Assembly (NCBI GenBank): GCA_963855995.1
Contig: OY979722.1
Coordinates: forward strand, 6,873,501 to 6,937,500
DNA from: Muricea muricata
Lineage: Eukaryota; Cnidaria; Anthozoa; Malacalcyonacea; Plexauridae
Direction: 5' to 3'
Length of the DNA: 64,000 nucleotides
Within the stretch, counting starts at the first letter, position 1. Each line of letters starts with the position of its first letter. This document shows, piece after piece, positions 1 through 64,000 of the stretch. The notes under the pieces were generated by a model that saw only the letters and a list, made by a program, of their open reading frames with translations, had not been told where the DNA came from and ran no database searches. The position numbers and the translations under genes are program-made.

Positions 1-184
1 GAGAGAAATAAAAGCTTCGCGTTTTTTCATGCATTCAATCCGGTTGCCAATCGAAAGTTTATTTGCGATGTGGTTTAGTTCGTTGTTTATTTCCGAAATG
101 TTTTCCTCAGATCCGTGTTTATATGTTTTTGTGATGTTGTCGTGCAAGAGCTTGTTGTATGTGTCGAGCGAGGTATGGAACACA
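1..184 (-). pseudogene. Penelope-like element 1: reverse transcriptase fragment
   Basis: Read on the minus strand, one frame is open across the whole stretch and encodes a piece with the character of the N-terminal part of a Penelope-like reverse transcriptase (DTYNKLLHDNITKTY, then IANKLSIGNRIECMKKREAF leading to the left edge). In the family this part precedes the conserved KDHK region, which would lie outside the window. The frame stops matching at about 184, where the DNA switches to a plus-strand fragment of the same kind of element (the GIY-YIG part from about 190). The two pieces are therefore head to head. This is a fragment and not a working gene. Family assignment is from pattern recognition only. 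Confidence 0.6.
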
Positions 185-769
185 GTTAAGGTCAGTTACA
201 GCTGCATGAACAACGTTAAGTCAATTATCACAAGTCACAACACACGCATAATTAGGAAAAGCCAACCACAAGACATTAGCGCAGAGAACTGTAACTGTAG
301 GAACAAGCACACATGCCCATTGCAGAACAAGTGCATGAGTAAGGACATTGTATACAAAGCAACAATTTTGACAGGCAACACACAGGACACAAAGCACTAC
401 ATTGGCATGACCTCAAACACATTCAAAGAGCGATACAGGAATCATATCAAATCTTTCACACACAAAAAATATTCGAACGAGACGGAACTTTCGAAACACG
501 TTTGGCACTTAAAGCAAAAGAAAACAGATTTCACCATAAAATGGTCCATAATAAAAAAGTCTATTTCTTACACGGGAGGATCCAAAAGATGTAATTTATG
601 TTTGGAGGAAAAAATCAGTATTTTGAAAGAAAAAAACAATTGCTTGCTTAACAAAAGATCGGAAATAGTTTCGGCCTGCCAACACAAAAGCAGATTTCAG
701 GTAAACAACCTAAACAAAGAAAGGAATGCATGCTATTCAACCACCCACGCGCCCACGTTTCCGCCTTGA
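185..769 (+). pseudogene. Penelope-like element 1: linker and GIY-YIG endonuclease fragment
   Basis: The frame open from 29 to 769 becomes element-like at about 190 (VSYSCMNN). It then shows the CNC...CPL...C cysteine cluster that precedes the endonuclease in Penelope-like elements, the motif HYIGMTSNTFKERYRNH of a GIY-YIG nuclease, ELSKHVW, and RCNLCLEEK near the C terminus. In this family the endonuclease nicks target DNA to prime reverse transcription. The first 50 or so codons of the open frame are only the antisense of the neighbouring reverse-transcriptase fragment, so the ATG at 29 is not a real start. The stop at 767-769 is a plausible natural end, because the hammerhead motif of the element's 3' region follows 36 bp later. 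Confidence 0.8.
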
Positions 770-804
770 GCATAAAAGAAGCCCGCACATTTTCGAAATT
801 TGTC

Positions 805-848
805 TACCACCTGAAGATTCCCTTTGGATGAAACAGACTGTAGTGGTA
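805..848 (+). ncRNA. Hammerhead ribozyme A (Penelope-associated, type I)
   Basis: The core CTGAAGA (811-817), GAAA (830-833) and TA before the scissile position (841-842) are all present. Stem I is six perfect pairs, TACCAC (805-810) with GTGGTA (843-848). Stem II is three pairs (819-821 with 826-828) closed by a T.T mismatch next to the core. Stem III is three pairs with a 3-nt loop (833-841). The predicted cut is after A842. Hammerhead motifs are known from the terminal regions of Penelope-like elements. Activity has not been shown; the fold is inferred by eye. Confidence 0.75.
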
Positions 849-936
849 AGTTTTTGAGGTATTTTGCACAATTATACATTTCGCTCTGTCTATATGTCAT
901 TGAGCACTCTTTTGTATTTCGCTAACCAAAACTAGC

Positions 937-938
937 AC

Positions 939-977
<39 letters not shown>

Positions 978-992
978 CATATACGTATACAT

Positions 993-1060
<68 letters not shown>

Positions 1061-1062
1061 AA
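937..1062. repeat. Interrupted (TA)n microsatellite
   Basis: Alternating TA with a few CGTA and TTA interruptions between two Penelope-like remnants. No coding content. Confidence 0.95.
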
Positions 1063-1161
1063 ACTTTATCAATTTTGATTGAACATCATATAATTTCAAA
1101 AGTGCTCAATACATTATGGTAGAGCAAAATTTATTAACAATTTACAAAAATAAAGTTTCAA

Positions 1162-1213
1162 TTAGTTGTTACTCAGAGTTTCATGCCATTACAGGCAATC
1201 ATCAGACAACTAA
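1162..1213 (-). ncRNA. Hammerhead ribozyme B (Penelope-associated, type I)
   Basis: On the minus strand, stem I is eight perfect pairs (TTAGTTGT with ACAACTAA; 1206-1213 with 1162-1169). The core is CTGATGA (1199-1205) and GAAA (1179-1182). Stem II is TGCC with GGCA around a six-base loop, again with a T.T mismatch beside the core. Stem III is three pairs with a 3-nt loop, followed by A at the cleavage position (1170). It lies just downstream of the GIY-YIG reading frame of element 2, the same position as motif A. Confidence 0.78.
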
Positions 1214-1247
1214 AGAATTGTTGACCGTTGCTTATTGTTTGCTCACG

Positions 1248-1697
1248 TCACGTAGGTTTCTTGCGTGCGCTGGTAGAATTCGCGCGGTTAAATTTTCCCG
1301 CGAGAAACCTTCTTTGGTGGATGCAACGCGAGAAAAGTTCACTTCTTTTGTTCAGGATTAACCCTTTTTCTGCCTTCAAGATGTATAGCTTCTCATTGCT
1401 ACACAAGCTACATTGTTTCCCTCCTGGCTTGTATGACGGCACTTGCTTTACAATGTCCCATTTGATGTTATATTCCTTGTTCTTCTCCTTTAAAGACCAC
1501 ACGTACTTTGATAGTTCCGTATTAGTTGCATACAAGGGGTTGGCGATGGATTTCTTGTGATTTCGAAACCGCTCCTTGAATGTCGTGGACGTGCTGCCGA
1601 TGTAAACTTTCGTGTCGTTGCTGTTTTCTTCGGTGACACTTGCCTTGTAAACGATGCTTTTTATAAGGCATCTATTTTCAAGGGGGCAAAGGTTGGA
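1248..1697 (-). pseudogene. Penelope-like element 2: GIY-YIG endonuclease fragment
   Basis: The minus-strand frame encodes CPLENRCLIKSIVYKASV, then VYIGSTSTTFKERFRNH (GIY-YIG), TELSKYVW and QCSLCSNEK. It is clearly related to, but different in sequence from, elements 1 and 3. The 5' side is cut off at about 1697, where the 3' terminus of element 3 begins; the apparent N-terminal residues upstream of that point come from the hammerhead region of element 3 and are not real. Everything 5' of the cysteine cluster, including the reverse transcriptase, is missing. Confidence 0.8.
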
Positions 1698-1855
1698 ATT
1701 TATTTCATAGACCTGCTGTGCTACTCCGAGTTTCACGCTATAAAGCGATCGTCAGGCAACTGACAGATCTGGTGAAGCTACTCTCTATTTACAGTTTGAT
1801 ACTAGGTATCGCGTTTCATGTCTACACTTGGTAAATAGTTCGGTTCGTTTGTTCA
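1698..1855. repeat. Left arm of Penelope element 3 inverted repeat
   Basis: About 155 bp that recurs, inverted and nearly identical, at 2902-3054. It covers the last codons of the element-3 reading frame, its stop codon and the hammerhead region. This matches the terminal pseudo-LTR habit of Penelope-like elements, in which a copy of the 3' part sits at the other end, sometimes inverted. Confidence 0.9.
1709..1770 (-). ncRNA. Hammerhead ribozyme C, left copy
   Basis: Minus-strand copy of the fold described at 2981-3042, identical in sequence. It is located immediately 3' of the element-3 reading frame. Confidence 0.75.
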
Positions 1856-2895
1856 GTAAGGCATTATCTTTGTTCTTCATGATGGTCAGTTTTTCCTCAA
1901 GGCATAAGTTACATCTTCTGGAACCAGCTTTGTAGGCAGGAACCTTCTTAAGTAACGACCATTTGATAGTGAATGGCTTTTTCGCTGCCTTCAGTTCCCA
2001 TACATGCTTTGATAGCTCCGTTTCCTTTGAGTACTTCTTGTTAGCGAGTGATTTGGCGTGGTTTCTAAATCTTGTTTTGAAGTCATCGGCGGTGACTCCA
2101 ATGTACTTTACGGGCTTCTTATCTGCTGTAACTTCGGCTTGATATACCACGCTTTTTGTGAGGCATTTACCTTCGGCCGGGCATTTGTTGGGTTGTCTGC
2201 AGTTGCACTGTCGCGTGTTCTCTGTGTTGCTTACGTTCGTTTGTCTCGAGTGTTTATTTAGTATTTTCCTGTTGTGTCTGTTTATGAACGAGCTCATGTT
2301 GTCTAGGCAACTGTAACTAATTCGCACGTTGTGTCGGTTAAAGATTTTGTGTAGTTTGTTAGAAGGGGGGAAGTGTTGGTCAATCAGTTGGAGGAATCGT
2401 TGTCCTATATTTGTTTTCACGTTCTTGCTGTAATGGGGATTGTACCATATAGTGCTGCGTTGTCTGTTTCGTCTTTGCGTCTTGTTGCTGTCGCTGTTTT
2501 CGTTGCTTGTAAATTGCTCGTAGGTTAGAGTTTCGTCGAAGTTGCTTTGTCTTAAAGCGTCATTGTACAGTTGGGATGAGGCGTCAAATGTTTGTTTGTT
2601 GCATGAGAGTTTGTTGGTACGTTTGTTGATGGATGAGGGTAGCTGCTTTACGATAGCAGATGGGTGGTTTGAAAGACCGTTGATGTACAAGGGTTCGTCA
2701 TTAGGTTTTCTGTACGGTTTGTATGTGCCGTCCGTCAAGTCAAGCGTTATGTATAAGAAGTTTACTCGCCTCAGGTTTGCCGTAGCTGTGATTTTCAGCC
2801 CGAATTTGCTGAAGGTTTCGATCAGCTGTTTTCTGGCCTTGTCTGCTAGTCTGCCTGATGTTGTTTTAATTGGAGCTAAGCCGTCATCACGGTAC
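1785..2895 (-). pseudogene. Penelope-like element 3: reverse transcriptase C-terminus, linker and GIY-YIG endonuclease
   Basis: One minus-strand frame runs from the end of the reverse transcriptase to the natural stop. In order: YRDDGL (the catalytic Asp pair of this family, near 2890), the block NFLYITLDL, the linker with LYINGLSNHPSAIVKQLP and NPHYSKNVKTNIGQRFL, the CNC...C...C cluster, VKYIGVTADDFKTRFRNH (GIY-YIG), ELSKHVW, RCNLCLEEK and a short tail. About 370 codons are open without a break, so this is the best preserved of the three remnants. It is truncated on its 5' side at about 2900, inside the reverse-transcriptase palm, where it joins head to head with an inverted copy of its own 3' end. 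No methionine start belongs to it. Confidence 0.88.
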
Positions 2896-2901
2896 AGGCC
2901 A

Positions 2902-3054
2902 AACGAACCGAACTATTTACCAAGTGTAGACATGAAACGCGATACCTAGTATCAAACTGTAAATAGAGAGTAGCTTCACCAGATCTGTCAGTTGCCTGAC
3001 GATCGCTTTATAGCGTGAAACTCGGAGTAGCACAGCAGGTCTATGAAATAAATA
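2902..3054. repeat. Right arm of Penelope element 3 inverted repeat
   Basis: Inverted partner of 1698-1855. On the plus strand it encodes the last codons of the element-3 frame (ending RYLVSNCK and stop) followed by the hammerhead region. It ends at an ATTTATTT-like boundary shared with the left arm. Confidence 0.9.
2981..3042 (+). ncRNA. Hammerhead ribozyme C, right copy
   Basis: Core CTGACGA (2995-3001) and GAAA. Stem II is CGC with GCG around a six-base loop, with the same T.T mismatch. Stem III is three pairs with loop CGG. Stem I is split: TGC with GCA next to the core, an internal loop (six and four bases), then AGATCT with AGGTCT. An internal loop in stem I is the usual place for the tertiary contact that speeds natural type I hammerheads. 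Confidence 0.75.
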
Positions 3055-3138
3055 AATATATTCGCTCTACCAGTAATGGTATTGAGCGCTCTAAAATCAT
3101 TGACAAGTCTCGTAACCAATCTGGTACAGTTAATTCTT

Positions 3139-3308
<170 letters not shown>

Positions 3309-3315
3309 GAGTATA

Positions 3316-3955
3316 TTATATAGGATATTAAGTATGCCGTGATCTGATTGGCTCGCTACTAGTAGGATATTGTCATATTAGCTCATATCCTACTAGTAGA
3401 GAAAACAAGATGGCGGCCGAAACTTTTTCGATCGCAAAAAATCTTGTTTTGAGCATGGTAGCAGCCTTTCTTGGCCATATGTACAACACATAAACTTAGA
3501 TAAAGTTTTTGAAGGTTAACACTTGATTTAAATGTCACCTAATTAAGTATAAAATACAGTTTTTTCGAATTAACTGAATAAGTCTCCCGAAAGCTGGAAA
3601 AATATAATTGTTTTGAATTGCTATAATAACAAAAACTGCTTAATTTTGAGATCACAAATGTTTTGTTTCGCCCAAAACATTTATACTTTTTAAGAATTTG
3701 AAACCCTTGGCAAAATTTGTTTTAAACATAACAAACATTTAAATAACGATAAGTAGTGTTTTATGGGGCATTAGCTGAAGTTGTTTACATTGCTAAACTG
3801 ACTAATAAGTATGACTGCACTGAGATGTTATTTTGGTAGCAGTTGTTGTCTATATAATAAAACAGTTATTCTACTCACTCTCGTCGTATATGAGCGATAG
3901 CCCGCGGCTATCAGCTCATATACGACTCGAGTTCGTAGAATAACTGTTAAATATA
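3316..3955 (+). mobile_element. Interspersed non-autonomous element, copy 1 (GATGGCGGCCG family)
   Basis: Shares a long alignable stretch with 14031-14605 and, inverted, with 54588-55140. Landmarks in order are CTGATTGGCTCG, an inverted pair around CTACTAGTAG, AAGATGGCGGCCGAAA, a run near GCAGCCTTTCTTGG, and GGTAGCAGTTGTTGTCTATAT. It finishes in a palindrome that starts and ends with AACAGTTATTCTAC (3861-3950). No open frame of note. Probably a non-autonomous DNA transposon; the superfamily is not determined. Confidence 0.7.
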
Positions 3956-4030
3956 TATTACACGGTGACGCGAAGATATGAATATCATTTTCGAGTGCTG
4001 AAAACAACACGAGAAACTAATATTCATACA
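3956..4030 (+). repeat. Single terminal fragment of a TATTACACGGTGACGC inverted-repeat family
   Basis: The end sequence here (TATTACACGG, then GAAGATATGAATAT, then TTTTCGAGTG) matches, inverted, the right end of the element at 6303-6900. Only one end is present. Confidence 0.5.
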
Positions 4031-4083
4031 TATTTATATAATTAGGACAATAATGACTAGAATTATTATATTTTTAATCCCAC

Positions 4084-7000
4084 CTTTACAGTCTTATCAA
4101 GACTACATGTTAATAACATGTTTCCATCAATTGGTGACCAATCCAGGCCATTGATCTTGGAAAGATGTGCTGAAATATACTTAACGGGCGTGTCACCTTT
4201 CTAAAAATCAAAAAAGTGTGTGGAATTATTACGGTATATTATAATTCATGTACAAAGTTTGGTTGATGAAAGTCACTCTAAGGCTTTGCGATCATTATTA
4301 ACTGGCGCTGACGTTTTCAAATAGTTCAATTAAAACGACGTTAGTCTTTACGTTTGAAATTTGAGCAAAACTTGATATTAAGATGCTGCTAGCTGGCCTG
4401 CTCTCTGTCTCCTTTTAGCTAGCTCAAATACACGGTTACACACATGGCAGCATGCATCATGGGAATGCAATTGAGTGTTTTCTTTACCACATGTAATAAA
4501 ACAATGAACCAAATACTACAGCATACATTGAAGTATTGAAAACCACTCCGGCAATACTTTGAAATCATACGAAATTCCGCTTAGATTTTCCCATGGTATT
4601 TGGGCATCATTTTCATCACAAGCTTAATAATGTCCACGCCTCTGCACGTGATCTGCTTAATATATAGCGTAACTCTCAGTTGATGTAAACAGGCTTACTC
4701 TCAAATCCCAAATTCGCAGATCACCGTCATGCGTAGTTGCCAGCAGATTACTGTTGAGTGAGTTCCATTTAAGATGACTTGCTCCCGCTAATAAAATACA
4801 AAGCCAAGAACTATAATATTTCGAATATTAAACTCCTAGTTTAGATAGGGCAAAAATGGTCCTTACGTAATCGTTATATGCAATCGTTTTCGTGAGGGGG
4901 AGCATGAAACAATAAACACGTTACCGAAAAAAATTAAGACCTGACACAAAACAGCTGACACAAAATCCAAAATACGAGACAGAGAATGCATCATGGGTTG
5001 TCTTCGTGACTTCCGGTTAACGTTATCTGGCTTATGACGCGCCAAATTTTGAAAAAATACTATAGTAGTGTCCCTGCCATTAACCCTGGTGTTATTATTA
5101 AAATGTATATTGCATCTCGTATTTCAGATTTTATACTTTTCAGACTCCAAAAGGACAACCATTTTTGAATTAGCTGAATACTTACAACTTTATACGAAAA
5201 ATATACTTACAAACAGTTGAAAGAGGTCTTGGTTTCTTACAATCCCTAAAACAACGAAAACCACATTACAGTTTTGAACATCACATGCAGATAAAATATG
5301 TATATATAGAATGCTAAAAATACCGTTGGCAAAGTCCTCAATTTTTATAATTAACAATTAGATTACGAGCTCGAGATTTCTATGCGGTGATAGTTGATGA
5401 GGGCGAAGCCCGAATCAGAGGTCAAACATGGAATATTTAACAAAAATTTGATTTTTAAGCAATTTTTTTAAAAGAAATCTCTATAGGAAGATGATTGTTT
5501 CGCTACTCGCTATCTATCGAGGTATAGATAGCGAGTAGAGACCAATCAAATTACAGCATTTGGAATAGTATACTAGTATGATTCTACTAATATTTAATAT
5601 ATAGCTAGTAATAACATTTAGTATAATTTCTTAAGTAAATAATGATTTTCAAGCATTTTGATTGGTTGCCTGACTAGTAAATATGAGGCATTACTTACTA
5701 GTTTCAAATTGATGTTTTTGCTAAAATTTAAACTTTTGTCAAAATTAACAAATAGAGAAAAATATCATTAATACAAAGTCAAAGAATATAAACAAACTTT
5801 TATGTTAAACTATCTTACGGTAATAGATCGTCTACAAATAAATTATTAAATACTTTTTTCACTATTTAAAAATTACAAATAAACGTTAGTTTTTACTTAG
5901 GAATTTTCCGAATTAAACGGTATTCATAAAAGAAGTGCATTTTATACTTGTTTTACTCAAGAAATTATACTAAAACAATTATTCGCCTCAGCCTCGTCGA
6001 CTTCGGCTCGGTTAATATTCACCAACAATCACTTCGCCTTCGGCGAATAATTGTTAATTGTTATTTATTTATTACCAATATTCAATACATAATAATATTT
6101 AACATTATATATGTTGTTATGGGTATTTTACCGTTAACAAAAACACTCGTAGCTATTTTCCATGTTTTCAGCAGTGAAGATATGAAAAAATATGTAATGC
6201 GTGAAAGACGAGTGTGTTTTCCCGCGGGATCACCACAACTTAATTTGGCGCCTTTTTAGTTTTTGTTGGCTTATTCCGACTTCTGATCATATAATAAAAA
6301 TAACATTATATATACGCTAGCTTGAAGATATGAATACTATTTTTCGTGTTAAATACAATATTCTGGTCTGGGGCAAATGTTTAGAACTTTTATGCTTCGC
6401 TGTGATTGGTCAATTTTACGAATTCTGAAATCGACAAAGAAACATGAACGACAAAGTGAACGTGTAACACTTGTGTCTATTTATAACAATATTTTTCGAC
6501 TCTACCACAATTAATACATGGTTTATTAAGCTTATCAGGCGAAAAGATCTTCAAAGTTACACCCATATCGATTTAAGCGAAATACGTACGTTATTTAATG
6601 CATAAAATGTCGATATTGAAGCAGCAATTTGTAATTCTTCGTGGCGACACTGACATCAGTTGGCAACATGAAGTTGTGTATTACACTACTTTTTTCATCT
6701 TAGACGTCGTTTTTATGTCTGAATTTCGATCCTATCCGGTGGATACCTTTTTGAAGACTGTTAACTATATGGACTACAGTGGCTGGAGTTGAACAAAATA
6801 GGTACAAAACGAACAATGGGTGTATTAAACATTTGCCACAGTCCGGAATATTTCATCACTCGAAAATAATATTCATATCTTTGCGTCACCATGTAATATC
6901 TCTATTTAGTGTAATTTCTTTAGTAAATAATGGTTTTCAAGCATTTTGATTGGTTGACTGACTAGTAAATCTGAGGCATTATTTACTAGTTGGCATTTTT

Positions 7001-10000
7001 TTAAAATGGCCGCCAATGAGAGTCATTTTGATGTATTATACTGTTGCCAAGATTAGCAAATGGAGAAAAATTGCATTAATATAAACTCAAAGAATACAAA
7101 CAAACTTTGATGTTAAACTATCTTAAGGTGATAGATCGTCTGCAAATACCTCATTAAATACTTTTTCACTATTTAAAAATTACAAGCAAACTTTAGTTTT
7201 TACTTAGGAATTTTCACAAGTAAACTGTATTCATAAAAAACGACAGTGCATTTTATACAAGTAAATTTTACTAAAGAAATTATACTAAAACAATTATTCG
7301 CCTCAGGCTCAGTGATTGTGGTAAATATTCACCTCCACTTCGTCTCGGTGAATATGTTAGAGTTAAATACCGAGAAGTAGGGATGTATGTCATATACAAC
7401 CCCCGAGGACGCACTGCGTCCGAGGGCTGTATATGACATGCATCCCGACTTTCGAGGTATTTAACTGACTTAATTTATTTTTGAAGAGGTTTTCTAACAG
7501 AGTCTTTTGACTTTAAACAATTTAAGTCGAGATTCGTCGAGATTTTTCCACAGCTTTGATCTAATTATTTATTCAAGGTAAATAACCTGTATACAACCCG
7601 CGGTACATCAAAGAAAACCACCTCAAAAATAAATTAATCAACAATAATTAGAATTATACAAGCGCCGCCAAGCGGTGCGCTTGTATAATTCCGATTATAC
7701 GAGCACTTGAAGGGAAAATGTATGGAATACAAGTGGTATGACGTTTCCCAAAGGGTGAATGAGCCACATTATGCAACGCATAGGAGACTAGAAACTATAA
7801 GAAAGCGCGGGAATAGCCCCTGCTGCGAGCCCCATATGCTGGAGCCCCCCCGCGTGAATTCCCGACTTATTTAAAGCACTGTGAAGACCAGAAGACATGC
7901 CACGCGCAATTCAAAGATACTGGCCACCACAATCAATAGATATTAGAAACCTAAAGAAAACGTCGGGAGGGACGAGCGTAAGCACGCAGGGCGGGACCAT
8001 ACATTTCTCCCTTAACTAACTTCAGAGATGGAAAAAGAGGGTGCATCGCTCCTGGACTGGACACGTCTTGCAGTAGTTTGGGGTTGTTCCCCAGATATAC
8101 CGGGTAATGCACAATAAGTTCTATCAGTAGAGGCCACCAAGGTTGTGTGGCCCATAGTGGTGCCACTAGCACCAGAGTCGCGTGTTCCTTCTTGGCCTTC
8201 TGAAGAACTGACGGAATTAAGTTGAACGGAGGGAAGGCATATGCCTTCAGATTCGACCAATCCATCGTAAAGGCGTCGTTGTGCACGGCGCTCGGATCCG
8301 GTCTCCAGCTGACATACCGTTTTAGTTGGTGTGTGAGGCGGGAGGCAAAGAGATCTATCGTGCAATCCCTTATAAGGGGTGCTATGATTTTCGGTGGTAT
8401 CCTCCAATCGTTCAGATCCCGTTTCACCCGGGACTCGGTATCCGCTTCCACATTGGTTTTGCCTGGGATATGCTGTGCCAGAAGAAATAGGTGTCTCTTC
8501 TCGCACCAATCCCAAATCGCTATTGCTAGATGGAGAAGTTGCGGGCAGTGAGTGCCCCCCAAGTTGTTTAGGTACGAGACTGCTGTGGTATTGTCAAGTT
8601 TCAGACAAATGACTTTGTTGGTTTGGGTCGGGAGAAAGGACTTTAGGGCAAAGAATGCTGCCCGGAGTTCTAATACATTTATGTGGTCTTGAGACTCTTT
8701 CTCGCTCTAAAGACCTCCTGTCCGTATGGAACCCCAAGATGCCCACACCCCTGTTTGGAAGCATCCGAGGAGATGGTTAAGTCTGCTATTGGTGGAATAA
8801 TTGGACTCCCTTGCGGAGTTTGTAGGGTCGTTACCCACCATGATAGGTCTGATTTGGCCGATGGTGTCAAATCCACCGGAGCGTTGTAATTCGCCCATCT
8901 CTGAAGAGCGTTTATCTGAAGAGTTTGTAGTTGACGGTAGTGAAGTGGGGCAGACCATACGGCTGGACGACATGCCTCGAGAAGTTCTAGGACCCGAGAC
9001 AAATGGCGAATAGTTGGCCTGTTTGTGTTTAGGAGGAGGCGACATTCTTTTTGAATCTGTACAGCTTTCTGTTGGGGTAATATGAATTGCATTGACGCCG
9101 AATCCACCAGCATTCCCAAGAACACAATTTATTGGGATGGAGTTAGATTCGACTTCTCGTAATTTATTAGAAAACGGAGGGATTCGAGCAAGCTGATGGC
9201 TAGTGTTTTGTGGCGATTCAACGTCTCGATTGAAGAAGCTAAAATTAAAATGTCGTCGAGATAAATGATCAGACGAACCCCTTGACTCCTCAGTGAGGCT
9301 ACAACCGGCTTCATGATTTTTGTAAACAGCCTGGGGGCCACATTTAGGCCGAATGGCATTGCTGTAAATTCGTAAGTTTTGTCCCCCAACAGAAAACGAA
9401 GAAATTTTCGGGAGTCGGGATGCATGGGGACCGTCAGGTAGGCGTCTGTGAGGTCGAAATTTATCATATAGTCCCCCTTGTTGAGGAGAGACTTCAATGT
9501 TACTAAATTTTCCATTTTGAAGTGCCCGGTTTCGATAAACTGGTTTAACGCACTCAAATCTAACACCGGCCTCTGGCCGCCGCCTTTTTTCGGAACAAGA
9601 AACAATCTGTGGTAAAAACTGCCGTGGCTGATATTGCCCCCTTTTTTAGTAGTGATACAATTTCGTTTTTGATTATTGAGTTTTGATCTGATACCCGAGG
9701 TACAACTGACTGAACAGGCGTGCAACGAAAACAAATTTTTAAACCTTGAACTGCATTTAAAATAAACTGATCCCGAGTGATATTTAGCCAATTTGCATGA
9801 AAAAAACGGAGGCGACCGGTCAATGGGAGTTGCTGTTGAAGCGTTGGTTTTGGCGAAAGGGTTGTTGCTGAAAGGGCTGCTGTTGAAAGGGCCTCTTTTT
9901 TGCTTGAGCGAATTTTTGGTGCCCGAACGAGTGCGGGCGAAACTTGTCGTTTTTTGACTGATATTTACCAAACTGAAATCGATTGTTTGAGTAGGAATGG

Positions 10001-13000
10001 GATTGAGAGAGATTCTTTTGCAAATTTCGCGTAATATCAGCACTCTCTGATGCAATCTTAGTTATGTCGCTGCCAAACAGCTTCTTCTCGGCATTAGGAT
10101 ATGAAGCTTCAGCTAGAGAAACTTTCTTTGGATTTATAGCGTACAAAACTTTATATCTGCGTAGAACAGACAATGAATTTGAGGCATTGCCTAACAAACA
10201 AAGTGCTTTTTCCACAATACCCAATGTTTCGGTTACAGAAACCGTTTGATTATTTTCTAGTAAATCGTGTAAAGCGGTCAAAGGGGCGGCAACATTTAAG
10301 ACATGCCTCTGAACTTTAAGTAACTCTTTATCGCGTATCTCTACAGATTTTTTAAATTGGGACGGTACCTGATCTATGATTGTTTTGTCCAGTTTTGGTG
10401 TTGTGAAGACATCCAGGTCAGGCAAGGACGTCTGTGCTAGAATGCTAAATATTTGAGAGGACGATAAACTTCGACGAAAATTAGTCTTCAAAAAACTTTT
10501 AAAAGAGTCCGAAGTTGCCCAACTAGGATCGTGATCAACCGGATCAAATAACTGCCCTTTTAGGGCCGATTCGTCATGTCCGAGTTTCTCCTCGAGTGAT
10601 TGACCAGACTGTTTCACCTTCGTCGACAAAGTACTGTCGCTGTTAAGCTATTCGCTCGTTCGTGGGCTATCTCCGTGGCCTAAGTCAGTTTCCAGGGTTT
10701 CTGGAGCATATGGATCTATTAAGTCTGGGTCGTGTGTGACCACAACTGATAACTGATCCATTGAGTTTATTTCATTCGAAAAACTGGCTTCACCAGCTTG
10801 TGTTACAACAGGGCAATCGATGGCAGCCATTGCGTGGACGTTAACGTTGTTGTTGCTTCGTCCAGGGCCATTCGAGGAGACTGCTGTTTCCAAATTAGTA
10901 AGACGTTCACCTAGGTTCTTAACCGCCTGAGAAATACCGGACATTTGCTTCAAAAGTTCTGTAAATGCTACGAAATTACCGCTTGTAGATGTTGTATCGG
11001 TGCCACATTGGCCGTCATGAGAGCGACGACGTTTGCTGCTTTTCCGGTGTTTTCCTGATCGTTCTTTTGAAGAATGACTGCTCGGAGACCTCGATCTTTT
11101 CCTAGAACTCATTATATCCTGATACAAAAAGGTAAAAAACTAATTAAAAGACTTAAAAAGTGTAATTTTGCAAGCAGAAACTTACCTTGAACCCTGGCTT
11201 ATTCACACAATTGAAAAAAGTCGGGAATTCACGCGGGGGACTCCAGCATATGGGGCTCGCAGCAGGGGCTATTCCCGCGCTTTCTTATAGTTTCTAGTCT
11301 CCTATGCGTTGCATAATGTGGCTCATTTACCCTTTGGGAAACGTCATACCACTTGTATTCTATACATTTCGACCGGAAAGTGTGAAGTATAATCATGCAC
11401 TTCGCCTTCGGCGAATAATTGTTAAGTATGTATGTATGTATGTATGTGTGTATGTATGTATGTATGTATGTATACTGTATAACGTAAAAGTATAAAAGCT
11501 ATTGTACTTAAATAAGCTTTATTGTACATACTACAAAAAGTTTTTAATGCAATATTAAGTGAGATTTCGATATTTAAAATCCGACAAGCGTTTTGCAGAA
11601 TGCTATTGAAGTATAAGTATCATGATAAGTATGCTATATCGCTTTATTTGTCCTCAAACAAACGATTATGTAACATGTTTGTTTCAAACATCGCCACGAA
11701 CCCAACCAAAACACTTGTCTTTAGTCAAAGCTACCTTATCAAGCACGGAAACGTACAAAACTAATGAAATAATAAATGGTTTGTTTAATCCGCTCGGTCG
11801 GTGCTAAACATCGGCCGCTCGACAACAGCCGAATTTATACTAGATGACGGATTCCCGTCTAAGACGGAGAACTCGTTTTGATATAAATTCGTTAAACCAC
11901 GGGATGTCTGTCTTAATACTTCTGTCCAACTTTTCCGTCGTTTAGACGAAAAAGTTGGACAAATTTTTTGTTATATACGGAAAACTCGTCTTAAATTTAC
12001 ATCAGACAAATAAATCAGGCAGATTTTGCGAAATCCATAGCTCTGCCATTGGCTGCTTATTAATTATTCTGGACCTTTTGGGTTTTCTCTCCGGAAAAAC
12101 AACAAACAAAGGCAGCACTTAACTTTTCAAATTGCTCCTCGTCTTCGATGATTGACCCATCCTAGTTTTTTGCAATTTGTACCATATGCTTCTGGCCCTG
12201 AAGTGCTGTATAACAAACTTTTCGCTTAAATTTGGTAGAAATAATTTTGGATGAAGTATTGTACTCTGATCACTCATTGTACTAGATTCCACTTTGAAAA
12301 CCTAGCAACTCGCCTCAGTCAACAAATGAAGATATCAGGGTTTTTCATTTATTTGTCTTGTAATTTCTCGTCCAGAAGTTACATCAGACGGAAATCCGTC
12401 AGACGAGTTTTCCGTCCTAGGCGGAAATCCGTCGTCTAATATAAATTCGGCTATTGATACATCTATTGGGGCACTTGTTGTCACGCACTTTTGAAGTTCC
12501 TAGTTCAGAAATATGTAAATTTAAACGGAAATGCTCTAAAATCTAAGTCAACTTCTCAGGATGAACTAGATGTCAGGATGCAACAGCATTGGTACTGACT
12601 CGTCCCCAGTCGCTAGTGAAGGACTGTGGAAGAGTCAAGCATTTGTACTTAAATAGCTTGGTACGCCATTTTATGCAATTTTTGTCATCTTTCAAAATGC
12701 TTATTCAATTTGAAATATTAAGTAATAAATCAATGTTCCGGTAGTAAGGTAAGTTTATCTGTGTGCAAATCTACCTGACATAAGCTCCCCATCCTCAGAA
12801 AGTTTACACTACGCAGCAACAATCGTTTGAATGATGCCACTCGTCACAATACTTTGTATTGTTTACTGATCAGTACTCTTAAAGCTAAATGTTAAAAATA
12901 TATAACATCGAATATAAGATATATAAACCTTGCAATTAGTTAATAAGAAGTAAACATTTCCAAAGCATGCAGTTTATAGTAAATGGATCATTAAGCCGTT

Positions 13001-16000
13001 TCATTTCCGCCAACTTTATATTCTACCACAAGTAATCCCTGACTCAATTGAAACGATTTAGCATTACAGCTAAAATGAACTTTACCGCAGATCCCAAAGA
13101 TAAATGTAGCTGTCATACGAACAGGTCGCCAATAGCCGTGGATCGAATCTTGACCAGTTCAGGCAACTGGAAGAGAAAATACCACAGAAAATAGATAGTT
13201 ATATACGTTTTGCCTTGAAACTCCCAATACAACCTTGCTGTAATTTAATGTGAAACTGGGATTTGATAAAAACCGTCTTCTTGTGTTTATGAAGCTAGTG
13301 CAATAACCAACCATGCCCTTAGCGACTGTTGAAAGTTAAAAAACCTGTATGAAGTGAATTTTATTTGGAAAACGTTTACCTTTTTTGTTCATAATTTAGT
13401 TCTTCTGGTATTAATGTCCGAAACGTAGCAAAATTAATTAAGACAATCCTTTGTACCCAGAGTGTATAAAAAAGGTAATGCACTTTGGAGTGCTCTAGAG
13501 AGCTAAGTATTATAACATACATAAATAATTCTTTCACATTTGGAAAGACCAGGCTTTCGCCTTTTGAATACCATTATTCTAAAATTTAAAGAAAAAATTG
13601 AGCACATACAAGTCAGACCAAAATTGCTGGTCGAAAGAGCATTTTTTTAGTGAAAATCTGTTGAAATTTAACCCAGTTTAGGAATAAACATTTACAAATT
13701 TTAGCTTGAGTATTAGCACTAATGCATCTTATCAGACACGTTAATTGTTTCTCGTGACAAACAATTAATTAATGGCATTTTCTTTTGTTCAGAAGTGAAA
13801 ATATGCCATTTCGACGGGTTATTTTCATTTTATTTCTATTTGGCAAATTGCCCAATGTTTCTTCAAATTTTACAAACATAAGTTGACAATCGAAAGCTAA
13901 AAGCCTGGTCTTTCCGACTGCGAAAAAATAATTTCTGTATATTTGTATATTACATAATGAACGCTATAGAGCACTCCAAATTGCTTTTTTTTATACACCT
14001 TTTTGTACACGCATGTAACAATAACAAGAATTATTATATAGACTACCATCGAAAATTAAATATTCTGTAATCTGATTGGCTCGCTACTAGTAGGACATTA
14101 GCTCATATGCTACTAGTAGAGAAAACAAGATGGCGGCCGAAAGTTTTTCGATCGCAAAAAATCTTGTTTTGAGCATTTTGGCAGCCTTTCTTGGCCATAC
14201 GTTTAAATGTCGCCTAAACGAGAGTAAAATACAGCTTTTTACGAATTAATACTGAATAAGCCTGCCGAAAGCTGAAAAAGATTATAATTGTTTTGAATTG
14301 CTATAATAACAAAAACTGTGCTCAATTTGAGGTCAACAAGCGTTTGTTCCGCCCAAAACATTTATATTTTAAGAATTTGAAACTTTTGGAAAAATTTGTT
14401 CGAAACATAATTTTAAATAACGATAAGTAGTGTCAATGCAGTATTAGCTGAAGTTGTTTACATTGCTAAACTGACTAATAAGTATATTTTATTAAAATAT
14501 AACTGCACTGGGAAGTTCCTTTTGGTAGCAGTTGTTGTCTATATGAGCGATAGCCGAGTTACGATGCGACTCGGGTTAGTAGAATAACTGTCAAATAGTA
14601 GGTTTATTGCTATTATTAATGAACGGCTCGATTACATTACCTAACAGCTCTTGTATGGGCACGTAAATCTTGCAGCCTCCTTCCTTTTCCGTCCTCCCAA
14701 GTCCAAAGCTCAATCTTTTTGTTGCTCTGTAAAAATGATAATATAAAAACTTTTTTATGTTCCACACTTTGGTCTAGTGTCTTCATCAGTGGTAATCTGA
14801 TATTGCAACACTTCTCCTTATATGTACTCAAGGAATGGTGTCATTTACAAAGGTGGAGGTATTCTCTATTCAGAGCATGATCACTCATATAGATATGCCA
14901 GGCTTGCATACTCCTTTTTCCAAAAGGCAAATTTGTTCGCGCGATCCAAAGCGAAAACAAGAATTTCAACGTCATTGATAAAAATTGGTTAGAGAATTGG
15001 TTAGTGGTAACAATCGCATGTTTGGTTTGACGCACATGTTCAGCCAAATCTGATTTCCCCTTGTTGAAAGAACGAAACAGCTTTTTGAAGTTCCATCATT
15101 ATCATTATCATTATCATCATCATTATCATCAAAATTATTATTATTTACATATACTTACACACGGTAACATCTCAACCATAATTACTCTAGATTTTTAGAA
15201 TTTAGTTAACTGATAATCCATACATAGTCTTTATTCATTTTAAAATTGATGTACAAAGTCTAGGTCGTTGGCCGTTAAAAAAGTGTATCTTTGGTTCACG
15301 ATATTAAAAGTATGGGTCCTTCTAGTCTATATTTATCAAATAATACTAATGATATTAATAATACTAAAAAACTCCCCAATGATATAATAAAACTAACGGT
15401 ATTACTCGAATATATACAATAATACTTTTATTACCAGTGACTATATTAAATATTAATTGCTATCAAATATTAATGAGAAATAGCACTCTCTGCCTTTCCA
15501 ATATTAAATAGATATGGTATAATAGAAAACAAATAAAATAAAATAAGAAAATAATAAAAAGGTTGTTTTTCAGATAGCCGTGTGTTATAAAAAAATAAAA
15601 TACATAAGACTTTAAAACGTTAAAAGTATTAAAATATTGTAACTAATAAAAGCATGCATTTAGCTAAAGTTTTTTATTATCTTCAATATTGTTTCAAGCT
15701 GCTGCCATTTTATTACTAAAGCTGCGCTTTAGAGCGTTTGTGTTTGTTTTGAGTACGTGGAGAACAAGATTGTTTCTTCTTAGCCCCTGCGTTTGATTGA
15801 TGCGGATTGTAAACAATTCTCGAAGGTAATCAATTGAATTACCCGTTTCATTACTGTATTTGAATCCTGCAGGTTTCTAGTTGTTTCTCCCTTCTTGCTT
15901 GTAAGCTGTCCCAAGAAAGTTCACATCTGACAGTATCTGAAGCAGTTCTATAGCAATCATCTATGATAATTAGACCGGTTTTTTATGTTTTCCAATTTGT

Positions 16001-19000
16001 TTTGCAATGTTTTGGAGCAATTATTCCATACTAAAGCAGAGTAGTCAAAATGAAGTTAAAAAGCCATTATACATAGTTTTTACGTGTATCTCTGTCGATA
16101 AGATTCGATCAGCACTAACTGGGAACAGCCTTTGTCTAGATCCTACAGGCATGTACGCAGTTTTTTGACGTTTAAAATTAATTTGTTAGCTAAAAGTCAC
16201 GTATGGCTTTGTTTAATTTAATTTCTAAAATGTTCTGAATTTCACTTGCGGTATCCCCCACTAGCAGTAAGATTAGTGTTATCGGCAAAAAGTGCTGATA
16301 CTGAAGAGTCAAGACAATTCGGTAAATCATTTATATGGTGTTTTGGATTTTTTATATTTTAGTTGTTGGTTTTACCCTCCCCTCCATAGTGAACAAAAGT
16401 AAGAGACTGGGGACGAACAGTAGAAGAAGAGCGTGGTTGTCTTTTTGTGTGACTTTGTATTTAGATGTTTTATGATATTTTCATTAAATATATGCATATT
16501 TTAAACCGACTATTTGCCCGTGATAGTGAAATTGATCTTTAAAACACTCGACGGTTTTATACGAGAACAATTGGTCCTTCGACGAGCCGGATCAGGCGAA
16601 ATCACGGGCTTATTTGCGTGACTATTGACATCGACAAATTCGATACGGTACGAGTATGGCTGATGAAAACGGCAAAAAACCACCGGATGTACAGGAAAAT
16701 ATGGATGGAGACAAACAAAAAATTGACGAAGTGAAGAGCCAAGTAAGTACTAAAAGTACACGGTATTTAAAGCTGAAAAATAGAAAGAAAGCTGCGAAAA
16801 CTAGACTGACAAAAGCTCGAAATGAAATTGCAATGTTGACCACAGAGTACCCAAGTACTAAGACTGAGATTAGACGTGCTGTAAAGAAAATAAAGTCTGA
16901 GAGCGGGATAATTGAAAAGATTATCCATGCATTGAAAGAAACTGTTGTTTTAAGTGATGAGACACTAGAAAAGACAGATGTAGACACTGTAGTTGAGAAT
17001 TTAGACAAAGAACTATCTGACATCATGGACTCAGTGGATGTAAGTGTAAAAGCCGCTGAGGATCACATTAAGGAAAGACTATTGAAGGGTGAAAAAGAAT
17101 CAGTGTTATCAGCAGCTTCATCGAGTAAAATGTCTGTTGAGTCCTCACCTCAATGTGACCTGCCTAAGTCGTCCAACGGGTTACCCCTCTCCCAAACTTG
17201 TCATGCAATACCTGTTAATCCACAAATCCCCCCAAATCATGCTATGCCCCCATCCCAAAGCCACTCCTTGGGCCCTTCATCTGTGTCATCGCAGGACAAC
17301 CCACCCATAAGTCATGTCACAAAACCACACACTGGCCCAGTCGAGAAACCTGTCCTTGTCGTGCAACAAAAAGAGGTGCAAGATGCTAGTGAAAGGCTTG
17401 AGAACCTCTAGAGAGAGCAGAATGCTTTGGAAAATGAGTTACAAAAGAAGTCGGAGATTTTTAAACTAAATAAACAAAGAATAAAAGATGCACAATCCAT
17501 AGTGTATTTGAATAAAGCCAGAGCAAAAGACAGTAAGCTGTCACCACCTACACCTTATAAAGTTCCCCCCGCTGCGTCCATGCCCGCCTCCATGCATGTC
17601 AAACTGAAAGGTGTACAATTGCCAACCTTTTCCGGAGAGAATAAAGCTGAGTTCGAGGCTTAGAATGCTGCATTCACAGCGGTTGTGGATAATACTGATA
17701 TGCCTGTGAAAGAAAAGATGCTGAGGCTGCAAAACTGTTTGCGCGGAAAAGCACTGGAAATCGTCAGAGATCTCGGATACTCGAGTCACGGATATGTAAA
17801 GGCGAAGGAGAAATTACTACGAAAGTATGGTGGAAAGCGTCGACAGACACTTTCACACTTGGCAACTCTTCGAGGACTGTCGAAAGTACGACGTCATAAC
17901 TTGGAAGACCTGGAAGAATTGCTGGCAGTCATTGATCGAATACTCGTGGCACTACAAGATGGTGATGAACATGGGGAAGTCAAGGGACAACATCTTGGAC
18001 TTGCTGTAAAAGAGAAGCTTCCGGAGGAGTACGTACAAGATGACAAGCTTTGGTTGCATGAACAGAGAAATGAAGATAGTTTCGAGAAATTGGTTGAGTG
18101 GATTGACACCAGGGTTCAGATAATGGATGAAGCAAAGGAGGAGACGGGTGAGTTTGACAAACGACGCAACCCAAAAGACGGAGACAGGCATTATAATCGA
18201 GGACACCACACGGACAGTCGTGGTAAAAAATGTGTTGTAACAAAATGTACAAGTGACCATCCTCCATGGATTTGTCCAGAGTTCAAGAAACTCCCGTTTA
18301 CACGGCGTAAGGAGCTGATCAGCAAAAGTGGACGGTGTTTCCGATGTCTTGCAGCGGGTCATAGCAGTAAGAACTGTTCCAGGAATCGTAAGTGTGGAGT
18401 CGACGGATGTGAGAGTTATAAGCATAGCAGCTACCTACATGACCCAGAGTGGAAAAACACAAGAAAAGATACTCCACCACCAAGTCAAGAGCAAACTACC
18501 GATGAAACAAACGCGACTATGGTCACAAACGGCGATAACAATAACAAAACTACCTACAATACAGCCCAAGTTGAAAAGATCTCGTTGATGGTTTTGCCTG
18601 CTATGGTGCGAAGAAGTTAAAGATTAATGTTATGTTAGACCCCTGCTCAACTGGGTCATACATAACAGAGAGTGCCGCTGAGGAATTGCAACTAAAGGGT
18701 GAAAGACAAAATTTGACTATTTCGGGGACTGGTGGTACGGAAATCAAGAAACAATCCAGACGTGTCCAATGTTCGGTGAGTTCCATGAATGGATTATTCT
18801 CAGCACCTGTTGAAGCTAATGTCCTTGATAATATCACCGGAAACACACCAGCTATTGATTGGAGCACCCTGAAAAATGAATGGCCTCACTTAACCTCAAT
18901 TGAGTTCGACAGAGTTTCTAATCGCAAACAAATCGACATGTTAATTGGAAGCGACCACCCAGTTTTCCACCAAGTTTTACGGGAAGTTAATGGAAGACAC

Positions 19001-22000
19001 CAAAAAGACCCTGTCGCTCGACAAACACCCCTTGGATGGGTGTGCTTTGGCCCCACCTCCAAGAGTTATTCATCGATCAACACCCACGCCCACATGACCC
19101 GTACTTACCGCACTGGCCAGGTGAACGTCGACGACACAAATGACCTCTTAAGAAAGTTCTGGGAACTGGATGCTATCGGAATTAGAGACAATAGCATTCG
19201 CGCAATGACCAAGGATGAGACAAAAGCGATGGAAACTGCACAATCAACCCAAGTACTTAAGGATGGTAGATACGAGATAGGAATACCATGGAAAGAGGGA
19301 GAACCGGAATTCAAGAATAATTTCGAGATGGCCCTTTCACGTTTGCGCAATCTTGAAACGTCGCTCCTGAAGAAGCCCGAGATTGCAAGTGCTTATTGCG
19401 AGATAATAAAAGACTATGTTGATAAAGAATATGTGAGGAAAGTACCGATGACGGATGAGGAACAATGGTTCCTGCCTCATTTTGCCGTGGTAAATAACCA
19501 AAAGGCGTCCACGAAAGTTCGAATTGTCTTTGACGCTGCCGCAAAATTAGAGGGCAAAAGCTTAAATGATGCCATACATTCTGGACCCAAGTTACAACGG
19601 GAATTGGTTGACGTCTTGACCCGGTTTCGAAGAGCGCCTGTAGCCCTTAGTGCTGATATCTCACAAATGTTCTTGCAAGTTGGACTCGCAGAGAAAGACC
19701 GTCGTTTCCATCGATTTTTATGGCGAGTACTGGACGAGACCAAGCAACCCGAGGTGTACGAGTTCATGAGATTACCGTTTGGAAACACAGCATCGCCCTT
19801 CTGCGCTCAGCATGTTCTACATTCTCATGCCGAAACTAATAAAGAGCTTTATCCTGAGGCAGCCGACACTGTAGACAATTCTATGTACGTAGACGATGTC
19901 CTGGATTCGTGTGAAACAGTACCTGAAGCCAAAGATCTTCGAAAACAAACGACAGAACTCTTGTCTGAAGCAGGATTTCCCCTTCGAAAATGGATGTCGA
20001 ACGAGGTTGAAGTCATTGAAGACGTCCCATTCCAAGATCGTCTACCAAGTTTAGAAATTCAAAACGGCAACCTCCCAACCGTGAAGACCTTAGGAGTTTC
20101 CTGGCAAGCCAACCGAGATGTCTTCACCTTTCAAGTAACACCTCCACCTTTATCGGAACTACCAACGAAAAGAAATGTACTCAGCAGCATTGCCAACTTG
20201 TTTGACCCGATACAGATCCTTTCTCCATTTACTATCCGAGCAAAAATTCTACTTCAGAAGATCTGGGCAACTAGATTGAGTGGGATGAACAGCTACCAGC
20301 TAAGTTGATTGACGAGTGGAACGACTGGACGAAAGAATTAAACGATTTAATTCAATTTGAAATCCCTCGCTCCCTTCGCCTACCGAATCCGACCAAGTCA
20401 TGGTTACACACCTTTTCAGACGCCTCCAAAGACGCTTATGCCGCCGCATCTTACCTTGTTTGCGAGTACGATGGCAACCCCCCTACAGCCCGTTTGATTG
20501 CCTCGAAGACTCGCGTCGCCCCTCAGAAAGCAGTTACGATACCTAGACTTGAGCTCATGGGAGCAGTTCTCGCCACCCGTCTGTCCACGAACGTTTTAAG
20601 AACCATAAACGTGAACGGAGTAACATATTGGACCGACTCGACGAACGTTCTATATTGGGTACGGAATCAAAGCCGCATCTTCAAGCCATTTGTGGCAAAC
20701 CGAGTAGCCGAGATTCAAAGGGAGTACAATCCGGACCAATGGCGACACGTTCCTGGGGAGTTTAACCCTGCTGACCTCCCGACCAGAGGAGTTTCGGCAA
20801 CCGCGTTATGTCAAAGCAAGTCCTGGATGTGTGGACCGCAGTTTCTGACGAATGAAGAAGAGCATTGGCCAGAAAGATTACCGCATAATCCATCCCCGGA
20901 CGCTGTTGTGAGACAAGAAGAGAAGAAAGTTGAAACTCATGGAACTCATGAAACAGAAGATGTTGTTGACCAAACCAACCGTCTCGATCCTAGGCGATAC
21001 TCTTCGTGGACACGTCTAGTTCGTGTTACTGCCTGGATAAAACGGTTTGTAAAGAACTGCAAAGCACCGTCCGAGTTTCGAAATAAGTCGTGTATTTTAC
21101 AGAGCACCGAGCTAAGTGACGCCCAAACGTTTTGGCTACGAAAGGCACAAGTCGAAAGTTTTCCCAGCGGAGAAAAAGACAAACGTTTGTTGCGATTTTC
21201 GCCGTTGTTGGATAAAGATGGATTGCTGAGACTGGATGGCCGGCTGCGACTTGCCGAAGACTTATCCTATGATACGAGACACCCAGTCATTCTTCCGAGG
21301 AACCACCCTGTGACGCGACTGGTCATTGTGGACGCGCACGAGAAGCTTGGTCACGGCACAGGAACGGAACATCTGTTGACAGAACTTCGTTCGCAATTTT
21401 GGATTGTGAAAGGACGATTGATGGTTAGAACAACGGTCGAAAACTGTCCTGAATGCCGACGAAGATTCCTTGCGAAGCCTGTGGGTCAAAAGATGCCCCC
21501 CCTTCCTACATCGAGATTAACCTTACCGTTGAGAGCCTTCGAAAGAATTGGTACGGATTTCGCCGGCCCGTTCGTTACGAAACAAGGACGAGGAAAATCC
21601 CGGATGAAACGATATCTTTGTTTATTCACGTGTTTGGCTACCCGTGCGGTACACTTAGAGATGGCGTATTCGTTAGACACGGATGCATTTATAAACGCAT
21701 TTGTACGGATGACTGCACGGAGATGGACGCCCTCTTATGTGATATCGGATAACGGGACAAACTTTGTCGGGGCTGAAAAAGAGATATGTCAGAAGATACG
21801 CGAATTAGACCAAGAAAAAATAGTGAAGAAGACAACCCAACATCACATGATCGAGTGGAAATTCAACCCGCCTTCCGCCCCCCATTTCGGAGGCGTTTTC
21901 GAGAGTATGATTAAAAGCGCCAAGCGAGCTATTCGAGCGATCTTGGGAAATGCCGAAATTACAGACGAGGAGTTACAGACGGCAGTTTGTGGGGCGGAAG

Positions 22001-25000
22001 GACTTCTAAATTCCAGGCCGATTACCTACGTCAGCTCAAGTCCGGATGACTTGGTACCACTTACCCCTAGTCATTTCCTGGTAGGGGATCTTGGTGGACA
22101 GTTCGCCCCGGAAGTTAGCTCAAACGAAGCGTTCAATCCAAGGAAGCGTTGGCGGCGTATCCAACAATTAATATCCCAATTCTGGAAAAGATGGCGCAAA
22201 GAGTTCCTACCGAGCCTGAATGTCAGAGGAAAATGGTTTAATCCAAAGCCAGAGTTAACTGCAGGAGACGTCGTACTTTTGGTTGAGCCCAACGCAAAAC
22301 GTGGCGAGTGGCCGCTTGGTCGAGTCGTTGAAACGTATCGAGGTGATGATGACTTGATCAGAGTAGTGAAGATCCGAGTTGGGGACACAGAATATGTCCG
22401 GCCAGTGCACAGATTGTGCCCGTTGGAGAGACAATAATCGAACAATTGCACCAAACCTAACTTTAGCTTAACGAATGTAGTTACATTCGGGAGGGGGATG
22501 TTTTGGATTTTTTATATTTTAGTTGTTGGTTTTACCCTCCCCTCCATAGAGAACAAAAGTAAGAGACTGGAGACGAACGGTAGAAGAAGAGCGTGGTTGT
22601 CTTTTTGTGTGACTTTGTATTTAGATGTTTTATGATATTTTCACTAAATATATGCATATTTTAAACCGACTATTTGCCCGTGATAGTGAAATTGATCTTT
22701 AAAACACTCGACGGTTCTATACGAGAACATATGGAGGACCAAAGTTTGACCCCCGTGGCACACCCGTTGTGATATTTTCACTATTTGACATAGACATCCG
22801 TATTTTACCATTGCTGGGAGTGATTGAAAGTTAACAAGGTCTTCGCTCTACGACGGACATTTTGCCAAAGTTTTGGACATGATAATTTTTTGCCTTCTTA
22901 GGAAAGAACACGCTTGACTTCACCATCGACCCACGGCGGACTTTTGCGCCGTTAGCGTGGTTTGCATTGGTTTAATGGTTCTTGGTTTAATGAAAAGTAC
23001 AAAATTGAATGTTAGACGCTGATCAGTGGAGGTTTCCAATGCTTCTTCTGAAACGCACAATAGATTAAGGATGTTCGCTGGAACGTTTGTTACGACGAGG
23101 TCTAAAATTTTCTTTGTCTGGTCACGTACATGTTAATTTGGTGTAAGGAGCACTGAAGCAGTCAAAACATATTTCTCTAAATTTATAAAAGACTCGGCGG
23201 ATTTTTCCTGAAATAGCAGGTAGAAAGTTTGAATTCCACGTTAGATCTGGGAAATTGAAGTCGCCAGCGATAAGTAACTTGTCGTATTTCGCGAGGTTTC
23301 CTTGAAACTTGCAATTTCGAGCTCTAGCTCAATTAATTCTAATTAATTTGAGCTAATTATTCACCAAATTGATTTCAGAGTAAGATTAGAATTGTTCTAA
23401 TTTGTTGACCGCTGGCGTGGTCCGTACGCTTGCGTAATATACTTAACTAAAAACTTTCCGATAGTTACGACGATACATTTACTTAAATTGTCCAAAATAT
23501 CCACCAGGGGCCGGTTATATAAAAAAGTGATTAAAGTTAACTATGATTGATGGAAACGTCAACCAATCAGAACAACGTATTTTATACTTAATCACTATTA
23601 ACTACAAAACATTGATTAAAAAAGTGTTCAGGAATTTTATACAACCGGCCCCTGTCCAACTGAAATTTTGACAAAAAAAATAATCACCAAGTTTTTTAAA
23701 GTGGTCACTTTATTTCAATAAAACTATGAGGTAAATTTGAGCTTATTATGTGGAGCAATTTCCGCGTGCCCGCTCGCCTCGTGTGTTACACCCTTCTTTC
23801 GTATTCTCTCAACATTCCCCTCGTGCATTGTCACAGTACAATGGCACGAGACTCGTTTTCTATTTCTTGAGTATAACGACAGAATATTGCTTACCGTTGA
23901 CGCAAGATGAGTTTGGTGGCTTGGATGAGGATTCCACTCAATTGCACAACAATCCCATTTGCTTTGCCTCGAAATTTTGCCAACACACGAGATTCCATTT
24001 GATTGAGATAATTCAAACAATGCCAGTCCTCCACGGCTAAAAATATCCAAAAGCAATTGTGCAAAAACGAGTTGTCAATATAATTTAACGAACCAAAGTA
24101 ACGGCGATACTCTTATACATTTGCTAACAATTTGAAACTGCAAAATGAATGCAGTGCATTACCGCCGCGTAAAATGGTCCTTGAAAATCTTTAAAAACAT
24201 CCCATGCAAATTTCGGATGGGTAAAGTAACAGGGTCGAAACAGAGGGAGAATGCTTCTCACAAAGATAAAAGAAGGCCGAATATATATTAAAAACTGAAC
24301 TATAGTGGACAGCTTTGAAAAAATAAATACACATTTAATACATATACTACATATTTTCAATAACCAAATATGTTAACAGTACATCCCAGAGTTTAGTATT
24401 AAATTACATCGGTAAAGGTACATATATTTAGTGAGAAACGTTACCCTTTCCTTATCACGGTCCTTTTACTTTCTCAACGTGACATTTTTGCAGAATGTTT
24501 TGAAATAGCTGCAAGCAATATTTTACGGCGTTGAAAATGCTGTATTACTTTCCATTATTTTTATTTCTTCAGGGTTCTATATTAGTGCATTCGAAATGGG
24601 TTGGGTGAGTGGAAAAGAACGATGTCAAATTGTTCACAAGCGGTAATGACGGCGAATTTGGACAAAGTTAAGGCTTTACCTTGTTAATAGTTAAATTTTG
24701 ATTGTCGTATCTTTTCCGTAAAAATAGTTAAATAACTTACATTTACCAGCGAGAAATGCTTGCAAGCAAACAACTATCGAAATTAAAAGTCCAGTCCATA
24801 GTTCAGTGTTTACAATATACCCTTATTTGTAAGAAAAAAGATGAACCCACCCAAACTCGAATAGTTTGTTAGACGCCACGGTACAGACATCGTGGTTCCC
24901 ACGAACATTTCTTAGTATTCTCACGTCGAGTAACATTGTTGTAGGAACAAATTTTGCTTTCAAATTTAAAAGGTGAAAAAATAGTTTTAGAGACGTAATA

Positions 25001-25177
25001 AAACAAGACGATACATCGCAATCTTGGTACCACTGAGGCTACATTTGCACATGTACCATGTCATACTATATGTCAATTGTCAAGGGAAAAACTGAACAAA
25101 GAAAAGCAACAACTATTGATGTCTTACCCAGGTAAAGCCACGAGGCGTCCTGTATAATCAATTCCTACCACTTGCAC
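4084..25177 (-). CDS. WDR59: WDR59 orthologue (GATOR2 subunit), N-terminal WD40 exons; 3' part outside window
   Basis: Exons, in transcription order: 25128-25177, 23895-24036, 14641-14726, 13086-13166, 5211-5245, 4699-4787, 4084-4200. All have AG acceptors and GT donors, and the phases chain cleanly over 600 nt (200 codons). The order of blocks follows animal WDR59: GIDYTGRL, then GKISRQSKWD...EWNPH (the most diagnostic), IELWTWED, LNWSRFDPRLLATCS...IYLWDLR, KWNSLNSNLLATTHDGDLRIWD, and AHLSKINGLDWSP. WDR59 is a beta-propeller scaffold of GATOR2, which counteracts GATOR1 and so supports amino-acid activation of mTORC1 at the lysosome. The remaining blades, the RWD domain and the zinc-binding C terminus lie beyond the left edge. 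The first coding exon is uncertain: 25827-25868 offers ATG, 14 codons and a phase-0 GT donor, but matches only weakly. Introns carry the DIRS, BEL, LINE and Penelope elements. Confidence 0.85.
5617..5974 (+). mobile_element. Short inverted-repeat element (TTTAGTATAATTTC family), copy 1
   Basis: Begins TTTAGTATAATTTCTTAAG and ends with the inverted form (GAAATTATACTAAA), 358 bp apart. An alignable copy lies at 6905-7289. Non-coding; a MITE-like DNA transposon derivative in a WDR59 intron. Confidence 0.75.
5975..6058. repeat. Palindromic CAATTATTCGCC repeat
   Basis: AACAATTATTCGCC at the left and GGCGAATAATTGTT at the right, with an internal palindrome around GCCTCG. Related fragments occur at 7290-7350 and 11398-11422 and, weakly, near 55140. 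A locally dispersed palindromic unit with no coding potential. Confidence 0.65.
6303..6900. mobile_element. Imperfect inverted-repeat element, about 600 bp
   Basis: Left end contains GAAGATATGAATACTATTTTTC; the right end is the inverted form (GAAAATAATATTCATATCTTTGCGTCACC). The right end matches the fragment at 3956-4030 closely. The interior encodes nothing convincing. Confidence 0.5.
6905..7289 (+). mobile_element. Short inverted-repeat element (TTTAGTATAATTTC family), copy 2
   Basis: Same termini and interior landmarks as copy 1 (ATTTTGATTGGTTG, GATAGATCGTCT, a long TTAAATACTTTTT stretch), slightly longer. Like copy 1 it is followed directly by AACAATTATTCGCC, so the two may have been duplicated with their flank. 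Confidence 0.75.
7355..7462. repeat. Long hairpin palindrome
   Basis: About 45-bp arms starting GTTAAATACC and ending GGTATTTAAC around a GC-rich centre with GAGGACGC and GCGTCCGAGG. Arms match with a few substitutions. Confidence 0.8.
7470..7699. repeat. Adjacent inverted-repeat units next to the DIRS element
   Basis: TTAATTTATTTTTGA at 7470 is inverted near 7637. Directly after it is a palindrome with arms AATTATACAAGCGC and GCGCTTGTATAATT (7652-7690). The DIRS element begins a few bases further on. No coding content. Confidence 0.6.
7717..7868. repeat. DIRS left inverted terminal repeat
   Basis: Starts AAATGTATGGAATACAAGTG and runs to GAATTCCCGACTT. It matches the reverse complement of 11218-11369 with only a handful of differences, so the two ends are recent relative to the coding decay or have been homogenised. 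Confidence 0.9.
7951..10055 (-). pseudogene. DIRS pol: reverse transcriptase and RNase H
   Basis: From 10055 downward: a basic N-terminal lead overlapping the end of gag in another frame, then reverse transcriptase with FYHRLFLVPKK, DLTDAYLTVPMHP, FTAMPFGLNVAP and the catalytic IIYLDDILIL. An in-frame TAA follows at about 9127, then the thumb (FLGMLVDSASMQF), the RNase H start (TISSDASKQGCG), a frameshift near 8695, and RNase H completion (ELRAAFFALK, LDNTTAVSYLNN, HIPGKTNVEAD). The C-terminal extension has DLFASRLTHQ and YAFPPFNLIPSV. It ends at 7951 with no recombinase behind it. The catalytic residues that can be seen are intact, but the frame is broken at least twice. Confidence 0.88.
9820..11127 (-). 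pseudogene. DIRS gag-like protein
   Basis: One minus-strand frame with a single in-frame stop near 10648. The N-terminal part is basic and serine/arginine rich (SSRKRSRSPSSHSSKERSG), followed by a short helical stretch (LLKQMSGISQAVKNL). The second part contains a helical region (FDPVDHDPSW, LDVFTTPKLDKT) and ends in a glutamine/phenylalanine-rich tail (FQQQPFQQQPF). Position ahead of and overlapping the reverse transcriptase fits the nucleocapsid-like first frame of DIRS elements. There is no zinc knuckle. Confidence 0.75.
11218..11369. repeat. DIRS right inverted terminal repeat
   Basis: Inverted partner of 7717-7868, immediately upstream of the gag-like frame on the minus strand. Confidence 0.9.
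11424..11476. repeat. (TATG)n microsatellite
   Basis: About a dozen TATG units with one GTG interruption, next to a fragment of the GGCGAATAATTGTT palindrome. Confidence 0.95.
11827..12452. mobile_element. Inverted-repeat element with AGCCGAATTTATA termini
   Basis: The left end AGCCGAATTTATACTAGATG and the right end (TAATATAAATTCGGCT) are inverted, and the match continues into a stretch rich in CCGTC and GACGG repeats (ATGACGGATTCCCGTC against GGAAATCCGTCGTC). About 626 bp, no convincing reading frame. A second CCGTC-rich hairpin lies inside the left end. Confidence 0.7.
13450..14009. mobile_element. Inverted-repeat element, about 560 bp
   Basis: The left end carries GTGTATAAAAAAGGTAATGC and TTTGGAGTGCTCTAGAG; the right end carries the same in inverted form. 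A second inner pair (GGAAAGACCAGGCTTTCG) and a third around AACAATTAAT make it a nested inverted repeat. Non-coding. Confidence 0.65.
14031..14605 (+). mobile_element. Interspersed non-autonomous element, copy 2 (GATGGCGGCCG family)
   Basis: Same order of landmarks as 3316-3955, with a clearer left end (TTATTATATAGACTACCATC). That end is inverted against the TTGTTGTCTATATAATAA seen at the end of copy 1. The terminal palindrome is shortened here. Confidence 0.7.
15050..15659. other. AT-rich intronic sequence, no gene seen
   Basis: Contains an (ATC/ATT)n simple repeat at about 15094-15136 and otherwise low-complexity AT-rich DNA within a WDR59 intron. I see no exon or element signature. Confidence 0.6.
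15660..16338 (-). pseudogene. LINE remnant, 3' half (reverse transcriptase from YINDLP to C terminus)
   Basis: On the minus strand the sequence reads out the second half of a CR1/L2-like LINE reverse transcriptase in broken frames. YINDLPNCLD sits next to the BEL insertion, followed by ALFADNTNLTASG (the catalytic FADD is changed to FADN), LLANKLILNVKK, HFDYSALVWNNCSKTLQNKL and a C-terminal region with TGNSIDYLREL. The reading then fades near 15660. It continues directly, across the BEL element, with 22735-23320. Several stops and frameshifts; a dead copy older than the BEL insertion. Confidence 0.75.
16339..16569 (+). repeat. BEL/Pao 5' LTR
   Basis: TGTTTTGGATTT to GAGAACA, 231 bp; about 98 percent identical to the 3' LTR by hand count (five substitutions, no gaps). 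Confidence 0.95.
16572..16589 (+). promoter_or_regulatory. Primer-binding-like site of the BEL element
   Basis: Begins TGG two bases after the LTR (TGGTCCTTCGACGAGCC), as expected for pairing with the CCA end of a tRNA. I have not assigned the tRNA. Confidence 0.6.
16656..18620 (+). pseudogene. BEL/Pao gag region
   Basis: Starts with ATG at 16656 in a weakly basic, coiled-coil N-terminal region (YLKLKNRKKAAKTRLTKAR), followed by a Ser/Pro-rich linker. The frame is interrupted by TAG at about 17409 and again at about 17661 inside FSGENKAEFEA, where the family usually has a tryptophan. The capsid-like part follows (LRLQNCLRGKALEIV, YGGKRRQTLSHL). The C-terminal part has cysteine/histidine zinc knuckles (CFRCLAAGHSSKNC, then KCGVDGC). 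One frame holds throughout apart from the two stops. Confidence 0.88.
18600..22437 (+). pseudogene. BEL/Pao pol: protease, reverse transcriptase, RNase H, integrase
   Basis: The frame changes near 18600. Protease is at LDPCSTGSYI (family motif D-x-G-S is altered around the Asp). Reverse transcriptase has ALSADISQMFLQV, MRLPFGNTASPF and MYVDDVLDSC. A one-base frame change near 20278 precedes RNase H (TFSDASKDAYAAA, RLELMGAVLATRL, YWTDSTNVLYWV). Integrase has the zinc-binding HEKLGHGTGTEHLL...CPECRR and the core IGTDFAGPF, ISDNGTNFVGAE and FNPPSAPHFGGVFESMIK, giving the D,D,E set. The last 710 codons (20305-22437) are open, so damage is limited to a few point lesions. Confidence 0.93.
22488..22498 (+). 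promoter_or_regulatory. Polypurine tract of the BEL element
   Basis: CGGGAGGGGGA directly before the 3' LTR: the expected primer for plus-strand DNA synthesis. Confidence 0.8.
22499..22729 (+). repeat. BEL/Pao 3' LTR
   Basis: Partner of 16339-16569. Followed by the second TATGG target copy. Confidence 0.95.
22735..23320 (-). pseudogene. LINE remnant, 5' part (endonuclease and start of reverse transcriptase)
   Basis: Minus strand, in broken frames. LLIAGDFNFPDLTWNSN is an apurinic-type endonuclease block, then KILDLVVTNVPANIL and LTFNFVLF, then WVDGEVKRVL of the inter-domain region, and finally TGVPRGSNFGP, which is the reverse-transcriptase motif that normally runs straight into YINDLP. That next motif lies at 16320-16338 on the other side of the BEL element. 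A large part between endonuclease and PRGS is missing, so the copy had an internal deletion. CR1/L2-like by motif style; clade not certain. Confidence 0.75.
23505..23654. mobile_element. Short inverted-repeat element with CAGGGGCCGGTT termini
   Basis: 150 bp starting CAGGGGCCGGTTATAT and ending TACAACCGGCCCCTG. The interior also pairs (GTGATTAAAGTTAACTA against TTAATCACTATTAACTA). Typical of MITEs; superfamily not assigned. Confidence 0.75.
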
Positions 25178-28100
25178 CTGAAATTGCACATTGACCACAT
25201 TTAATCAGATATAGATCCAGCTTGATCCAAAAAAAAAAATGGGGAAATGGATGGCTATGACATTTTGGTTAATCTTAATGGCAGAAGCGATATTTTTGAC
25301 TGTCAAAATGATAATTTGCTGACGGCATTGGCAATATTTTTTTATTGTTTAGACGGGCCGTTTACTGTGATATACTCTCTCTAATTTGCGAAGTTATTCG
25401 CAAAAATGTGCAACATGTAAGTCCTTACTCACCAAAAATTGTGACGTTGATATTGGGATAAGTATGTGCTGTTATAATCTTAGTATAGGCATGGATAGGT
25501 AAAGAAATGGATAGGGTACTAGCGTCAGTCTTGAAACTTACAGGTAGTTACTTACAGTGATTGCGAATGTTGTAACGGTTTTCAACATTTTTTATTTCGA
25601 TTGGAACGCCTGTGATGTCACAAACATTTTAAAAGACAGAAAGAAATTGGTTTATAAATCAAGATAGCAAATTAACAGCTAGCGATAGACCTCCTTAGCT
25701 TATATGAAAATTAAGCCATTTCAGATTATGTAGTTAATTCTCATGTAAGCGGATGAGGTCTGTTGAAGTTTGCTCTACGTACATTTATAACGTGTCTTAA
25801 CCCCCACATCAAAAGACTTTTCTTACCGGCCAATCTGTAAATAAACAGCTTTCCAGTTCTTTAGCCATTGTTGAATAAAATGCTTCTGGTCAGGCTATAA
25901 TTTAAGTCACAGCACAAAATGACTTTTCGTCCTATAGGCTATAAGGTAGGGTGATTAAGCAAATTACATAGGAAAGCAGAGGAGCGATGGGGCAGGAAGC
26001 TAATCATGCACCAAATTTATGGCCTGCAAGCGCTGATGCACAACCGCCTTTGCAGTTTGTACAAATTAAAAGCTAAACGGAGGGAGGTTAATAAAGGAAC
26101 AAAAATGATAAAGACTTCTTGTCGTATGGGACAAATCCATTTTGCCTTTTACTTGTACCTTTAAGCCTAATAATTAAATATCACGGAAATCATCTTATGA
26201 ACAGGATCAATGTTCGCTTCTTTCTGTCCCTAAAGAACTTTGCCACGTGAAAGTATTTGGCTTTTACTTGCACCTTTTTTGGCCTAATAAATAATGCATG
26301 CCGCGTTCAAATTTCTTGTGGGCTCTCACCAACAAAGATCTTATTCAATATTCCTATAACACTCTTATACTGTCGAAAAAGGTGATATTTCAGGTTAATT
26401 TGTACAGAAAATGACTTACATCATCGGAAAGTTTATAGGACTGTATACAAGACAATTAAGCAGTTATTCTCAGCCTTTGAAAACGTATACTTCAGTAATT
26501 TGGCGACATTTTATCCTTTTTGTATTGGAAAAGGTACCTGCGTGTAAGTACAAGCAACAATTGAAATTCTTACTTAAATCTTTGAAAAATAGGCGCACTT
26601 AATGAACTTTTAAAATTAATTCCAACTAAAAATGATGGTTTTTATTCAAAATTTGCTAATGCAGTTTAATCATTACTGCAGTATGTATGTGTCTTCTCTA
26701 CATTGATTGCTCAAAAATAAACAAACCAGGGTGTCTCGATAAACGTGCGCAAATTATCGCTTTCAGGTGATGATAATATAACCTTCCGGAATGGCACGAA
26801 TCTCCAGCCCTCCCAAAGTATATTTTCGCCACTCGTCGATCGTGGCAGCCGGCCATGTAATTGGGTAAATGTTTTGCATGGTTTTCCTTGACGACGTACT
26901 TTTTGTAACCGCGTTGTACTTTTCACTTTTTGCCTGCAGCCTTGGTTACGACATCGTCATGTTTGCACCATTCGCTGAATAGGTGTCCAAGAACTTGCTT
27001 ATCGGCCGGTATGTCACGGTTTTTCGATTTCAAGTAATGATGACGATAAATGAATCAGTGTGATATTTACGTGAAAGAAAAGTCATCATATCTGCATTGT
27101 TTCATCTTCAAGTCCAGTAAATACACCGTATACATGTGAATTGATATCCTACAATGGGGTATACGGAAATGGTCTCGCGACCATGTGCTGCAAAATGATT
27201 GGCTACGTATGTATTCAGTTATCCGAACATAATAAAATGGTCTCGCGACCGCATTTTGAAATCTGATTGGACGGACAGACGGGCCGTCAAACATTCCGGC
27301 CCCACACACCTTTTGGTTAAAGGATAATTAATGGATGGTCTAGATATACGCCACAATGAGCAAGTACAAGCAAACATGAAAAAACAATTTACGGAGTTGT
27401 GTAACATCAGCATCAAGATACCAGTGGCGAAAACTTGGCCAATTTTTTTTTGGGGGGGGGGCTAGTGTCGAAGGCACATATCCTATTAGGGTTCTGGGGG
27501 CATGCCCCAAACAAAATAGCATTTTCAGCATTCTCACTGCACAATTTGCCACCATCTTGCACACTAATTACTTCCAATCCCATATGCACGACATTCAAGC
27601 CTTTTCTTTGAAAACCCTGGTCTCCAACCTGATGAGTAAGCTTGTATGATAAACAGAATCCACTATCTCCAGGATCAATCTGTGCTGCTAGTCTGCTAGT
27701 GGTCATAAATAGTTGGTAATTAGACAGAGTAGGATGCCAATTGGTCTGAAACCGAATGTGCAAATGGAGAATCGAACAACGACAACGCAGAAACGTTATT
27801 TGTAATTATACACAGTTGATTTAATCAGTACCAAAGTTGCATTACGCAAAGTGCAACTTTAACTTTATTTCATTCATTCATTCATATCATACGTGACTAA
27901 TGACAATTATCAAAGCCTCAGTTAGAGTTATCTGCGTCACAATTGTTTAATAATATCAGTGGAAGTTTATCAGCCTGCAGGATGAAAAAAATTTGGGGGA
28001 CTTGGGGGTTAGATACCTCAAGCCTGTGACACTCATGTTCACCATAACTCTATTGCCACCATCCTTTATTTTGCCACAAATCACCTAACACCATTTTATC

Positions 28101-30599
28101 CAAAAGTTTGGGCTTTCTAGCTGTAATGATTATATACTATGGCAATGACAGAGCAATTCTGAGTATTATATTAATGGTGAAAACAAAAAACCAGGAAAAT
28201 GTCATTCAGTTTTCCAGAGTATTTCACCAAAAATATTGTGACAAATTTATATAATAAAGCCAGCTATAAATTTCAACATGCCTAATGAATATTCTCGAAA
28301 CCACATTAACATAGTCAAATGAGTCAATGTGTATATCTTTTTCTGGACCCAACTGACAAGGCATTATACTGTGTTTCATCTAAGTAATGGGTCAATTGAT
28401 ATTGATAAGAAATTAAATAAATGCTGTGCACAATTGATCATAACTTCCTCTTTTCACCCCCAGTCTCTCCCAGGGCTGATAATATTACCAGTATATGATA
28501 TCCGTTACAATTTAATGAGTTAATTGCAGTTCAAACTGATCTTAACATGGCAATCTAAGCAAAATTTAATCTTACTACATAGCAAATATTGTGTGGAAAA
28601 TGCTAATTACAGTACATATATTAAATATACATAATGGGCTAATTGCTTTGTCGATCCTTATCTGTTTGAAACCAAGCATTCTTCCCTTCTAAGCGCATGC
28701 TGTTGCACTAGGTCAGATACAGGGTAACAACCCAGTCACTTAACTTGATGTTAGTTCTGGCTTTCTCAATATTTATAATGTGCCATGCACTTCCACAGTA
28801 CAATATGTCACTTCTTTTATGCAGTTCACTGGCTGCATCCACTCAGAAAATGCAATTGCATGGCTGGGGTAATGGTCAATACATGCATAATGATAATGTA
28901 TTTGACATGCAAGCTTCACTTGAGTAATTGTCCAATCGCTATGCTGGGCCTCTTGCAAGTATGTTATTTTGTTAGATAACCAAAACTTCAAGGGCATATT
29001 CATGCACCAGACTGCATTCGAGAGGCCTACCGCCACAGATCTGTGGTGTGGAGATGTTTGAGGAAACTCCCGCCAACTGATATTTTGCAGAGGTTCATGG
29101 GAATTTGGCGAGAGCAATATTCTTGAGTGGTGAAAAATTATTGTGTTCTGATTGACTTATTATATTATGTTTCCATGGCCCATGGGCATGGTCATTGCTA
29201 GCCTGTCCAGTCACTGTGAAAGTGGATTGGACTCTGGAGCACAGGCTACGCCACCCGTCACTGCAGCCTGTGGTGAGAATGACGGGCAAAATTTCTTCGA
29301 AAAACATATTTGCAGTGGTCTGTGGCGACTAAAAATCTTGGAAGCACTATGGTTCATGGACTGTAGATGGAAACAAAAAAAGTTACTGCATCAATTGGCC
29401 AAATTTCAGTACATAGTTTTGCATACAACTTATATGGGCCCAAGGATTTGCACAATGTTTTCAAATTTTTAGAAATAATAATATAAGCATAAAAACATAA
29501 AAAATATTTTCACCTGACTTAATACCAGTTGGCAGTTGTTCAATTTTGTACACCAATATTACGCCTTTCGCAGACGTCCATATTCTGCGTCTAACATATA
29601 GTGAAGCATTGTGATACTGCTAAAAATTCTTATTTTGTGCTGATTATAAATTCGTACTTCCAGGGATTTATCTTCTATACCTGTGGTTTTATAATTTTAT
29701 GCTTTTCTATGCTTTTATATTTTGTCCACCGACCGCTACTTCATGTTATTTACAATATAGTGGATATGTGATGGCCCAAGTGTGATGTCATTTTTCTTTA
29801 TAGTTTGACTATACAGTTTTCAAAAACAGTTTTTGCAAAACAGATTTTTTCTAGACAAGGCTTTTGGAAGAGTGCTGAGCAAAGAGGGAGACCATTCGAG
29901 TTAAATTGAAAATGCCGTTTCAATTTTATCGATTTGATCAAAATGAACCGTTTGCTTACTCAGAGACCTGCGTCGGCTCCTTTCGGACCGCGGGAGACCC
30001 AGGCCCGTAGCTGGCACTATTTCAGGAGGGACACTGCCGTAAAAATTTAACAAAGAGGTCATGATGCTTTTGACTTTCGTGCGAGCAGTTATTCTCCCTT
30101 CCGGGCCAGAAAATTAGGATCGAACGGATTAGGTTCTTCTACTTGTGCCTTTATCAAGCACCTTGATAGGCTAGAAAATATGTCGAAAAACTTTTTACTT
30201 GAATTGATCAGAATTAACATGCACATTGGGCTATCGGAGACAAAATTGTATAAAATTTCGAGGTATATATTGTAAATAAGAGTTGCTTCGAATAACCTAC
30301 GACAAAAGTCTACTTTACAGAAGACACAAAAATGCACACTGCTATACAGGCCCATAACCCAGAGCAATTACAAAGAAAAGCAGACGAGCGAAGAGAGAAG
30401 ACACGTAATTATTTTATATTTTTACACATACCACTGGAAATACAATTGGTTTTCTTTTTATATAGGCAATTCCTAAATTACTTCGGTATTTGCTCGTAAA
30501 AAGGTAAAACAGGCAAAACACTGCATGTTAGAATAGCAAATACTTAAGGACAACAACTTTTTCAAATTATATTAGTTAAGTACTAAACCATATTTACTT
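25178..30599. other. Spacer between WDR59 and syntrophin, mostly unannotated
   Basis: About 5.4 kb upstream of the first secure WDR59 exon and downstream of the syntrophin stop, so it should hold the WDR59 first exon and promoter and the syntrophin 3' UTR. A possible WDR59 first exon is at 25827-25868. Two copies of the 12-bp palindrome GGTCTCGCGACC lie at 27171-27182 and 27239-27250, each close to an ATTGG (CCAAT-box) sequence. Open frames of 60-116 codons in this stretch have no domain character. A G-rich run at about 27455 marks a possible repeat fragment. Confidence 0.5.
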
Positions 30600-41134
<10,535 letters not shown>

Positions 41135-43120
41135 CACTTACATTCTATACACTATTTTCCCCTTTGCATGTGGTTGTGACCTTGGATTTCCACATGAAAT
41201 CAGGGAAGTTGAGGGGTGATGGGGGTGTTTAAGCTATTGTCGGTAAATTGCACCGGTACATTGCTCCGGTGGTACTAGAGTGCATTGGCGGCATTGGTGG
41301 AGACTGGAGCCTTTTTTGCGCTAGTCTGAGTAGTCTGCACGGCAAAAAAATCACGAGTTGTTGAGATCAGGATTGAACAATGTTGTGCTGCCCAATTGTG
41401 CTGCCCATGTTCTTCAATGTTGTAAACAATATTGTTCATAAGTTTCTGAAAACATTCTCTGATCGTAAAATTTATTTTAACACGAGCTTGGGGGATGGAT
41501 TCAGGCCCAACAACTTGTTCAGTATTGTTGACAGCAATCACAACATTGAACAAATGTGGACAGCACAACATTGTTTAATACTGCTTTCAACTACCTTCAT
41601 CAACTCGTTATTTTTTACGCATGTAGGCCTAAATAATTATCTACCTTTTTATAAAGCCGGTCCAAGCATTGTCATACCTGTTCAAGCTCAATACTGGCAA
41701 CATTGAACAATGTTGGCAGCAAAATACCCAGTACCACACAATACCAGTGTTATTTTCAGCATAAAATTTGGAAGAATCATCAAAAATAATACTCAGTGAT
41801 TTAAGTGAATATACATTCGTTTTGGTGTTAATTAACATATGAATGCGAAGAATGGATATTTTAGTAAAAAAGTTGAAATAAAATTCCTTGCTTTTGATGC
41901 TTTTTTCTGCTAAATTCTCGGCAAATCAGAAAGTTTGAAAACAAGGTTGCAAACAAATTAACAAACATACGTTATACGCTCATCAACAGTTGTTCCGGCT
42001 GCCGCCATTCAAGTACAACATAGAGCAATCATTTCCCATAAGAAAAACTCAATCTTTGAGAATTATCGATAAACTGGATATACGGCTGTACATACCATGT
42101 GTATTATGTAGTTATTTTAGTATTAATCTTTCACTAAATTAAGTCACCAATATCTGCACAGTATAACTACACATGCAGGAAATACCAAATCCGGCCTAGT
42201 TCAGTTTGATAAACCTATACTTGTTTATTTCCACACTGGTATTCTGTGGTAGAATTTGGTACTGTAACTGTAAGTTGTCTAACCGCAATACCGGCCCACA
42301 GGAAGAAAAAATACGGTGAAAAACTATACAAGAAAACTGAGTAAGCCATGATATATACCACACACAACAGTTGCTCATGGGCTACTGTGATATATACTTG
42401 TAAAATATTCCGCGGTACATACACCTGTACTACATAAAAAATCCCAGCCGGTGATTTTGAGGTGGTGAGTATTTGGTGGTGAGTATACTAACGGTGTGAG
42501 TATTTGTGAGGGTGATGGTATACAGTATACTCCAGTGGCAAGAGTGATGGTCCACAACAGACAGTGCGGCATGAAAGACCGCAGCGAAATCCGCTGACAG
42601 ATGGTATCTGGGTCTCACGCTCACGGACGATAAAATCGAAAGAGAATCGGAAATAATCGGAGAATCGGGCTCGGTGGCTCGGTTCAATCGGCGAAATAAT
42701 GAAATTGTAAATAAAACATGCTGTGATGGCCGGCGGGTTTAATGTATTTGTTGTATGAAGATATTCATTTGCTGCGACTTTTTACTATCTGAAAGTTGAA
42801 AAAGCTGTATCTTGTTGGTAAGTTGGTTTATAATTCTTGTTAAATGTTGTTGTGTTCTATAATGTTGCTGAATTATCTGATTTTTTGAATAATTAAATAC
42901 GGAAGCAGTAGCACCGACGGGCGAGGCGTCGGCGACCAAGTTTTTCGTGTGTTGCTGTACTGCTGTGTGTAGCAGATTTCACACTATATTTGGTTTACAT
43001 ATTCATTTCGATACATTGAGGTTGCTTATTAAGTTATAACTAACGCCAAATGTAGAATGAATTGTGTGTTTTGCGGTACCAGCACCATTGTTTTGGAAAT
43101 TGTGTACTTAAAATATGGCC
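41135..43120. other. Upstream spacer of syntrophin
   Basis: Should contain the syntrophin promoter. 41370-41720 is rich in repeated ACAACATTGTT/AACAATGTTG words, a dispersed palindromic family by its look. A minus-strand frame of about 80 codons (about 42739-42980; Gln/Asn-rich, no ATG) is open but has no domain I recognise. No other gene seen. Confidence 0.45.
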
Positions 43121-43131
43121 GCCGAAGGGAG

Positions 43132-43250
43132 CAATTATAGAATACCTGACCAGTTCAAAACCCTGACAATAACTCTGACCCAAACCCTGACCCAAACCCT
43201 GACACTAACCCCTAACCCTAATCCTATGTGGCCAGGTATTCTATAATTGT
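43132..43250. mobile_element. Inverted-repeat element with telomere-like core
   Basis: Ends GCAATTATAGAATACCTG and (inverted) CAGGTATTCTATAATTGT. The interior is a degenerate run of CCCTGAC, CCCTAA and CCCAAA units ending CCCCTAACCCTAATCC. Confidence 0.7.
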
Positions 43251-43476
43251 ACCGCCTAGTTTATACACCTGACCTAGCTTAAATTTAGTTGTTTTCAGAA
43301 AATCTGTCATAAACTTTTCACAACTCACAAGACAATGTATGAATACATTGTCAAATACGAGTCAAATTTGACTCAAGTTTATGATACAATCATGTATTAT
43401 GTGTCACAACACCGGCATGTATTTATACATGAATGGACTTCTGTCAAAGTTTTGTTGAATTTTGATTTGTAAAAAT

Positions 43477-43599
43477 TATCCGTCGTCACCATACTTACCG
43501 TGTGGATGGTTAGGTGCAAATGCGGTCAGTTAAAGTCTGACATTTGTGGGTTCAGGTCCGAGTCATGTAAATCAGTACAGCGAGGGTCTGACCACCAAA
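43477..43599 (-). repeat. Ngaro split repeat B2
   Basis: TATCCGTCGTCACCATACTT to CTGACCACCAAA, a direct copy of 43853-43983 with about a dozen differences. Confidence 0.85.
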
Positions 43600-43685
43600 A
43601 CGTCTGCACCTTATTACACCAAACTGAGTTCGATGCAAACTAACGCACAAAGTTAGGCTATATGTCAGTTAAAAAATATTTTTTC

Positions 43686-43849
43686 TAACTCTATTTCCTG
43701 CAAATTGCTGCAGCTGGCTTTATTAGCTAGTGAATGCTCCCACTGCACAACTGATGCTCTTATATATCCAGCTCAGCAGGAGGGTCACTCAGACCCAGAT
43801 CGCGCGCTGGTTCCTAACATATTAACCTTGGTTACTACGTAACCTCATT
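43686..43849 (-). repeat. Ngaro split repeat A2
   Basis: Direct copy of 50680-50840. The shared core includes ATATATCCAGCTCAGCAGGA and TCACTCAGACCCAGATCGCG. It abuts B1 directly. Confidence 0.88.
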
Positions 43850-43852
43850 TAA

Positions 43853-43983
43853 TATCCGTCGTCACCATACTTACTCGTGTGGATGGTTAGGTGCAGACGC
43901 GGTGAGTTAAAGTCTGGCATTTGTGTGATGTGGATTCAGGTCCGAGTCATGTGAATCTGTACAGCAAGGGCCTGACCACCAAA
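43853..43983 (-). repeat. Ngaro split repeat B1
   Basis: Direct copy of B2, lying between A2 and the internal region. Confidence 0.85.
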
Positions 43984-44099
43984 GTGATATTTCTCTGAAA
44001 TTCACCACTCCAAGTAACTAACTCCCTGTCTGTTCTAACCACCTCCACATGGTAACTTTAAATCAATAGCGCAACAGATAACATCAGCGCAACAGACCA

Positions 44100-44790
44100 A
44101 AAACTGATTGCTGAGCTGTCGCCACAATAAATTTAGCACAGAAACTACACCCAAGTACTCACGCTAGGCTGTCATTCATACGCAATTAGCAAAGGGAACA
44201 CACCTAATTGCTAAGCTGTCGCCACATTAGAATTAGCAACAGGACCACACCCAATTGCTAAGCTGTTGCCAAATGCAAAATTAGCACCTGGACTACGCCC
44301 AATTGCTAAGCTGTCGTTAAAATAGAATTAGCAAAGAGACCACACCCAATTGCTAAGCTGTTGCCAAATGCAAAATTAGCACAGGGACTATGCCCAATGC
44401 TAAGCTGTCGTTAAAATAAAATTAGCAAAGGGACTACACCCAATTGCTAAGCTGTCGTTAAAATAAAATTAGCAAAGGGACCACACCCAATTGCTAAGCT
44501 GTCGCCACATTTGAATTAGTAAATGGTCCACACCCAGTTGCTAAGCTGTTGCCAAATGCAAAATTAGCACAGGGACTACGCGCAATGCTAAGCTATCGTT
44601 AAAATAAAACTAGCAAAGGGACCACACCCAATTGTTAAGCTGTCGCCACATTCAAAATTAGCAAAGGGACTAGACCAAGTGCTAAGCTTTTAGAAAAGGG
44701 ACCATACCCAACTGCTAAGCTGTTGCCAAATTTAAATTACCAAGGGCCGCACCCAATTACTAGGCTGTCACGGACTCACTAGGGACCACA
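44100..44790 (-). repeat. Minisatellite, unit about 57-60 bp, about eleven copies
   Basis: Each unit contains CCAATTGCTAAGCTGT, then a variable stretch (CGCCACAT, TGCCAAATG or CGTTAAAAT), AATTAGCA and GGGACCACACC. At least two unit variants alternate. It occupies the stretch between the recombinase and the B1 repeat of the Ngaro element. Confidence 0.9.
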
Positions 44791-44879
44791 CCCATTGCAA
44801 AGACCCCCAAGGAACACGACAATTAAATCTTGGAAACTATGTATTGTTATTATTATGATTATTATTACAAACAATGCGT

Positions 44880-45731
44880 GCAGGAACGGTCTCGATAATG
44901 TGGTGAGGTGTTTGTATGTACAATTGATAGGCATTGCTGAACCATCTCCCTAAGGTCTTGATTAAGTGATCTGGAATACCTGCGGCAGCGGCGGATGTTG
45001 CTGCGCCAATGCGAAAACTATGACCTGAAAAGTTTCCTGATAAACCAGCGCGAGCTACTGCGTTTCCGAGCCAAGTGGCTAGTGTTGCTGTAGTCAGTGG
45101 AGATCCAGTTGAATGACAAAAGAGGGGTCCTGCATCACCCCCACGAAGATGAAGGTAGTGCAGCAGCGCCTTAACTGCGCCGAGGCGTATAGTAGAAAGG
45201 GGTCGGTTTTCGAGTACTTGATATGCAGAAAGATTACCTTTGGGTTGATATGCTTGTCGATTTTCACATCGGAGAGAGCTAAATAGATTCGCGATTCAAA
45301 CTTCTGCTTGGCGTTCTAAACTCGCCAGATCGAAGGAAGCCAAAAAATCCCGTGCAGCATGCAGCATTCGAAATTTAACACTGCTCGTATACTTGCAGTA
45401 CTGCCAACGTCACTGGAAGCCGTTGTCGAGTCGAGATACCCTGCGAGCGTTTAACACCGCGTAAGACTCGCTCGAGCCGTAAACAATTAGACAGCGGATT
45501 CGCGAAGCCGTTTTCTATATGGAGCGATCGCACTCCAGCTAAATAAACCTTGATAGACGACGCTTTTACCGTATGCGACAGGTGAGTGGCGAATAACATC
45601 AAAGTCCATTCAGACGCCGGCAAAGGAGAACCGTTGTCATTTAAACACTTGCTCCAATGACAAAACTCAAGAAATTTGCGCTGCGCCGAGTCGTAGGTTC
45701 GTCGAGTTGAATTAGCAATGCCCTGAAACAT
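44880..45731 (-). pseudogene. Ngaro tyrosine recombinase
   Basis: The N-terminal part (45731-45375) has STRRTYDSAQRKFLEFCHW and SSIKVYLAGVRSLHIENG, the DNA-binding SAM-like region of tyrosine recombinases. After frame changes near 45300 the catalytic part reads TIRLGAVKALLHYLHLRGG, then SGHSFRIGAATSAAAAGIP (the HxxR motif) and LGRWFSNAYQLYIQTP (catalytic Tyr). The enzyme would integrate the circular DNA copy without target duplication. Dead by frameshift, but the catalytic motifs remain readable. Confidence 0.85.
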
Positions 45732-45849
45732 TAGTGTTCGCGTCCGCTGCTCTAATTTAGATAATTCAAACGGGCTAGCACTGCTGGAGGGACCATAACC
45801 GGGGTTTGGTGAGCGTGTGGAGCTATTTGACGAAAGACCTTCATGTTAA

Positions 45850-46622
45850 AACGAGACAGCGAATCAACTATGTTATTATCCTTTCCGGAACATGTTTTGC
45901 GATGATAGTAAAGTTCATGCGAGCAGCGCACAAAAATAACTCTCTGACTAGCTTCATAATGTAACTGTCTTTAGATGCCCCAGAATTAATTATTGTAACA
46001 ACACTTTGGTTATCACAATCAAATTGAATTCGTCGATTCCGCCATTTTTCCCCCATACATAGCAGGAAAGGACTATGGAAAAAAGTTCCTTATAAGCAAT
46101 GCTCTACGTTTGTTGGGCCACTGACCAAGCGCCATTAAACCATTCCCCCGAGTAGAACGCGACGTACCCAATACTGCCAGAGGCATCTGTGGACAGAAAA
46201 AGGCCGGGGACTGGGGCCCACTCAGGCAGATAAAAAATACACCCCATCAGATCGCCACCATTCAATGTTGAGTTTGCATTCATTATTCAAACGTATAAAC
46301 CGAAACTTCTTGCTTGAGTGGCCTTTCAATAAATCAAGAAGACGCTGCAAAAAGGTCCGCCCTAGAGGAACGACAGCGCATGCATGGCTGAGTTTGCCAA
46401 CCAGCGATTGGAGTGCCTTTAACTTACACCAGTGTTCTCGTCCAATAGTGCAATGAGTTCCACATGTTTATCAGCAGGCAATCGGGCAGTCGTGCGGATA
46501 GAATCTAATTCAATGCCCAGAAACACCAAACAGGTAGTGGGGCCCACGCATTTGTTGGGAGACCATGGAATATCAATGTCACTAGCAGCCCGGTCAATTG
46601 CTAATCCCCTGCCGAATTCACA
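45850..46622 (-). pseudogene. Ngaro reverse transcriptase (thumb) and RNase H
   Basis: Minus strand from the LINE junction. CVGPTTCLVFLGIELDSI marks the end of the palm, then LVGKLSHACAVVPLGRTFLQ (thumb). RNase H follows with LFLSTDASGSIGYVAFYSGE, IQFDCDNQSVVTIINSGASK and FTIIAKHVPERI. Frame breaks lie near 46070 and in the RNase H. The catalytic YxDD-type motif of the palm should be between 46622 and 48795 but is absent from both sides of the inserted LINE. Confidence 0.8.
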
Positions 46623-48793
46623 CACACATAGATTAAAATTCTTATGCTCTTTATATCAACTTAAACAATTTATAGATAAGCCTACCAGAGTAACTTCAAC
46701 CTCAGCAACATTAATTGATTTAATCCTAACAAACACACCTGAAAATATATCACAGTCGAGTGTTATTCATCTTGGCATACCTGACCATAGCCTAGTTTAT
46801 GCTCTGAGGAAATTCTTCCTGCCAAAGTCATACCAAAAATACAAGGTTGTTAGAAATTTTAAAAACTTTAATGAAAATCAGTTTATACTGGATGTCACGC
46901 TGTTACCCTGGAAATTAGTCTACCAGCACAATGATCCAAATTTGTGCTGGCAAGTATGGAAAGATCTTTTTCTCCAGGCGCTTGATAGACATGCTCCAAT
47001 CCAGCGTAAGAGATTAAAAGCAATCCTATTCCCTGGATAACGCCAGAAGTTAAGAAACTGATGCAGATGAGAGATGGGCATAAAAAGCGTGCCATTAAAC
47101 ATAACTCCTCTACTCACTGGGCACTATATAAGAAATTACGTAATAAAGTTAATACTGAATTACGTAGTCAAAAATCTAATTATTTTATTGGAAAGATTAA
47201 AGAACGTTCCCAGTCTAATGATGTAGAGGGCAGTTGGTCTCTCATTAATTCCCTTCTTGGTAGGCACAAAAATAAGACCAATGTTACCGAACTTATAGTT
47301 GATAACGTGAGTATATTTGACGATAGATCTATTGCAGAGTCGATGAATGAATACTTCATTGGTATTGGCACGAAACTAGCTGATGAAATAGATTCTAACT
47401 CGGACTACCAAAATGACGATCTAACGTGTACAAATGAACTTCTTGAAACAGATTCTTCTTCAACGAATCTGCTTCACTTTAGGACTATCTCCGTCAATAG
47501 CGTTGCACTACGTCTGAGTAGCCCATCAGCTTCAAAATCAACTGGAATGGATAACATATCAGCTAAGGTTTTAAAAATTACACCCAACATCATTGCGCCA
47601 TCCTTAACATACGTTTTTAATGTATCCCTTGAATCTGGTATATATATGTAGACAACTGAAAATTGGCTAAGATAATTCCTATTTACAAGTCTGAGGATCG
47701 AAAAAATGCGAAAATTACTGACCAATTTCAATATTACCGGTAATAAGTAAAGTGTTTAAAGTGAAATCTTTAGTCAACTCTATGAGTACTTAAACGAAAG
47801 TACCCTGTTGTCGGATCGTCAATGCGGATTCCGACCCAAATACGGAACAAATGCCGCACTGATAGAAATGTGCGACCTGTGGCTAAGTCACATAGATAAA
47901 GGAGAGTTAAACGGAGTTGTTTTCTTAGATATTCGGAAAGCGTTTGATTCTGGAACGTTCACTTGTCTGGGGGTTAAACTGGATGGGAAACTGAATTGGG
48001 ATAGCCATATCGACTCTATTTGCCAGAAGGTCAGCGCTGGAATTGGGATAATGAGGAGAATAAAACCCTATGTTCCCAGAAAAACTTTACTAGATATATA
48101 CAGCTAATTCAATTAAGGTTGACATCAACAATAGTCAAATGGCAAATGTGCAATATGCATGAGCGTAAAAAATGATGGTAATAATATAGTTTTAGATAAG
48201 ATCAACACATCAGCAGCCTTGTTGAATTACAAATATATATAGTATCTAGTATGATATTTTTTAACATCCGCATGCATGTAAAGAATCATTCTTTTGGCAC
48301 TCGATCGATCATATTGCACATTTGACTATTGTCGATGTCAACCTTAATTGAATTAGCTGTATAATGGACTGGTAATGCCATATTTTGATTATTGCTCCCC
48401 ATTATGGGACGCGTGTAGCAAAGGGTTGCAAGATAAATTACAAAAATATCAAAACAGGGCAGCCAGGGTCATCAGTGGAGAAATGAAACAAGAGAAATGA
48501 AATCCACACTTCATATAATTTGCGAAACAATCAAACAGATATAACTCTGCCTAACCCAAAAACTGAGTATTTGAAACGAACCCTAGGGTACAAGTACAAC
48601 GGCGCAAAGTTATGGAATAGTTTGCCGCAGCATTCGAAGGTAGCTGCCTCTATTTCCTCTTTTAAAAATACAATTGCCGATTTTGAACTGAACTGCACCT
48701 AGATATTATCTGTGTGACGCCCCTCGTGGAAAACAGCTGTAAATAGTTGTCGAGGCTAGCGTGTTTAAATGAAGTTTTACATACATACATACA
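46622..48793 (+). mobile_element. 5'-truncated CR1/L2-like LINE inserted in the Ngaro element
   Basis: Plus strand, about 2.2 kb. It starts within the C-terminal part of an endonuclease (FIDKPTRVTSTSATLIDLIL, then LGIPDHSLVYALRKF) and continues with the pre-RT region (WSLINSLLGRHKNKT). Reverse transcriptase has SASKSTGMDNISAKVLK, SDRQCGFRPKYGTNAALIEM and VVFLDIRKAFDS. An internal deletion joins this directly to GTFTCLGVKLDGKLNWDSHI, skipping the FADD region. The C terminus follows (TEYLKRTLGYKYNGAKLWNS). It ends in an ACAT tandem tail (48778-48793), which is a LINE-like 3' end. Several stops and frameshifts. Confidence 0.88.
48101..48359. mobile_element. 259-bp inverted-repeat element with TA target duplication, inside the LINE
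   Basis: Starts CAGCTAATTCAATTAAGGTT and ends with the inverted form. Arms of about 55 bp include GTTGACATCAACAATAGTC. Flanking TA copies lie at 48099-48100 and 48360-48361. Removing the element plus one TA restores the LINE frame exactly (DIYNGLVMPYFDYCSPLWD). A MITE; TA duplications point to the Tc1/mariner side, though this is not proven. Confidence 0.92.
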
Positions 48794-49320
48794 TCGGACG
48801 GATGTACTGGGATAATGCGATAAGAACTTTTAATGTCAACTTAACCCATTAACGCACCCCGTTCGGCTTTGACAATTAAGGCAATTGCATCAGACACTTT
48901 ACTGTATGTTACAGTGAAATCCTCTTTATTAATACCATCATTAACACTATGGCCAAACGGAAAAGACAAATCAAGTATCAGACACCAGCCGCCATCCTTC
49001 TTAGGAATTACACCGAAGCGACTAATGTGTAAACTGCTTAATGCTGGCGCTTGGAAGGGCCCAGCGACCCTGCCTAAGGAGACTTTTTCGCGAGGTATTT
49101 ATCAATGATAGCGGGGTGCTCAGCAGACGAAGGGCTGTTCTTTTTAGCTGTCTTAAGAGTGAAGGTATTGGAGTGAAATCCCAGCCGGAACCCATGACGA
49201 AAACCATTTAAAATGTACTAAACTTTGCTTGTGTCCGGATAATTGCATAATTGTAAGACCAGCTTGGCTACATTATTTGGAGAAACTACAAATACATCCG
49301 GCAGGTTAAAAGTACGTGCG
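48793..49320 (-). pseudogene. Ngaro reverse transcriptase, N-terminal part
   Basis: On the minus strand (several frames): NGFRHGFRLGFHSNTFTLKT, EHPAIIDKYLAKKVSLGRVA, ISRFGVIPKKDGGWCLILDL and, across an in-frame stop, VDIKSSYRIIPVHPSD. Here the reading is cut by the LINE's ACAT tail. These are the fingers and first palm motifs of a DIRS/Ngaro reverse transcriptase. Confidence 0.85.
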
Positions 49321-49597
49321 ACATTTACACAGGAAAAAAACATGCTTATTACCAACACCGTCTCTCTTAAGCTCATTTCGGCTATCGCCGGCGGGTTGGG
49401 TCATCGCCAGGGCTTCGCCCCCGCTTTTGTGCTAACTCTGTTTAGTGGATTCTGCGGTGCGCTCCGCTGCACCCGTTTCGATCGCAATTGTGTCGAAATC
49501 TGCAGGACTCGCGTGGACTGCTACATGCCCCTGTATTCCATGATTTACAAAAAATCATCGAATGGGGGTCACCCCGAGGCTCACTAGATCGTGCCGC

Positions 49598-50383
49598 TTA
49601 GGGTTGATACTGTACGGCCACAGATGTATGATAGTGATACAGATCTGACTTAATTTGACCCCAATTCTTTGAATTGGACGCAGTGGCTTCGAGACGAAAG
49701 GCGCGATCATAGCTATACCAACACCGTCCTGGAAATTGCTTAGCCATGCGCATTATTAAGGCCATATAGGCGAGTAAGTCGTGAATTCTTTCTGGTTGAC
49801 ATGCAGTGATCACGGAAATGTAACTATTAAAACACTCTATCCAAGTCAGAATATCACTGATTTCAGTTTTCTTTCGCGACAACGTAGTCGTGGGCACAAT
49901 CGAGCGACTTTCAATTGTAAAGGAGGTGGATTCGGTCGTTGGCGCGTCTAAGTTTTCTGGCATGAGCTCGGACAATTCAATGAACTTGCCGGTTAAAATG
50001 TGCGAGACAAGTTTAACAGGGACAGGTGGGTGACCCGGGCCCAAGATAAACGCTTGATTAAAACTGCTGCTCATTCCCGTAGTAACTATAGGAGCGGGAA
50101 CTGACTCACGGACGGAGGTAGGGCAAGAATTAACTGTCCGATCAACGACGCTCGATTGTGTCAACGCGTCCGACAAGCCAACAAAAACAGGAGCAGTCTA
50201 CATACCTTGAGATGACGCATGCGATGTGGTTGTGCTTGGAATCGACGGACTAACCTCACCCATTTGCTCCAATGTCGTAACATTGCTTGCCAATGAACGC
50301 GATCCCGATGAATTTGCGATGACTTCTGTTACAGCGGTCTGTAAGCCAGCACAGAACTTCGGTGATTTGAATGCAGCGGCCAA
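49598..50383 (-). pseudogene. Ngaro gag-like frame
   Basis: Two neighbouring minus-strand frames (50383-50198 and 50176-49598) encode a Ser/Thr-rich lead followed by a helical region with LSHILTGKFIELSELMPENL-like character (read as VKLVSHILTGKFIELSEL) and a C-terminal part with RFRLEATAS-type basic residues. Position between A1 and the reverse transcriptase is that of the first frame of Ngaro elements. No zinc knuckle is visible and the identity rests on position. Confidence 0.65.
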
Positions 50384-50486
50384 ATCAATAGACGAGTGGG
50401 ATGAACCCCGTCGCTGTATCGTTGGTGATCTCTCTTACAGGCTCCGACATATTTGTTTTCACACAAAAAGAAAAAAAAAATTCTAA

Positions 50487-50679
50487 AGGCCGGTTTACAC
50501 GATGCGACATGTCGCATGCGATTCTGATTTTGGCGTATGGAATTGAGTAAATGTTTGTGTAAAGATGTCACACTTTGTTGTAGGCTGTAGCTAATAAGCA
50601 GAAATAATGGCTTCGGCAGTCGTTTTCATACGCCAGAATGACAATCGCATGCGACATGTCGCATCGTGTAAACGCGCCT
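50487..50679. mobile_element. 193-bp inverted-repeat element with TAA target duplication, in Ngaro A1
   Basis: Ends AGGCCGGTTTACACGATGCG and, inverted, CGCATCGTGTAAACGCGCCT. The arms extend about 55 bp. Flanked by TAA (50484-50486 and 50680-50682). The A2 copy has the uninterrupted sequence TTCTAACTCTATTT, confirming the empty site. A 3-bp TAA duplication fits PIF/Harbinger-type MITEs. Confidence 0.85.
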
Positions 50680-50840
50680 TAACTCTATTTCCCGCAAATT
50701 GCTGCAGCTTGTTTTATTAGCTACCGAATGCCACTGCACGACTGATGCTCTTATATATCCAGCTCAGCAGGAGGGTCACTCAGACCCAGATCGCGCGCTG
50801 GTTCCTAACATATTAACCTTGGTTAATACGTAACCTCATT
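50680..50840 (-). repeat. Ngaro split repeat A1
   Basis: Direct copy of A2 (43686-43849), about 95 percent alike by eye. Its inner edge is split by the short element at 50487-50679. Confidence 0.88.
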
Positions 50841-52516
50841 AACATGTAGCAAGACAGGCATGTACTGAGCTTGCTTGAACCGATTTTATCAATTCCATAA
50901 AACAAATATGGCAGACTGACTTGTGAAAGTATTAGCTTTTTCGAGGATTGTACGTTTGTGGCTTGTCATTGGTTTTAATAAAACAACATCATAATATGTA
51001 AATTTAGTTTTTAAATGGAGGCAAGTTGTCTGTGCCGCTACGAAACCTCGTAGAGAAGTACCCTGGTGGATCGTAGTCGCGTGTTATCGCTCTATTGCCC
51101 AGATTTTGGTCAATAATCAACAATTATTGAATGAGGTCGAGCAGGATATGAGGAATTATTAAGGCAGTGGTTTGTGTTATCACACAGATAACACAAACCG
51201 ATGCCTTAATAATTCCTCATTAGATAACAGTCATCCATTTCATGCAAACAATGTTATGTATTTAATGTTATGTATCGAAGATATACAATGTTCACAATAG
51301 CGAATGATGGAAAAGATGGGGTCACACTGTTCAGTGACGCCTGAGATCCCTGTACATACAGTTATATTTTTTGAAAATATTTTAAACTCAGTTTAAACGC
51401 TTGCTTTGTAAGTAAGAAGGCACAAGCTGCTAATAATGGAACAGCATGAAATTGTTCGAAAACTTTAATAAGCCAATGAGACTACCGATATTTACAATTG
51501 TCAGATTGCGACGAAAGGTCGATTAACAAAGGTCAGTCAATATACTACGAAATGAGTCGTAATGTCGTATATTTGTTTTCAATATACGACGAAATGACTC
51601 ATAATGTCGTATATTTATTTTCAACCCCAAATTTGGGCAACTACCAAGCGAATATGACGATTTCACCTTTAGCTCTTAACCAATCAAAACTCCTAAAATA
51701 TTTTCAATAAATAATAAAACAATATATTTTGAGGGAGGAGTGGGAAAGACAATATGATATACCGACATGTTTGTACTGTAATTAAAAGGTATTAGTTTCA
51801 GTCCCGAAAAATCTGAACAATAAAATAAATAATTTATTGCCTGAAATCTGGGCAAAAAGCAAAACCAAATGACCACGACCCACCAGGATACTTCCCTAAA
51901 AGTACTCTGGGTACAAGGTTGGTCACTGTACTGTGTGCACCAGATACAGGATTGCGAGCTTCATTCCCAGCTCCGACATTTCGTTTTACTTTTTCAAAAA
52001 AAATTTCCAGGTTGCTTTTTTCAAGATTTTTATTCAAATGTTTCTTTGTTCTGTAAGCATTTGTTGTACATTTGTTAACAGTTATTTAGGCTATATTTAT
52101 TGTGAGAAGTTGACCTATTAGGAGTTGACTGAATTTCTGTCTTTTGGCACAAGTAACATGCATTCCCCGATTTAGTTAATAGTCCTTTTGTTAATTGGTG
52201 CTAGCCCAGTCCCAGGTCTTCTCCTCTTTGAGTCAGTTGTTGACCTCAACCTACAACTATAAACAATATAGTAATAACGCAGTACACGGTTACTATTTAT
52301 AGTTCAAACTGCAGACAAACAAACTAACCTTAAATCCCTAGAGGATCTTAATGATCCCCATTCAGTTGCTATAAATGCAAAACTAAACAAGAATAAATGA
52401 TAAATGCGGACAAACATCAACCCTCACAGCATCTGTGCACTTTACTATTATATATGTGGCTCGTGTTATTGCACAAACTTTGCTTTTTATACGTACCTTT
52501 ATTAAATATTTTGCAG
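50841..52516. other. Upstream spacer of the channel-OTU gene
   Basis: Two inverted copies of a short repeat lie at about 51037-51120 (plus) and 51836-51925 (minus), sharing TACCCTGGTGG or TATCCTGGTGG and TTGCCCAGATTT; SINE-like in size. A hairpin at 51133-51232 has arms GAGGAATTATTAAGGCA and TGCCTTAATAATTCCTC. An AG acceptor at 52515-52516 implies an unseen 5' UTR exon further upstream. No coding region recognised. Confidence 0.5.
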
Positions 52517-52524
52517 AGGAAGAA

Positions 52525-55500
52525 ATGTTGTCTTTATCTGACGCTACTGAACTTGAATCTCTTGGTGATAAAGCAGTCACTCGATTCCGGCCGTGGTGGG
52601 AAGTTCTCACATTTTATTGCCTAAATGGTCTTTTAATGGCAGTGCTTTTTGCTCTAGCGGGCATCACCATTTCTGGTACCTATAACATCTGGTGTTTCCC
52701 TGTTGGTAATGACACACAATTGGACTATACTGTCATGAACTACGCCAGCTCAAGGTGCTCGAGAATATTTGAAGGGAACTATCTCATATACTTTCCATAT
52801 TTGATGTTTCTGGAGTGGGCTGTCTTCTTTGCGGTCCATTTGTTGTGGTTTAAATTGCCAGCAACTTTTTTTTTGTTTCAACAATTATCTGAAGTGTTTT
52901 CTGAATTTACCGCCATTAAACCAGTGGAATATAATACCGATAAAAGGATTTCAAAAGGTAATACAGCGTTTAGATATTTACGTAGAGGCCCCTAAGGGGT
53001 TTTCATCATAAATATCTACGGACTTACATAATTATAGAATGAAAAGAAAAAATAAGAAATTTATAACTTCAGTATGCCCGGGGGTTGTGCCTTTTACAAC
53101 TAGTTAAATATAGATGCTTAAAAGTAATTTTAACGTTAAATAATAAATATAACACATACTATTGGACATTATATAATAATACGTGTTCATTCTGCATTTT
53201 CATTGGTCGCGAGCTGTGTGTTATTAAAGTACACACGCACGGATGACGTCAGCTGATGGCGTGATCTAATTTAGCTAATTTATTTCGCGGGTCTTCGCAT
53301 GATTTTTGTCAACTTTATTATAATATAAAACAAATAGATTTCATTTTTTTGTGCTTCTGCACTGTAATAGATCACAGATGACGCCATAGCGTGTGAAGAA
53401 CAAAAAGTCACGCACTCGACTGCGTCTCGTGCGTACTTTTTTGTTCTTCACACGCTATGACGTCATCTGTGATCTATTACAGTACAGACGCACGCAAAAA
53501 TGAAATCTATTTGTTAAATAGAACACATTAACAAATGACGGGATGTTGTTTGGCAATAACAAACATGGCCGCGTACTTATTACTGAACTGAACTGCAAAC
53601 TGAACTATGTATTGCTATTTAAAGTAAATATGCCGTGAAGTTCAAATCCTAGTAAATGCATTGGTCTTATTGACTGAATTGTTATCAGTTATAGACCCAA
53701 AGCGAGGGTGATTCGGCAAAATATTAACCCGAAGTGATGATATTTCCCGAGGGCTTTAGCCCGAGGGAAATATCATCACTAAGGGTTAATATTTTGCTGA
53801 ATCACCCAAGTGAAGGGTCTATAAATGATATATTATACCGAAAATATATAACTGTTCAAGTCCAGGACAACTTGTCAACATACCTTCGAGAATACGAGAT
53901 TTCGTTTTTTACTCAAATAAACAATTTTTCCAAAGTTCTTTGCCAAATGGCATCAAGTAAATAGTGCTGAGTAATTTTGCCGTCTTTTGAACACCCTGTT
54001 TTAAAAAATTTCCAGTGAAAGCACTTAAGAAACACCGTAGCATATCCATACACTCTTGTGTGCTCCCGCCATTTTTCATTGTTTTTAATCGTCGCGTGTA
54101 GCTCTCGTGGGATGTCGCGTGAGATTATTCAAAAGTCGAATCTCCCGGGATATTCGGCCGAATCTCCCGGGAGATTCTGCCGAATACCATGCCTCGGGGA
54201 AAAAACCTAGGGTCAGAATTTCCTGTAACATGGTATTCGCTGAAAAATACTGTGGACACGTGCTACTAATAGAACACTCTGATTGGACGAGCTAAGTATG
54301 AGGTATAATATCGTTAATTATTATAGTATCAGTAAAATTTTTGTAAGCAAACCTCGATAGTCTGCTTGAAAGCCTGAATTTTTGAAGGGACAAATTTCAC
54401 CCAATCAAAATTTGTGTGACTATAAAATTTGTATTTACCTAGAGCTGCAAAAATTGTTCAAATTGTAAACCGATCTTTCCAAGCCAAGGTATATTGGTTT
54501 ATCTCACTGCGTGAATTTATCATCGCAAAGCTTTCGATTCGTAAGCTAAGACCTTCTTCAGTGCGAATAAATAGTTACTCTACGAACTCGAGTAGTATAT
54601 GAGCTAATCTCATCTATGACGAGAGTGAGTAGAATAACTGTTTTATTATATAGACAACAACTGCTACCAAAAAAAACTTTCCAGTGCAGTTATATTTCAC
54701 TAAAATATAGTCAGTTTAGCAATGTAAACAACTTGAGGCAACACTACTTGTCGCTATTTAAAAAGTATGTCTTAAACCAATTTTGCCAAAAGTTTCAAAT
54801 TCTTAAAAAATATAAATGGCGAAACAAACGCATTTTGACCTCCAAATTGAGAGCAGTTTTTGTTTAATATTATAGCAATTCAAAACAATTATAATCTTTC
54901 CACCCTTCGGGCGACTTATTCAGTATCAATTCGTAAAAAAACTGTTTTTATACTTGTTTAGACGACATTTATCTAAGTTTATGTGTTGTACTCATGGCCA
55001 AGAAAGCCTGCCAAAATACTCAAAATAAGATTTTTAGCGATCGAAAAACTTTCAGCCGCCATCTTGGTTTCTCTACTAGTATGATATGAGCCAATTAGAT
55101 TGCAGTGTTATTTAATGTCCGATGGCAGTCTATATAATAATTAACAATTAGCCGTCGAAGGCGAGTTGATTATCGGAGAATATTATTACACAAGTTATTT
55201 TAATTTTGTTTATTTCTTTGTCCGTAATTTGTAGAAAACGGCGGCTAGTCGCCATTTTGTAAACTTGTTTTTACTGTTATATTCACCTGTAGGTGAATAT
55301 AAAGGAATGTCACGTCATTTAGACCAATCGTAACGTCGGATTTCTTATGTTCACTTGTGTAAAAATACTAATAACTATTAGCACTGATCAAGAATCGAAC
55401 TTAATAATATATTTACGTGGTGTTTCCACAAAATTGTACTGAGATTGATATTCACCAGTCAAGCGTATAGAACTTATGTTCGTGTATTTTTACTTTATAA

Positions 55501-56895
55501 AACCTCTGCTTACCAAACCTTAGCTTACCAGATTTGCTTTGTTTTCTAGGTAACGCTGGTTTGAGCAGTAAATTAACTGGACTGCGTCTCAGAGAGAACA
55601 AAGACACGAAACAAAAACTCCGAAATCTCGTTGATCGTCTTATGGAAATTGTCCGAGAAGACAATCGCTTGGTTGTTATGTACACACTGAAAGCTATTTT
55701 TCTTTTTGTTTCAAATGCAGTTGTGGTAGTTGTATTGGCTTGGTGGTTATATGGTCGACAATGGCACGCGTCATTCGCATGTGATCTTTCCAATCATATT
55801 CCACTCATATATGAAGACTTAACGTGTTCTTTACCTGCAGCACCATTTCTATACGGCTTAATGATTTGTAATGTAATTTTTGCTTTTTGTATTTGTCTAT
55901 GTAATCTCTTTGCGTTAAGATGGGTTGGGACATTCCGAATAATTCGATGCAAGCATTATGACGACGCCTTTCAGAAGTGGACGTCCTTATCTCAGCAAGT
56001 GGGATATTTAGACTTTTGTTTTTGCCTAGATTTAGCAAGCTGGACTAGTAAAGACGGGAAAATATTGGGAGACATTATTTACTCGAGCCTCAAGCTTTAT
56101 CAGAAATCAGATAAACACTATTCGTATGTTGAACTAATGCAAGATGTTCATAAGAAGGGGAGGTTTTCATCATTGTTCTATCAAGGGGAGGTGATAGCTA
56201 ACGACCTTGGGCTAAAGATTTTGGAAGGAAACGTGTCAGACGATTGCTTATTCAACGCCATTGCAAAAGTTATAGGGGAAGATACGGTGACGGTGTGTGA
56301 TGGAATTGTTGACGAACTGACATCAAACATGTATGTTTACAAGGACCTTATTGACCGCGATATGAATTGCCCCGTTTTCGAGGAGTGCATTGAATTGATA
56401 CAAGAGAAAAGAACACCGAAGGAGTTTCATCACTATGCACTAATGGCTGCATGTAATGCTTTCAGTATTAATATCCTTGTTCTTACATCCAGTGCTAAAT
56501 GTTGCTTTTATAAAACAACAAATGATGGTACTGTAGGTGCTATCCCAACAAAGTATGTATTTTTTGTTCATCCAAATTACTACACCGCTGTAGTGGACAA
56601 GCCAGATCAGGCAGAGGAAATCAACAACAGAGAACTGTTTCTCTTGGACTCTGGTTATCGTAAACAAATTCAAAGCAAAGCAAAGGCTTCCTGGGAAAAA
56701 GACGGAAAGCAGGAGTTTGAAAAAACCATGAAAGCTTTAAACCCCCAAGTAATACAGTATGGAAAGAGCACTGTCCCGCCATCCAAACGACCAACCAATA
56801 TTTTAACTGACTTGTTCAGTGAAACTGGGCATAAGATTTCCAAACAAATTTTAAGAAAAATTTACATTCCAGGTTTGACAAAGCAACAGATTTAG
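52525..56895 (+). CDS. LRRC8/pannexin-like channel module fused to an OTU-like domain
   Basis: Two coding exons, 52525-52957 and 55550-56895 (GT/AG, phase 1), 592 aa. The start ATG follows an AG acceptor by eight bases and matches the very short N terminus of LRRC8 proteins (FRPWWEVLTFY near residue 21). Membrane segments at about 26-48, 87-110, 187-212 and 243-270. The two outer loops carry two cysteines each (57, 78; 222, 237). NYLIYFPYLMFLEW resembles LRRC8 TM2. Family proteins form hexameric anion or large-pore channels in the plasma membrane. Instead of leucine-rich repeats, residues about 365-496 look like an OTU domain (SDDCLFNAIAKVIG, FHHYALMAACNAFSINILVL, VFFVHPNYYTAVV) on the cytosolic side. 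Cys377 is in place of the OTU nucleophile, but the position of the catalytic His is Tyr488. A lysine-rich tail follows. The OTU identity is from motif pattern only. AATAAA lies at 57037-57042 and 57164-57169. Confidence 0.82.
53338..53513. mobile_element. Hairpin element in the channel-OTU intron
   Basis: Arms of about 75 bp: CAAATAGATTTCATTTTTTT and TGTAATAGATCACAGATGAC on the left, inverted on the right, around a CGACTGCGTCTCG loop. Confidence 0.85.
53692..53822. mobile_element. Second hairpin element in the channel-OTU intron
   Basis: Starts TATAGACCC and ends GGGTCTATA. Arms of about 60 bp include GTGATTCGGCAAAATATTAA and GATGATATTTCCCGAGGGCT. Confidence 0.88.
54122..54190. repeat. Short CG-rich palindromic cluster
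   Basis: Repeated CGAATCTCCCGGGA words in both orientations in the same intron. Confidence 0.7.
54588..55140 (-). mobile_element. Interspersed non-autonomous element, copy 3 (GATGGCGGCCG family), inverted
   Basis: Reverse complement of the unit at 3316-3955 and 14031-14605, in the channel-OTU intron. It has TAACTGTTTTATTATATAGA at one end and the TATATAGACTGCCATCGG terminus at the other. Confidence 0.7.
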
Positions 56896-57541
56896 AAAAG
56901 AAATATCTGTTTTGTTGTAAAGACCATGGCTACACTGTATCTGTACAGTAAAATTTAATATTGCGTAGCTTAGTAACAAAATCTGTAATCTTCTATTAAA
57001 TATATATTACAAACGACGCGCTTCATGAAATAGATTAATAAAATATATAGATAACCTCTGAACACGCATGATTCACATGTTGAATTTAGGGATTTAATTT
57101 TTACATAGATATAGCAAGAGTTATTTAGTTTTCTCTTATCCTAGCAACATGAAATGCACTTTAAATAAAAATTACTGGTTAAAATCACATTCTTGCACCA
57201 TACAGAATTGAATATGCAAACTTTTAGAAACAAGAACATGCGTGTATATTAAGCTTTCGGACTTTTGCGAACTATATATATGTATATATTGAGTTATTTG
57301 TGATCTTTGAAGTTGTTATCTTCAAATTGTGCTTTTTCATTTAAGAAAAAATGGCTGAATTGTTCTGTAATAACGTGTTTGGAACGTTTGTAAATTTCGC
57401 GCCATTTTGAATTTAATTAATTCAGAACTTCGTGTCGGATTAATTCAATTTATTCATTAATGCATTAATTCAGAAATCGTGCGAAAACGCTAAAATAGAC
57501 GGGGAAAAACGCTGGAAAACCCGGAATTTCGAACAAAAGTA

Positions 57542-60015
57542 ATGGAACAAGAAAACAAGGATTCGCATTCAATGATGCTAGAGCACAAAGGAAAGTACAC
57601 AAAGGAAGAATTGAACATGAATATCAAGGCATGGAGAAAACAGAACAACTATCTGCAGAGTCAATTCGTGAATAACTGCGAAATGACAAGTTTGCGAAAT
57701 GAATGCCCAACCCTGGAGAAATGCATGTATGATCTTTATCAAACCCGCGAAGCTTTAGAGACTATTTTAGAATCCTCTGTGGAGAAAATAGCACTTTTTG
57801 GGAAATTTAAGGACATGAGTCGAGAAAACAATGCGATAATGAGACGAGTACACCAAACAGTCCGTGATCTAAAAATGGATTATAAAGATGAACACTCGAT
57901 TGGATCGAAGCTCCGTTTCTTGCAAGTCTAGCAAAGGTTTTATGTCTGCCTTCACGAAGGGAAGCACTAGCTCTTCTACACGACAAAGCCGTCAAGATTT
58001 GGAAGAAGAAGCAGCAACATTAAAAGCTAAAATGCGTCTGAGTCAGGAGAAAGAAGAATTAGAATTAGTTAGAGCCTATCAACTTGCTTTAGAAGAGATA
58101 GAAGGACGAATGCTAGAGATCCAACAGGAAGAAAAAAGGATCAAGGAGCAAATCGAGTTATCCAAGGAAAAATTCGAAATAAGAGAAGAATTGGCTGAAG
58201 CGGAAGCACGGATCGAAGTGTGCACAAAATATGAACATCTGGATGCGCCCTTTGAACTTGTTGATGAAGTTCATTGCGAGGATGGAGCTCAAGATCATAT
58301 GCAGAAATTTATCGAATCCCAGCCTGACCCAACAATGATTAATAACGAGCCTGAAAATACCATCTTTTGTAGACCCCCAGAATCTCAACACCCCCTGCCA
58401 AGGACGTGGAGAGCAGTAAGGTTACTTACAACCAGCTCAATCCTCATTTCCCTTATTATGTAGGTAACAAAGTCAACGAATCAACCGTAATCGAAACACC
58501 TTCCAATAATCCCATTGCTTCCACTGCAGTTGAAAGTTCTGCAAACATTCCAACCTCAACAACGACTTCTCGAAATGACCCAATCGTTCTTCAAACCCAG
58601 CTGTGTGCAGTCACCAAATTGCTTGAATCCCCGAATCAAAGTCGACTACCCCTACCTGAACCAGGTACCTTCAATGGTGATCCACTGAACGGAAATATCC
58701 AGTATGGCTAAAGGCCTTTGAAACCCTCATCGAAAGTCGATCAGTGAATCCAGCAGAACGACTTCACTTTCTTGGAAGATATGTGGCAGGAGAAGCCAAG
58801 GAAATAATTCTAGGATTTATCAAAGAGCTAAAGAGATGTTATCCAAACGTTATGGAGATCCATTTGCGGTGGCATCTGCATTCCGAAAGAAACTTGACAC
58901 ATGGCCACAGATTGCTCCGCACGATAGCTTGGGACTACGAAAATATGCAGATTTTCTAGTACATTTGAAAAGGCGATGGAGAAGGTGAACAGTCTCGTGG
59001 TACTCAACGATGATCAAAAAATCAGAAAATGGCCTCACGACTTCCCAAAGGGGCTCCTTCAAGATGGGGACGAACTGTTTATAAGTGAAAGAATGAGAAC
59101 AACTATGTCGTGACTGAAGCTGATATTGCATGTGATCCAATTAACAGTCGACAGCGCAAGAGTGAAGAAGAGTCGAAGGGACCCAGGAATAGAAGAGATA
59201 ATGCCGGTTATAGATTTGCACCTCGTGTACGAAATGGAGTAGATGCGAGCAGAGCTTTGGCAACCCAATCTGGTAAAGACTTGTATGCTTTGTGATGGAA
59301 CCCACGAACTCGAATCCTGCACGAAATACAATGATATGGATGTGAAGGCAAGGAAAGAATTCGCCAAAACAAAGGGTCTCTTCAAAGGCTTCGGATTAGT
59401 TCGATTGTAACCGTTTGGTTGCATCACGAAGATAACCCTGAAAGAGAGAGCCTAGTTTATGCTCTTCTGGACGACCAGTTTGACACAACGTTCGTATCAC
59501 AGAGTGCTCTCAATAACCTTGTTGTAGAAGGACACAACCCAGATTTCGCTCTCGACCATGCATGCAGACAGTGAAGTTATAAAGAGTCGCAAAGTAAACG
59601 GATTGATGGTTAATTACTTTAATCGTAGTACCGAGATAACAACTAACACGCATATTTTCCTGCGCACTTTCTCTATAAAGAAAGTTGTGAAGGAAGTGAT
59701 CAATCCACAGCAGATTAGACAAATGATAGAATCGGATTTCTCCGAAAAACGTAGCGAAGGACAGCGATTGTCAATGGACGATAAGAAATTTCTAGAGCAA
59801 CTAGAGCATGGAATTCATCAGACGGACAACGGTCATTACGAGATCCCCTTGCCCTTTCGTAAGACACTTCCCAAACTACCCAACAACAAACTTCTAGCAC
59901 TGCGTAGATTGGAGAGGCTCAAGATTCGTCTAGAAAAGAACGAGCGATACCGTCAACACTACGTTGCATTTATGAAGGACCTTATCGGTAAAGGTTACGC
60001 GTTACGCTCAATTCG
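57542..60015 (+). pseudogene. Second BEL/Pao element: degenerate gag, protease and start of reverse transcriptase
   Basis: Plus strand, at least five frame changes. The gag lead (57542-57931) is followed by a long charged coiled coil (LALEEIEGRMLEIQQEEKRI, about 58010-58230). The capsid-like part has PLPEPGTFNGDP and ERLHFLGRYVAGEAKEIIL. Protease is at YALLDDQFDTTFVS (about 59460). The start of the reverse-transcriptase region follows (QQIRQMIESDFSEK, GHYEIPLPFRK, LPNNKLLALRRLERL, YVAFMKDLIGKGYA). It is then cut by the LINE at about 60004 and resumes at 63443. It belongs to a different BEL lineage from the element at 16339-22729, judged by gag. No 5' LTR was recognised. Confidence 0.85.
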
Positions 60016-63000
60016 AAGAGTCATTACTCATCATGGCGGTTAGCACGTTAACTCAACGCTCCTGTTATCTCGTCGTAGTGTTGCTCTTTTGGACTCTTTG
60101 GAAGTTCAGAGGAGATAGCAAAAGCCTATATTGTAATGGTAGCCTATTTACGGCCTTTAAGTTGGATATGAAGCAATTTCCTGGACGAAATTCGGGACTC
60201 CCAAGGCAGAGTTGTGATAGTAAATTGCCAACATTGGTGAAGTTTCGAGCTGGACTTCTTTTAACGAGGACAAGCCTGACTGCTGCTGGACTTATTTTGC
60301 TTGCTGGTGATGTAAGTTCTAACCCTGGCCCTGTGTTTAGTGCAACTAGTGAGGTACAAGCTGAGAACCTTTCCTTCTCGTCTCGTGTTGAAAATTATTG
60401 TAATGAAACGTGCCCAGAGCCAAACAGTCTTGCAGGCTTGACTAAAATGAAAGGAGTAAATATATTCCACCAAAATATTCGGGGTTTGTTTGGAAAAATG
60501 GCTAATTTATCCACCGTGTTTGAACTAGGAAAGGACATTGACATCTATACCTTATCAGAAACACACATAGTAAATAACAGCGAATTTGATAATGATAAAC
60601 TATATCAAATCCCGGGGTACCACTTTGTGAAGAAGAACAGACCTAGTGGACAACACGGTGGAGTAGCGGCATATATATCGAACAAACTACAGTGGAAAGA
60701 GCGACCGGATATTAAATCGGAAAGTTTAGAGTGTATTTGGATAGAGATTTTCCCAGTAAAGGCGAAAAGTTTCCTAGTTGGCTGTATTTACCGCCCCCCT
60801 GACTCGTCCCTTTACCACTTGAAAGACTTTAACAAACTTTTTGAATGTATGCTGTCAATTGTAAACGAATTAAAAATGGAAACGATTCTTATGGGAGATA
60901 TGAACATAAATTATCTTAAAAAGTCGGATCATCAAGAATTAAAGGATATTATAAATATTGCTGGTCTTAAACAGATTATTGATAGCCCCACGAGAGTTAC
61001 TGCAGAGTCCAGTACGCTGATAGATATTATATTGACAAATAGTGAACAGAATATTGCAAAATGGAAAGTAGTGCCTCTATCGTTAAGTGATCACGATTGC
61101 GTGGGTTGCGTGCGTAAGCTAAACAATCGAAAGTATACGGGAAAAACAATCAAAATACGAAATTATTCAAACTATAACTCGACCGAATTTTGTAAAGATA
61201 TAAATGCAGAAAATTGGCACAAGCTTTACCTAATACAAAGCGTAAATGAAGCGTGGGCATTCATGGAAGATCTGTTAATGCGTAATATAAACAAACATGC
61301 TCCCATTATAGAGAAGCGGGTTAAAGGACGTTTCTGTCCGTGGCTCTCGCCTGAACTGAAGAATCTAATGAACACTCGTGATAAACTTCATCGGAAGGCA
61401 AGGAAAACAAATACCGAGACCGACTGGATAGCCTATAAACAGTTGAAAAACCGATGTAACAACGCCGTAAAACAAGCCAAGTATGAGTATCATCGAAATC
61501 TTCAAGATGAAACCTGTAATAACCCTAAAAAGTTTTGGAGAGTAATAAAGAATATATTTCCTAGAGCAAGTTCAAAACAAACTAGTCTGGACGAAGACTG
61601 CACAACGGATACAAAGACAGTCGCGAACAAATTTTGCAAATTCTTTTCAACTATGGCTTTTAAATTAAAACAAAAGTCAATGCCACTAAGAAATTTTACT
61701 TGGGGAAAACCACCTGCACAGTCGAAGGTGAGAACAAACAAACAGTTTGAATTCACGTATGTAAGCAAAATCTTTGTCGAGAAACAGTTGAAGGCTCTTA
61801 AACGTGGGAAATCTCCTGGACATGATAATATTCCTCCTGGTATATTGAAGGATGCAGCAAGTGAACTGGCGACGCCTTTGTCTTATATTATAAATCTGTC
61901 CTTACGTACCGGTGTGGTGCCCTCAAAGTGGAAAATTGCCAAGGTGACTCCTATTCACAAAAGTGGATCAACATCATCCTTCGATAACTATCGACCTATA
62001 TCAGTGTTGCCGATATTATCTAAAATTTTAGAACGTGCTGCACATAAACAGTTAACCGAATTCCTCGAAATTAACAACTTATTATCTAGAAATCAATTTG
62101 GCTACCGTAAAAGAGATCTACAGAATATGCAACAGCTCTGTTTACGGACAATATTCGAAAGGAAGCGGACACGGGGAATCTCGTAGGAGCTATATTTGTT
62201 GATCTATCAAAAGCTTTCGACACGTTATCTCATAGTATATTACTGGTGAAACTCGAAAGTTATGGTATCGTGGGTATAGAACATAAATGGTTTTCTGACT
62301 ACTTATTTCAACGTAAGCAAGTATGCAGCTATAAAAACACATTGTCAGATGAATTCGCTTTAACATGTGGAGTGCCGCAAGGGTCGATTTTGGGACCAGT
62401 ACTGTTCCTATTATACCTTAATGACCTGGAAGAAAATCTCATTCATTCGAGAGCTGTATTATTTGCTGATGATACAGTTCTTTATGTGGCAGATCCATCA
62501 TTTTCCACTATCGAAAGTAAATTGAATGCTGACTTAAAAAATCTGTATAAATACTTTACAGAAAATGAACTAGTTATCAACCTTAAGAAGAATAAAACCT
62601 AATCAATGTTGTTTGGAACAGCAAAAAGATTAAGCAGTTGCCCAGATGAATTAGACTTACGCTACCACGATACAAAAATAATTTCAACCACCACATATAC
62701 ATACCTCGGAACTACCTTAGACAAAACACTGAACATGGGTGAAAATTTCAGAGTGACCTATAGGAAACTATCGTCAAAGTTACGTCTACTCTCTTCCTTG
62801 AAGCCCTGATAAACAAAGAAAAGTTTGGGGATGATCTATCAGGGGATAATTCTGCCAACAGTCTTATTCAACTGCATTGTAAACCTTAACTATTCAAATA
62901 CCCAACTAACGATGCTGGAATCAATTGATTGCAGAGTTCAGAAGATCCTTGGGGAAAAACGACCCAGTACCCTCAACGAAATTCATAAACATGCCGTGTT

Positions 63001-63442
63001 GCTTGTTAAGAAATGTATGTTAGGGGTTACCAACGAACATTTTTCAGATTACTTCACACTTAAAGTACATGACAAACCCACGAGAAATAATGGGGCTTTG
63101 CTTTGTATTCCGAAAGTAAAGCTGAAACTCACCAAATCAGGGTTTTTTTTCAATGGGTGTAAAAATTTTTAATGCCTTGCCCATTGAGATACGACGAACA
63201 GAATCTTTTTCTGATTTTAGAAACAGAGTAAAACACTTATATTTGTAAATATCTAGTTTGTTGGGGGGTTTTTCATCTTAATGCATGCATAGTATATGTT
63301 TATATATAACTATATAAATAGTAAATTTTTATGTAATATCTAATTGTATTGTTATTAATCTGACAGGACACACAGTAATAGCAGTAAATTTTTTACTGAA
63401 GTGTTTATCCTGCATGTAAATATTCATAATAATAATAATAAC
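60004..63442 (+). mobile_element. Nearly full-length CR1/L2-like LINE with a 2A-like motif
   Basis: Plus-strand LINE of about 3.4 kb inserted in the second BEL element. One large frame starts with ATG at 60033; coding continues with four small lesions to TAA at about 63246-63248, followed by a short 3' UTR and an (AAT)n tail (63425-63441). No target duplication could be seen at the edges (GGTTACGCG on the left, CGAGTCCCT on the right). Confidence 0.9.
60033..63248 (+). pseudogene. LINE ORF: leader with 2A-like motif, AP endonuclease, reverse transcriptase
   Basis: Residues 1-100 form a leader with hydrophobic stretches and end in AGDVSSNPGP (60303-60332), close to the 2A ribosome-skipping consensus but with Ser where Glu is usual. 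Endonuclease follows (VNIFHQNIRGL, LSETHI, CIYRPPDSS, MGDMNINYL, LIDIILTNS, LSDHDCVGCVRK). The reverse transcriptase has RGKSPGHDNIPPGILK and NYRPISVLPILSKILER, a frameshift near 62115, VDLSKAFDTLSHSILL, CGVPQGSILGPVLFLLYLND and VLFADDTVLYV (catalytic pair intact). TAA at 62600, then frame changes near 62810 and 63160 precede the end (ALPIEIRRTESFSDFRN). These few point lesions make it the youngest LINE copy here. Confidence 0.9.
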
Positions 63443-64000
63443 GAGTCCCTGAAGATGAACTTACGGACGAAGCAACGACAGCATGGTACATTTTTTGCCG
63501 TGGGATCTACCATCCACAGAAACTCGAGAAACTACGTGTGGTCTTCAATTGTAGTGCGAGTTACCACGGCGAATCGTTAAACGATCATCTGTTGCAAGGT
63601 CCGGACCTCACCAACGGACTGTTTGGTGTCCTATGCAGATTTCGACAAGGTCCGATCGCGCTCTCGTGTGACGAAGAAGCAATGTTCCATCAGTTTCACG
63701 TTAACGTTGCACATCGAAATTATCTACGCTTTCTATGGTGGGAGGATGAAGACACCACCACCATTCCAATGGAATTCAGAATGACGGTACACTTGTTTGG
63801 AGCGACGTCTTCCCCCGGATGCGCTAACTACGGACTGAAAAGGATCGCCGAAGACAACAATACTGAGTATGGATTGGAAGTTGCGGACTTTGTTAAGCGG
63901 GATTTCTATGTTGATGACGGACTAAAGTCTGCGACAACAATTTATGAAGATGCGTCAATGATTCACAAGACCAAGGATCTGTTGGCTCGAGGTGGTTTTC
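63443..64000 (+). pseudogene. Second BEL/Pao element: reverse transcriptase, continued to window edge
   Basis: Open frame to the last base. VPEDELTDEATTAWYIFCRG picks up where the frame left off at 60015, then LRVVFNCSASYHGESLNDHL, GPIALSCDEEAMFHQFHV, TVHLFGATSSPGCANYGL and RDFYVDDGLKSA (catalytic YVDD). About 185 codons without a stop, in contrast to the battered gag. RNase H and integrase would follow outside the window. Confidence 0.9.

Follow-up and report, generated by a model that had tools for sequence, protein, structure and literature searches.

An octocoral gene that joins a predicted LRRC8-type channel to a pseudo-deubiquitinase OTU-like domain

Does one gene of the octocoral Muricea muricata encode both a large-pore channel and an OTU-like domain, and if so, what might such a protein do? 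The question arises from a 64,000-nucleotide stretch of genomic DNA (the window), for which an earlier note had described a channel of LRRC8/pannexin-like layout whose leucine-rich repeats (LRRs) are replaced by an OTU-like, perhaps deubiquitinase-like, domain. Elsewhere the window holds a minus-strand open frame (40232–41137) that encodes PDZ and PH_17 domains and resembles syntrophin; plus-strand retroelement frames (18575–22434) whose domains are reverse transcriptase, Pao-type peptidase, DUF5641 and integrase zinc-binding; a plus-strand endonuclease/reverse transcriptase frame of the non-LTR type (59976–62183); and a further reverse transcriptase frame on the minus strand (9132–10061).

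The gene itself lies on the plus strand, as do all of its features given below, and consists of two exons. Exon 1 (52525–52957) encodes residues 1–144 plus one base, covering a short N terminus with PWW, TM1, the first outer loop and TM2; its ATG matches Met1 of the full-length homologues in the alignment, and its GT donor is at 52958. Exon 2 (55550–56895) encodes residues 145–592 and the stop codon, covering TM3, the second outer loop, TM4, a linker, the OTU-like domain and a tail, and is wholly contained in one open frame (55501–56895). Across a predicted GT...AG intron of 2,592 bases (52958–55549) the exons join in frame to give a product of 592 residues, and ATTAAA/AATAAA sites follow the gene at 56995, 57037 and 57164. 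Since this sole exon junction is a prediction, the channel and OTU-like exons might derive from separate genes, an outcome that the earlier note had named as fatal to its reading. We regard such an error of the gene model as hardly credible. TM3, TM4 and the OTU-like domain all reside in exon 2, so the linkage of channel and OTU-like parts is independent of splicing, and full-length homologues cross the junction without a gap, with P0001 and P0004–P0007 each continuous over it.

The N-terminal part bears out the LRRC8/pannexin-like layout. PF12534 is matched in exon 1 (E 5.3e-9) and is the only Pfam family at E ≤ 1 in a scan of the window protein, four membrane helices are present, and LRRC8 is the best fold match. 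TM1 (52594–52674; residues 24–50) and TM2 (52774–52854; residues 84–110, with the YFPYL segment at its start) are helices over exactly these residues in the model of homologue P0001, which shares its numbering with the window gene; the hydropathy peak of TM1 is centred on residues 34–46, and those of TM2 reach merely 1.6–1.8. TM3 (55669–55755; residues 185–213) is likewise a helix in the P0001 model, with a hydropathy peak of 2.42. Alignment, model and hydropathy together place TM4 and its cytosolic extension at 55840–55968 (residues 242–284), immediately preceded by a PAAP motif that is invariant in all 17 rows of alignment A1. Two cysteine pairs mark the outer loops. C57 and C78 are kept in 20 of the 20 rows that have a genuine N terminus, and C222 and C237 in 30 of the 30 rows having that segment. 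The raw column counts for the first pair (Cys57, 21; Cys78, 24 of 25) include misplaced fragments that have no real N terminus, namely P0008 in both columns and P0002, P0003, P0009 and P0010 in the Cys78 column.

With LRRC8, then, the window protein shares the PF12534 transmembrane region, the four membrane helices and a long TM4 that enters the C-terminal domain. The LRRC8-like frames of the same genome likewise have a PWW-like motif close to the N terminus (PVWD in L001, PWLN in L002, PWWD in L004). The two differ in the outer loops, where the window protein has four cysteines and LRRC8 has six, and in the tail, where LRRC8 carries LRRs and the window protein an OTU fold. No LRR family is found in the window protein at E ≤ 1, while L002 of the same genome, serving as a positive control, scores LRR_4, LRR_8 and LRR_1. 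LRRC8-like genes occur in this genome, L002 having PF12534 together with LRRs at 1369–3315. Pannexins and innexins are more distant: no innexin family is matched in the window protein at E ≤ 1, the fold match falls below that to LRRC8, and the tail is of a different kind. On the strength of these models, the gene is predicted to encode a subunit of an LRRC8-type large-pore channel.

The region where LRRC8 has its repeats folds as OTU, in agreement with the proposed replacement. The OTU-like domain occupies 56164–56607 (residues ~350–497), and its fold matches are OTUD3, OTUD1, DUBA and Otu2, at 13–16% identity. It is followed by a C-terminal tail (56608–56892; residues 498–592) of three helices, the last of which is preceded by a low-confidence linker. 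The assignment comes from fold comparison and profile comparison, both of which find the OTU fold that the earlier note expected, and not from sequence search. PF02338 (OTU) is not matched in the window protein at E ≤ 1, nor is OTU called by a plain Pfam scan in the four homologues and one paralogue exon examined. In the 31-row alignment A6, PF02338 never reaches the cut-off, with three rows at E ≤ 0.1 and a best value of 0.047; MLKL_N, also below threshold, does better, with a best E of 0.011 in two of the 31 rows, and in P0005 corresponds to residues 125–194, between TM2 and TM3. OTU profile matches with each subfamily alone are weak (probabilities of 13.8, 0.3 and 18.1%). Searches of PDB chain sequences gave a single chance-level row each, at E 0.26 with exon 2 and E 0.72 with alignment A2, and neither returned an OTU or an LRRC8 chain.

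A deubiquitinase-like function, as had been suggested for this domain, finds no support in its catalytic positions. We located the nucleophile at position 377 from the ends of the aligned ranges of OTUD1, OTUD3, DUBA and Otu2, together with their catalytic residue numbers as we take them to be, those of Otu2 less surely. The catalytic His position is 488 by the OTUD1, DUBA and Otu2 ranges, and two residues later by an ungapped reading of OTUD3. In HHalign, the Cys and His of OTU domains of the host genome fall opposite positions 377 and 488. At the nucleophile position the window protein does have a cysteine (Cys377, 56245–56247), as do 10 other rows, and this, with the OTU fold, is what would speak for an active deubiquitinase tethered to the channel and trimming ubiquitin close to the membrane. 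We consider this very unlikely, however. Position 488 in the window protein is Tyr (Tyr488, 56578–56580), and of the 31 rows 27 have Tyr there, two have Asp and two a gap, such that His occurs in 0 of 29. At position 377, 11 rows have Cys, 10 have Asp, three Ser, two Asn, one Gly and one Glu, with three gaps; the nucleophile is therefore replaced in 17 of 28. The Asp three residues ahead of the Cys, a feature of OTU domains, is absent in all 24 rows with a residue there. Catalytic Cys and His occur together in no row of the alignment. In one subfamily, seven rows place a His one position earlier, at 487, and these too are without the nucleophile, since all seven have Asp at 377. With the catalytic His absent from all 29 rows and the Cys from 17 of 28, the family reads as one of pseudoenzymes, and the OTU-like domain as a catalytically dead pseudo-deubiquitinase. 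It differs from OTUD3, OTUD1, DUBA and Otu2 both in this replacement of the His and in being joined to a channel.

Is the pairing peculiar to this one gene? Protein searches bear on this. The first scored 7,995 candidates and gave 16 proteins, and searching again with the alignment built from these yielded the same set; a paralogue-based search of 7,994 scored candidates added 12, for a total of 28. At least the TM3–TM4–OTU linkage is carried by 25 of these. Fifteen comprise both channel and OTU-like parts at 92–100% coverage, 10 have TM3, TM4 and the OTU-like part with no recognisable first half, two are channel only, and one is the OTU-like part only. For seven of the 15 full-length homologues the longest contig is 2.2–2.9 kb, which fits their being transcripts. 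Just two of the 28 are named proteins, both from Octocorallia: a "Hypothetical predicted protein" of Paramuricea clavata and the "uncharacterized protein" LOC114532622 of Dendronephthya gigantea. No named family for the pairing was found, as the earlier note had supposed.

In the host genome (453 Mb, 74 contigs) the family has four loci with nine exon matches. Besides the window gene, these are a locus at C7:1242661–1244882, which gives 620 amino acids once spliced, and a tandem distant paralogue on the minus strand (L026 and L027, G000:C2:22131000–22147500). One of the tandem loci gives 624 amino acids; the second has a frame break and no exon 1 visible in the stretch examined. In a tree of the channel part, which carries a long-branch warning, a 100/100 branch separates the family (17 of the 31 rows of A6) from the LRRC8-like genes of the host genome (three rows). 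Because these groups part at such a branch, a single fusion event would be the simplest reading of the sequences. We also considered that the OTU-like part might be derived from another OTU domain of the host genome, which has many; profile similarity to these is present, and fits mobile-element copies and ordinary OTU genes equally. The host genome has at least 122 PF02338 matches on many contigs, with 150 of 235 candidates scored. Some of them occur as repeated copies or within very long open frames, and these may sit in mobile elements.

Comparison of the window protein with P0001 and P0004–P0007 by segment bears on whether the channel half is still maintained as a channel. Exon 1 is the best conserved of four segments in all five comparisons (75.7–91.0% identity), and the OTU-like part (residues 355–500) is less conserved than exon 1 in each, as with P0001 (91.0% against 70.5%). 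For P0001, P0004, P0005, P0006 and P0007 in turn, the second channel half (residues 145–340) shows 81.1, 61.5, 61.9, 57.7 and 57.9% identity, and the OTU-like part 70.5, 58.2, 50.0, 57.3 and 61.5%. The second channel half is thus ahead in four of five, by 57.7 to 57.3 in P0006, and behind in P0007, so it does not diverge consistently more slowly. The faster divergence of the OTU-like part fits either a binding surface that is adapting or a weaker constraint. The near parity in P0006 and P0007 would also suit a protein that has lost channel function and persists as a membrane scaffold presenting the dead OTU domain, and passages of PMC9399500 describe some LRRC8 homomers that carry no current. 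We find this improbable: exon 1, which encodes TM1 and TM2, changes least of the segments, residues 145–340 exceed the OTU-like part in most comparisons, and the four outer-loop cysteines are retained wherever their segment is present.

As read from sequence and predicted structure, the channel fold, the OTU fold, their linkage, the catalytic loss and the conservation of the pairing across the family are in place. At that level the architecture of the window gene is confirmed: an LRRC8-like channel of octocoral type that carries a pseudo-deubiquitinase domain at its C terminus. The reading in the earlier note is therefore supported in part, its channel and OTU fold standing and the deubiquitinase function being corrected. 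The full-length P0001 model has middling confidence (pLDDT 72.7, pTM 0.47), so it does not establish how the two domains lie relative to each other.

What, then, might the dead domain do? We favour, at a probability of roughly 55%, an LRRC8-type pore on which the dead OTU fold would act as a cytosolic gating domain moved by partner binding; the OTU-like domain would probably be the channel's inner switch. Subunits would form a ring, with the four helices lining and holding the pore and the outer loops bearing the conserved cysteines. The dead OTU fold would hang from TM4 into the cytosol, where LRRC8 has its LRRs. A cytosolic partner, whether ubiquitin itself, a ubiquitin-like protein or something else again, would bind the OTU-like domains, and binding would move the pore between closed and open. 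The analogy is with LRRC8A, for which passages of PMC9399500 describe synthetic binders on the LRR domains that inhibit or potentiate the channel, and a truncated tail that lowers current. By this analogy, a dead OTU fold at the LRR position would suit a protein-binding switch.

The same source reports that the LRR tail of LRRC8A is required for surface trafficking, which lends itself to another reading, in which the OTU-like domain would act in assembly, trafficking or subunit pairing but not in gating, and the channel would be regulated otherwise, for instance by swelling as in LRRC8. The LRRC8-like genes of the same genome, one of them with LRRs (L002), might provide the partners. We hold this to be a possible but clearly less probable account than gating; the evidence here suits either, and both could hold. 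A more specific form of gating, which we put forward only tentatively, is a ubiquitin- or ubiquitin-like-gated channel in which the ring of dead OTU folds would read ubiquitin chains or a modifier, perhaps in infection or stress, and open the LRRC8-type pore, letting out ions, osmolytes or ATP. That ubiquitin is the partner should not be taken for granted, since OTULINL/FAM105A, which resembles the window protein in having a catalytically dead OTU domain at the membrane, is reported in PMC7862380 not to bind ubiquitin. OTULINL/FAM105A differs in that it has a predicted membrane-localisation motif where the window protein has a four-helix channel.

That cnidarians have LRRC8-type genes is no novelty, as LRRC8-like genes of Nematostella are mentioned in PMC9399500. 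Among the titles and abstracts listed on LRRC8, pannexins, OTU domains, deubiquitinases and corals, cnidarians or invertebrates, a coverage outside which most subscription journals lie, the pairing is not described. According to a proposal in PMC3928549, LRRC8 is a channel of pannexin type whose LRRs are a newly acquired tail. The family described here shows the same kind of pore bearing a dead OTU fold, a module of another sort altogether. It makes testable the ideas that the tail may be a swappable sensor and that recognition by a ubiquitin-enzyme fold may gate an ion channel.
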